Assembly (NCBI GenBank): GCA_029204225.1
Contig: CM055095.1
Coordinates: 45,557,446 to 45,621,445 of the forward strand
Length of the DNA: 64,000 nt
Direction of reading: 5' to 3'
DNA from: Diphasiastrum complanatum
Lineage: Eukaryota; Streptophyta; Lycopodiopsida; Lycopodiales; Lycopodiaceae
This document shows, piece by piece, positions 1-64,000 of this stretch. Position 1 is the first letter of the stretch, and the number at the start of each line of letters is the position of its first letter. The notes under the pieces were generated by a model, which searched no databases, was not told where the DNA came from, and saw only the letters and a program-made list of their open reading frames with translations. Position numbers and translations under genes: made by a program.

Positions 1-3000
1 CAATTAGTCTGCCTCTTGCTGACGTATGCACGAAGCATATCCTCCAGCACTTGATTTACCCTTTCTGTTTGACCATCCGTCTGTGGATGGTCAGTGGTAC
101 TCATATTAAGTTTAGTATGGAGATGATGGAATACTGCCTTCCAAAAATTTCCAGTAAACTTACTGTCCCGGTCGCTGACTATGCCGGAAGGTAGACCGTA
201 CAATTTAAATAGCCCGTCTACAAACAACCTCGCTAACTCTGGAGCTCTAACGGTTGTTTTGGTCGGAATAAAATGAGCCATTTTGGTCAGACGGTCAACT
301 GTGACCCATATAGCGTCATTACCCTTTTGGGTTTTAGGCAGGCCTACTATAAAATCCATGGAGATACTCTCCCATTTACCAGCTGGTATTTCTAAGGGAT
401 GCAACAACCCTCCTGCCTTTAAACGCTCTGCTTTATTTACTTGACATTTCTTGCAACTGGTTACATACTGGTGGACGTCCTTTTTCATACTGGGCCAGAA
501 AAATTGCCTACGAAGAAGCTCATAGGTCTTCTGTATGCTTGGGTGTCCCGCGCTAGGATTGTCATGACATTCATATAGGACCTGCTGCCTATAATCCTCT
601 GAATTGGGGACACATACTCTATCTCTATAGAGCAAGTACTCATCCTGAATGGAATACTGTTTCCATTTGAATCCTTGAGTCAACTGACCCTCAACCACTG
701 GGGTTTGCTTGGGTAATACAGGCTCAGAATCCTCAACGTCATCTGACGACGTATACTCGGACTCATCATCATCCTCAACGGAAGCTGCCGTATTCTTGGA
801 TGAACTGGCACCAGCCCCGGGAACTGGTTTTGGAGTCTGTAACTGTCTGTTCTGGACTGAGTTCCAGATAATAGAGAAGAATGCATCATGCTGGCATTTC
901 CCTCTCAAGGACTCGAGTAACTCATTACGAATCTGAGTAAAACTCAGCTCGTTTATCATAGGCATTCTGCTAAGGGCATCTGCTACTGTATTGAATTTTC
1001 CACGCCTATATCCGATAGACATGTCAAACTCTTGCATCAACTCTGCCCAACGAGCTTTCCGACCTCTAAGCTCAGGTTGATTGCAAAGGTATCTGAGACT
1101 CTCATGGTCTGTCAGGACCTCAAAGTTGGCACCATACAAATAATGCCTCCAAGTCTTAAGGGCATGGACTATAGAAAAGAGTTCCTTTTCATAGGCACTG
1201 TACCTAGTCTGAGCTGGCTCGAGTTTTTTACTCTCGAACGCAACTGGTCGTCCACCCTGAGTTAGCACAGCGCCTACTGCAAAGTCGCTAGCATCTGTTT
1301 CGACCACAAATGGCTGATTGGGGTCGACGACTTTTAAGACTGGTGCTGTAGCTAAGGCTGTTTTGAGAGCATCAAAGCTCTCCTGTTGTGCAGACTCCCA
1401 AATGAACTCCTTTCCCTTCCCCTTAAGAAGATTTGTCATAGGGACTGCTATCTGAGCATATTCCTTGACAAATCGTCTGTAATATCCCGCGAGACCAAGA
1501 AAGATTTGAAGTTCCAAAATATTCTGAGGTCTCAGCCAACTGAGTATGGCTTTAACCTTGTTTGGGTCCATCTTAATCCCATCTGAAGAGATAATGTGAC
1601 CCAAATATGCTACTTCTTCAACGAAGAATTCACACTTGGATTGTTTAGCATAAAGCTTATGCTTTCTGAGCAGTCGAAACACCTTTCTGAGGTGTTTTAG
1701 ATGCTCCTTCCTCGTTTTGCTGTAGACGAGGATGTCATCTAAAAATACGACCACAAACTTACCCAAGTATGGTCTGAGGACACTGTTCATCAAGGTCATA
1801 AAGGTAGCTGGAGCATTTGTGAGCCCAAATGGCATCACCTTAAACTCATAATGACCGTGACGAGTCCTAAAAGCTGTTTTCGAGACATCTTCCGATTTTA
1901 TACGGACTTGATGATATCCCGATCTAAGGTCTATTTTACTGAAAAACTTAGCCCCGTCGAGTTGATCAAACAACTCGTCTGCCCGAGGCATAGGGTATTT
2001 ATTCTTAATTGTGACTTTATTGAGGGCTCTGTAATCTACGCAAAGACGCATAGACCCCTCTTTCTTTTTCACCAATAGGACTGGTGAGGCCCATGGTGAA
2101 CTACTGGTCTGAATTTGGCCTTTCCCAAGATAGTCTGTTAACTGCCTAGTTATTTCTTCATCCTCTGTTCGGCTGACCCGATACGGAGGTTTAGAAACAG
2201 GTGCTGTACCTGGTACTAGGTTTATTACATGATCTACCTCTCTGCTAGGTGGTAAACCATGTGGCAAGTCTTCAGGAAAAACATCTTTAAATTTAGACAA
2301 TAAAGTTTCTAATTTACTGATTTTCTGCTGAATAGAACTGGAAATAGAAACTTCAGGAATAAACTGAAAGTCACATAAGAATACCTGATGGTCTTCGTCT
2401 CCGATTAGCTGACAGAGCTCTGAATTGCAGACCATAGGGCTGTTGGGAACATCATGCTCCCCATGCAACTGGATCTCTCGGCCTTTATACTGAAAGCTGA
2501 GGGTGTTCTCCTGATAGTTTCTGTGGAGGGAAGGTCCTAAACTGTAGAGCCAATCTCTCCCGAGAACAATGTCTGTTCGATCCAGGTGCATTATCTGAAA
2601 GTTTATTTGATCTTGGTACCCCTGAATACCAAGATTTAACTTACTTACCATAGTTTCCCATATTTTTTTATCTTCACCCTTAGCTAATGAAACTATGTAC
2701 CTATGCTGACTAGGTACTTCTGGTAGTTTAAGCTTTTTAACCAGGGTGTGGTTGATGAAATTATGGGTTGCCCCATCATCAACCATGACTCCTACTGACT
2801 GGTTACCAACTTTCCCATGCATACGTACTAGGTCATGCGGCCCAAAGCTGAAGGGTCTCGCTAGCATTGCAGAGGTCAGCTGGCAACAGTGTTCATGATC
2901 TTCATGATACACTTTGATCTCGGAAGCTGCCGAGTCACTGGGGAAACATACAGTCTGAACAAGATGAACTTGTTTTTTATCTTTTTTAGTGAAAGGCCCC

Positions 3001-4079
3001 TTGGGACACTGTCTGACTGTGTGTCCCTTGCCCATACACACAAAGCACAAACGTTCTTGTTTGGCTTTCTCAAAATCATCTGGTTTTAAGGGCTGTATGT
3101 GTGAAGGGCGTTTCTGAGGAGCTTCACCTTTAAATTTATCTTCTTTCTTTCTTTTTAAAAATTTCTTTTTAAATTGAAAGTCTTTCTGAGGAAGCTGCTC
3201 AGAAAGTGGTTGCTGTCTCGCTCTCTTCCTACCCACTGAATCATCATAGATTTGAGCATATCTGAGAGCTTGCTCAAGGGTAGTAGGCGAGTTTCTCTGG
3301 ACCTCTACTTTATATTCATCTTTGAGGCCACGGACAAATCCCCTGATTTTTTGATAGTCATCCATATTTTTAATCTTTAAAATTGCCTCTCGATACTGCG
3401 AGATATATTGGATGAGGGACTTGTCCATTACTGTTCTTTCCCAGGCTTCCCAGGCTCTATCAAGTTCATTCTCTGGTAGAAATTCTCTTAGGAAAGCTTC
3501 TTCAAAAGCTTTCCATGACCGGGGAGTCTGCCCAGTCTCCTGGAGATTTAACCACCACTTATAGGCCATAGGCCCTAAAGAAAGACTGGCCTCAATTGCT
3601 TGCAAATGGTCAGGGGTCTGTTTAAGAGCATGAATGTTCTTCCATTTGCTGAGGAAGGTTTGTAGAATATCTGCATTTCTATCCTTCTCTTCCCCATTAA
3701 AAGTAGGAGGCTTTAAATCTTTAAAAACACTGGGGTGAGATCGTAAAGTCTCACCCGAAACTGATGGAAGTGGAGAAGGGGATAACTGAGAAGTGGAGGG
3801 AAGGCTTCCTTTCGCGGAGCTCAAAATCAAGTTTTTGAGTTCAGCGAACGAGTCGTCCACACTGGACTTGAAATTGGCTAATGCCAGCTTCAGTTCATCC
3901 ACTTCTGTTACCAATTGGAGGAACTGCTCCTTGGTAACCAGTTCGTCGAGTTCTTCGGCGAACTGTTCCTGTTCTTCTACTTCCATGGGTTCCTTCCCTT
4001 TTCTGTAAGCCAAGGCTTCTGTTTCAAGTTCGTCGAAGCCTCTCTCCTGGGGTTGATCAGGTCCCTGAGGAGTGGTCAT
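1..4079 (-). CDS. Gag-Pol polyprotein of chromovirus copy A (3' end outside window)
   Basis: About 1359 codons are visible with no in-frame stop; the frame at 4079 (ATG on the minus strand) is the same as at base 5. The start follows the LTR, PBS and leader, and the first residues are acidic and Gln-rich. Visible in order: gag with a CCHC zinc knuckle (CFVC..GH....C, near residues 342-357); a protease motif VDDGATHNF near 431-440; RT with [10 protein letters not shown] near 675 and [10 protein letters not shown] near 775; RNase H with [10 protein letters not shown] near 925; an integrase HHCC finger near 1170-1210; and the integrase core with acidic residues in [12 protein letters not shown] (near 1260), [12 protein letters not shown] (near 1300) and [10 protein letters not shown] (near 1335). 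The product should assemble particles, reverse-transcribe and integrate the element. The protease reads Asp-Asp-Gly where Asp-Ser/Thr-Gly is usual. It looks potentially functional, but the chromodomain end is not visible. Confidence 0.93.
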
Positions 4080-4960
4080 CTTCGAAACTGAAAGAGAGCT
4101 ACCTTAACTTCTGAAGGAAAAAAGTCTAAAAGACTAATTTACAACTGTACAAGGGAAAGGAAAGATGACTTAGCTGTTTCTGAGGACTGTACTTCCAAAG
4201 AGATTATGAAGAGGAACCCTTTCAGCTCTTTTCCCCAAGATTTCAGACCTGCTGTCCCGGAAAATGCCAGTTTGAAGCTTCAAAACGGTGCCAAATTTCC
4301 CGGTTCTTGAGTTGAGTAGCTGACTGATCTGATTTGAGGTGTGTGGCTCCAACAAACCGAGTAAAAACCGGAAGTTTACAAAAAGAAATCCGGAATTTTT
4401 GAAGTCCCTGCCCTCGCTGGTTGGTCAGCAACCTGTCTGGCCCGATTTGTCCAATTTACAGCTCTGAAATCACCTTAATTCTCTGATTTACTCTCAGCCT
4501 GTAGGTCGCTGGTCTGTAGCAAGCAAGTCTGAAACTCAGACTCCTGAAAAACTTCTGAAAAACAGGGTTAAATTCTGAGATTTCTACCCTACTGTCCAGC
4601 GCTGGCCCTGCTACAATATTTCAGATCAGAACTCCTTCTAATCTACTCAGAACTTCATACGAAACTCAGATTTGAGGGCTGACTATACAGCGATGGACCT
4701 GCTCTTCCCTTCCTCTTAAATTTCCGCTCAGATCATAGTGATCTACACTCGAAAATCAGAGAGGGAAACTGATTTTTCAGCGCTGAAGCTATTGTAAAAG
4801 ATATGCTTCCAAACTACTGAGAAATCCAGCAAATTGGAGGATTAGAAAGCTGATCCTACAGCGATTTTCCTCCTCTATTCTTTTCTGAGAATCTCCCAGA
4901 TCTTTCCTATCTTCTGATAGCTTTCTCTACTGTTGCTCCTGAACTCCCTAGGATGGAGAT
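4080..4960 (-). other. 5' leader of chromovirus copy A
   Basis: Untranslated sequence between the primer binding site and the gag ATG. It contains repeated short phrases of the type TTCTGAGA/CTGAAA but no coding frame that I recognise. Short frames here (for example 4170-4431) are chance. Confidence 0.7.
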
Positions 4961-4973
4961 GGCTCTGATACCA
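4961..4973 (-). other. Primer binding site (initiator tRNA-Met type)
   Basis: The minus strand reads TGGTATCAGAGCC one base after the LTR end. This is the standard plant PBS complementary to the 3' end of initiator methionyl-tRNA. It fixes the element's orientation and the inner LTR border. Confidence 0.92.
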
Positions 4974-4974
4974 G

Positions 4975-5332
4975 TGTAATAGATCCTAACACCACAGTAG
5001 GGCAAACACTAATTGATCCACCCAACCTTGCCTACTCCCTGATATAGAGTAAGCCCCTCCTAGCCCAGTGTGAGGACTGGTAGCATGCTACTGCCAAGTG
5101 TCGGCCACGTGGCACTGACGTGGCCGACTGCACGTCGGGACCCAACTGGGGGCCCTATCCTGCTGACAGGGTCCCTAGGCTGTGTTAGGCCCGCCATGGC
5201 TATGGACCGTGCTGGGGCACACTACTCACACTGTCTTGCCCTGTTGGTCATGTACGCTGGACACGACCCTGACTGTGGTATCTGACCTATCTGTGTTCTC
5301 TAGGGTTCGGCACTGGTTACGAGCTCGTAACA
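4975..5332 (-). repeat. 5' LTR of chromovirus copy A (358 bp)
   Basis: Starts TGTTACGAGC and ends TCTATTACA on the minus strand, with the TG...CA termini of LTRs. It has the same length as the plus-strand LTR at 6234-6591 and differs by about six substitutions by eye (about 98% identical), several of them at CpG sites. A 16-bp perfect palindrome (GTTACGAGCTCGTAAC) lies one base inside the outer end. A larger inverted repeat around a CACGTG G-box (arms GTCGGCCACGT / ACGTGGCCGAC) lies in the middle and may be a promoter element. Confidence 0.95.
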
Positions 5333-6222
5333 CTTCCGGCATAGTCAGCGACCGGGACAGTAAGTTTACTGGAAATTTTTGGAAGGCAGTATTCCATCAT
5401 CTCCATACTAAACTTAATATGAGTACCACCGACCATCCACAGACGGACGGTCAAACAGAAAGGGTAAATCAAGTGCTGGAGGATATGCTTCGTGCATACG
5501 TCAGCAAGAGGCAGACTAATTGGGAGGAGTATCTCTCGATATTAGAGTTTGCTTACAACAGTACCAAACATTCAGCTACGGGATACAGCCCATTTATGCT
5601 GATGTACGGTTTTCAGCCACGCTCACCCACAGCTGTAGGGTTTAAACAAGAAAAAGTTGAAGCAGCCAGAAACTTTTTAGAAGACCTAAACCAGATGATA
5701 GAACATGCTAAGCGTAGCATTAGACAATCCCAGGATCGAGCCAGGCATTATGCAGATCCACACAGACGGGATGTGCAGTTCTCCACTGGTGAGAAAGTCT
5801 ACTTGAGAGTCCCAGTTGACTCTAAAACCCTCAAATCAGGAGTGTGTGCTAAGTTGTCTCCAAGGTATTGTGGTCCCTTTACCATCAGTAGGAGACTAGG
5901 CGAGGTCACCTATGAACTAGAACTCCCACACAGCAGTAAGGTTTTTCCAGTTTTTCATGTAAGTCAGTTACGAAAAGCCTTAACCAGATCAGATAATCTG
6001 GTAGGGGACAGTGTTCTAGTTCTCCCATTGGATCCTCAACAACCTCCACATGAACCAGAGGAAATTCTTGATAGTAGAGAGACGCAGACTCGTCATACTC
6101 TATACCGAGAATATCTGGTTAAGTGGAATGATCAGCCTGTTGAGAATGCCACTTGGGAAAGAGGCAGCGTCCTTCGCAAGATTTTTCCAGACTTTGTCTT
6201 AGAGGACCAAGACGATTCTTAA
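5333..6222 (+). pseudogene. Integrase C-terminus plus chromodomain (5'-truncated pol)
   Basis: Open frame of about 296 codons ending at a TAA. An upstream ATG at 5182 lies in the LTR of copy A and is accidental. Visible: second catalytic Asp of integrase ([12 protein letters not shown]), catalytic Glu in [10 protein letters not shown], a GPF motif in SPRYCGPFTI, then a chromodomain with YLVKWNDQ and TWE at about 6107-6160. Chromodomains direct integration to particular chromatin. The fragment is open but lacks the first integrase Asp and all upstream domains, so it is dead alone. Apart from the missing 5' part it is well preserved. Confidence 0.93.
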
Positions 6223-6233
6223 GGGGGAGGGAG
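6221..6233 (+). other. Polypurine tract of chromovirus copy B
   Basis: Purine run AAGGGGGAGGGAG immediately 5' of the LTR and overlapping the pol stop codon. This is the usual plus-strand primer for reverse transcription. Confidence 0.88.
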
Positions 6234-6591
6234 TGTTACGAGCTCGTAACCAGTGCCAAACCCTAGAGAACACAGATAGGTCAGATACCACAGTCAGGGT
6301 CGTGTCCAGTGTACATGACCAACAGGGCAAGACAGTGTGAGTAGTGTGCCCCAGCACGGTCCATAGCTATGGCGGGCCTAACACAGCCTAGGGACCCTGT
6401 CAGCAGGATAGGGCCCCCAGTTGGGTCCCGACGTGCAGTCGGCCACGTCAGTGCCACATGGCCGACACTTGGCAGTTGCATGCTACCAGTCCTCACACTG
6501 GGCTAGGAGGGGCTTACTCTATATCAGGGAGTAGGCAAGGTTGGGTGGATCAGTTAGTGTTTGCCCTACTGTGGTGTTAGGATCTATTACA
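6234..6591 (+). repeat. 3' LTR of chromovirus copy B (358 bp)
   Basis: TGTTACGAGC...TCTATTACA, the inverted partner of 4975-5332. The terminal 16-bp palindrome is intact, but the central G-box has become CACATG. Most differences from the copy A LTR are transitions, as expected from decay of methylated cytosines in the older host copy. Confidence 0.95.
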
Positions 6592-6939
6592 GTTTGAAAG
6601 TTCAATCAGTTCACTTATTTGTTCATGGAACTATGTTCTCAAGGATGAACTGTGTATCCAAGTTCATCACAATGTGCATGCACAATTTGTTGTGTGGGAG
6701 AGAGAGAATTAGAATTAGAATTAGAATTATATTAATGTCTGGCCATGGGCACATAAGACAAAAAAAAAGTACATCAGAAAGGAGCATTGTCCATGTAGGA
6801 CTTATTCCTATCAACTAAACCAGATAAAAAATAGAAAGAAAACCAAAGCTTACCCTCCAGCTCTATAGAGGGTACAATAGCAGTAGCTTAACCACCAGCT
6901 ACGCAGAGGGAAAGAAAAGACTGATGTAAGTTAACTAAC
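6592..6939. other. Unassigned spacer with short AATTAG repeat
   Basis: No gene recognised. It holds a GAGAGA run followed by about four AATTAG-type units (about 6703-6730) and two A-rich runs. Confidence 0.6.
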
Positions 6940-7630
6940 TAGCTAATTGGACAAAAAAAAAACTGTGTGATATGGTGAGAAGCAGGTGCTGGCCTCTGGT
7001 GAAGAGCCCTGGGTCTGGAGGAGCGAGGAGGACGCTGGAGCTTCGGCCGTCGTACTGGAATGTCTATCTCACTGTCAGAAGTCTCATCTCTATCTCTCTT
7101 CTGGAAAAAGCGCGTAATGTGTGACTGGCTATGATTCACATCAGAACCATCCGATAAAAGAGAAGATCTCAGAATAAACATCTCTCGTAGTAGCAAACCA
7201 ACACATCTCGCATCTGAGTAGGCAAGGAAAGAACCAAGTGTAAGCGGAGCATCTCTGTATAAGCAGTGGTATCTGCCTCTGATCTCATAGTAGGCTGGAC
7301 ATCTGAAAATGAAGTGGAACTCATCTCCAACCTCCTATAAAGAGCAACATTGACAAATCTGTAGTGGTCGACGTGTGTCTGTGTATCTGCCTGTCTCAAT
7401 AGCAAGCTGGTGAGAAGAGACCCTAAGTTAACTGATACGGTAGCGTAGACCGAAAGATAACGTCTGAGATAAATAACTCGGCCCAATGGGAAGCCCGGAA
7501 TCATCAAGCTGAAGAAGATGAGTGTGGTAGAAATGAAGCTTGACCCGTGATGGATCCGGGTGAGACCAGACAGTGTGGATGTAAGCCCTATAAATTTGTC
7601 GGCGAATAAACGCGTGTGTCCCATTCGGGA
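6940..7630 (-). pseudogene. LINE C-terminal remnant
   Basis: Two overlapping open frames (7624-7169 and 7196-6939) continue the LINE reading direction after the RT. The last part is basic and Pro/Arg-rich. I recognise no domain; the assignment is by position and direction only. Confidence 0.45.
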
Positions 7631-7639
7631 GTTCAGATA

Positions 7640-9390
7640 TAGATAAACCCTACCTACTCAAAAGGTCAAAAACACACTGAAACCATGAGGACTTAGCCTA
7701 CTGACTAGCCAGAGTGCGAGAGGATGTGAAAGCCACAGCCAGGTATCTAGATGAATCAAGCTCCAAGACTCTATGAATGAATGTGATAATCCAAAATATA
7801 GCCTCGACAATCAGTGGAGGAGAGGCAAACTCCGCGAGAATGATATCATGAGGAACTGACTGCTTCGCACGGATCATCCGGCTAAGCATGAGAATTTGCA
7901 CACGTGAAATATCACTCCAAGTATCACTGGATAAGCTTGGACACCATGTCTCCACTGAATATAAAGCAACCAGAGAGACAGCGGCAGAAAATAGGCGACA
8001 GCGCGTATCGGGATAATGCAAGTAGTAAATAGAGGAAAACCTCACTATCTGGACAAGAGCAGAGTGCCCCTTGCGGAGCCTAGTCAATGTAGTCAATCTA
8101 AAAGTGAGCAATGGACCAGTAAAGAGGACACCCAGGTATGTATAAGAGGCTACTATCTCCAGTGGCTGCCCATCATAGTAGAACATTGTGTCTCTCACCG
8201 ATTGGTGTTGAACACCATGACCTTAGTCTTACCAATGTTCACCATCAAATCCCATGTCTAAAAAGCATATAAAGCATCAAGGTGCCGCTGAAGTCCCAAT
8301 GCTGATCTCGATAGTAGTATCACATCATCTGCATATAGTAAAATAGGGTTAACAATATATGCTAAAGCACAGCCATCTCTACCCTCTTCTCTAATAATCC
8401 GCTCAAGATCGCCAATGTATAGAGCAAAGAGAGTAGGGGACAAAGGACATCCCTGCTTTACTCCCACTGTACTGGATATAAGAGGACCATCCATCACCAT
8501 CCCTGAAGCGAGCCAAAACTCTCTCATACAATGGGATGATAGCAGCGATAATCTCTTGAGAAAAAACAAGTGATGCCAGGAGCTAGAGTAAAAGGTGTCT
8601 CGGAACAGAATCAAAGGCTTTGCGGAAGTCCACAAAGCAACAATAAACCCTCTGCTTCCTGAACTTAGCCTCCTCAATAATACATCTCAGGATGAATATT
8701 TGGTCAGTCGTGGAGTAGCCCAGCGCGAAAACCTGCCTGTCCCATAGCATGTAAACCCTTTGTCTCTGCCTGAGAGTTGATGATAGACTGCAAAACTGAT
8801 TCATATAGCTTGGCCATAGTGTGACTGATCATATTAGTGCAATAGTTGTCTACATTCAAAGGATCCCCATCTTTGACTATAGGGTGTAACAGGTTGGTGC
8901 ACCAAGAAGTGGGAAGACCAAAAATGACAGATTGGTTAAATATATGGGAAATGCAAGGGGCTTAACATCAGTGGCCTTACGAGATTGACCATTTTTAATA
9001 GCGTTTTCAACCATGGACGGAGTGAAGAGGGTGAATTCTGATGGGTGTGGGGAAAGAGAAATGGAAAGAGAGTCTACTATATATAGTTTGGTAGCATAAT
9101 TTATCCATGACTCTATAGCAATAGGAGTGGGTTTACATGGGTTTTTAGAGAACATCCGCCAAAAGAAGGTGGAGGATGGGGAGGCCAAAGCATCGATAAG
9201 TTTTTGTCCCAAAAAAGGACTGTAGATAAGTTGTCCTTTTTTTCAGAGTCACTTTGTGATACTCTTTTTGTTTCAAGGCTAAGGTGTGAGGAGAGTGGTA
9301 TCCAGCATAAACAACTTGTTTATGTAGTGAGAAACACTCCGTGTCATACCATCTGTTGTGGGTGCGTTAATGAGATGAGAAAATTTTCGA
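7640..9390 (-). pseudogene. LINE reverse transcriptase remnant
   Basis: Pieces in different frames join to an RT. First comes a WYDTEC-type linker (about 9370-9330), then a LHPIVKDGDP segment at about 8880-8850. Next are GYSTTDQIFILRCIIEEAK and YCCFVDFRKAFDSVPR (8720-8600), GVKQGCPLSPTLFALYI (8480-8420) and LLYADDVILLS (8350-8310). A thumb-like piece with SYTYLGVLFTG follows near 8150-8120. The catalytic Asp pair (YADD) is kept. At least three frameshifts are needed, so this is a fossil. Confidence 0.85.
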
Positions 9391-9399
9391 AGGATATGC

Positions 9400-9900
9400 A
9401 GTATTGGCCGATTATAAAAGAGATTGAGATAAGAAGGCCGCTTGTAAAGCCGCATTACGGAAGTCCATAGAACGAAATTTGATAAACAAGACATTAGAGT
9501 CAAACTTACTTCTCCGAGCTGTATCAAAACCATTAGTGTTGTGTGAAAGCTTAGTTAAAAGCAAATCTTTTGCCTCCTCGATGGGCTTATCCCCATTGGG
9601 AACCCCTCTAACTCGGATATTGAGGGCTTTTTTCTTTCTTGCTCGGAAAAGACATTTTCTAATGTAGAATTCACAAATGCATGCTGAACCAAGCTTGAAG
9701 ATTCAGCCTTACCATCATTGTTGAGAAGCGCTGCCCATGTCTGCATTTCTTCTACTTGTTTTTCAAAGCTGGATATTTTGTTCGTCTTTTGGGGTATATC
9801 CTCGGCTACTCTTTGTTTGAGTTGCACATTCTCTTGTTCAAGCTGATCCACCCTTCCTTGAAAACCAATGAGTTCTCATCAAAGTTTGCCATTCTCAGTT
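9400..9900 (-). pseudogene. LINE ORF1-like remnant (coiled coil plus RRM-like)
   Basis: The N-terminal heptad-rich piece (MDQLEQENVQLKQRV, Lys/Glu/Gln-rich) predicts a coiled coil. After a frameshift it continues with NIRVRGVP, then ARR and LFIKFRSMDFRNAAL, the pattern of the RRM-like domain of LINE ORF1 proteins. ORF1 proteins coat the element RNA. The assignment rests on this pattern alone. Confidence 0.55.
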
Positions 9901-10149
9901 TCAAGTTGGAGAGAGAGAGAGAGAGAGAGCTTTATGTTATGTCCACGTCCTGCATATAGGATTTGGCATAATCCTAGACTTGGATACACAGTACTCCAGT
10001 ACTCAAGATTGTTAGTCACGCCACGCCACGTTATTTTGGACGAGCCCAGTAATGTAATTAATGACCTTGTGAGGCCTATACACACTAATTAGAGTTAGTA
10101 CATGGTTTAGGATAGTCAATGCATGTGTAGAGTATCAATAGCAGTGTTT

Positions 10150-10256
10150 CCTCGAAACGCGTTTCGAATGCTGAAACGCGTTTCGAATGCTGAAACGCAT
10201 TCGAAACGGGACGTATGAAGCGACCCCGTTTTGAAACGGCGTTTCATTGTTCGAAA
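10150..10256. repeat. Palindromic CGAAACGCGTTTCG repeats, possible hAT terminus
   Basis: The 19-bp unit GAAACGCGTTTCGAATGCT occurs twice in tandem (10154-10191), followed by a diverged third copy. Each unit contains a palindrome (TCGAAACGCGTTTCGA). The next stretch, ACGTATGAAGCGACCCC, matches in reverse complement the end of the hAT element at 12676. It may therefore be the right terminus of another, otherwise lost, hAT copy. Confidence 0.6.
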
Positions 10257-10300
10257 GGACTGTTGAAAAAACGCAAATTTTTTTGAGATACAGTGCGGGC

Positions 10301-10625
<325 letters not shown>

Positions 10626-10639
10626 AGTCGTAGCAGTTG

Positions 10640-11029
10640 ATCCCTGGCCAAGGCCGATGCAGAGGATGCAGGAGAGGAGGGTGGGGATGAGGCTGAGGAG
10701 GAGTAGGATGGAGAGGATGTGGGGTGGGTTGATTCCGATGACGAGATACAGGCCAAGCCTGCATCACCTATACTCAAAGGGGGAGGGGGGTGGTTAGGGT
10801 TGGGGTATGCCTGATGGATTTGCATGCTGAGCCAAAGACACCAACATCACAAGAAGAGGGAGCAGGCCCTGGTAGACCTAGAGGCAACGACAACAGGGTC
10901 AGAGGCAGAGGCAGAGGTTCATGGACACAGACACACATACTCGAGGAGGATTCCTTATTTTCCTACTCGTCTACTAGTGATAGTGATGAGGAGGAATCCC
11001 CATCTAATCATGATGCCTCTGATTCATAG
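10640..11029 (+). pseudogene. Acidic/RG-rich coding-like remnant
   Basis: Purine-rich plus-strand sequence reading as an acidic stretch, then a GRGRGSW basic patch, then a Ser/Asp/Glu tail (SDSDEEESPSNHDASDS) with a stop at about 11027. This composition is common at the C-terminus of plant hAT transposases, and hAT-like terminal repeats lie on both sides. The link is inference; no catalytic motif is present. Confidence 0.35.
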
Positions 11030-11769
11030 AGATTCATCGTTGTCTATGAGTCTTTTGTCCATTGTCCATCTGTCATACTCATGTACTTGGCCATTGGCCC
11101 ACTCATTGTATATATCAGAGCTTTATCATTTATGACATCAAACATATTGATCATTCTCATGGGGCATGTGTGGAAGGTGGATCAGTTTCCATGTTTTCAT
11201 ATCATATACACTTAGCACTGTAGTTTGCACTATGTGATTGCTTTCAAGTTTTAGTTTTGGTATGCAGCTTGCTGAAGCCTAAATGCTTTGTTCAGTTAGT
11301 GAATGGACTTCAATGTAATATCCTTTATTCAGTCAGTAGTAGTTACTATGCTTTGCAATGTGTTTGAATTTTTTTTACATCGCTACATGTTTTTTCCCAC
11401 CCCCAACACATAGTCTTAAGAAAAACCCCAATTTGTTTTTTGTAGTGTTCTAAAATGCTGCTGGATCTCTGAACCGTTAGCATTCCGGAATGCCGCACAT
11501 CTATGGTTGTGTCTTCATGTTGAGGCCAATCACTGAGAAGGCACAACATAGGAAGGAGAGGGTGTATTGTTCTTTTGGAATTCAAACAATCGACCGTGGC
11601 TAAGGCCTCCATCCAATCAACTACCTCAGTTTGAGAGTCATCCTTAATCACTATTCGCCTCCAACGTCTCGGATGTTTCCTATTAATAGACCATCTTATA
11701 GAATGAGTCTTAAAGAGGAGGAAGAGGTGTAGAGCATGATTGAGATTATCTTGCAAAAAGGCAGATAAT
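11030..11769. other. Unassigned sequence with an unexplained open frame
   Basis: The minus strand has a 136-codon open frame (11756-11346). I cannot match it to any family. It has no recognisable splice signals or start context, and it is flanked by transposon debris. Confidence 0.4.
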
Positions 11770-11955
11770 GCCTAGTTTCTCATCCTTTGCCTCTCCGATA
11801 ATTTTGGTAAAAAAGTAGGATGGTTCTTGGAAGATGTGTGTGGATTATCGAGGCTTGAACAAGATTTCTATGCCACATATTGATGATTTGTTAGATGCTC
11901 TTGATAATTCAATTGTTTTAACAAGATTGATCTGAAGAGTGGATACCAGTTGGAG
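11770..11955 (+). pseudogene. Ty3/gypsy reverse transcriptase fragment
   Basis: Reads FASPIILVKK, then a stop, then GSWKMCVDYRGLNK and a DDLLDALD...KSGYQ segment: the N-terminal fingers of gypsy RT. It closely resembles the RT start at 18980-19160, so it derives from that family. Its frames are broken. Confidence 0.8.
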
Positions 11956-12675
11956 AGGTGACTAGTCAACAAGACATGTGTCATATGCTGATTAGGACAC
12001 TTGGTGTATTGTATGTGTGACACATGTTGGGCAGTCCTACTCGCTTGCATCTGTCAGGGTGCTACGCATGGAGTTTGCCATGCATCGATGATAGGATGTG
12101 TCAGCATCAAGGGGTGCTTGAGGATTGGGATATGAGAGCCTATGGGAGGCATTCCTTATCACTTCCTATGCAACAAAGGTTGGGAGTAGAATAGCAACCT
12201 GGTCCTTCAGTGTTGTATGAGCATGATATGTACATTTTGAAAAAAATCAATAAAGTTCTAGTTTGCATATTTTATGTTGTTGGATGGTTGATTGGTAATT
12301 CAAAGAGAGAGTATACAGGAAGACATGATGACAACATTTTGTACCATTATGCTTAATGTCACAGACATTAATAAAGGGTAAGGGAAAGCTCCTCAAGATC
12401 CTGCTTAGAAGTCAAACACACGAGAACACACTGTGGAGCAAAACCACCCAACCAAGTAGAAGCAACCGATCAATCTCCAACAGCTTCACCCCCACCCCCG
12501 AGCCAAGGAATAGGAAGCAAGAGTAGAGTGAGAGAAATTGGCAATGAATCACCAAAAGAATGATGGAGTAGGGCGAGTTTCCACTAGCTTTATGGGCTCC
12601 AAGCCTTCTTGTGCATGCGCCCATGCAAGGCCTAAACTCCCCAAAAGCATTTTTCATTGCTATTGATCAATGTTT
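11956..12675. other. Unassigned spacer
   Basis: No gene, repeat family or RNA recognised. Short frames on both strands look random. Confidence 0.5.
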
Positions 12676-14330
12676 CAGGGGCTCGTTTCATACGTCGTTT
12701 CGAAACGCGTTTGAAACGACTGGTTCTGGTTCGAAACGGGAATTTTTTTTTTTCGTTTTTTTTTTTTGAATGTGTTTTTAAGGGTTTACACATGTCATAG
12801 ACAGTCTGGTAACAAGTAGATACATCCAATTTCATGAGAATGCTCTAGAGAATGCAATTTCAAGAGGAGAAGTTGTAGTATGGTGAGTCGTGACTATGGT
12901 CACTTTCCTCAGTCAATTATTGATATTGTCACCATTCATCATACAGTCTCAATTTTCAAACATCCAAGAACTTCCAAAAATTGTAAACAGTAAAGTTACA
13001 TTAATCAGAGAGAACACACTCCAATTTCTCTCATGACATGCCAGCTCCTAATGATACTTCGAAAAGATTTCATCATCAACTACAACCTATGTGTGTGCAT
13101 GGCTCTTGATCCTGAGCAACAAGAGTCCATGACCTGCACAAAGACTAGACATTGCCAGATTCTTGAAATGAACGAGTCGTCAAAAAGCACAAACAAATTA
13201 TTGACAATTACACGGCTGCTTGGGGGACAACCCTAACCTGGATACACATTCTGTGTGTATGTCCTCCAGTCGTCCACAAGCTCGGCATTTGTGAGTATGG
13301 CTCCAGTAGCCCACATAGGGTGAAGCAAATGAGCAACTACATGCATGGGCTTGTGGAAGAAATTCCACCTGTCAAGCCACTTCTCTCGGATAGCTAACAT
13401 CCTACAAAAACCAAAAAAGTAATCACTACATTGTAGGGAAAACAATTCAACAATGCTAAAACAAAACAAATGCACCAGACAGATTACAGAAAAGGTATAC
13501 CTGCGCTCATCAAAAAGCGGTCACTGAAGGGTCTCCCCAATCTTGTCCATAAACTCGTAAATGAGGCCAATTGTAGAACCCTCTCGATCCACTAACCTCA
13601 GCATGGTACACTGGTTCCAAGACCTCAACTAGCTGCTTGGCCTGTCACCAGAAATCATCTCCAAAAACAATCCTCTGGAGCCTAAGTCCAATTGGCTCGC
13701 TGCTACGATGCCACTGTGTGAACTTAAGGCTGGCTGCCATCTGGCACAATGCAAGTCGAACCCGAAGCAACCGCTCCAACATGACGACATGATAGGCAAA
13801 GCGTGTGGATGCTGGCTTCTTCAGATCCAACAGGCTATATGTCATGAACATGGCAAGGGGCCTCTTCTTCCTGGTTACAGATGTAAACAAGAAGATGGCA
13901 CTAAATGTGATGGTGGAAACCTGGGGGGGGGGGTAGTCCTATGTCATGCATCAAAAGATCGATGCAATGTGCTACACACGAGGTCCATACAATAGCAGGG
14001 TAGTCCCCTTCAAAAGCTCACCCATACCCACACAATTGTTGGCATTGTCGATGACCACTTGCACCATATGTTGTGCCCCCACCTCGATGACTGCTGCACA
14101 TATATGCTCATAGAAAAATTCTCCTAACTCAACAGTGCCATCTCGGGAAGCATCCACATCCCTGAGAAACACAGTACCCAGCGGACATGAAACCAAGATT
14201 TTGATAATAGGCTTGTGCCTATTATCAGTCCACCCATCCGATAGAATAGAGCAATCGTATGTGGCCCAGTCATGTCATATGGGCTGAGCTCCCTCGTGAT
14301 GCATGCATGCTCCTCTCTCATTTCAAGTGT
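12676..14330 (-). mobile_element. Degenerate hAT DNA transposon
   Basis: The left end reads CAGGGGCTCGTTTCATACG, typical of the CAGGG start of hAT terminal inverted repeats, followed by CGTTTCGAAACGCG palindromes. Inside, on the minus strand, are decayed transposase pieces. The right terminus is not seen; the microsatellite and reductase exon follow, so that end may be deleted or diverged. Confidence 0.7.
13233..14330 (-). pseudogene. hAT transposase remnant (DUF659-like region and downstream)
   Basis: Reading leftwards: a SDGWTD-like area broken by a frameshift near 14240. Then VSCPLGTVFLRDVDASRDG and VVIDNANNCVGMGELL (14190-14000), which match the DUF659 part of plant hAT transposases with its conserved D-N pair. 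Next are KKPASTRFAYHVVMLERLL (13830-13770) and EKWLDRWNFFHKPMHVVAHLLHPMW (about 13390-13310, positions given because the motif is long). Stops and frameshifts make it inactive. A related remnant lies in an intron at 49345-50460. Confidence 0.8.
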
Positions 14331-14356
14331 GTAATATAAATTGTGGGAGCATAAAA

Positions 14357-14357
<1 letters not shown>

Positions 14358-14424
<67 letters not shown>
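14358..14424. repeat. Compound (TG)n(AG)n microsatellite at a splice donor
   Basis: (TG)n then (AG)n on the plus strand, read as (CT)n(CA)n on the coding minus strand. It begins directly after the GTCAGT donor of reductase exon 2. Confidence 0.97.
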
Positions 14425-14427
<3 letters not shown>

Positions 14428-14429
14428 AC

Positions 14430-15364
14430 CAAGGACTCCCAAAAAATGAGTAAGAGGAAAGCTGTTTCCAGTAGGAAGTGGTCTCAAAGACTCGCCCTTT
14501 ACAATGCTAAAATCTTCCCAGCCTGTAAATCCTGTGACAAAATCACCTTTACTAAACTTAGGATGGCTTGATAGTACCACCTGGGAAACACCAAAGCCTG
14601 TGATGACCTGCAAAACAGGAAAAGGATACTGAATTTGAATACATCCTGAATCCTAGATCCAAATAAATGTTTTACAGACCATATGCGAGTCTAATTCACT
14701 TCAATATTATTTGTTGCTCACAGATTGTGACAGAAGCCATAGTTGCAGGAATATCTGTACGAAGGCAGATCTGTAAGTATGGTCATACAAGTATTCTTAC
14801 ATGTAGAGGAGGAAAGTGTACTGTCCGTATATGGGATGTATACCAGCTAATAGAGTTGGACCAGAGTTCATGAAAATTTGCTGCCTAGCCTTTGAAAACA
14901 TTCAAAAAGGTGAAGAACTACAAGGAAGCTTATAAGTTCAAACTTTGAGCTAAAACAAGCTACTTTGCAAAAACTGAAACACAAGCAACAGAATATACTA
15001 CAAGATTATTTGTATTTCTACAAAAACCTGTACACTATGTGGAGTAAGAGTATGAAAAACTTTAGATTACTTCAAATATCCATAGAGAAGTATAGTGGCT
15101 ACATTGATGTCAGGAACTAAGAATAAGTCCACTCACTGAACCAGGGAGAAAAGAATCAACATAAGAATTTGTTCTCTTTTGCATTCGTCCTCGCATATAA
15201 GGATCCGGTGATATGTATAGATTTTTCAGAAGGACATCTTTTGTTCCCTCTTGTAGTTGTAGAAGACAAGTTCCATCATGCAACTGCAAATCTGACACCT
15301 CAAAACTTCCTGTAACATAATCTTTCAGCATTATTTGTCTGTTCTTAACTACCATTGCAGCCAT
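14430..15364 (-). CDS. 2-alkenal / double-bond reductase-like gene, exons 1-2 only
   Basis: Exon 1 runs from ATG at 15364 to 15137 (76 codons, donor GTGAGT). Exon 2 runs from 14607 to 14430 (acceptor TTTTGCAG, donor GTCAGT). Together they give about 135 residues. The text (MVVKNRQIMLKDYVTG, NLYISPDPYMRGRM, GFGVSQVVLSSHPKFSKGD, GFTGWEDFS) matches the N-terminal GroES-like part of plant NADPH-dependent 2-alkenal reductases of the medium-chain dehydrogenase superfamily. These reduce alpha,beta-unsaturated carbonyls and are usually about 345 residues. The two exon borders match those I recall for Arabidopsis members. The NADPH-binding exons are not found to the left, where a hAT remnant follows. 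It is therefore either a truncated pseudogene or a gene with an intron longer than 14 kb. Both exons are free of stops. Confidence 0.8.
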
Positions 15365-16122
15365 GTGTCACCACGCAGGAGGAGCTATGAAGCCTTCAGG
15401 ATCTACTATTCAGTCTGTAACAGAAAATTATGTCCAGTTATGTAAGGGAATGTCTAGGATCTATCTTTTCTATATTTGTCTAGTAGATTTACTTTCAATA
15501 TATCAGAAAAGGCAGCTGACCCAAATCTACAGTTATTTTTTCTTCTATATTCAGGTCAGCGAAAAATGATGATTACTTTCACGTCAATATATCAAACAAC
15601 ACCTCATCATCATACATTCATAGCCATGATCTCATATTTAAAATCTTTATCACTATTGCAACTGGTATACGCACACCAACATAACCATAAAAACAGCAAT
15701 CAGAGGTATCGCCAGTAATTACAGTCCATATACAATATCAAAACCAGTATCACAGAATTATGCCACTTATAGGACTGATTTGAAACTATAGTTGAATAAT
15801 ATATTTCAAGCAAATGCAGGCTTTTGGTTTCATAGATTCTAAATTTCAAGAATGGCTACTTGAAATCTCTTGAGCTGTTGGAAGCAGAGGATCTCATTCT
15901 GCAGGTTTTCGGCATCTGCATATCATTCTACACATATGGAACGTATGTAGGAAAAGTATTTAAAAAATGAATCGGTAAAAAAAGTAAGCAAGCCAAAAAA
16001 ACTAATCCTGGGTTTTTCTAGAGAGACAATCCTATAAACAAAGCTGAAAACTGCTGCTTCATAGAGTTTTTGGCGGATTTCATCAAGCATGAGCCGTTTA
16101 AGCAATCTGGTATGTGGGACAC
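15365..16122. other. Upstream region of reductase exons; no gene seen
   Basis: AT-rich spacer between the reductase start and the copia LTR. Any reductase promoter would be here, but I cannot point to a convincing TATA box. Confidence 0.5.
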
Positions 16123-16540
16123 TGTTAGAATCAATGATTAAAGTGATTATTCATTTATTGTCATTTAGGAAATCAAGGGCCAGCCTAGCCTGCAAGCTAA
16201 TACTAGGGGCCCTCATCTATATTTGGTGATAGTTGATAGAGGTCAAGTCAAATAGTTAAAGTGCTATATATGAAGCACCATTTTGCTAGTTTTATGTCTA
16301 AGTTGCTTTTAACATATTTAGACACTTCTATTTGGTGATTGCTTTTAGGTTGCTTTTGCATAGATGGCATAGACACATCCTTGCTAATGCCTATAAGTAT
16401 GGGTAGGCGCCCTCCTCCTCTTCCTCCTCTTTTTATCATTCTTCTTCTCCTTAAGCTAAGCAAGTTTCTTCGGTGTATACTTGTCTTATCATTGTTGTTG
16501 GTTGTCAACTCCAATCTAGGAATTAGACATAATCCCATCA
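16123..16540 (+). repeat. 5' LTR of copia element (418 bp)
   Basis: Begins TGTTAGAATCA and ends CCCATCA, directly followed by a PBS. A CCTATAAGTATGG stretch near 16389 could be the TATA box. No second copy is seen in the window. Confidence 0.85.
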
Positions 16541-16553
16541 TGGTATCAAAGCC
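16541..16553 (+). other. Primer binding site (initiator tRNA-Met type)
   Basis: TGGTATCAAAGCC immediately after the LTR, one base different from the canonical sequence complementary to initiator tRNA-Met. Confidence 0.9.
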
Positions 16554-16619
16554 TGGGTTCTAAGGGAGGATTTGGACATCGATTTGGAGAAGGAAAGCTG
16601 TGTTTGTGTGCAGGACAAG

Positions 16620-17640
16620 TTTGCTGAAAAAATCCATTTGTGGTGGTATAAATTACATGCAAAGTCATTTGATCAAGCCATGGTAAGCATGGTTGATAGT
16701 CGAAGTGACCTTTGGCATCAAAGATTTGACCACATCTGTGCTCAAAGCCTACAAGTTTTGAAGAGGAATGACTTGGTGATGGTTTGCCTGATATTTCATT
16801 TGAAGGAAAAATTTGTGAAGGATGTATTATGGGCAAACAACATCGGGAGAGATTTTTCAAGAGTGGAGCGAGAAGAGCCAACAGGTTCCTAGATCTTGTG
16901 CATAGTGATTTATGCAGGCCTATGTAGATGAAATCTCTGAAAGGCTATTACATTTCGTCATTTATTGATGATTACAGTAGATGTATGTGGATTTACTTCA
17001 TAAGCAAAATATCTGATGCATTTGCAAAGTTTAGAGTAAGGCTTTAGTTGAAAAGCAAATAGAATGCTACATCAAGACATTGAGGTCTGATGGAGGTGCT
17101 GAATATTTTTCAACAGAATTCATTGAGTTTTGTAGGAAGAAAGGAATCAAGAGGCAAACTACAGCTCCTTATTCACCACAGCAAAATGGAGTTGCGGAAT
17201 GCAAGAAGTCAATCATGAAAATGGTTAGGGCCATGCTTAGAAGCAAAGGCCTACCAAATACCTTTTGGGCAGAAGTTTGCCGCACAACTACTCATATCTT
17301 GAACAGGTGTCCTACGAAGTCGGTGAGAGTATGACGCCTTATGAAGCATCTACTAGAAAGGAACCCAATGTTTTTCTTTTAGGGTATTCGGTTGTGATGC
17401 TTATTCGCATATCCCTAATGAAAAAAGAAGGAAACTTGATGCAAAGGCTATTAAGTGCATTTTTCTTGGCTACGATGAGAAGGCTAAGGCATATAGAGTG
17501 TATGATAAGGATACACAGAAGCTCACTGTTTCTAGAGATGCAATTTTTGACGAGATGCATGAGCAGGATGGAATGATTTATGAGCCTTTAGATGATGGAG
17601 CGCATGTGAAAGTAAAGCAGGAAGCGAACGTGGATGCGGG
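16620..17640 (+). pseudogene. Copia pre-integrase and integrase remnant
   Basis: DLWHQRFDHICAQSL is the GAG-pre-integrase HHCC region. Then come FLDLVHSDLC, SSFIDDYSRCMWIYF and LRSDGGAEYFSTEF, and PYSPQQNGVAECKKSIMKM carries the catalytic Glu region of the copia integrase. There are several frame changes (near 16910, 17040 and 17330). Confidence 0.87.
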
Positions 17641-18683
17641 AAGATCCAAGAGAAAAAGAGAAGATCAAAGCTAAGACTCAAAGGCGGTTACCCAAATGGT
17701 ACTTGAAGGTAACAGGTGACATGAAGAAGGGAGAGAATCCCGAATCTAGCAAACAGGGAGAGCTCAGGAGGTCTACAAGGGATCGAAAACCCCCTCAAAG
17801 GCTAGAGATGAACCTAGCTTTGATGGATACAGTGCTCAAGACTCAAGGACCTAATTCACTTGACGAAGCAAAGGAGCACAAAGAATGGCGAGCAGCTATG
17901 GCGACAGAAATGCAAGCCATAACGAAGAACAGGAAGTGGGACTTGGTTGAACTACCTGATGGTACGACACCTATCCCTTACAGATGGATTTACAAGGTTA
18001 GTATGGAGCGGATGGGCAGCTCATCAAGTATAAAGCACAGCTAGTTGTGAGAGGATTTGAGCAGCAGGAAGGTATTGATTTTGAGGAAACCTTCGCACTC
18101 GTAGCTAACATGGTCACCATACATTCTATTATTGCCATTTTTGCTTTTTATGGTTGGAAGATCTAGCAAATGGAAGTTAAATATGCTTTTCTTAATGGAA
18201 TGTTGGATGAGGAGGTGTACTTGGTACAATGTCAAGGATTTGTTGAGCCTGGAAAAGAACACTTGGTTTGCAAGATCAAAAAATCTATTTATAGATTGAA
18301 GCAAGTGCCACGGGTGTGGTACACTTGCATTGATGAACACTTCAAGCGGAATGGTAAGAGGAATGTTTATCCTAATCTTTACATTCTGTAGCAAGATTCA
18401 AATATAGTGTTCATTGTATTATACGTCGATGATTCGATTATTATAGGAAGTAATGAGAGCTTAATAGATGAAATCAAATCAGATCTTTCCAATGCTTTTG
18501 ACATGAGTGATTTAGGATTGATGTACTATTGTCTTGGCATTGAAGTATGGCAAAAGGAAGACATTGTCTGTCTTACACAAAGCAAATACGCATGAGATTT
18601 GCTTTATAAGTTCAATATGCAGAATTGTAAGCCTTAAGTACATCGATGGATGTCAACACGATTGAGGAAGTGCCTATGTATTT
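17634..18683 (+). pseudogene. Copia reverse transcriptase remnant
   Basis: A charged linker, then EWRAAMATEMQAI and PYRWIYKV. Next are VVRGFEQQEGIDFEETFA, MEVKYAFLNGMLDEEVYL, and VLYVDDSIIIGSN with the YVDD active site at about 18420. Stops at about 18166, 18390 and 18595. Reads as a typical but dead copia RT. Confidence 0.88.
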
Positions 18684-20070
18684 ACAGGTGTTTCATTTTT
18701 GAGCAAACACATACTGTGCAGAATGCCATTCAGATGGCTATTTATTATGAAGATGGGAAGAAGTCCCATGAACTAGCTGCAGGAACCTTGGGTGGTCAAG
18801 CCCAAGCGGGCCAAATGCCTTGGGGTAAGCGCAAATTCAAGAAGTTCAAAGGGCAAGGGCAAGGCCAACGACAAGGCCAAGCTCCAGGTGGCCAAAAGGC
18901 TAAAGGGGTCGGTGCACAAAAAGGCAAAGGGTTGTATAGGCGGCCTAATTCCCAAGGGGGTCCTAGCTTCTCACCTTTTGCCTCGCCGATCATTCTAGTA
19001 AAAAAGAAGGATGGGTCTTGGCGTAAGTGTGTGGATTATTGAGGCCTTAATAAGAGAACTATTAAGCATCGATATCCTATTCCACGTACTGACGATTTGC
19101 TTGATGCTCTTCATGGTGCTACTGTGTTTAGTAGGATAGACTTGAAGAGTGGGTATCATCAGGTTAGAGTTCGTGAAGAGGATGCTCATAAAATTGCCTT
19201 TCGAACTCAATTTGGTCACTATGAGTATCTTGTGATGCCCTTTGGTTTAACTAACGCCCCAGCTACATTCATGATGTTGATGAATGATGTGCTCCGACGG
19301 TATATGGGTTAGTTTATTGTAAACTTTCATGATGACATTTTTACTTACAGTGCAGGTGAGGCCAAGCATGTGACCCACCTTAGGACTTTGTTGTCTACCT
19401 TGAGGGATAACAACTTGTTTGCTAATGCAAAAAAGAGTGAACTTTTTAAAAAATAAATTGAGTATCTAGGTTATATTGTTATTGTTGATAGAGTAAGACC
19501 AGATCCTAAGAAAGTTGGTGGCATGTGCCAGCTGATTTGACAACGTTATAATCTTTCCTAGGATTGGCGATGTTTTATAGAAAATATGTTAAAGGTTACT
19601 CCCGTCGCGCAGCACCTTTGACTGATTTAACTCGAAAGAACAAGTTTGGTGAGTGGACGGAACTACAACAAGTAAACTTTGATCAATTGAACCAAGCTAT
19701 CACTGAGTGCATCACTCTAAAAGTTGTTGACCCTCTAAAATCTTATATCCTTGATACGGATGCAAGTGACATTGTTGTGGGGACAGTGTTGATGCAGGAG
19801 AGAAGGCCTGTAGCCTTCGAGAGCAAGAAGCTCACCTAGGCACAGCAGAATTATCCAACTCATGAGAAAGAGTTGTTTGCCATAGTCCATGCGTTAAAAG
19901 GTATGGAGGCATTATTTGTACGGATCCGAGTTTTATGTGTACAATGATCATGATACCTTGAGGTATTTCTACAAACAGCCCAATCTTAAGAGGCCGACAA
20001 GCAAGATGATCTGAACTTATGCAAGAATTTCAGATGGAAATTCGGTATAAGAAGGATCAAAAAATAGAGT
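18684..20070 (+). pseudogene. Gypsy gag-tail/RT/RNase H remnant
   Basis: The gag tail is Gln/Gly/Lys-rich (KFKKFKGQGQGQRQGQ). It runs in frame into SPFASPIILVKKKDGSWRK and VDY, then a stop, then [13 protein letters not shown] and [13 protein letters not shown]. The active-site segment has decayed to FHDDIFTYS (about 19328). The RNase H start LDTDASDIVVGTVL is near 19755. Stops at about 19040, 19310, 19456 and 19839. Confidence 0.85.
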
Positions 20071-21470
20071 GCATGATGCATTGTGTCGGATAGTTTATCA
20101 AATGTCATTTGTGGTCATTGAAAATGACCTATTAGTTGAGATAAAGAAGGCTCAACTAGAGGATTCTCAGTGTAAGAGAGTGGAGCTTGAGGTGAGTCAT
20201 GGCCATGCAGAGTCTCAAGAGGAGAGCTCTATTCCCTTTGCTCGCACTTATCTTAAGAATACCATAGAGGATGGTTTTGTTAAGAGGAATGGCAAATTTT
20301 CTCATTCGAGCTTGTGAGGAGCTGCGTAAGAAAATCTTGCATTGTTGTCATGATAGCCCTAGTCTAAGGAGGGCCTTGGAGGATATAAGTATACCCATAG
20401 GCCTCCCTTTGGAGAGCTCAGACAGATCTCCAACAAAGAACTTCGATACACGGGATCATTCTATTCGCTAAAAGGAGTTCGATTATACACAAAGCAGATT
20501 CTAAAAGTTTTTGGTAGGACAGCAAAGTATAGAGTGTCAAGGAAGATCAAGATTGATTGGTTCCCAAATTAAGAAGGGTGGCTATGGTGGGGGCAAGTAA
20601 GTCAGAGGCATGGGAAAGGAGCTTAGATTCAAGGTCTTCAATATTTTCGCAAGTCAATAAGAAGCAAATTGCTGGTGGCCGGTCGCTAGAGACAAATCAC
20701 TGAAGGATTGTTACTTTATTTGCAAGGCTTACTGAGTGCAAACAAGATCATTGATCAGATTGCTAACTTTGTGTAGAAAGATCGCTGAAAAATTTATATG
20801 CCATTAAATGATGAGATTAGCCCAGGTCCTGCATGAATGTCATGACTGCCCCGATGCGGGACACCCAGGCACACAAAGGATGCTTGATCTAGTAAAGAGG
20901 AACTTTTACTTGACAAAACTTAAAGATCAAGTGGAGGTTCACAAGTGCGGACAATTCCAAGTTAATGAAGCTAAAAGACTTAAGGCAGATGGCTTGTTGC
21001 TTCCATTGGGAATTCCCGGAGGAAAGTGGGAAAATATTTCCATAGATTTTGTGGTTGGACTTCCACGGATGGAAAAGCAAAATGATGCATATGGGTAGTA
21101 GTTGATAGGCTAACCAAGATGGCACAATTCATTCCAACTAAAATGACTATCAAAGCTTCAAAATTTGCTCAGCTTTTCATGGAGAAGTTGTTCAAGTTGT
21201 TTTGTTTGCCAAATGACATTGCTAAAAATCAGAGTTCAAAAGTTCACTAGCAAATTTTGGGAAGCAGTCTTCTAGAAATTGGAGACCACATTAAGTCTAG
21301 GGTCATCAGATCACCTGGAATCAAATGGTCAGACTGAATGGACGAACTAGACTATGGAAGATATGCTTTGTGCATATGCTTCCAGGAGACAATCAGATTG
21401 GAAAAGGTATCTCCCAATGGTTGAGTTTGTGTATAACAGCGCAAAGCACTCTACGACGAGTTATAGTCTA
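18690..21470 (+). mobile_element. Second Ty3/gypsy element, internally deleted and decayed
   Basis: A gag tail is joined directly to RT (protease region missing), followed by RNase H and integrase. It carries many stops. No LTR is recognised on either side; it replaces the 3' half of the copia element. Confidence 0.83.
20071..21470 (+). pseudogene. Gypsy integrase remnant
   Basis: HECHDCPDAGHPGTQRMLD and KCGQFQVNEAKR form the HHCC finger (first finger Cys changed to Gly in KCGQF). Then come WENISIDFVVGLP and [16 protein letters not shown] of the catalytic core at about 21095. The second Asp and Glu regions are recognisable but broken (21210-21370). Confidence 0.8.
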
Positions 21471-21884
21471 TTCAAAATAACCTAAAAACGGCTCTACAAA
21501 ATAACCTCATTCTGTACGCTATACAACTATGGATGTAAGATAAAACAATATCCCCAAGTTGTAGCTTAAATCTAAACTAGATGATTGAAACTTACATATA
21601 GTACGTACGCAAGGCGGACTTTTGTGAGTACGTTCGTGCTAATCAACACGCCTACTGTCTAGTCACTCTCATCTGTCTCAGCCAATCCGGATATTCAAAC
21701 AAATTGTGTCTGCATTATATCTTTTGGACCATTGAATGTCGTTCCGTACCATAGAAACGCAGTGCAAAAAAAACTACCGTGCAAATAAACTGCTGATGCA
21801 AATTTTACTAGTTTTGCAGTCTTTGAAAAATAACCTTCTGTAAAATCTCCTATGTGGAAAAAAAATCCGTTGTGGTTTATCTGA
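21471..21884. other. Unassigned spacer
   Basis: No coding or repeat signal recognised downstream of the gypsy integrase remnant; a lost LTR would be expected here. Confidence 0.45.
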
Positions 21885-22265
21885 TTCCTGAGGATCCAGG
21901 AAATAGAATCAAGTAAGCAACATCTACACATTCATAACACTAATATAATTAGATAGTAGGAAAAAAACTGAAGAAAACTACATTCATGATTTTTTTTTCT
22001 GTTTCTACAGTAATTATGTACATAATGCCATAGCAGGAAATAGAATCAGATAAGTAAAATAATCAACCAATTCATAGCGCAATAAATAGTGGGATAAAAA
22101 CTGAAAAAAACTACATTCATATTTTTTTTTTTCTGTTTCGACAGTAATTATTAACAGAATGCTACAGCAGGTCGATAACTAAAAGATCAGCACAGTCATA
22201 GCACAATTAATAGTAGGAAAAAAAATCTGCATTCATAGTTTTTTTTCTTCGGTTTCCTCAGTAAG
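21885..22265. repeat. Tandem repeat, unit about 125-130 bp, about 2.7 copies
   Basis: Each unit contains an A-run ending in CTACATTCAT, then a T-run, CTGTTTC-ACAGTAATTA, GCAGG, and a CATAGC-CAAT block ending ATAGTAGG. Units start near 21957, 22089 and 22213, with a partial one before. Confidence 0.75.
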
Positions 22266-22386
22266 TTCCGTATCTATAGAGCACATCGAAGAAAAAAGGT
22301 GAAGATAGTAGATGTTACTTGCCAACGACGAGCAGCTGGTGTAAAAGGAACATTCGGGCGCTAGAAGGCAGCCAGGCGAACTAATG

Positions 22387-22452
22387 ATCGATCGATCGAT
22401 TGAGCGACCGAGCAAGAGAGAGAGAGAGAGAGAGAGTGTGTGTGTGTGTGTA
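22387..22452. repeat. GATC repeat plus (AG)n(TG)n microsatellite
   Basis: GATCGATCGATCGATT followed by (AG)n and (TG)n. Confidence 0.95.
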
Positions 22453-22694
22453 TAGGCGTGTTTATCTCTCCTCCATGGCTTCTTACGTGGGCCCATCCAT
22501 GCATGTGGTGGAGAGTGTTTTTTGGCTGCTGCAGGGACTCATTGTAATCTGGTTTGCTTTTTACCAGCTTGTGATATTTGTTTTAGATATTTTTGTATAT
22601 TTTTCGGTGATTTGTGTAAGATTGACATGTATTAATCTTCTGATTTTCTTAAAAACATTGTGTTCTTGGTTTTTCAGAACTTCGGGCTTCCGTC

Positions 22695-22790
22695 GTATAT
22701 CCCCTTTGAAGAGTGACGATTTGACGTTCCGTGTTATTTTTGCTTTGAAGAGTGATGATTTGAAGTTTCGAGTTATTTCTGTATCACACT
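22695..22790. repeat. Imperfect 38-bp tandem duplication
   Basis: TTTGAAGAGTGACGATTTGA and TTTGAAGAGTGATGATTTGA begin two units of about 38 bp, each continuing with GTTCCGTGTTATTT-like sequence. Origin unknown. Confidence 0.7.
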
Positions 22791-22948
22791 TGTTGCTTTT
22801 TTAGATCTCCTCACCGTCGCTGCATGCATGTGTGCATGTGAGGGTGCCACCGAGTTGAACTGTTGTGTCGCATATGAATCATTTCTTTGGATTATAGTCT
22901 CCCACATCAGATAACCAAGACGTTGCAGTTTTTTGTTTATATGGCTAG

Positions 22949-23250
22949 ATGACCATCCCTTATGTTTCCAACCACTTGATCTATGTTCAACTAGTTTATG
23001 GTCAAGATGATGTCATGCCGATTGAATTTTTAATACCATCTTTACGCATAGCAGCAACAGAGCGGTTAAATGATGATAAGTCTTTACAACTACGTCATGA
23101 AGCATTGCACAAATTGTGTGAAACAAGATTGATGGCAGTTCATGCGTTAGCAGCAGAGAAAGCTCGTCGTAAAGCATGGTACAATTGTCGATTACACAAA
23201 AAGCATCTGAAAGCAGGAGATCTCGCACTGATGTACAAAACCAAGCTGAT
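22949..23250 (+). pseudogene. Tat/Athila-like integrase C-terminal fragment, interrupted by LTR1
   Basis: Reads LVYGQDDVMPIEFLIPS, then AVHALAAEKARRKAWYN and LKAGDLALMYKTKL, the integrase C-terminal region of a Tat/Athila-like element. It is cut at AAGCTGAT by the LTR starting at 23251. A second copy at 24390-24895 shows the uninterrupted continuation. Confidence 0.82.
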
Positions 23251-23980
23251 TGTTGGAGGGTTTGTGGATCCCAAGGCAACCCTAACCCTAGTTAATAAGT
23301 GAGAGGGATTTGGCACCCTGCGTGTGTAAGTCCAACCCGATGATCACGTAGTTATTTGATTAGTTACAAGTCAATAAAAGGACTTTAGGCCTTTTGCGGG
23401 ATTGTTAATGTCGTAGGGCCTAAATGTCAAGTTAGTGAATAAAGTTGGGTTTCCCTCCAATTTGGATGGTTCCCACACTTTTTTAAATTTGAATAATTAG
23501 GGAGACCAATAGGATTCAGAGGCCAGGGTCCTCCTCTCTATTATAAAAAGGGACCAAGTTCCTACACATGTTCATTTTCTCATTTCAATAAAGCAGATTG
23601 GTTATCTTCAGAAATTGATTGATGAATGTCCTTGATCTCTATCACTTTTCCTCCATCTCTCATGATTTCTTTGCTTTTTGCTAATTGCTAGATCTGACTG
23701 TTATTGGGATTGTATGTTCTTATACTTTTTATGAGAGAGAAAGGGAGAGAGAAAGAGTAAGCTATCTTTGTAATGGATCGTAGTGTTAATGGATGTAGTG
23801 TTAATGTTTAGGGTTAATGGATGTTAGAGTTAGATTTGGATCTTCCATTCATGCTGAAATTTGATCTATACTATCGCTCTCATGGGAACGAATCTATACG
23901 TGACAACTAACTTCGTCTCTTTGATGCTAGATTGACTAGATCTTGGTTTGAGGTTAGGCAAGGAAAGAAACTCACTACAA
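23251..23980 (+). repeat. LTR1 of Tat/Athila-like element (730 bp)
   Basis: TGTTGGAGGG...CACTACA, flanked on the left by CTGAT and on the right by a PBS, so it is a 5' LTR. It contains TATTATAAAAAGGG (a TATA-like box near 23540), a later (GA)-rich stretch and CCCTAACCCTAG near the start. Copies LTR2 and LTR3 confirm the borders. Confidence 0.92.
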
Positions 23981-23984
23981 TTTT

Positions 23985-24002
23985 GGCGCCGATGCCGGGG
24001 AG
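23985..24002 (+). other. Primer binding site of Tat/Athila type
   Basis: TGGCGCCGATGCCGGGGA four bases after LTR1. It differs by one base from the PBS TGGCGCCGTTGCCGGGGA known from Athila-group elements. Confidence 0.88.
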
Positions 24003-24355
24003 CTACGCCAATTTTTCAGTTTGCAGCATGTTTGTTGGATGGTTAGCTTGCATTAGGCATCTTGTCGTGGCATGAATAGTGTTAGATCTGCATTTAGGGT
24101 TAGTTTGGGATTGATTTTGCTTGATTTGAGTGGATTTGCTTGTTTGAAATCTAATCTGATTGTGGAACAGGGAAAGCTATTTAGATCACCAATCTTAAGA
24201 TCCATTTGGATCTGAGATATCAAAAAAAAAAACAGAAATCGATCAAATCTGTCAATTTTGGTCAAAAAGAGACAAAAATCGTCATCATAGCTAATAACTT
24301 TTTGCCCTCTTTCAGGAAACCTCCAAGTTGAATCTTCCAGTAAGATTCTCTGCAC
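24003..24355 (+). other. 5' leader remnant of Tat/Athila-like element
   Basis: Non-coding. The stretch around 24240-24330 matches, in reverse complement, 40270-40365 (leader of the minus-strand copy), which supports its leader identity. It then jumps into integrase, so gag and most of pol are deleted. Confidence 0.7.
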
Positions 24356-24359
24356 TATT

Positions 24360-24895
24360 ATGACGAAGACAGTTGAAGCGAGTCGGTCTGATTGGGAACA
24401 TAAATTGTATGTGGCATTATGGGCATTCAGAATCGCTTACAAAAATAGTACAAATCAAACACCCTTTCAATTGGTCTATGGTCAAGATGTTGTCATGCCA
24501 ATTAAAATTTTAATCCCATCTTTACCCATAGCGACAACAGAATGGTTAAATGATGATAAGTCTTTACAACTCCGTCATGAGGTTGCACAAATTATGTGAA
24601 ACCTGATTGATGGCAGTTCATGCATTAGCAGCAGAGAAAGCTCGCCGCAAGGCATGACACGATCGTTGATTGCACAAAAAGGATCTGAAAGTAGGAGATC
24701 TTGCATTGATGTACAAAACCAAGCTGATCAAGGGAAAATTGAATTTTACCGGTGAAGGCCCGTATAAAGTGAAGGAAATCTTGAACTATGGCGCAGTAAT
24801 TCTTGAGCGCTTGGATGAAAAATGATTTGATACTCCGGTGAATGGCAGCCGATTACGCAAGTTTTGGCAGCCTGCTCCGCCAGTTCAACAAGTCT
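24360..24895 (+). pseudogene. Tat/Athila-like integrase C-terminus
   Basis: LYVALWAFRIAYKNSTNQTPF, LVYGQDVVMPIKILIPS, VGDLALMYKTKLIKGK, and an ending GSRLRKFWQPAPPVQQV before a stop at about 24894. It contains stops and one frameshift near 24585. Confidence 0.83.
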
Positions 24896-25705
24896 GATCT
24901 CAAGGATTTTTCTAATTTTATTTGTTTTTCAATTTGTTGTTTTCAATATTTGATTGTTCATATTTTTGTGAAAAAGACAGCTAAAAAAAAAATGAGAAAA
25001 GACTGATGAGCAAAAGCCAGAAAAGTCATCAGCATGAGAAAATGAAGAACAATATTTTTGATGAAAAATGACTTAAAAAATTATTGTTTTGATCAAATTT
25101 GGCCTATACAATATAAGAAACCTTCGCTGAGCTATGAGACTGTACATCCAGTTCAGATTTATCTAATTTGAGGTGGGCGAAGGTTCTTGTCTAGGAAAAA
25201 TCCATTTTTGGAGCTAGGCGAATAATCAATAATATGCCCTTTTGGGAACCTTCGTCGAGCACCTTACTCTCATTATGAACCTTCGCCGACATGCTAGATG
25301 GTCTTAAAATGTCAAGATTAGGTTGGCCATAGGTTCAAATTTTGGAAAAATGCATTTATGACAGTACTTGGGTGAGGACCCTCTTGGGCGAAGGTTCATC
25401 CTTCGCCAGCCCTGAAAAACGTTTACCTGATAGGTTCGGATCCCCAGAAACCTTCGCCGAGATTTTTATAGCCTATTTTCACAGTACTGTACATGCTTGT
25501 AAACTTTGGTTCAGAATTGATCAGCCAAACTAGTATTCAGTGTAATGGACCCTCCAAATTCACCTATAAGTTGGCCAAATTCGATTCTTTCCTCACTTGT
25601 GCTAGCGAAGCTCTTGCAAATTTTTCCTGCGACCAAAGCCTTCCAAACTTCCTAAACTGCTTTCTGATATACTTTCGTGCGTCTTACGTTTCATTTCTGA
25701 TCATC
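24896..25705 (+). other. Non-coding spacer after pol with repeated CCTTCGCC motifs
   Basis: Between the pol stop and the extra ORF. At least seven copies of AACCTTCGCCGA-like words occur in both orientations (for example near 25117, 25162, 25240, 25280, 25385 and 25447). The same motif recurs in the leader at 39.5-40.3 kb. Confidence 0.7.
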
Positions 25706-26222
25706 ATGTCTTCCACAGATACTTCCCAATCTCTGCGTTATACTATCCATAGTGATGTCCCATCTGCAACGGACATCTTCCTAGCACAAGCATGGTCACT
25801 CAGTGGATGACCCTTGCAGAGCCTCTGCTTACCGCAATGGGTATTCATGAGAGAGTCTTTTCTGGGAGAATCAACATGGATTTCATCACTCTTGCCTTCA
25901 GTACATGGAAGAAAGAGAAATCCAGATTTTATATCACCTTTCAGCAACACACAAGGTGCGCGTCACTGAGGCTGCCCTTGCTGCCATAGGCATAGCATCT
26001 AGAACACAGGCCTCACCCAATCATAAACAGGCCAAACAGACCATAAAGCCTTACATCGACTTAACCGACGATCTACATTGGACTAATGATAGCTACCTCC
26101 TTGATGCCATCACTGAACCTTCCATACACGCTATTGCCCAGCTACTGAACAACTTCTTGATGGTTGGTAACCTCAGGAAAGACCACATCACTTCACAGAT
26201 CCTCCATAGGATAGTTTACTCC
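25706..26222 (+). pseudogene. N-terminal part of extra ORF (ORFx) of the Tat/Athila-like element
   Basis: Starts MSSTDTSQS. Two frame changes are needed to read WMTLAEPLLTAMGI, FITLAFSTWKKEKSRFYITF, EAALAAIGIASR and LLNNFLMVGNLRKDHIT. The minus-strand copy at 33727-32449 carries the same text. The function is unknown to me; it is a sense ORF after pol, as some Tat and Athila elements have. At about 26223 it joins head to head with the inverted C-terminal part. Confidence 0.6.
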
Positions 26223-26224
26223 TA

Positions 26225-28083
26225 TACCAAGAACACCTGCGAGATGCAGTTACTGTGGGCTTTTATTTGCTTCACGTCAAATCTTTAGTAAATGATACTG
26301 CACCTTCTCCATGAAATCGAATCGGGCAGTGTTGAAATCTAAATTGTGTGGCAAAAAACAACGGTGGGCTTCAGCGATCCACTTTGAAGTTCTTCAGGCT
26401 GTGAATCGAGATTTCAAGGAGCCTCCCATAATTGCGGTAATGAAATACAATCTAGCCACCGACAGCTGATTCTTAATGCTCTCTGATGCCATTGGCTTAT
26501 TCGGATTGAATGCCAAAGGAGGAAAGCAATCATCCCATCGCGTTGCCACGAATGCCAATAGAGTCAAATCTTTTGCAAAGAGCGTCGATTGCCTTACTGT
26601 CGAATCAGAAGAGCGTATATACTCCTGCTGGTATGCTTGTAGTGCTCGGTGGATATCCACTGAAATTTTTCAACTGCGTAAGATTGGTGGATAATTGGCC
26701 AGTTCGGCATATGGATAGTAATTTTGTCCATCGCCAATCCCAAATCCTTCCACTTATTCCTACGAGGCATTGGTACATAGTATGGATCTACGCGCAATTG
26801 GCGAGGGCTGGCCACACAACTCGTGATGTATTCCGGAGTTTTCTCAAAAATTGTAACTCTCCAAGCTGGTTGCTCTCCCAATGCGGGTATTTTATCCAAT
26901 TCTTTGCCGACCTCTATTTCAGAGGTCTTAAACTTGAGACCCAACCACCACGCAAGGACTCATGAGAATGTTGCAGTAAAAGCTCTGGATCTGGTCCTCG
27001 ACGCTGATTGGTCTTCTGAACAATGGTGTGGTCCTTGATGAAGATGGACCTGGTTGCAATGCCTGTAGAGCTGGTTGTTATTCTGCAACTTCGGGGCTCT
27101 ACCCTGGTCCATGCCTGAATCCAACCCTATATCCATAGGTACATCAGCTTGGTGCGGAGGGGAGAACTGTGACGTGACCGAAACTAGAATTTGAGGCCCA
27201 GCTTCCAACACCTGAGCGACAGCCTTTTCATATTTGTTGATAGTTGCTTTGGCCTTTGCCAACTCAGTTGAAGCTGCACCCTTGAATCTATCAAAGTGAT
27301 CTTAGAATCCTTGAAGGGCCACTTTATAGATTTTGACCTTTTTAAACAAATATGCGATTTTCTTCGGAGTTACCGGATGATCAGGTATTTGTGTCTGTAG
27401 ATACGCATCACACTCAAGGGTGGTCGCATCCAATTCACCTTGGAGACATGTGCGATCTTGTTCAGCCATCTGCAGTTGACCCTGGGGTAGCTGCACTTGT
27501 TGCTTTGCATCATGCACGGCCCTGTCCACTTGGTCTTGGGCTGTTGTGAGGGCATTCTACAGGAAATTGACATAATCCTCTAGGCGATCAGCCAATTGAT
27601 GTGCATTCTTCTTCTCAGCTTCAGACTTAGCTTCATGTTGCTTGACGATCTTTGATTCTTTGTCCAACTGATTCACTTTCTGGCTAATGAGTGTATCTGC
27701 TCCATTTCTTTTTTCTTATCCAGCATAGATTGGATCACTTGCGCAAGGCTTGAGACTAAACCGATAGCATCACCAGAATCTACTGTTGTGGAGGTGGTAG
27801 CAGCAGAAGGACCTGGTGGTACTGTCCCTGGTTGGCGTGGAGCAGGTGCTTGTAACTCTTCTTCTTTCAAAAGGTCTTCTTCTTCATAGCCCTCAGGCAC
27901 TGTGGCGTCGAACTGCTTTGGTGATTTGACAGCTTGTTCGACCCGAATTGTGGCTGGTGCGGCTTCAATTTGATATTGTTGGTTAATCTGAAAAGAGTCT
28001 TCAAAACCAGTAGTAGTATCAAGGAACTGTTCGAATCCTCTTTCAGGGGATTGGAGTTCAAATGGCTCAGGGCTCTGGGGCAT
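26225..28083 (-). pseudogene. C-terminal part of ORFx (inverted relative to 25706-26222)
   Basis: Reading leftwards from 28083: an acidic, Pro-rich start with KSPKQFDATVPEGYEEEDLL. A long coiled-coil-like stretch follows (MLDKKKEMEQI, QVDRAVHDAKQQVQLPQ, AKAKATINKYEKAVAQVL). Then come YVPMPRRNKWKDLGLAMDK and TRWDDCFPPLAFNPNKPM, and the piece ends near 26225. Several stops. The 3' half is repeated at 29580-30127. It is not similar to any enzyme I know. Confidence 0.55.
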
Positions 28084-28620
28084 TACAAAAACTTATGAGG
28101 CCCCAAGGAGGTCGGAATCATCGAACATGTCCATGAAATATTGGGTGTTTGGGAAAACAGCTCTTGTGTTGAGGTTGAGCTGTGATGGGAATGGAAGCCC
28201 CAATGGTCACAGATTGACATCTTAAGTCCATCTAGCATGTCGACGAGGGTTTCTGAGGAGAGTAAGGTGCTCGGTGAAGGTTCCCAAAATAGCATATTGT
28301 TGATCATTCACCTAACTCAGAAACAGGTCGTGAAAAGAATGTTCGCCCAATTCAGTATGGGTATATCTGAGGTGGATCTTGCTTTTGAAAATTTGACGAA
28401 CAATTCTAACACAATTTGTGCAAAAAATGATAAAAAAGGTAATTTTCCAGGTCATTTTTCCATAAAGATTCGACTACTTTCTGATCTGATGACATTTTTG
28501 ACTTTTGCTCATCAGTCTTTCCTCATTTTTCTTCGTTTTTTTTTTAACTGTATTTCTAAAAGAAGTTAACAATTATGTAGTGAAAACAAAAAAATTGAAA
28601 AACAAATAAAAAGAAAAATC
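28084..28620 (-). other. Spacer with ORFx and leader-type debris
   Basis: Matches the post-pol spacer (GGGAACCTTCACCGAGCACC on the minus strand near 28270), then breaks directly into mid-ORFx text (GQSVTIGA-like). This indicates a deletion between spacer and ORFx in this copy. Confidence 0.6.
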
Positions 28621-28801
28621 ATTTGAATCATGCTTGCTGAAGTAGTGGAGCAGACTGCCAAGACTTGCGTAATCGGCTGCCATTCTTAAGAGTATCAAAC
28701 CGTTTTCCGTCCAAGTGCTCAAGAATCACTGCTCCATAGTTCAAGATTTCTTTCACTCTATACAAGCCTTCACAGGTAAACTTCAATTTTCCCTTTATCA
28801 T
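28621..28801 (-). pseudogene. Integrase C-terminal end, right-hand piece of the LTR-interrupted copy
   Basis: On the minus strand it begins directly after LTR2 with ATGATAAAGGGAAAATTG and reads KGKLKF, VKEILNYGAVILEHLDG and NGSRLRKSWQSAP before a stop. This is the continuation of the piece cut at 23250, but in inverted orientation. Confidence 0.8.
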
Positions 28802-29549
28802 TGTAGTGGGTTTCTTTCATTGCCTAACCTCAAACCAAAATCTAGTTAATCTAGCATCAAAGAGACGAAGTTAGTTGTCATGCATAGATTCGTTCCCATG
28901 AGAGCGATAGTATAGATCAGATTTAAGCATGAATGGAAGATCCAAATCTGACTCTAACATCCATTAACCCTAAGCATTAACTATATATCGATTAACACTA
29001 CGATGCATTACAAAGATAGCTTACTCTTTCTCTCTCTCCCTTTCTCTCTCATAAAAAGTATAAGAACATAAAATCCCAATAACAATCAGATCCAACATTT
29101 AGCAAAAACCAAAGAAAGCATGAGAGATGGAGGAAAAGTAATAGAGAGCAAAGACATTCATCAATCCATTTCTGAAGAGAACCAATATGCTTTATTGAAA
29201 TGAGGAAATGAAATTGTGTAGCAAACTCGAGTTGGTCCCTTTCTATAATAGAGAGGAGGACCCTAGCCTCTGAATCGTATTGGTCCATTTCTGCCTCCCT
29301 AACTATTTACAATTAAAAAAGAGTGGGAACCATCCAAATTGGAGGGAAACCCAACTTTATTCACTAACTTGACATTTAGACCCTGCGACATTAAAAGTCC
29401 CGCAAAAAGACCTAAAGTCCTTTTATTAACTTTCTAATTATTAAATAACTATGTGATCATCGGGTTGGACTTACACACGTAGGGTGCCAAATCCCTCTCA
29501 CTTATTAACTAGGGTTAGGGTTGCCTTGGGATCTGCAAACCCTCCAACA
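28802..29549 (-). repeat. LTR2 of Tat/Athila-like element (748 bp, inverted)
   Basis: Minus-strand TGTTGGAGGG...CACTACA. Upstream (right) is a polypurine tract and ORFx, so it is a 3' LTR. Downstream (left) is ATGAT plus integrase, matching the CTGAT next to LTR1 except for one base. Confidence 0.92.
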
Positions 29550-30147
29550 GTATCCCCCACCAAAACTGGTGGCGGTCCCATGACACCTGTGAGATGCAGT
29601 TATTAGGGACTTTTATTAGCTTCGCGCCAAATCTTTATTAAATGGTACTGCACCTTCTCCATAAAGTCGAGGCGGACAGTATTAAAATCCCATTTATGGG
29701 GCAAAAAACAACAATGGGCTCCTACAATCCACTTTGAGGTTGTCCATGACGTGAAGCGAGATTCCCAGGAGCCTCCCATCATTGCTGCACAAAAATATAA
29801 ACGAGCAACCGATAATTGATCTTTGATATTCTTTGAGGCCATCGGCTTATTTGGATCGAATGCTAGAGGAGGGAGGCAATCGTCCCATCTGGTTGCACTG
29901 ATGCCAACAGAATTAAATCTTTTGCAAACAGTGCCAATTGTCACATTCTCGGATTTGGAGAGTGGACATACTTTCGCTGGTACGCTTGTAAAGCTCGGTG
30001 AAAGTCCATTGATATTGTCCAGCTGTAGGGCTGATGGATGATTGGCCAATTCGGCATATGGATTGTGATCTTGTCCATAGCCAATCCCAAATCTTTCCAT
30101 TTATTCCTTCTTGGCATTGGCACATAACCAGTTTTGGTGGGGGATAC
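29550..30147 (-). pseudogene. 3' end of ORFx plus polypurine tracts at both borders
   Basis: The minus strand reads YVPMPRRNKWKDLGLAMDK, SATRWDDCLPPLAFDPNKPM and ends near 29590; a long open part spans 30100-29603. Then comes TTTTGGTGGGGGATAC directly before LTR2. The same tract stands on the plus strand before LTR3 (30132-30147), so the segment is bounded by inverted copies. The tract overlaps a small hairpin (CCACCAGTTTTGGTGG). Confidence 0.7.
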
Positions 30148-30884
30148 TGTTGGAGGGTCTGTAGATCCCAAGGCAACCCTAACTCTAGTTGATAAGTGAG
30201 AGGGATTTGGCACCCTACGTGTGTAAGTCCAACCCGATGATCACATAGTTATTCGATAATTAGAAAGTTAATAAAAGGGCTTTAGGCCTTTTTGCGGGGC
30301 TTTTAATGTCGCAGGGCCTAAATGTCAAGTTAGTGAATAAAGTTGGGTTTCCCTCCAATTTGGATGGTTCCCACTCTTTTTTAATTGTAAATAGTTAGGG
30401 AGGCAAAAATGGACCAATAGGATTCAGAGGCCAGGGTCCTCCTCTCTACTATAAAAAGGGACCAACTCGAGTTTGCTACACATGTACATATCTTCATTTC
30501 AATTAAGCAAATTGGTTTTCTTGTGAAATGGATTTATAAATGTCCTTGCTCTCTATCACTTTTTCTCCATCTCTCATGCTTTTATTGTGTTTTGCTAATT
30601 GTTGGATCTGATTGTTATTGGGATTGCATGTTTTTATACTTTTTTTAGAGAGAAAGAGAGAGAGAGAGAGAGAAAGAGTAAGCTATCTTCATTGTGGATC
30701 TAGTGTTAATGCTTAGGGTTAGTGGATGGTAGAGTTAGATGTGAATTTTTCATTCATGCTGAAATCTGAACTATGTTATCGCTCTCATGGGAACGAATCT
30801 ACGCGTGACAACTAACTTCATCTCCTCGATGCTAGATTGATTAGATCTTGGGTTGAGGATAGGCAAGGAAAGAAACCCACTACA
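30148..30884 (+). repeat. LTR3 of Tat/Athila-like element (737 bp)
   Basis: TGTTGGAGGG...CACTACA on the plus strand, preceded by the polypurine tract and followed by GAGGTTAGG of unknown origin. Length differences from the other two LTRs come from small indels and a GA-run. Confidence 0.92.
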
Positions 30885-31279
30885 GAGGTTAGGTGGTACA
30901 TGGCCAGGGAGATCGAGCGGATGCTAGCGTTGGATTTATCTCCTTCACTCTCCTAAATCCCATGTTAATCTAGTTCCATTCATATCATTGCAGTTTTACA
31001 TGCATTGTCGCACAGTCTGCATAAATATTCTTTTATTGAAGACGGACAAGAGAATGGCACCCGACTTGTCGGAGTTAGCCGACTTATCGAGGAAGGCCGA
31101 CTAGGCCGACTCATCGGGGAGTCTGACATGTCGACTTGACCAACGGAGAAACCTGACTTGTACGACATATCGACTTATCAACTACTCCAACTTAACTAGC
31201 CACAACAGCGACTATGTTGACTCCGAATAGTTGAAGCCTTCTCACTCTCACTTCTTGTACTCAACAGCTTGGAAAATGA
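30885..31279. other. Unassigned spacer with CGACTTGTCGG-like repeats
   Basis: Between 31060 and 31190 there are many near-repeats of CCGACTTATCG/GACTTGTCGG, giving local inverted-repeat potential. No gene recognised. Confidence 0.5.
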
Positions 31280-31515
31280 TAGTAGCAGCCACGATCTCCT
31301 CCAAATAGCACAATGGCTCCACACCATCATATGCACAAATATAAATTGTATATAGATGACTATTGTAATCTAATTATGTATCAAGTGAATTAGAGACAGA
31401 CATTGTAGATGCTTTTATGTATCGATTCTGATTGTCAATAATAAGATCATAGCTTTTACAAAGCGGAGTTAGTTTCCTAAGCACGCGGTTTCGTCCACTA
31501 TTTTCTTGGCATCAA
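31280..31515 (+). repeat. LTR-tail-like segment, copy 1
   Basis: Contains TAGCAGCCACGATCTCCT, GTCAATAATAAGATCAT and GCGGTTTCGTCCACTATTTT, also found diverged at 32105-32395. The spacing and ending resemble LTR R-U5 tails, but there is no PBS. Orientation and family are uncertain. Confidence 0.45.
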
Positions 31516-32104
31516 ACTGACGTGTATTTCTATACACTAATCTGAATCAGTCATTATCTTTTATTGCAGGATTGTATGCTTTGCTATTACATCTTCTTGT
31601 CTGAGATTCTTATTGCTACTTTAATCTTGTGTTTGCCTACTGTTTTAGTAGTGCACGCACCGAGTGAATTAGTCGACCACTACCTCCGCGTGGTAGTAGT
31701 AGGATTGTTCCAATCTGATTGATCGACTGGCCCAATCTGTCGTCTGGACCCATACCTCCACTTTCCCCAACAGCTAGGAGCTAGGATCTAGGAGAGGTAG
31801 ATGATACTGTGGAGATTGGCTTGCATAGCAAACTAAGACAGGCGAAAAACTCGACTGTCTGCATAAATACAAGTAAATTTCCACAGGCGAAAAAGGCGAA
31901 CAATGTGACACTGTGTTTTTACACGTGAATTGTGACAGGTGAAAAAGGCAATATTGCCTTACAAAATGCTGAAGGTGCCCTAAGAAAAGCGAAGGCACCC
32001 TGTAAATCAAATCCTAAGGCATTTCGTTAGAGTGTCGCAATTTTTGCATCTTCACCAATGTTCATTTCAGCAAAGGCTGACGTTGCGGCCCCTTTCACGC
32101 AACT
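31516..32104. other. Unassigned interval between two LTR-like segments
   Basis: No coding sequence recognised. Near 31835-31960 the phrase ACAGGCGAAAAAGGCGAA recurs in shortened forms. Confidence 0.4.
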
Positions 32105-32395
32105 GTGATAACAGATTTGATAACAATAGCAGCCACCAACAATCTCCTACAGACACCACATCCACTTTGTACTTTTTTCATCTGCACACCTCTAAAATTG
32201 TGTATATATTGAATACCACTTGCGTATTCAACAGAGAGTGTGAAAATATAGCATCAGAAACTTATCAGAGATACATGAAGTAGTTGCCTTGTGCATTATT
32301 TCTTTTGTATTGTCAGTAATAGGTTCATCCTCTTTTTCAGATTGAATTAGCTTTGTAGAGCGGGCGGTTTTGTCTGCTATTGTCTTGTGCTCCAC
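32105..32395 (+). repeat. LTR-tail-like segment, copy 2
   Basis: Diverged direct repeat of 31280-31515 (TAGCAGCCACCAACAATCTCCT-like block, then GTCAGTAATAGGTTCATCC and GCGGTTTTGTCTGCTATT). Its right side abuts the broken end of ORFx near 32449. Confidence 0.45.
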
Positions 32396-32448
32396 AACAT
32401 TATTGACAAGTATATTTTGTCATACTTAATCTGATAATAACTCTGATA

Positions 32449-33727
32449 GCCATCAGGTACCGTGGCGTCGAACTGCTTTGGTGATTTGACCGCATGCCCA
32501 ACCCAAAATGTGTCTGGTGCTTGATCTGCTACGGTATCTTGATGTTCCATCTGAAAAGTATCATTAAAAATATTCTCAGAACCATGGATTTGTTCGAATC
32601 CTCTTCCGGGGGATTGGAGGTCAAAGGGCCCTGGATTTTGGGGCATGGCAAAACTTCTGAGGTCCCAAGGGGGTCAAAATCATCGAACGTGTCCATAAAA
32701 TGTTGCGTACCTAGTGAAATTGCTCTCATTCGTGGGGGTAAGGCGGACTGGGCAGTTGTGATTGGAATTGTAGCCCCAATAGTCACAGACTGTCCCTGAG
32801 AGGGAGTAGAGGCAAGGGAAGCATCATTGGTTTGAGAGATGGGTAGTTCAGTGCGAATAACAGCGGGTGGTGGAAGCGCAGCTGAAGATGTATGCCTAGT
32901 TCTTCGACGTGACGCGGGAGGTGAGTCAAGAATAACGATCTCGCTGTGTACATGACGACGAGTATGTGATGATGAGGTCTGGTGAGATAACTCTGGCGGT
33001 GTTTCTTCATAAATCGACAACATGGTATCAGCATTAAACCCACGAATCCTATCTTCCAGGCACGAGGCGGATAATAGCGAGAAAAGAGGGCCAACCACGA
33101 ATTGCTGCTTAGTGTTACCCTTGATTGCCCTCTTCAACTCACCAAAAACCGTCTTATACCAGTTGTAAGGTTCCAACGGGCCAGATCCTAATTTGTAGTT
33201 GGAATCTACAATGCGGTACAGGATCTATGAGGAAATGTGTTCCTTCTTGAGGTTGCCAACCATCAAGAAGTTGTTCATAAACTGGGCTGCGGTGTGGATG
33301 ATGGGATCTCGGATGGATTCTAGGAGATACCCATCATGAGTCCAAAAAAATTCAACGGTTGTGTCTATGAACGACTTGATCACGTTACTTTCGTGCTTGT
33401 GGTTTGGAGATGGCTTAGTGCTGGATATGATACCTATGGCTGCAAGGGCGACTTCAGTAATGTGCACCTTGTGTGTGGCAGTCTGGAAAGTGATGTAAAA
33501 CTTAGATTTGGCCTCGGTCCAAGTGCTAAAGGCCATAGTGATGAATTTCATATTAGTTTTTCCAGAAAAGGCCCACTCATAGATTCCCATTGCCTTGAGC
33601 AAGGGCCCGACAAGAGTCATCCACTGAGCAACCATGCTTGCGCTAGAGAGCATATGATGTTCGTTGCAGTTGGAACATCACGATGGATGGAGTATCACGG
33701 AGACTGAGAGGTATCAGTAGAAGACAT
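32449..33727 (-). pseudogene. ORFx of Tat/Athila-like element, N-terminal two thirds
   Basis: Starts MSSTDTSQS at 33727, then after a frameshift is open from 33653 to 32529 except for one stop near 33225. Visible text: WMTLVGPLLKAMGIYEWAF, STWTEAKSKFYITF, EVALAAIGIISS and NNFLMVGNLKKEHI. A Ser/Pro/Thr-rich, basic middle follows (SSSHTRRHVHSE, RRRTRHTSSAALPPP), then FMDTFDDFDPLG and KSPKQFDATVPDGY. No transmembrane span is obvious, which argues against an envelope-like protein. Function unknown. Confidence 0.6.
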
Positions 33728-34030
33728 GATGACTGAAAGTAGGCAAGAGTGTATATCAGAAGGCTGGAAAAAAAAGTTGGTAGAAAGTTTTGTTGCAAAT
33801 TTTTTTTGCAAGAGCTCTGCTAGCACAAGCGACAAATGAATCGAATTCAGCCTTCTTATAGGTGAATTTGGAGGGTCCATTAGACAAAATACTAGTTTGG
33901 ATGATCAGTTCTGGACAAAAATTTGCAGGCTTGTTCAATACTGTGAAGATAGCGTCCAAAATTCTCAGCGAAGGTTTTGGACCAGAATAGCAGTCTGCAG
34001 ATCTAGCGAAGGTTTAACATTCGCCTAAAG
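33728..34030 (-). other. Short spacer between truncated integrase and ORFx
   Basis: Contains GGCGAATG and AGCGAAGGTTT motifs near 33966-34050. It is shorter than the spacer at 24896-25705, showing that the integrase core and part of the spacer were deleted together. Confidence 0.55.
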
Positions 34031-34033
34031 CCA

Positions 34034-34386
34034 TCATTCGCCTAGATATGGTAGTAAATGCAAATTTTCAGGATCTGAACCTTCAACCCACTTGGTCATA
34101 TAATCGGTTGCTACAATGATATATCTCGCTTGAGATCCTCTTGTCATTGGATGAATAGGACCAACATAATCTAGGCCCCATTTCTCGAATGGTACTTGTG
34201 ATAAAACTGGATGTAATGGTTCATTCTGTCGCGTAGGACGTCGTGCCCGTTGGCAAACATCACATGACTGAATATAATTTTCGGTGTCTTTATGAAGTGT
34301 AGGCCACCAACACCCTGATTGCAAAAGCTTGCAAACAGTGATATCTGGAGAAAAATTTCTCCGCCCATTCTATCATGTGAAAACAT
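34034..34386 (-). pseudogene. Integrase HHCC finger and start of core
   Basis: Reads HKDTENYIQSCDVCQRARRP, FEKWGLDYVGPIHP and YIIVATDYMTKWVEG, the zinc finger and first catalytic Asp region of a Tat/Athila-like integrase. It stops there; the rest of the core is deleted. A frameshift lies near 34330. Confidence 0.85.
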
Positions 34387-34842
34387 GATTAATTCAGATA
34401 CTTCATGCAGTAAACCACATCTTCAAAGAATATCATCCATTCCGCGATGATACAATTGTCCTGCAATCAATTGATAAGGTTGAGTCTTATGAATCAATGT
34501 CTCTTTTGTACTTTTGTCAAGGAGTCATTAGGTTGACCTAGCATCAGATACTCAACAATATCCGTGGCCATTCAGGTATCGCTTCAACATAAAATAATTC
34601 AACATCTGGTAGTTCATCATCCACTTTAGTATTGACTGGTGCAGATTCAATTCTTGAAATATGGTCAGCTAGATAATGTTGTTTACCCTTGCGAACCACA
34701 ACTCAAAAATCAAATTCGGTCAATAAAAGTAACCATCTTGCAATACGCCCAGTATTACACGTCCTGTTTACCAAATAAAGTAATGGCTGGTAATTTATTT
34801 AAAAAGCAAAGTGTGTTTCCATAAGATAATGTCGAAATTTTC
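34387..34842 (-). pseudogene. RNase H/connection remnant
   Basis: Heavily broken frames continue RNase H on the minus strand (GKQHYLADHISRIE near 34690-34650, DVELFYVEAIPEWP near 34610-34570). Confidence 0.65.
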
Positions 34843-36194
34843 TTACAAAAAAAACCATGGCCAACGCTTCACATTCTGTTGTCGAATAACTTTTTTTGAA
34901 TCTATAAGTTGTTTGCTTGCAAATCGTATGGGATAGTCTTTCTTGTATTCACTTGGCTGCGATCCAATAGCATATTTTGAGGCATCAATGTGAACATGAA
35001 ATTCAATTGTCCAATCTGGAGCACGTAGTATCGGTGCCGAAGCTAATGCTTTTTTCAATTTCCAAAGGCTTCTAACGCCTCAATTGTCCAAATAGGAACA
35101 ATGGTTAGTTTGTATACAGGTCTCGCAAGATCAACAAAGAATATAATGAATATTCGATAATAATTTGCATGACCCATAACAGCATAAACTCCACGAATTG
35201 TTCTTGGTGGTGGTAATTCCACAATGACTTTGATTTTAAAATAATCCGTAGCAATGCCATGTCTTGATATCACATGCCCGAGAACAACTCCGTGAGAAAC
35301 CCATATTTGACACTTTTCTGAATTTAAGAAGATTTGGTACTTGTGACAACGTTCAAATACTTTTTCCAAATGATCCAGGTGGTCTGTATCTGCATTATGG
35401 ACTCTGAGATCATCCAAGTAAATTTCAAGGAATTTATGTAAATAATCTTTGAAGGCGAACTGCATTTTTCTTTGGAATGAACTAGGTGCATTACAAAGTC
35501 CAAACGACATTACTTTATAAGCATAAGTGTCCCATTCTGTTGCAAAAGCTGTTTTGTGATGATCTGCAGGTGCAATCTTGACCTGGTTGTATCCACTAAA
35601 TTCATCCAAAAAACTGTAAGCTTCCGCTCTAGCAAGGCGGTCCAAAATGCTTTCAATAAAAGGTAACAGAAAGTGATCATTTCGTGTCACTTTGTTCAAA
35701 GCTTTGAGATTCACCCAAATTCTCAACTTTCTACTCTTCTTAGGAACAATGACAATCGGTGAGACCCAACTAGTGTGCCCGATCTCATAAATGAAATCGG
35801 CTTCAAGCAATCTCTGTAACTCTTCCTTTATCAAATCCGTAACATTACATCGATAGAATTTTGTGACCTTTGGAACTACATCAAGCATTAAGAGTATGAT
35901 ATGCTCAATAACCGATGTCGGAATCTCTTTCAGATCTTTATGAGTCCAAGCAAAGCAATCGTAATACTTAATAAGCAATTTCCGTAACGCTTGAAACTGT
36001 TCAAGAGTAACTTGTGCCCCAACTTGTACAATCTTTTCTGGTTCTCCTGGTTCAGCAAGATTCATAGGCTGCGTCCTAGCTGGGCCATCGTAAACATCTT
36101 TCGATTCTGACACTTGTTCTTCAGGTTCACGATGTGCTTTTAGTAACATAATAACCACATCGTCCAAAGTATAGTATTTGAAATGCTCTGGCAT
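34843..36194 (-). pseudogene. Reverse transcriptase and RNase H start of Tat/Athila-like element
   Basis: A 379-codon open stretch from 36194 to 35055, then a frameshift into RNase H. Motifs: WVSPIVIVPKK, FSGYNQVKIAPADHHKTAF, VMSFGLCNAPSSFQRKM and IYLDDLRVHN (YLDD active site near 35410). RNase H starts with FHVHIDASKYAIGSQ (near 34990-34950). The 5' end overlaps a protease/linker frame by about 55 bases in another frame. Confidence 0.9.
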
Positions 36195-37560
36195 ATCATG
36201 TTGTACTTCATCTGATTTCTCTTTTTCAAAGGATTAGCATGGGATCTTTGTTTAGCTTTCTTGGCAGGAATCGATCGTGGAGGCGATGACTTCTGAGAAG
36301 ATGGATTTTTCTTCGAAGGTGATGACTTCCTGGATGGTGATGTCTTGCGAGAACTCTGACTTGAAGAATCATCTTTGACTTTCCCTTTGCCTTTATCTAG
36401 TAAAGGTGGCACATTCTTAGAATCAACCTTTTGAGGTGGATTTTCCCATTTCAGGACTGTATTATAATGTTGCTTAGCTTGTTTCTTTGTCATTGGTCTT
36501 GTAATCTTGTCTTCCTTCAATATAACTTCTTTTGGAGGTTTTATTGTTGGTTCATTGGGAATACCATGTACTCCAAATCTGGTAGGATCCATGTGATTTA
36601 GGATCTGCTCATCGATAAGTTTTGCATTGTCATCATAAGTCAAGGCGTGACTCACATGAATGAGCTCAATCGGATCTGGTATAGGTTCTATTGATATCCA
36701 AGCTACATTTAGCATGTTCAATGGAAAAGTGATTGGTATCCAAAGTTTGATCCAGTAATGAAATCTCGCTCAATTTGGACTGATTATCTTGTTGACACAT
36801 ATAGCCTGTTGTACAATCAATTGTTGCAAGAGCTTGATTCCAAATGACAGTATCGATTTGAGAGTCATAATGAACTCCCAGATTTTTCAGTGGTCGATCA
36901 CATGTATGATCCGTTGTTGATGAATCATCATCCCCTTTTTGGACTATTGGTTTGATAGTCCAAGTGATTGGATCAACTTTGACTGCACATTCACGATTTT
37001 CAAAAGTGAATTTTCTGGTACCCCAATTATGAATTACTTGCGCAACTCGTAACCATGGACGCCCTAATAGGACAGGTAGATATTTGGTGCATCAGGTAAG
37101 TCCATTAGTACAAAAGTAATGACAAACTGGACTCCAACAATTTTGACAGGTACATCTTCAATAATTCCTCGCGGACAAACTATCGTTTGATCAGCTAGCC
37201 GCAGGCTTAATCTTTGTAACGTCCCATTTTGCACATAGCTTTGTTGAAATCAGCTTAACTCCTAAATTTCCATCTATCACGGCTACTTCTTTAGAAAATT
37301 GTCTATGTTGTATTGGCAGAGTGATGTTTTTTTGTTCACTTTCCCAGGCAGCTCCGACATGGAGTACTGCATTAGATTCTTCAAATCCAACACAAAAAAG
37401 AGGTTCTTGATGGGCTTATGTTTCGATCTGAGTTAACTTCTGCGCTAATAGTTCTTTTGCTTTCGGCACCAACTTCAGAAATTCTCCCAATGTAATATTC
37501 ATCTTACTAGACAGAATATTCATGAGTAACTCTGTTTGCAACACTTATGGTTCAGTCATC
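36140..37560 (-). pseudogene. Protease region and linker of Tat/Athila-like element
   Basis: VAVIDGNLGVKLIS near 37280 stands where Tat/Athila proteases have a DGG/SGVN motif. LLGRPWLRVAQVIHNWGTR near 37070-37020 is a good family landmark. A basic, Ser/Lys-rich linker is open from 36721 to 36140 (SSRKTSPSRKSSPSKKNPS). Several stops between 37560 and 36722. Confidence 0.7.
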
Positions 37561-39274
37561 TTGAAGGGTTTTTCATAATGATGCAATTGAGTATTAATAT
37601 CAGTTTGTGGATTATTCGGTGGCTGCACAAGTGAGGAATGGACTTCGGCTGCAGTTTTAGCAACTTCAAGCTCCTCTTTTTCTTGCAAATGTTTAATCCG
37701 CTACCTCATATCCTAATATCTCCTCTTTTTTGCATGGAGATTTGGATAGACTCCAGATGCTGTTGGTATATCAGTTGATGGTATAGAATCAGCAGGTACT
37801 GGATCTACTATAAGTTCTTTTGGCTTTTGAGCTCTGGTAACCACCATCAGGAGTATACTTGGTTCAAGTTGAACTGCTGGCCTTTGCTTGATTGTTATCA
37901 AATTTACAGGAGCTGTAACCGGTGGCGGCTTTGGTCTTGCTGGACACTCCTTGTAGCAATGTCCATAACCACATTCACAACACAATGATACAAATTTTTC
38001 TTTGTTTGGACATTCTACAACTTTGTGACTTTCTCCACATGCAAAGCATCCAATTGATGCTCTGGTCCAATTCCTAGATGCTTGTTGTTGTGCGGCAACA
38101 TAGATAGCATACTGATCTGAAGGACCACTCTCACGATCATTACTGTAATTCCATTGCTCGTTATCTTGTAAGGTTCTGGTTCCATCAGATTAGCAGGAGG
38201 AGCAGGTTGTCTTCGTGGAGCTGGTAAAGGTAGTCACTCCGGATACCCAAGAGTAGATTGATGAGGTTTGGCTGAAGGATCCTTTCCATAAAGGGGTTTC
38301 CGATATCCCATCTGGGCATATCATTGCTGGATAATCCGAGGATTAAAGTGGCAATTAGCAGTCTCATGATCAAGTGAATTGCACAGATGGAAAATACTGG
38401 TTGCCATTCATTTTTTCAACTGTGGACATTCGTTCACTGTGTGATTTCTCGCACAAATGGAACACTAGACATTTTCTCTGGTAGGAAAAGTCTTTACAAA
38501 CTTCTCAGGTTCCTTGTTTGCTTTTCCATGGAAATCTTCCAAGGCTTTGATCTTTTCATCAAATTGTGACTACAACTTTTCCATCTGTATATGCTGGTTC
38601 TTTCCAAGTTTTTCGAACTCATTGAGCATCATCTCTGCAGTAGCGTTGATATTCGTTGATGCGATAGTGGTGGATGTCGTAGTGGTCTGCCCTGCTATAT
38701 AAGACAACAAACCAATATTCGGCTCATCATCTGAATCTTCGTCCTCCTCTCGTATCGCATCGTCTATAGCATTTTGCAACATTGTGTACTCATTATGGCA
38801 TTTCAGCTCGCTTATGATCCTTTTAGGTAGACCTGTCAAAAACCACATAATCATGGCATCTTCGTTAATTGGCTCAGGTATGCACTCATATCTGAGGCGT
38901 TTAACCCGTTCAATGTAATCTCGTACCATTTTCCGCTTTCCCATTTTGATTTTACTTAGAAGTAGGAAAGGGTCTTCCATAAACTTTCGAGGTTTGAACT
39001 GTGTGATAAGGGCTTGTCTGACAGTTACCCAATCTGTACGCTCAATTTCATCTTGATTATAGTATCAATCTTGTGCTGCACCCGTTAAAGCCATTGGAAA
39101 TAGCTTAATTTTATATTGAGAAAAAACTTTGCCATAAACTTCACAAGATTCTGCATAGATTTGGAAAAATTTGACTGAATCATATAATCTATTGTACTTG
39201 GGTAGATCCAACTGTGGTGATCTTCTAACAATGATTGCATTGACTTCCTGGGGAACAACTCTAGGAGCAGCCAT
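37561..39274 (-). pseudogene. Gag of Tat/Athila-like element with three zinc-knuckle-like motifs
   Basis: Starts MAAPRVVPQEVNAIIVRR at 39274. Then DWVTVRQALITQF and a 136-codon open stretch (38980-38570: DYIERVKRLRYECIPEPI, WFLTGLPKRII). Cys/His boxes follow: CSICARNHTVNEC near 38460, HLCNSLDHETANC near 38390, and CCECGYGHCYKEC near 37985. Stops at about 39065, 38569, 38450 and others. Gag would package element RNA; this copy cannot. Confidence 0.8.
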
Positions 39275-39282
39275 TTTTGCAA

Positions 39283-40365
39283 ATTAAATCAATCAAACAA
39301 TGAGATTGGATCTAGATTTTCAATTAGAATCTATCTCAATTCAGATCTACAAAATTTCTTTCACTTGACAATAATCAGATTTTTGATTTTTGGAAAAAGA
39401 TCTATGATCAAGCGATAGACACTTCTAAGAATGATGAATTCTTAGAATCATAAAGAAAATTGTAACAATTGTTCAAAAATTTGACTGAGGCTTGATATGG
39501 AAAATCGGAACCTAAAAATAATACTGGCGAATGTTTCCTAGGCGAAGGTTGACTCGGCGAAGGTTCTTTAGTGTTATTTCGGGTAAAACTAACCTTCACC
39601 GAACTCTCAAATAGTGAATCTGTCTCAAATAAGGCTAGGGTAGAACTGGCGAAGGTTCTTTATGCACAAAATATGGTTTTTGTAGTTTGGCGAGGGTAAA
39701 AATAAAGATTTTTCTAGATTCTGACAAAATTAACATTCGTCGAACTCAAAAATAATAACTTACTATAAATAGAATTCTCAAAAGTTTCAACAAAGTTTTT
39801 GGCAAAGGTTACAAATGTAATATTGCTATCTTTGCATAAAAGAGACTGTTTTTGACAAAAATTGGACAATATGACACGTGGCCTCTGCTTATTGTTCGTC
39901 GAACTCACTGATGAACCAAAATAGTAAGTCAGACTGACACAGACTTTGGCGAAGGTTTCTGGCAAAGGTTCTTTCTGGAAACTGAAAGCTTTGTAAAAAG
40001 GTATTAAACTCTTCACAAAAATTTATCCATTTCTAGATGAATAGTTACTTTGACCTTCTATTTTTAGAATTAACATTCGCTTACCTGGTAGTAGATTGGT
40101 CTGAATCACACCTATGCATAGGATGAACATTCTTTTTTTGTATTTTTCTTAGGGTTTTGGATGTTTTTTGGTGGTTTTTTTTATGTTTTTGAAAATATGC
40201 TGGGAAGGAATGTTCGCCCTTCAATCTAAAGGTTATGTGATGAAAACCAAAGGTTCTTGCAACTCGGCGAATGTTTCCTGGAAGAGGGTAAAAAGTTATC
40301 AGCTGTAATGACAATTTTGTCTCCTTTTGACCAAAATCTGACAGATTTGACCAAATTGTCCGCAG
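39283..40365 (-). other. 5' leader of minus-strand Tat/Athila-like copy, rich in GGCGAAGGTT motifs
   Basis: More than ten words of the form GGCGAAGGTTC or its complement between 39530 and 40270 (for example near 39530, 39545, 39645, 39945 and 40263). Homology to 24240-24330 marks it as leader. No coding frame is recognised. Confidence 0.7.
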
Positions 40366-43300
40366 GTCATAACCGCATGCAGACCACAAGCATTGACTTA
40401 GTGGTTTCCTTCGGTTAGTTTTCTTCATAAGCTGCCGTCGTATGTTGAACCTCAGGCACAATGCCTTGGGCGGTTGGCAGTTCCTTGCGGTATCCCGTGT
40501 AACTTCTACAGACTGTTTTGAGAGAGTGATTTACATGAGTGAATTGGAGGGCAGTTAGGATGAGTAGGAGTAAGATTAACTCTAACAAGTTGGTCTTGGA
40601 TGATGTATGGTGACATCAGTTGGACATGCTTGAAGTGGCCATCTTGGTTATAGGTGTGGGGCTATTATCGAGGACCTAATTTGGAGACCAGTGGTGTAGC
40701 AGCGGATCTACATGTGACAAGTGCTGGCATGATAGAATACCATGTTTGTTCAGGCCATGGTCATGTATATAACATATTCGTGTTGGTTTGCATGAATGTG
40801 TGCTTGCATGTTACCTTGTCACAAGGGTCTAGATCTAAGTCGGAGTTGTATGTGTTTATGCATTTGCTACATTGAAACAAAGTAGTCATTGGGTATGCTC
40901 AATGCCTTGTCATTATGTCTACTAGCTGTCTATCTAGTGAGGGTACAATCTTATGGTGACAGTAAGATTTTCTCAGGTTGAGCCTCAATCGCTCATTTAT
41001 GTTAGCTTTATAGTTATGTGCTTGTAAGTGTATGGTAGGATGTCAGCCTAGCTAGTGGAGGATGTAAGTCTCCTAGTGGCTGTGAGATTTCCTCAGTTTG
41101 AGCTATGTGTCTCATGTGGTCCACTTGTGTTTTGTGTGTAAGTTGGATGGGGACAAGTCAGTTGTCGAGAGTGTGTTAGACTCTTGTGTGTGCATGGTAC
41201 CTTGTGGGTCAAACTTGGTGGTTTGTTGGTGTGCATGATACCTTGAGTGTGAGTTAAGTACGAGGTAGCATAGATGTGCATAAGATCTATTGGACACTCT
41301 ATACATTGCTATAGTTTGTATTTCTTTTCTCTTATCACATTTGAGCTTAAGAGAGAGAGTTAGAAATCAGAGTTAATCTGATATACATTTTATAAGCTTA
41401 AAATGTGATATTGTAATTAATGTACAGTTAATTAGATTTAACGTATTCAGTTGTGACCAGGATGTGACCCATCATTGACTTATCAATCAGGCACTTTTTC
41501 CATAACCGGCTACTTGGATTAGCCGAGTAGCCATATGTAGGGAAATTAGTTGTACAATGTTTCTACAGTACTTGCTATATTCAGGGGCATGTCTTGAGTT
41601 TGTCGGTTGAATTTGGCCATATTGGGCCCGATCTTTACCCGAGCTTACTTTGATAGGTGGTAGGCCAATTTTAGGACACCTGTTAGGTGCATGCAGTTTG
41701 AGTTCCCTATATATACAGTTTTCCTTTGTAATATACTTAACTTCTGATGTGTTCCCTATGAGAGCTTGAGAGGTGTGGCTATGGTGATTGTGTGATGTGA
41801 TCTGCATAGAAATTTAACTCAGATGACTTTCTGATATGGAGTTATAGAACAAGACATTTTATATGCACTAGCTTGAGCCTTATTTGGTTATGATTAGCAG
41901 ATTAAATAGATAAGTCGAATAATATCATTATCTAGATAATGAATTTGCAAGAAAATTATAAAGCAACATAAATGTCTAATAGAACCAAGTATTAGAGTTT
42001 TCTCTCTCTATGCGAATCGTCTAAGTGTCGGTGTCCTAATTAAATAGTCGGAAGTTGAATATTTCCAACATAAAATGATTACTCCTCCTTTTTGGACATG
42101 TTCTGATGCACTTGGCACTCACTCTCCTCTCAATGAATGAAGGTAAAGTGAAATTGCAAAGGTTTGGAACCTCACAATACTATTTTTCTTGTAACTAGTT
42201 GATTATAGCATGTAGAATTTAGAAGAACATTGACAAATCTATGATCACCTCTTAATAGACTGAAATTTAGATCTAAAGATACTTGAATGAACTCTTGCAT
42301 ATAAAGCTTCCTGCAAGGGCTTTAACAAAACACATAAAGATTGAAATACATATACATATGCTTCTATTGATTCAACAAAAAACTATATGCAACTGACAAT
42401 CTTGCTCATTTACAAAGGGGAGTGACCTCACCCATAAGGGGAGCATTGCTCAAGCCACAAGGAGTATTTTTCATCACAAGGGGGGGGCTATGTCCATCCA
42501 AAATTTAAACACTTAAGAATAATTTTTATCCACAAGGGGAGCTATGCTCATCCACAAAGGAGATTGTCAAGTAGAAACTAACAATAGTGTTAGCCTGAAT
42601 GTACACAACATCTCAACAAATAAAGAGATTCTTTGGATGAATGAAATTAAATATGCTTGCTCTCAACTTCAAAGTGCAATTGATTTAAAAATGACTTTTG
42701 ATTCTCAAGATCCACTCACATCAAATTGTTAGCAAAGATTTGATCAACACAAATGCATGAAAGCATGCTAGAATTTAGTTCACCCTCAAATCTTCACTGA
42801 AAATTGCAAATTTACTATTTCTGATTGGCAATCAACTCTCCACGTGAAAATTTCAAATCCAAAGATGACCAAATGTTAGATCTAGGTCAACAATGATTGC
42901 ACTTATCACAAAATCCTCCTATGTTAGACAATTCATTTAGTAGATTACTAGTTTGATAAAAAAAATGACACTAACCAAGTAAAGAGAGAATACCCATTTG
43001 TGTTGCCCAGAATTGTCCTCAATGTAGTCTATAATTGGATCTAAAGGAATTGTATTTACACTTTTGGAAGCAATTATTGTTATAGCAGCCACCATCCCAT
43101 TCCTACAATACACTACCAAGACAAGAGTTTAGATGTACATGGAAAAATAACATCAATAACATACTCTCTCTTTTAAATGGTGATGATAAATTCATTAGTA
43201 GAGCACATTGAGTTTTGTAAGTGCTGAGATTGGAGATTCTTGGAGAGGTAAAACGATGCCTAGTATATCAAGTCTATAATGTAAGTCTTGAATTACATTA

Positions 43301-44000
43301 ATTTGGACTTGTGTTGGTTATTGTATCCACCAATGGGGTAGTGCTTTTATGTCGTACATAGGGTAATTATTCAATCTTAAAGGCGATATCTTAGTTGACT
43401 TCTCAGTTGAGACCGATGTGCTTTTGTACTCTACCTCATCTCTAAGTAGACATACAATGAGTTGTGGCAATGGAGACCTAGGCTCACAATCCGATCTACA
43501 TGTGGAATAGGGACATTCTTGAGCTCTTGGGAGAATGGGCTTGGCCTACAAATTTTGATGTACACACTTCGTACATGAAGATGCTAGCATAAATTGATAA
43601 AAACAATGCGAATTGAAAAATTGCAAGAAGCTTTGCTAGGCATGATCACAAATAAAGAAATAAGTTTTGCAATTTAGAAGCATTTGAACAAAACACACAT
43701 TTCAACTCTAAAAAGGACACGCCCAATTTGAGAGAATTGTCACTATAGCTTATGCTATGGAAACAAAGGTAAGAGGTGATCCTAAAGATCTTAATTAGCT
43801 TTAAGTGAAAAATTAGTATTCCAATTTCAAAGGTTTTTATTGACATATATCTAAACTCATCTACAAAGAGGCATGGGCTTTGAGAGAACCTGGCACCTAG
43901 CACCATGGTGACATATCTGACTACCTATGCACAGCTGAAAAAGTCTTCTTTGAGACATATCTTAGATGGGGCTAAGCTTAAGCAGGGAATGGAACCTGGG
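40366..44000. other. Intergenic region without a recognised gene
   Basis: AT-rich on average. Contains a GTGT-rich stretch at 41100-41240 and short repeats at 42414-42560. No open frame longer than about 106 codons, and none resembles a known protein. Confidence 0.6.
42414..42560. repeat. CACAAGGGGAGC-type short repeats
   Basis: Five diverged copies of a phrase of about 22 bp (core CACAAGGGGAGC then TGCTCATC) near 42425, 42455, 42475, 42530 and 42550. Confidence 0.65.
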
Positions 44001-44062
44001 CCCAAAGGTGGGCATACACAGAGGTTTATCTTCACGAAGAAGACAACGAGCCTGCCATCACC

Positions 44063-44130
44063 ATGAAGCAGCAGCAGCAGCAGCAGCGGATAAATGAACG
44101 ATCTGGGTAGATGATGGATGTTAGATAGCA
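44063..44130 (+). promoter_or_regulatory. Putative upstream ORFs in the 5' leader of the FAS1-amidase gene
   Basis: ATG at 44063 opens a 15-codon ORF with six CAG (Gln) codons, ending in TAG at 44108-44110. ATG at 44094 opens a 6-codon ORF. ATG at 44113 opens another very short one. The 15-codon ORF is in the same frame as the main start but closed by its stop, so it is not an N-terminal extension. If transcribed, these could damp translation of the main frame. The transcription start is unknown. Confidence 0.45.
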
Positions 44131-44155
44131 TTGTTTAAGGCTAATTAGAGCATCG

Positions 44156-47100
44156 ATGGCTGCTGCTTCAAGCCTTATCGTCCCCTTCGTTGCATTTCTT
44201 CTCATGCTCACCAATTGGGTTGCTGACACAGACCCCTGTGTGGCTGCCATCACCTCAAAACAACAGAAACTCGTCCTTTTTCCGTCTGTCAGCTCCAATA
44301 GCACTATTCTGTCAGTGGTCTCAAGCGATCCAGACCTGGTAAGTATTGCTGCTCGTGCTCCATTCTCGGCAAGGCCTAATCTGCCAACGTACGGTGTTCA
44401 TACTGTATATAATCAAAGCTAGTGCTATCAAATATTGTCGCAATGTAAAACATATACACTTTTTATCTCACCAATCATAAAAGATTTGATTGGTTTATTT
44501 TCAAGAAATGCCTGGTTTCTTGAACATTATGAGTATCGAGCTCAAGTAGATCGGATTGTGTCTGTGTATATCATCAAGCTTTCATTTTTCAAGATAAAGA
44601 AATCTGCATGTTCAACATCAATGTAGATTGCTATATATTAGTATCATTTTTGGTTTTGAGCACTGAACTCAAGAAAATTCATGTCTCAGACAATACTAGA
44701 TAAAGCCATAAATGCAGCTGGAGTTAATGTGCTCCTTTCCAATCTGGACACAACATATTCATTGTTTGCGCCCACAAATGCTGTGTTTGAAAAGGCCTTC
44801 AAAGACAAGCTTCTCACCTGCGTCCATAAATATTACTATACGAGTTCTTGCCAATCTGTGCATCATTTGCTATCTGCTACAAACCTACATCAACTACTTT
44901 TGAATCATGGTATCGATCTTCCCATGTCATCAAAGTTCTCCTTCTTGCTCGTACTTTTCTATAATTGGCGTAAGAGTATTGTCCAATTTGGTGGTTGCTA
45001 ATGTGAGAGGTCACCTTTCTAGCAATGGACGATAACCTTTGGTAAGGGTAAATTGAATGTTTAAGTTGTATTGTTATGGTAAATTGCATTGGTAGTCCTT
45101 CACAAACATTCATCTCAACACTCATTTCACCTTCACAAAGAAGCACGGCCCAAGTTCCTTGCACGTATATGAAAGTGATCATTTCACATATAGAAATTTG
45201 GTTATGCTCAAGTTATTTGGACTCAAACGTGTGTAAAGCAAGCGTCCATGTAACCTTCGAAAGCTTATCATATGATTGATCATTTGAGGAGATCAAATCA
45301 ATAAAGCGTTGTTTCAGATTAATTACATTTTACTTGAGGAATTGTTATCTTCGTTTTTAAATTTAGTAAAATATAATTAGCTCTTGCATTATTATTCCTA
45401 TGAATTTTTGTTTTTTCAAAGGATTTGTTAAGGGTTACAATGCTATTGCTCCTATATCTTTTGGGGATCTTGTTCTCACGTTCAATATTGATGAGATTAT
45501 TGTGGCAATTTCCAAGTTAGTCCTTTGAGAAATGAAAATGGCAGTCACTATATTCAATGTTTGATGTGGAACAAATATCTATTATTGCCATGTTTGGTTC
45601 CTTGAACGTTCTTAAAAGTCGCCTTTTCAAAATTGTTGTGCAGTGGTGCATGAAACTTTTGATCTGGAAAATGTCAAACAAGGGGCAATGCTTGAATTTG
45701 TCGGAGGAGCTATCGAGCAGGTTTGTACTCCTTAACAAGCAGGGTTGCAAATTAATGAGAGGATTGCAAGGAATAAATGAGGCAAGAGCGTTGGATGATT
45801 TCCTTAAACATGGAGCTCCTCTAGAATGTTAACTTGTAGTTTGCCAAGTAGTTAAGAGTAGATCATAACGAGAACATGCATACACAATGAATAATCAATT
45901 GTAGATCACGATTTATGACAGCAGGCTCAGACAAAGTTCAATACTTAAGACTAGAATCTTAGACACAATGCTCTTATTGAAGGAGAAGTAACAATACTAT
46001 ACGGGATAACCACATGCACATGAACTAAAAACACATTCACAACAAGACAACACTAAGGGGTCAAGATGGGGGCCCAACTTAAGAAGGGATTTCCAGTCTC
46101 AAAGTGGAATAATGAGCTACAAAAAGCGTTAGTAGAAATCTTGATCTACTTGTCAGATGTATAGACTTGCAAAAAGGTCCACGAAACGTTGATCCACTTG
46201 TACGAAGCGTCTTGACAAGTTTCTGAGATGAAAGTCAAAGACATTGCCTTGCCAAATTGTGGAGATTTAGTACTGACGGTTTGGAAGCCCCATTTTTTCT
46301 TACATAGAAAGAATCGATTAATAGACAACTTTGCTATAGGTATTCTAGTGAGCTGTAGAATATATAGATCAGGGCAGGTGCCTTTCTTTTCATCTTTGCT
46401 AAAAATCACCAGCAAGCCGAAAGGTGCTTTCTAGGGCTGGCAAGCAAGCTTTGAAAGGTCAAATTTTTTTTCTTTTGCATGAAAAATTCTCCTTGTCTTG
46501 GAAAGTGCTTTTATACACTGTGAAGAAGCATTCATCATACGAATATGCATATAATAGTAGTAAGGATAACATATTTTATATCAAAAATGAATATCCAACT
46601 CAATTCTCACAGTAATCAAGAAAGCTAATATAACATGAGTAGACGGCCCTCGTGCATAGCGTAGCTGCCCACAGGCGTCTCCTACGAAGAACTTTGAAGT
46701 TTCCTAGCAATCAACTGCTAAATTGAAAGAAGCAATGCCTATTTATAGTCCCTGGACGTCACTTAGGGATAGGGCACAAGTCTCTTTGCCAGTACATGCC
46801 ATCTTTGCATGTCTGTAACTCAAACTGACTCAGAACAAGTATCAGCCATGGCTGATGTGGCCAGTCCTGTCATGATTCTTGCATCAAATTTTCTTTTGAA
46901 CATAATTTACATAATTTTAAATCTTACATGAATGGATGGTCCAGATTGAGCTTGGGGACCCCCATAATCTAGGACATAATGATGAGATTCGATATTTTCC
47001 TACAAATCCGATTGGCTGTAATTTTCAGCCATGAAAATAAGCAGCCCTTATGGATGGAATCTTGAAAATATGGAGCTCTCATGAATGTAACACGAAATTA

Positions 47101-47902
47101 CAAAGCTCTCTTGGATGGAACCTAAAAATTATGTCCTATAATGCCATTTGTGGGCCCAACATACTTTTGGAGTAAGATTTTTGTGACACATTATACTCAA
47201 TAATGTTATTGAAGCAGAATGTAGGGAGCAAGGTTGTTTCTTACAGCATATGAAACATGGAAAACTTCCCACATTCCACATGGATCGACTTCTCTTTAAA
47301 ATTTTTATTGCTGAAAAATAAATTTCTTTTTCTTTCATTTTTGTCATATGAAACATGGGAAATGTAATATACTCTGCATGGAACATACGTTTCTAAAAAA
47401 TCTTTTTCTCTGTCAAACAAATGTGTCTATTTTGCTTATTTAAAAAATTCAGCATGTACGAATCATGTTCCATTTCGTACTTATGGAATAGAATGTAACT
47501 TTAGAAAACTGATGTACCGAGCTGGAGGTGCCTTTTAGAAAATTTCTCAAAATGTTTCTCTTCAAAGTGGAAACTAAGTGCTTGTATGGAACGGAATGTA
47601 CCTTAAAAATGAATCCCAAGATGGGTATCTATAGGTCCACTATGTACATAGATGTTTCAATTGAAAATTAAGTGCTTGCATCTGTGCACTGTTAGGTCTC
47701 CAGAATTGCTGGCAAGACACGAGTTGGGGCTTGTACAATCACTTCAAGCACAAGAGCTATCAATGGTGTTGTACTTGTAGTCGATGCTATTTTTGGTTCT
47801 ATCAATCCCCTTACAGGGCTATCCGCCGATCTATCATTGAATGCCTCCACCGTGCAAGAGGCTTCAAAAGTTGCAGATGCGACTTTCTTCAATACATCCA
47901 AG
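44156..47902 (+). CDS. FAS1 half of the fusion (exons 1-4)
   Basis: Exon 1 gives the signal peptide (LIVPFVAFLLMLTNWVA) and the lead-in NSTILSVVSSDPDL. Exon 2 carries TILDKAINAAGVNVLLSNLD and the H1 motif YSLFAPTNAVF (84-94), then LHQLLLNH (to 134). Exon 3 continues GFVKGYNAIAPISFGDLVL. Exon 4 carries the H2 motif INGVVLVVDAIF (185-196). These are the landmarks of one complete fasciclin domain, an extracellular adhesion fold. There is no Pro/Ser-rich arabinogalactan region and no GPI signal, unlike typical plant FLA proteins. The acceptor of exon 4 (CTCCAG at 47703) is chosen because only it keeps phase with the donor at 45516. The stretch CVHKYYYTSSCQSV in exon 2 is unusual for FAS1. Confidence 0.78.
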
Positions 47903-50900
47903 GTATTGTATCCCTACAGTGCCTACACTTATTGTAACAATCACTGTTGTTTTGAATTTTTTCATGATTAGAAACGTTCTGATAATTCAAATCTATTTGC
48001 GATTGGATTTGAGAATTTACATCACTTTTTTGGTGAAGATTTTGCATTCTCTCATGCAGATTTTTGAATCATTATGCTTTCCAACGATTTGAACTTTGAA
48101 ATCAAATTTCTTATCAATTAGATGCTGTGCAGTGGGATTACAGTTTTAACAATTCCTTGCTCTTTGCATTCCTAGTTCAGCTTTCTCAAAAATTTGTATT
48201 TTCTTCTTGGATTTTTTTGATTTGTTATTGTAACTTTTATCTCTAGAGGGAGGAAATGGCGGAAGGAGTACAACTGTTAAATATTCCAGCTTTCCAGATG
48301 AATAGAAACTTAGTGGCATTTCCTGATGGCGGACTTGAGCATTCACCTGTTCTTGTCTTTGATCCAAGTTTGAATACCAAAGGGTTTCAGGGTCCAGACG
48401 GGAAATTCAAGTATCCTGAACTTCAAAATGTCATTCGCCCTTCAGACAATGTTGATTTGGCATATATGACTGTAAGTATATAACTCTTTTGATGCAGTAG
48501 TACAGAATTTTTGGGATACTACTGTGAAAATCACAAAAAGCAAAATGTTTATTGCTTGTACCTGATATTTAACTAATGCGATTAAGCATTGCAGGTTCTT
48601 GAACTAGGGGCACTTATTAGAACTAAACAAGTAACATCCTTGGAACTTGTGAACATCTTCACAGATCGGCTTAAGAGGTGACTAAACTTTTTTTGCCATA
48701 TTGGGCTAGAATTATGCAAACTACTGTTGGTGAACGTATGCTGCTTTATGAGCGGTAGACTGTTAAACAAAAAGCAAAATTTTCACTGCTTACTATTTTA
48801 TCAATACCAAAGCATAAGTTGCTTTCTGGATCTCAAGACAGCCTAGGATTCCAACATTTCGACTTTTGAAGAAACTTAGTGGAGTGAAATTCCTATTTTC
48901 GGAGACCTCTAACACAAAATCAAACTCAATAGTTTTGTGGTCCTTTTTGGAAAGCATTGCTAGTAGACAGTTTGCTGCTCTTTGAGGTTTTGATTTTGAT
49001 GCTATCTTCTATATGTCTTTGTAACTATTGGTTACTTGGTAGGTCCTTCCATACAAGAGGCTTACGAAGCAAGGGAACACTCAGGGGTCAAGGTTCAAAG
49101 CCATAATATGAAACATGATCCTTGCCACTAACTATTTAGTTTGTAGACATTCCGTAAGCCCAATGATAAAAAGGTTCCCTTTGGCCATTACACTGAAACA
49201 AGGCTCTTTGGGAGTTATAAATATAGAATAACGTGAGGCCAACTCAGATGACTCAGACTACCAGTCGGAGTATGAGTCATTGTCCCAGTGATTTTATACT
49301 GTTTGATCATTTCATTGTACTGGACTGTGAAGGCCCTATGAACCTTAAGAGGATGCTTGATGTGCAATTGCTTGGGATGCCCCGCTCCTCTCTACATACA
49401 ATGAACCCAACCCCCCTTTCGCAACATTTCTCAGTCGCCTCCTAGGCCTATCTGCAGGAGGAAGTGGCTCCGCCTGTGTCTCTGCGTCGGGGTCCACTAG
49501 CAATTGTTCTATATCATCCCACCGCTCATCCTCCCTCTCCCCCTCATCCATCCACTCCTCGTAGTCCACTTTATACTCCTCTGCCTCCGCGCGTGAACCC
49601 TCCTCATCTTCCTCCTCCCTATTTGGTCTCCTCCCAGCTGCTCTCCTGTGGGGTCGTGCAGATCGGGCCTTGGCATCTATTTGCATGTGCAAGTCCTGAA
49701 AGATATCATTCTCAACCTCGGCCTGCGTAGGAGGTCCTCGAGGAACGGTGGCATTGGTGTCGAGCATGCACAAGTCAGGGGTCACCTGCAACCACAATAG
49801 AAACCGAGTTATCACAAAATTTTTATTGTTGAGTTAACAAGATATGTATTGATACTAACAATGACGAAAACCAATACATATCAAAACCAGATAAAACATA
49901 AACTAACCCCCAACAACTCTCCAGATGCTGTGTAACATCGTAGCATTCGCGCATTGCTAGAAACATACACCAGTCGCCTGCACTGATCGATCGAGAGCTA
50001 GTTCCTCCTCTTTATGTGATAAATGGACCGAGTGCTCCAGTTCTGCTCACAGGCGAAAGCTGAACAGTCATTTGACAACACTCTCTCTGTCAAACGCTAG
50101 AGATCTGCATGGATGGCCCCGATAACCCCACCATGTCACAGGATGCATTGGTCTTGCCTCCTCGTGCGCTGGTCCCATGCAAATGTGCCTAAAAGCATGA
50201 ATCAAATGGGCATGAATCATTGAAGCACTTTAGAGTTCCTTAAAAAACTTGTCAAGAATACCTAGTCCTGGATAAACTCGCTCTGTATACTCCACCCATC
50301 CTCGGTGGAGCTCCAAGTCATCCCGCCGTCTACCAGTGCGCCACAGGGGGTGCAATATATGGGCCATCGCGTGGATGGGTATGTTGAAGTAATCTCACCT
50401 CTCTTGCCAAATGTCTAGTAGCAAGGGATAGGACCTGGCCTTGTCCAAGCTGAATCATATATAATATATATATTATATATTACTTACTATTGGATCTAAA
50501 AATTTGAAGTTTTAAAAATATTTTAGAAAACAATCAGAACAATATCATCTGACAAAAGTGTGGAGAGGGAGCAACCTTGCTTCACCTCAATGGTGCTCCA
50601 TATACAGTCTGAGATGCCAGTGTCACTCCGATAACAACCAACAACTCGCTCATAAAGTGCCATCATTGCCAAGACTATATCAGTGGAAAAGCCAAAATCA
50701 CGTAACCTCTGGATGAGGAGAGTGTGGGACAAAATCAAAGGCTTTCTTGAAGTCAACAAAACAACAGTAAACCCTTTGTCTCCTATGTCTGACTTCCTCA
50801 ATGATAGCTTGAAGAGTGAAGATATGGTCTGTAGTGGAATAATGAGCTTGGAAACCAGCCTGTCCCAATGCATGTAATCTTTTGATCTCCACTTCTGAAT

Positions 50901-52157
50901 TAACTGCGGATTGGAGAATGCTACCATGCAACTTCGCAATGACGTGCCGAATCATGATAGTGTGATCGTAGGCACGTTTTTTATTATAGAGTGTGCGGAG
51001 ATCGGTGAGCAATATGAAGAGCACCGAATTATGAATCATCGAATCGCGATTTCATGCATCTATGACTGAAAGTAATATAAAAGTAAAGGACGCCACTGTA
51101 ATAATGTATCATTGATGCATGTAATGGCCATCATATGGACATGTATGTTCATAACATGTACCAAGCACACCCAAATTTTGTTTGAAGTTCAAAATGTTGG
51201 AAATGGTTCTAGAGATTTTTCATCCAATATCTAGAAAAGATTTTACTCGCGTGTTTTTCTCTTGTTGTCTTCTAATTATTTTTGGTGTTCTATAACATAG
51301 CATATTCCAATGCAATGGGATATTTTTTGATTTGAACTCTCTTTTCGTAAAGAAACGAGTTGGTATGTTGCTATGTTGGGAGCACAAATGAAATGAAGTG
51401 GGGCGGTTATACCAAAACATTCTCATACGATTGGCAGTAGATTATTAAGATATTTGCTCTTTGACTTTTGAATGAGAATTCAGAATACTGTCTTGCTTCA
51501 TCAAAGTACTCTCTTAAATATCTACAACTAGTTTGAATACTTGCAACAACCTACTGATTTTCCTAGAGTTGCTTGCTGTTTAATTAGTGAGATTGATGAG
51601 AAAATTGCTATGAATATTTGACAAACTTCAGATGTTAGGCATCTCCATAGAATACGTTTTGCTCTATTGATGCATTCGCCAAACTTGTTATATTATTTTA
51701 GCTGATTTATTTTAAACGATATGATTCAAATTTCAAAGTTGTGGGCCTTATAAAGTAGCTTCAAATTTCTATGAATGCTAAATGTGTTAGGTATGATGAT
51801 ATTTTGAAAGTGGTTATCACGTACACGGAGAAGCTTGCAAAGGAGCAAGCTTCAACTGCAGACAATTTGCTTGAGAAAGGCATTTACCTTGGTATGCTTC
51901 ACTTCTAATGTCAAAAATCAATTTGATTCTTTTAATAGCTCAAAAAGGAAGCAAGACACCAAGCTCTTGGTGATAGAGAAGAATGCCAGTCCATGTGTTT
52001 ACAATGAGGTTATCTATTTATTGTCTGTGACAGGCCCACTACATGGAATACCGTATGGTTTGAAGGACATCATTGCTGTACCAGGCTATAGAACAACTTG
52101 GGGGTCTACATCCTTCAAAGATCAGTTCATCAATCAAGAAGCTTGGGTATATCAAAG

Positions 52158-52199
<42 letters not shown>

Positions 52200-52220
52200 G
52201 CACACGCACACGCACACGCA

Positions 52221-52252
<32 letters not shown>

Positions 52253-55200
52253 CGCACACACACACACACACATACAACCTCAGTGGTTTGTGAGTATGCT
52301 AGATATGTGCCTATTGTTGAAATTGAAGTGATTTTAGTTATGATCAAAATTCCACATATGGTAAACCGTAAGAGACATGAAGCTTCATCGAGGAGATGAA
52401 TCAAAATTTTTGATGTGAGCAAAATAATATGATTGCTCCTTTGAAGAGAAGTGCTTATTGCTAGCTATAGCTAGATCTCTATGTATTGTGTATCAATATG
52501 AGCTAGACAACTATCATAAATTTTTGAACCTTCACCCAACTGTAAATGAGGATCTCATGCCTTTCTATACTCTTCTAGAACCCCGTAGCAAGGAAATGAT
52601 CTGAATCTGAATATTTGGGGTTTAGGGGTGGACTTTCCTTTCCCATCGTTGAAATTTGACCCAAAAATTTGGGCCCGAAATCTCCATCAATAAATCATGG
52701 GCCCATTGAAACCCAAATAGCATATTCAGGGGTGCAAATGGAGTCTAAAATCTGTGGATTGAAACTCCAAATACCTATATTTCAGGGTGTAAATACTTTC
52801 AATTGTGATACTAAAAGCAATCAATTATTCATCACATTCTAGAAAGGACCAGATACTCATGAGAGATTTATTAAACTGCACTTTTGCATTTTGTTGTGAG
52901 AGATGACAATGAACGTTAAGTGAGAGAGATGTAGTTTGTTAATGTCTTCGGGCCCACGTTATGTAATTCCTTTTCCACCCACAAAGAGACCATAATTCAT
53001 CAAGTACTGTTCAGCATCTATGACTCAAAAGTACATTGACAACTACAGATTAGTGAGGAGTACACTGACTAACCACCATGTGGCACAAATTGGACGTTAA
53101 CAAATCTGAAGCTTATTATGACACAATAATAGTTCAACACTTGCAAGTTGTTGATGTATTATCAATAAAAGGTGGTGCAAGAGATGCTGTATATGGCAAC
53201 ACACAACATGGTGGAAGGAGGATGCTCTGGGAGAAGAGCATTCTCAGGTGGAGCAATACATTTGCATGATGCCCAACATGGGTAAACGAGGAAAGGAACA
53301 TTGTGGAAGGAGGATGGTTTGGGTAAGAGCATTCTTGAGTGGAAGAGTTGTAGAACCCCGAGGGCTCCGTTTGTGAAAGAAGTAATATGTTCATCACGAC
53401 GTCATTACCCCTATCTATCTTGCTTGATAAGTATGCAGCTCTTCAACTAGAGGTGATTCTGATGAAAATAGACATGTTAGAAGCACTAGAAGTTGTTAAA
53501 TATACAATTCAAAGTTGTCTTTTGCTCATTTTGAGCGCACCAAAATAAATATTGAAAATTGGAATTTCAAGGCATGCAGAAACTTAGTAGGATCGCTTAT
53601 TTTGAGGGTCAAAGCTAAGAAAACCGACCTGAAGATCTCTGCAATTTAAAGGTCCCAAATCATGGAGTTCGAGGTGTGAGTAGCACCAAACAACCGACAG
53701 ATCAGGTTTGGAGTTTTTAGCAGCAAACTAACAGTCTTTGAAGCAAATGAGAGCAAGAATTACAGGCTCAGGCCCTAGAACTGAAGCAAATGAGTACCTA
53801 ATTTTCTTTTATCAAACAGAGAGTTCCCGAGTCACTGTTTGATGTGTGAATATTCACCAAACATTTACAAATCAGATCTGAAGGTCCTAGCAGCAACTTA
53901 GTACTGATGTAGGAAGCAAACAAGAGGAAATTTGAGGGGTTTGAACTTAAAAATGAAGCAAATAAATAGGTTGCTAAAAATTTCAGCCTATACATACAGA
54001 ACTTGATCTTTTCAGTCTCTTTGTGTTCAATGTCCTGAAAAATAGAAAGAGGTTTAGCACCCTGATTCTGGTGCATATTTGAAATGAAAGCGAGGTAGAG
54101 CTGATTTGGCAAAAGAACAAGAAATTCAATCGACAGATGCTTGTTTATCAAAGATGGAGCTCTTTGGAGACCTGACGCCCTACTACTCTAGATTTAAGAA
54201 GCAGAAAAACACTATCGCCTTCTCTCATAAAGCAAATTTGCAATAGAGCCTTAACAAAAAGCGGATCTTGATGTCCAGAAAAGCCATAAGCCTGCTGTGG
54301 CATTCTGACGGACCAGCACTGTACAGTACATAATTTCAAAAAATCCAATTCAAAGAGTTTCACATCGATTGGGGAGTCAAGCCAATTTCTTTAAATCATA
54401 TCTTTGAGGAGCTAATTTTTCTTTGGCCCTTTATATTTTTTCCAAATTTGAAAAAAGTGTCGGTTTTTTGGAATTGTTTTGCAGTAGGTCAATATGAACG
54501 TACAGACAATAATTTGATTTGACTCGAATTGACCGACTGGGTGGCGCTACAGTAGGTGTAGTTTTGATGCATGTAAACTCTTTCACTCACTTTTCCTAAC
54601 TCAGAAAGTGCTATCATAACTAAGTTACGAGCAAAATCTCTATAAGCATAATGACCGAAGCAGAGTAAAAATTAAAAAACAAATTAATTAATATGACAAA
54701 TGATCAACACAATATCACCTCTATGGCAGCTTCAGATAGCTATGAATTTTTACGACAGTTACTAACTTTCAAGATACATCCAAAAGTCAAACTAGAGAAT
54801 TGTGACATTATACCCAATCTACTTTTCCATAAATTCCTGTTCTTCGTCCAAGTACATCTTTTTGAAAATTCCACTCTACTTGCTCGCTGATCAATGAATG
54901 CACTAAAATTTTGAGGTTGTGAACCAAAGAAGCCGTATGCCTCCCTAAGATTGAGAAGAATGAAGTTTATTGATAACATGAACAAAAAGTCTCAAAATGA
55001 TTGCTCTACTCAAAGAGAATAGGTAGCCCTAATTTGTTTATATCTACTCTAAGCTATCTGAGCCAGAGTTGCTATGCTAAGGTTCTATATCTTCAACCAA
55101 TTATGAATGAGGCTTCCAGTTATTTTTAGCCATTTCAAATGCCACTGCACTCTCTTATTCTGATATTCTATGGAGGGAGGGCTTAAATTTGTATACTTAC

Positions 55201-58200
55201 AGCTAGACTACCTTTGCGAGTTGAAATTATGCCAAAAACGTCATTAATAAATGACGGATCCATAGAAAACTTATCTTTGCTAGAGTTTCAACTTCTAAAT
55301 CACGTTTGAAAATTTTCAAATCCAAAGTTGAACTCCGCCTTTAATTATTCCAAATTAGCTTATCTGAACAAGGAGGATAGTTTTGACAAAGTGAAGCGCT
55401 CATATTTGAAAAAATCTATGGTTTCTCAAGGGTAAAAAATGAGGAGCGATTGGAAAGAAAGGTTTTGCATTCATGACTGGAGCACAATACTTGATATTGG
55501 ACATCTAGCTTTAATGTCGAATCAGTCTGCTGCTTTGTTTAAAACCATGTAGGGCTTTGCTTTACTTTTGGTCCCTGCTGGGCTTTTATTTACACACACA
55601 ACTTCATGAATGAGAACTTTGATTGAAAGAGAGCCATTTTTTGTGTGGAAAATTTGGCACTTAATCTTGGTCAACATTGAAGCTAAAGATTTAAGGAATT
55701 GCAATAGTTGAGGCATGATAGTTGAAGTTTCAAGCTTGAATTCTTACAGAGGATGTTCTTATATCACAGGCTAAAGGCAGCTGGTGCAGTGCTTATAGCT
55801 AAGCTAGTAACTGGATCTTTAGCTTATGATGACATCTGGTTCGGTGGACGCACACGAAATCCTTGGAATATTGAGGAGTTTTCAACTGGATCTTCTGCTG
55901 GGCCCGCTGCTGGCACTTCAGCTGGTCTGACCGTCTACTACAATTGTTATTGCATGCTCCTTTTGAATTTGATTATTTAGAAGAGGCCTTTCTATCAACA
56001 GTTTTGCCAGTCTTCTTTGCATAGTGTCCGTCCAACATTGAGTTATACAGAGTGCTTGTTCTAATTGTCAGTTCCTCTGTATTTTGCCGATCCAACATAC
56101 TTGTGGCAGGTTTGGTCCCCTTTGCGATTGGATCAGAGACAGCTGGCTCTATCACTTATCCTGCAGCACGTACAGGAGTTACTGCTATAAGACCAACATT
56201 TGGAATGGTTGGACGTTCAAGTGTGTTTTCTTTGTCAAAGAGCTTGGTATATTCACCTTTTCTGTGTGAAATCAACTTGTTTTCTCTTTGTATTTTGGAC
56301 CAACTCACTTGGAGCAATATCACAAAGCAACCTGTGATCAACGTTCAGTCTGGAAGTTTTTTCCAATTCGGTTGACCTTTCAGTGGAAGACTTCCAATAT
56401 TCCTGAATTGGTTGCTGCTCTGTAGAAACCTCAAACCTGATTTCACTTCCAGAAAGGGTCCAATCTGAGGTCCTTCCTTCTGACATGTGAAGCCTTACGC
56501 CTCAGGCTTTCACCCTTGGCGATTGGCTTCACATAGTCGAAGAGCCTTAATCTGGGCCCTTCTCCCCCCACTCGACAAAAGACTCATTCAATTGGGATGC
56601 TAAATATGAATGACTTTATTTTAGGTTGAAAGCATGAAGGTATGTAGAACTGTTTGAGCTGTAACTTACATGAACATCTAGGTGCTGAAGATTAGAACAT
56701 GCAACATACATGAACATCTAGGTGTTGAAGATCAGAACAGGCCACATCAAGACATAAGAGAGATGGAGAAAACATAATGCTTATATTAGAGAAATTGCAA
56801 ATACTGCAATGAGAATGAGAGAGACAAAGATGAAGTTATGCAGAAGTTGTCTCCTCACATCTAATCCACTGCTTCCAAAACCTGTTATGCTTAGAAGAAC
56901 CGGACCATATTAATTACATCATGTGAGGCATAGTCGTGTCGTTAGATCTTCGATATAGTTGGTACATTGTGAATACATTCAATGACCAATGAGTGCACTT
57001 AAATGTCCAGTGCACTAATTCACAACTGATTTAGCTCATTACTCAAATGTGATAGCTAGAAACTGAAAAAGAGCACACTGCTGACAACTTTTGTGAAGTC
57101 ATGATGTTGTCATAATGGATGTATAAATCATATCCCTAACACTAAGTTTGTCAACTCTAAACCTTAAACCCTACCATTTTGATGTATTTGGCCTCTCTTG
57201 GTTGGAAGATATATTCCTAAATAGAATATCAGTGTCTGGAGCACTTATGTTGTCACCATGATTTAATTAGATCAGCCCCAGAACTTGGTTGCATTTTTGT
57301 GCCCTTCTTGTCCCATACGTCTGAGAAGTTTCATCTATAGCTGTCCAATGAAGGAAGACGGGGGTCGGGGTTGGGGGGGCGTGGGGGGTGCCTGAGCTTG
57401 GTTAGGCCAGTGGGTTCTCCAGAAATTCCTTAATGAAATTGTGTAACATGAGATCCACTTTCCCTACCCTTTCAATATGTTAAAAAACCATAAACCTAGT
57501 TTAAACGGTAAAGTCTGGATATAAGGAGTACATGTAGTGAAGTCCTTTTGCTTAGCTTTTCAATATAATCCAAAACCTTAAACTTCAAAATTTACCAGTA
57601 AATACTGATTTTGTATATTTAGGCCAAAGTTTCATCTCATGATATGTCTTTGTTGCAGGATAAGCTTGGTCCATTTTGCCGAAGTGCTGCAGATTGTGCT
57701 GTGATTCTTGATATCATTCGTGGAAAGGATCCAGGTGACACGTCCTCCAAGGACATCCACCTGAAAGACCCATTCTCAATAGATGTTTCGAAGCTGACTG
57801 TTGGTTACCTTGCAGATGCAGACATGGAGGTGAGTTTTCAGTCTAATTCAAGGTCTGTTGATGACTTCTATAGTTTCTTCCTTTTTTTACTACTATCATA
57901 GTAGAACTTGTCTTTATATGACCTTGGGTTTTTGTTGTGTAAATCAAAAGGACTTAACAATCTAACCATAGAGCTTGAGTATCTGTAATAGTATCATTGT
58001 GAAAATCGTCTTGATACATTTGAGTTTCACTTTTAAGGTTGTGTGGGTGCTCAAACACAAAAGAGTCCAGATTGTACTGATAGAGCTCAAGTATTTTATT
58101 CATCTTCATCATAAAAATCACTTCGATATGATTGTGGAGTTTCTTTGCTTTTAAGGCTGTGCAGCTGCTAAAATCAGGAGTTAAGATTGTACCCATAGAG

Positions 58201-59186
58201 CTCGAGTATTTTGACTATCATCTTAGTGAAAATTGTCTTAATAAAATGATGGGTTTGGCTTTCTTTTAAGGTTGTGCGGGTGCTAGAATCATCAGGAGTT
58301 AAGGTTTTACCCATAGAGCTCAAGTATAGCGTGACATCTGCTGGAGCCATTCTGAACTTTACTATGGATGTTGACACGCTCTCTCATTTAGACCATTGGC
58401 AAAGAACTGGCCTAGATGACGACTATGAAGCTCAAGATCAATGGCCAGTTGAGCTACGCCGTGCTCGTCTCATACCTGCTGTTGATTATATACATGTATG
58501 AAAAAAGCTTTTCGTAATGAAGCATGGCCTCATATAGAATTTAAGATGTGGTTGTGTTTCTGCCAAGTTAGCGTTATTTTTTTTTTCTTGTATTCACCCA
58601 TGCCCATATGGGCAGGAAATCAAACCTGATTGAGCAAGCTCAACTGAAGCATACCATGCGTGGAGTGATCAAGTTAGCCTTAATATAATGCTTGTTTTTT
58701 AACTGCTTTCCCATCAGGCGCAAAGGGCGAGGGGAATTCTTGCTCGAGAGATATTGGAAAACTTCAAAATGATGGATGCCTTCATTGGAAATGCTACAGA
58801 TTGGGAAAAAGTAGCTGTTGGAAACCTTGTGGGCATGCCTGTTGTGGTTATTCCCACTGGTCTTAAGAATATAACAGCACCACTGCCTTCAGGCACAAAA
58901 CGGAGAACAACTATCACAACTGGCATTTATGCAGCCCCATATCATGATTCAGAGGTACAATTACATAAGATGTGAGCACCAATTTAATAGATTCACAAGA
59001 CTAATCAAGTTTCTGAATAGGTGTCCGATATTTCGATATGAGTTGCTTTGATAATTGTCGATCATGTTTTGAGTTGCATCGCATTTGCAGGTGTTAGCAT
59101 TGGCAATGGCATACCAGCAGGTGACCAAACACCACCTTCAGCGGCCACCAATCAATGATCTCGGGCCTGGAGACTTGTACTTTTAG
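44156..59186 (+). CDS. FAS1 domain-amidase fusion protein, 14 exons, 749 residues
   Basis: Exons: 44156-44338, 44690-44909, 45422-45515, 47704-47902, 48247-48471, 48595-48677, 51791-51891, 52034-52157, 55770-55924, 56110-56246, 57659-57829, 58271-58495, 58718-58954, 59091-59186. All introns begin GT and end AG, phases agree across every junction and no stop interrupts the frame. Predicted protein: signal peptide (about 1-22 or slightly longer), FAS1 domain (about 48-197), linker (198-300), amidase-signature hydrolase (about 301-735). Six N-glycosylation sequons (Asn48, 212, 229, 593, 664, 690) fit a secreted or wall protein. The start ATG has a good context (CGATGG). The amidase part is closest, from memory, to bacterial secreted-type amidases rather than to GatA or FAAH of plants. 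It should hydrolyse an amide; the substrate is unknown. An alternative reading is two genes, with the amidase starting at Met 48256. The phase-0 join at 47902/48247 argues for one. Exon 3/4 borders are the least certain. Confidence 0.82.
45516..47703 (+). other. Intron 3 of FAS1-amidase gene (2.2 kb), with an unexplained coding-like patch
   Basis: Donor GTTAGT, acceptor CTCCAG. At 45640-45832 the plus strand reads VVHETFDLENVKQGAMLEF, then GGAIEQ before a stop, and a neighbouring frame continues ALDDFLKHGAP. It looks protein-like, but I do not recognise it and it cannot be spliced into the gene in frame from exon 3. The rest, from 46600 on, has LTR-like but unassigned sequence. Confidence 0.5.
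48247..59186 (+). CDS. Amidase half of the fusion (exons 5-14)
   Basis: Exon 6: VLELGALIRTKQVTSLELVN. Exon 8: GPLHGIPYGLKDIIAVPGY with catalytic Lys379. Exon 9: WFGGRTRNPWN and FSTGSSAGPAAG with the cis-Ser (Ser451/452). Exon 10: IGSETAGSITYPAARTG with nucleophile Ser475. Exon 11: DKLGPFCRSAADCAVILD. Exons 12-13: RLIPAVDYIH joined to AQRARGILA, then GNLVGMPVVVIPTG. Exon 14 ends RPPINDLGPGDLYF and TAG. All three members of the Ser-Ser-Lys triad of the amidase signature family are present and no core segment is missing, so the enzyme is probably active. Bacterial relatives have the same order, including the VDYIxAxRAR helix. Confidence 0.9.
49345..50460 (-). pseudogene. hAT transposase C-terminal remnant in intron 6
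   Basis: Reading leftwards: IPIHAMAHILHPLWRTGRR near 50390-50330 and YTERVYPG near 50280, parallel to HVVAHLLHPMW and YTQNVYPG in the element at 13233. Then come HPVTWWGYRG near 50140 and a 156-codon acidic tail (49815-49345: NREEEDEEGSRAEAEEY, PPADRPRRRLRNV). A decayed hAT of the same family. The 156-codon frame is not a gene of its own. Confidence 0.7.
50523..51039 (-). pseudogene. LINE reverse transcriptase fragment in intron 6
   Basis: YSTTDHIFTLQAIIEEVRHR, VYCCFVDFKKAFDFVPHS, a frameshift, then LIQRLRDFGFSTDIVLAMM and EVKQGCSLSTLL. The end joins SDDIVLIVF by a small internal deletion. Same family as 6940-9900. No poly(A) seen. Confidence 0.83.
52158..55769 (+). other. Intron 8 of FAS1-amidase gene (3.6 kb)
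   Basis: Starts GTCCTCTCTCT and ends ATCACAG. After the microsatellite there are two partial duplications (about 53204-53255 with 53296-53345, and diverged repeats at 53640-53975). Otherwise nothing recognised. Confidence 0.7.
52162..52275. repeat. Compound (CT)n(CA)n/(CG)CA microsatellite at splice donor of exon 8
   Basis: (CT)n, then (AC)n with interspersed GCAC units, beginning four bases inside the intron. Confidence 0.97.
56247..57658 (+). other. Intron 10 of FAS1-amidase gene (1.4 kb)
   Basis: GTATAT donor, TTGCAG acceptor. There is a small duplication of GAACATCTAGGTG-TGAAGAT near 56670 and 56710, and a G-rich run near 57359-57390. No coding sequence recognised. Confidence 0.7.
57915..58330 (+). 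repeat. Tandem decayed copies of intron 11 end plus exon 12 start
   Basis: A unit of about 115-118 bp beginning TTTTAAGG occurs at 58031, 58149 and 58264 (the last is the real acceptor), with a partial copy around 57945. Each copy keeps the acceptor-like TTTTAAG and about 18 codons related to VVRVLESSGVKVLPIELKY in an open frame. Confidence 0.85.
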
Positions 59187-59338
59187 AAACACACTCAACT
59201 GCCATATGCAGCAGCTTGCACTCCCTTGGACATAAAGAAGGTTCTGCTCGCATTCATTCACAAAACTAATTTAAGCATGTGCTATTTTTGTTTACATTGA
59301 AACTTATTATTAAGTGAAGAGTCCCTCAAATTATTGGA

Positions 59339-59344
59339 AATAAA
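59339..59344 (+). terminator. Candidate polyadenylation signal of FAS1-amidase gene
   Basis: AATAAA about 150 bases after the stop codon, in an AT-rich context. Plant signals are degenerate, so this is only a candidate. Confidence 0.4.
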
Positions 59345-61577
59345 AGCGTTTCTCAGAAATGTTTTTTTTTTGGGGGCAATATGAGTATCAAATTAAAGCA
59401 TTGATAAAGAGCAATACATTTATGTAGGTTGCCGAATGTTTAAGGTACAATGTGTTCCAGTTTAGGTGCATCAATCCCTGTTGGATTCTATCAAGGATAA
59501 AAATTCGGAATGGCTTGTTGTGTGACTTTTGATATCTTTTTTGTCAATTCATTCAGAGCTACTATTGGGTCCAATGAGGCCTATGATGCCAATTGGCTTA
59601 AACTTCCAGAGTACTCTCATTCTTGCTAGTGCTCCCTTAGGTTCGGTCAAGGTTACGGTCTCATAACAGAGAACAACAGATCTATAACCACCCAATACCT
59701 TGCCCTTATGAGACTTTTTATATTCTCACAAGATTCAAGGAATTGAATGGCCGTAGTTCCTGGTTATGTGGTAGCCAAACCAGGTTTTGCTGCTAATGTG
59801 GAAGAAATAAAGATAATATTAGCATTTACAAGACGAAAATAGTTCGAGAACTATATGAATTTTTATGCGACTGGGAATCACAATCTAAGGTTTATATTTA
59901 ATTTTACAAATCAGGTTGATATATTGGATCACTACAATGCCAAAATGGACACCGTCGGCTACACAAGTTTTCCATAAATTGAATAAGGCTCTATTATCAA
60001 CGCCATTTTTTGACCACCCTATTGGACAAAATAATTCCATGTCCATGTAGACGCTTCACATGATGCTGTTGGAAATGTCTGGTGAGCAAGCTTAGTTCAT
60101 CTTGTCAATTGGTGGGTAATTTTAGACACACCATTGTCATTATGTAGTGTAGAAAAAAATATAGTATTTGGAATTTGAAACTACGTTGTCCTTGATAAAA
60201 AAATAAGTTGATGTGGAGAAAGATCTTTTGTTGTACATTTGTATGTGACGCTCAAAGTTGAAGGATTGTTTAATTGTTACAAAATGAATAATCTCAATTC
60301 AAAAGGACTAAATAATAGAACACATTTTTGTGCTCACTCCATGTGAAAACGTGTGATGTGTGCTAGTTGCCACAATAATATGCCATTACCAGTCCCTCTG
60401 AAAAATAGGATAACGAATTTGTTAAACCTATACATGTAAGAGCGAAGGGGATGCAGCATAACACATCCTGGTGGAAACATATTCTCATATAAAAGAGTAG
60501 AAGCCAAAGTTTTATGGAAAGAGTCGTTAGAATTTCTCTGATGAATCAAGTAATCACATAGAATAAATGCCTTTGATCCTTGACCTTCAAGCTGATATAG
60601 GTGTAGATAACCTTAAGCAAAGAAACGCCCCTTGGGCAACTACACCTTGCCCTTATTCCTGAATTGTGCATCCATTGCTCTCTAACTCGATCATTAATCC
60701 TTGATTAAGATATTCACAAACCTGAAAAGAAAATAAGTAACTCCCGATACATGCAAGATCTCTGTCTTGTCTTCCAACCTGTATATGCTTGGATAAACAC
60801 AAGACCTTTGTTGTCCTTTTTTCTTGCATGCAATATCACGCAACTGTAGCATGACTTCTATCTGCTGAAAAATAGCTCAAACTGAGCTTGCCATCACTAA
60901 TCACTACATGCACCCAAATTGTCTCATATTGTTGCTATATCCGGCAATGACCACGACTGAAACAGTTCCACAATAGACTTGATTTTACAGAATTTGGTAC
61001 TCACTTTGCATGGCTTTGCCTCTGTGTAATGAAGACCTCACTAGAGGAATGATAGAACCTTATGCAAATTAATTCTCACATAAGTCTTGCTCATAGAATT
61101 GACTTGTCCTCATGTTAAAATCCTCTCCTCGTTATGATAACAACCAGTAGATCTACTCTTGATGGCTTTGTTGAACCCTTTCAAATTGTACTTCAGATCA
61201 TGGTGATATAGCTAATATATGTAGATGAGTTATGACAGTAAATTGACACTTCTTTGCCCTTCTCTCCATACATCCCATAGCTAATCTTGATTCATTCACA
61301 TTGTTGCACAATTTGCAAAATACACGTGATTTGAAGACATGTATCTACGCGATAGTCAAACTGTCGAAGGCAGTCAAACTATCAAAGGACTATCGACGGG
61401 TGCTTGAATGTTCGATTTGAACAACTATCGAATCCAGCATTCGAACCCTTGTCACCCGACTTCATACAAGTTGCAAAAATACGCGTTTCGTGGGTTTTTA
61501 CGGTACGGAATCGTTTTGTGGTAGGGAATGGCTTCGTACCATGACCCATATACTTTTAAAAACAAAATTAACTAAGA
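59345..61577. other. Downstream intergenic region, no gene seen
   Basis: AT-rich. Only short, unconvincing frames on either strand. Near 61345-61430 short words (GTCAAACT-TCGAAGG, ACTATCGA) recur. Confidence 0.55.
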
Positions 61578-61623
61578 TGTATGCATGGGGAGGAGGATGT
61601 ATGCGTCCTGCCCCATGCATACA
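61578..61623. repeat. Perfect 13-bp inverted repeat (hairpin, 20-bp loop)
   Basis: Arms TGTATGCATGGGG (61578-61590) and CCCCATGCATACA (61611-61623). Each arm holds an ATGCAT core as in RY-type elements. Confidence 0.9.
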
Positions 61624-61678
61624 CATTACTCCCCCTCTTCCTCTCTCACGATCCTCCGCCATTTCTCTCCAAGATCCA

Positions 61679-61706
61679 CCTCTCTCTCTCTCTCTCTCTC
61701 TCTCTC
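61679..61706. repeat. (CT)n microsatellite
   Basis: About 14 CT units. Confidence 0.95.
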
Positions 61707-63721
61707 ATGGGCTCTATTATATAATAGCTACACGGTATATACGCTTTAAAACATCATGAAATGGGTCCTCCCTTATGATACCAAACTGATTAAAATACTT
61801 TACCTTGCCAAACTTGGAAATGGGACCCCTTATGAAGTTTTTTAAAAAAATGGTCTTGTTGGAGGGAAACTTGCTTTCCTTTGAACGGCTATGATCTCTG
61901 CACATTATAGGGATATGATCCTTTCATATACAAAAGGTTTTTGCATACTTAATAAGCATTTGTTTGGAAGCTTACATAGCATATTATAATGGTACGATTA
62001 GTATTCTGGATTCAAAATACATGTTTGGATTAGTTGCATTTGGACGCTGCCCCTAAAGCGAATTTGGAGCAAAATCGCAGGTATACCACGTGAACTCAAT
62101 GCTAATGGATCATCGCTGACAGCGAACCCTTTCATACTGTTTCATTGTTGATAGATACTTTCCAATGAATGTATTGATGGGCATAGCATGTGGGATGATG
62201 GCCAACAACTTACCTATGGCCAGACCATCGCGATTTTATAGAAGGATTTCAAATATGTTCGATGGTATGATGGCATCGCTTGTAACTACCAACTGGCCGC
62301 AGACCTGAAACGTGATTAATCGCATTACTAGCTTCTGATTTCTGAGAAAATCATGCGCTCATAACTTGCATGCGTTGATTGCATATTGAATACTTATTCT
62401 ACGCATGGTTTGATGCGACCGGCCGCCCTACAAGAGTGCTCATTGTCGCGCTAATGGTCTTTGATAATCATAAGTATTGAGCATATGATAATGGTAATAA
62501 GACGTATATGAGGATATGAATACTATCACTGCATCTGATAGCATATTGCTACAACTGTTAATGCTTCGATGAAGCACTGATGATTACTACGAGCACTATG
62601 ATGATCATTGTAACTAATACCTTCTATTGTTTGTTGGAAATTCGAGTACGGAAATGATATATGATTATAACGTGATAACTCTTTAACTTTATGTATGAGT
62701 TACGCTTGACTGATTCAATTATTATTCTGAGAATGTGATGAAGATTATTAGAATGCTACACATGCTTTAACTTGGTTCTTTCGGTTTGAATACATTAGTA
62801 CATAATGAGGATATCGCTTTAGCTGAGGAAGATGGATAGCTCACAGGAAGTGTCATCATCTCATATCCAGGTACGAAGTTATATTTTACACCAATGCGAT
62901 ATGTTGGAATCGTTAAAAATGCACATACGATGCAACATAGACGTCTAGACATGGTAAGAATGAGTTGGTATATGCATATGCGCTTCTTACTCTTGTCATA
63001 TGAAGGTTGGTTCAAATATGATATATGCAAGGCATGAATGTATAGAATGTAAAATTGCAAGTGAAGGTAGGCTATATAGCTGTTTTCTGGGTTTGACTAT
63101 GGTAGGCTTGTATCGCATGGATTTGCCCAAGCCGCAAGGTGCTTAGACTCCTAACTACCTTCTTAAGACGTCTTTGGGGCTAGCAGGGCACGTATCTGCC
63201 CTAGTACCTAGCACTGATGCTATAGTCATGACTTGTTTTAATTATGCATTTAAATAGTAGCTTCTTACATGAAAAATACAGAAAGTTTTTTATATAAAAA
63301 AATACATTCTCTTATCCCTTATGCTGATCAGTTTGGCTCTTGCCTTGATACGGTTCGTAAAAAGGGAAGAGTGTATTGCTAAGCATAAATTGCATGATTG
63401 GATATATCAATTGAATTCGCAGTCTTGTTGATAAAGTAACGAATCTTGTTTTAGACATAGATAACAACTGATGCTCAGCTATGACACCTGTCTTCCTCAC
63501 TTAACTAACTCTTGTGGTTTTGTTTTGTGGGATGGTGGCAGGTAACAGTTGGGTGTCCTAAAACTTGCTTTGCTTTATGGTACTCTATACTATAAGACTT
63601 TATACAACTTTATTTGTACCTGTTATGGTATAAATTGAAGGATTCAAAGGGTTTGGTCTTGACTTGTCAAGAGAGACTATGTGAAATTTTGTTACTCTCT
63701 CTCTTTCTTCTTTTTATTACT
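61707..63721. other. Intergenic region, no gene seen
   Basis: No coding similarity on either strand. Many short palindromic words (for example GCTTCGATGAAGC near 62565), but no array. Confidence 0.5.
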
Positions 63722-63731
63722 CCCCCCCCCC

Positions 63732-63781
<50 letters not shown>
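63722..63781. repeat. Poly(C) run joined to (CT)n
   Basis: 21 consecutive C followed by about 20 CT units. Pro/Ser/Leu-rich frames across it are artefacts. Such a run is also prone to assembly error. Confidence 0.97.
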
Positions 63782-63785
<4 letters not shown>

Positions 63786-64000
63786 CAAGATCCAAAAGCA
63801 AGAAGACAGGAAGAAAAGAAAATAGAGGAGGAAGGAGGGAAGAGGGAGGTGAAAGAAATTTTCTTCAAGCCAAACGACCCTTTCAAATGCCAAAAGTGAC
63901 TGTTGGAGGGTTTCGCTTCACCTTCAGGTAGGTAATGGGCTCTCTGAAGATAGAAATGCACTAGAGGATCTTCTTTATTCAGAATGCATACTCGAGGAAG

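Follow-up and report, generated by a model that had tools for sequence, protein, structure and literature searches.

A lycophyte gene predicted to encode a secreted FAS1-amidase fusion with a bacterial-type catalytic half

Background

The FAS1 domain is described as containing H1 and H2 regions and a central Tyr-His (YH) motif, and in FLAs it follows a signal-like N-terminus, with a Pro/Ala/Ser/Thr-rich AGP region and a hydrophobic C-terminal tail as further features (PMC6032426); the main text of that paper does not contain the word amidase. Fusion of horizontally acquired prokaryote-type domains has been reported for the plant Tm-1-like gene, which was traced through streptophytes (PMC5028733), and arthropod HGT-chimeras, which are often transcribed, unite host and acquired sequence within a single open frame (PMC13389597).

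The gene described here lies in a 64,000-nucleotide stretch of Diphasiastrum complanatum DNA (the window) and resembles each of these systems in part. It has in common with FLAs a signal-like N-terminus as well as a FAS1 domain bearing motifs of the H1 and H2 types, but by eye it has neither the AGP region nor the hydrophobic tail, its FAS1 domain is spread over four exons, and the likeness of that domain to the host FAS1 profile is low (11.9 bits). Like the Tm-1-like gene it is a plant fusion with prokaryote-type domains, but the domains are others, and it is described from one genome. The one-frame makeup is common to it and the arthropod chimeras; those are animal genes, whereas here we infer the transfer. 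In the exported bacterial amidases (loci L034-L113) the plant enzyme finds a collinear counterpart, including the N-terminal segment and the Lys-Ser-Ser residues. By eye, the N-termini of many of these bacterial proteins are Tat-like or lipobox-like, and none of 79 shows FAS1 (Pfam); the plant gene, by contrast, is split into 14 exons and carries a FAS1 domain. When the plant protein and the bacterial profile were compared with PDB sequences, GatA (4wj3, 2df4), peptide amidase (1m21), biuret hydrolase (6c62) and FAAH (6dhv) were among the best matches for each, and such solved amidase-signature structures match mainly the catalytic part of the plant protein. No FAS1-amidase gene was found in the literature searched, which comprised titles and the beginnings of abstracts of openly available papers.

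Results and discussion

Structure of the gene

We consider it likely that the locus is one plant gene coding for a secreted enzyme: its signal-like N-terminus leads into a FAS1 domain (to about residue 193), and a full-length amidase of the exported bacterial type follows directly (about residues 203-736). The open spliced frame, the two domains, the Lys-Ser-Ser residues and the homology reaching into the exon of the FAS1 end are the parts of this reading that are given directly by the DNA. Fourteen exons between 44156 and 59186 on the + strand join into a single open frame of 2241 bp that has no internal stop or frameshift, codes for 746 aa and closes with a stop codon whose last base is 59186; all 13 introns are of the GT...AG type and the exon phases agree (Table 1). 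The exon number, agreeing phases and single frame had been proposed in the initial annotation, together with a length of 749 residues, which splicing the exons corrected to 746. Its numbers for the catalytic residues (Lys379, Ser451/452 and Ser475) were also three too high, the residues themselves being present in a full amidase.

A possible additional FAS1 exon (45422-45515), bounded by AG and GT, was rejected. If it is included, the next exon reads into a TGA after a few codons, so skipping this segment is right. Intron 11 was seen to hold repeat copies of the start of exon 12.

Table 1. Features of the FAS1-amidase gene (positions in the window)
Feature	Position	Strand	Content
Exon 1	44156..44338	+	aa 1-61; ATG, signal-peptide-like hydrophobic N-terminus, start of FAS1 region
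Exon 2	44690..44909	+	aa 62-135; FAS1, H1-type motif YSLFAPTNAVF
Exon 3	45644..45720	+	aa 135-160; middle of FAS1
Exon 4	47696..47902	+	aa 161-229; FAS1 end (INGVVLVVDAIF), amidase-family N-terminal segment from about aa 203; probable fusion joint
Exon 5	48247..48471	+	aa 230-304; remainder of amidase-family N-terminal segment
Exon 6	48595..48677	+	amidase; bacterial-profile alignment
Exon 7	51791..51891	+	amidase; Pfam match
Exon 8	52034..52157	+	amidase; catalytic Lys376
Exon 9	55770..55924	+	amidase; Ser448/449 (GSSAG)
Exon 10	56110..56246	+	amidase; nucleophile Ser472
Exon 11	57659..57829	+	amidase; about 10 family residues absent close to exon end
Exon 12	58271..58495	+	amidase; bacterial-profile alignment
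Exon 13	58718..58954	+	amidase; bacterial-profile alignment
Exon 14	59091..59186	+	amidase C-terminus and stop
AATAAA	59339..59344	+	152 bases downstream of the stop

The FAS1 half

PF02469 matched residues 60-192 with 36.1 bits (Pfam cut-off 22). The H1 and H2 regions could be recognized by eye in the predicted protein, and both FAS1 landmarks claimed in the initial annotation were found (Table 1); the central YH motif is Asn-His (NH) in the fusion, again by eye. The host comparison set consisted of 14 domains from 30 loci, after sequences with stops, those shorter than 100 aa and identical ones had been dropped. Whereas host members, each left out in turn, reached 45-143 bits against the host set, the score of the fusion FAS1 half against the host profile was the lowest of 35, and against a bacterial FAS1 profile it obtained 55.2 bits. 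Ranked by likeness to the fusion domain, all 14 host domains stood below all 20 bacterial ones, the plant comparison being with this host only. In the FAS1 tree the fusion grouped with divergent bacterial domains (97/88 with L160), on long branches. By these scores the FAS1 half lies at a great distance from the sampled host FAS1 domains. A reading of this half as bacterial in origin was nevertheless dropped: host FAS1 domains themselves reach 22-69 bits with the bacterial profile, so the bacterial likeness of the fusion domain is not special.

The amidase half

The generic model PF01425 matched residues 321-575 with 180.8 bits (Pfam cut-off 27), whereas a 558-position profile of 79 bacterial amidase relatives reached 531.6 bits over plant residues 203-736; this alignment is collinear, spans profile positions 28-555 and includes the N-terminal segment. 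The relatives were obtained in an alignment-based search, from which the best 80 of at least 585 loci were kept; the search with the protein alone found none in genome contigs, and no relatives were found in viral contigs. Identity between the plant and bacterial proteins was 39-44% for these best 80 of at least 585 loci; elsewhere, identity in the catalytic part rose to 47% at most. Judged by sequence, the amidase half is thus something other than a generic plant amidase, namely one of the bacterial exported type.

The catalytic Lys and Ser residues are kept in the predicted protein; we take their assignment to a Ser-cisSer-Lys triad, and its spacing in the fusion, after FAAH and peptide amidase. 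The plant protein keeps 90 of the 112 columns with at least 95% conservation. The 22 that are changed include the aligned start methionine and a Trp to Lys exchange at residue 502, so the enzyme may be altered in its activity or inactive. According to the bacterial-profile alignment, the residues missing from exon 11 (Table 1) belong to the surroundings of the exon 11/12 junction. None of the 25 NCBIfam amidase models listed (of 26) reached its cut-off with the plant protein, which scored 154.8 with GatA (cut-off 481.1), 181.3 with AtzE (461) and 142.2 with indoleacetamide hydrolase (532); four bacterial family members likewise fell below the cut-offs. No named function was found for the bacterial group (L034-L113), and with the NCBIfam cut-offs missed as well, the substrates suggested earlier (N-acyl amides, hormone conjugates or microbial molecules) are left unsupported.

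N-terminus and export

Of all 15-residue windows in the protein, residues 4-18 are the most hydrophobic (mean 2.4), and the product of the fused gene is probably secreted. The six N-glycosylation sequons noted in the initial annotation are present, but they were rejected as evidence of secretion: shuffled sequences contained 4.1 on average and 1089 of 5000 had at least six, a count no more than chance.

The joint in exon 4

Homology to the bacterial amidases starts in exon 4, beyond the end of FAS1, and continues across intron 4. In an anchored test the exon-4 tail added 6.6 bits, a gain equalled by 6 of 5000 shuffles of the tail and by one of 5000 when residues 193-250 were shuffled as a whole; the best shuffle (214.7) exceeded the real score (210.2). 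Scored alone against a short bacterial profile, the tail obtained 5.0 bits and 54 of 20000 shuffles were as good (15186 gave any score), a value too weak by itself, and the exon-4 homology rests on the anchored test. A profile of the N-terminal segment gave 17.4 bits with residues 193-300 (best of 5000 shuffles, 11.6), to which exon 5 contributes part. In a second phylum, 29 of the 51 listed matches began at or before residue 229 and none before 181. The matching segment corresponds in the bacterial model L034 to two helices (residues 43-53 and 59-81; block pLDDT 95-97), and the bacterial-profile alignment places intron 4 close to where the second helix starts. These observations suggest that the fusion joint is probably inside one exon, exon 4, which argues against two neighbouring genes.

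Two tandem genes, with exons 1-4 coding for a secreted FAS1 protein and the rest for a cytosolic amidase that begins at Met233, would agree with the ATG at 48256, with the lack of FAS1 in the 79 bacterial relatives and with the weakness of the exon-4 tail when scored alone. This arrangement seems unlikely to us in view of the tail homology in the anchored test and of the junction between exons 4 and 5, which is in frame (phase 0), has GT-AG ends and leaves only 344 bp between the exons; moreover, an amidase starting at Met233 would miss part of the N-terminal family helices and any export signal. Intron 4 contained no poly(A) hexamer or TATA-like match. This is nearly neutral, since the region upstream of exon 1 likewise yielded no TATA-like match and two AATAAA occur in intron 3. 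The single fused FAS1-amidase gene put forward in the initial annotation is supported by the continuous frame, by both Pfam families exceeding their cut-offs and by the amidase homology from exon 4 onwards. Homologues with the two domains always in separate neighbouring genes had been named there as an argument to the contrary; in the 79 bacterial amidase relatives the domains are indeed not joined, and this bears on the timing of the fusion, not on this genome.

Origin and possible role

The product of the fused gene would most likely be an apoplastic Ser-cisSer-Lys amidase in which a bacterial export segment is replaced by a signal peptide and FAS1. The catalytic half would derive from a bacterial enzyme whose export or lipid-anchor segment was exchanged for the plant signal peptide and FAS1 domain. 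The protein would then be exported to the apoplast, where FAS1 may bind partners in the wall or at the surface and the Ser-cisSer-Lys site may hydrolyse a small or peptide-like amide. It is plausible that the FAS1 adhesion module has the predicted role of holding the amide hydrolase in the wall or matrix. More tentatively, a land-plant lineage may have taken up an exported bacterial amidase and joined it to a FAS1 domain from outside its own FLA family, giving a one-copy wall-associated amide hydrolase outside the described plant pathways. If the fusion gene is confirmed, it would exemplify clearly how an exported enzyme of bacterial type was turned into an extracellular protein of a plant, with a new anchoring module; it would also provide a concrete candidate for an apoplastic amidase.

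The gene was the only copy found in the 1.74-Gb genome. In an amidase tree with 78 bacterial family loci (46 labelled Bacteroidota), the plant sequence fell inside an 80-row clade with 98/97 support, on a very long branch (2.04) and with neighbours supported at 87/32; of the five outgroup rows, L033 also fell inside. Acquisition of the whole fusion ready-made from another organism, instead of its assembly in plants, might explain why the FAS1 half prefers the bacterial profile and the company of divergent bacterial domains in the tree. We regard it as improbable, however, because the 79 bacterial relatives examined by Pfam included no fused one and host FAS1 domains also score with the bacterial profile (see above). 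Among the matches listed from 1185 genomes of three phyla, only that of G058 began before residue 177 (at 107); by eye, this ORF starts in a Tat-like manner and contains nothing resembling FAS1. Three genomes (G001, G021 and G034) had the amidase and no FAS1 match, and in four others (G008, G022, G035 and G037) FAS1 and amidase were on separate contigs or more than 300 kb apart.

That the gene is a decaying copy with an accidentally open frame is very improbable. The changed conserved columns, the long branch, the missing stretch of about 10 residues and the repeated exon-12 start would be compatible with pseudogenisation, but the coding sequence runs through 14 exons without an internal stop, a frameshift or a non-GT-AG intron, and the catalytic residues are kept.

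Structure and copy number of the probable fusion gene

The predicted FAS1-amidase gene (44156-59186, plus strand) consists of 14 exons separated by GT-AG introns, whose phases match to give a single open frame of 746 residues. It encodes a Fasciclin domain (residues 60-192, 36.1 bits against a Pfam cut-off of 22) and an Amidase domain (residues 321-575, 180.8 bits, cut-off 27); the exon phases and the joining of both domains in one frame, as proposed in the initial annotation, were thus reproduced. The catalytic residues named there are present, but their numbers were three too high, the correct ones being Lys376, Ser448/449 and Ser472. Their Ser-cisSer-Lys assignment and spacing follow those of FAAH and peptide amidase. 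The six N-glycosylation sequons listed in that annotation are within chance expectation.

The window is located on a 78.7-Mb contig of the 1.74-Gb assembly, whose FAS1 genes, LTR elements and gene structure point to a plant host. When the assembly was searched with the whole protein and the best candidates were scored, all 14 exons were found here and in no second place, and identity in the remaining places was 27-40%. A bacterial family member used as query recovered the fusion gene and also regions of two further contigs, C1 and C3.

Relationship to bacterial amidases

The 80 best bacterial loci among the matches listed (at least 585) showed 39-44% match to the fusion protein. A profile was built from 79 of them (L074, which has an in-frame stop, was left out; L085 is truncated at a contig end). 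Positions 28-555 of this 558-position profile aligned to plant residues 203-736 with 531.6 bits. The plant protein retains 90 of the 112 columns that are at least 95% conserved in the bacteria; among the 22 changed columns one is merely the aligned start methionine. Substitutions in conserved columns, such as Trp to Lys at residue 502, suggest that the pocket is altered or, in the worst case, that the enzyme is no longer active. About ten residues of the bacterial family are missing near the exon 11/12 junction (57829-58271), where a micro-exon may have been missed.

A tree was built from 84 rows, one from the plant, 78 from bacteria and 5 as outgroup; the plant sequence fell within the bacterial group (80-row clade, support 98/97). 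Because its branch is very long and an outgroup row was also inside, the tree fixes neither the donor nor the direction of any transfer. Strong matches are common in sampled bacterial genomes: 188 of 395 in the phylum of genome G021 (E 1e-80) and 51 of 396 in that of G022 (E 1e-90). The 80 loci represent a large family spread over several bacterial phyla, many of them with Tat-like or lipobox-like export signals at the start (by eye); four members compared with NCBIfam reached the cut-off of none of the models shown.

One gene or two

In the predicted model of the bacterial locus L034 (mean pLDDT 94.3) the N-terminal segment of the family forms two helices (residues 43-53 and 59-81). By profile alignment, its plant counterpart is encoded by the tail of exon 4 and exon 5, and exon 4 also encodes the end of FAS1. 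With the other sequence fixed, the real exon-4 tail was worth +6.6 bits, a value equalled by 6 of 5000 shuffles, the best of which scored higher; when residues 193-250 were shuffled as a whole, one in 5000 was as good as the real sequence. Scored alone the tail is weak, equalled by 54 of 20000 shuffles. Of the 51 listed matches in the phylum of G022, none begins ahead of residue 181, and 29 have their start no later than residue 229, where exon 4 ends. Intron 4 (344 bp) contains neither a poly(A) hexamer nor a TATA-like match, and an AATAAA lies 152 bases 3' of the fusion-gene stop. This carries little weight, since a TATA-like match is also lacking in front of exon 1 and AATAAA occurs twice in intron 3. 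Taken together, these observations favour a fused gene over two neighbouring ones, as far as sequence can tell.

Origin of the FAS1 half

FAS1 was found in none of the 79 bacterial amidase relatives. Profiles were made from 14 domains kept from 30 host loci and from 20 bacterial domains. The FAS1 half of the fusion scored 11.9 bits with the host and 55.2 bits with the bacterial profile, whereas host domains scored 45-143 bits with their own profile, each left out in turn, and 22-69 bits with the bacterial one. The FAS1 half is thus distant from the host set, and no more than that; a bacterial origin does not follow. A FAS1 tree put it beside a divergent bacterial domain (97/88), but both branches are long and this placement was not relied on. 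Unlike fasciclin-like arabinogalactan proteins, the fusion has no AGP region, and it carries Asn-His where PMC6032426 describes Tyr-His as the central FAS1 motif.

Possible function and precedents

The FAS1 and amidase families are each well known; their combination is, to our knowledge, the new element, and no report of a FAS1-amidase gene was found among the matches listed from the open-licence literature. Fusion of acquired genes has precedents in plants (PMC5028733) and in arthropods (PMC13389597). Most likely, the fusion protein would enter the secretory path and attach through FAS1 to a partner in the wall or at the surface, so that its Ser-cisSer-Lys site would hydrolyse an extracellular amide. 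FAS1 would then stand in for the bacterial export signal or lipid anchor.

Other features in the window

Additional features found in the window
Feature	Position	Strand	Remarks
115-bp tandem repeat, 2.2 copies	58069-58327		intron 11 and across the exon 12 start
RVT_1 reverse-transcriptase fragment	50701-51051	minus	within intron 6; scores 21.6 bits and so misses the cut-off (29.6)
ADH_N_2 oxidoreductase gene, two pieces	14326-15367	minus	42.0 and 43.5 bits
LTR-retroelement piece, SH3_Tf2-1 and chromodomain	5179-6219		
LTR-retroelement piece, reverse transcriptase	35058-36233		

Inspected by eye, the copies of the 115-bp repeat contain sites resembling splice acceptors, along with degenerate versions of the exon-12 start.
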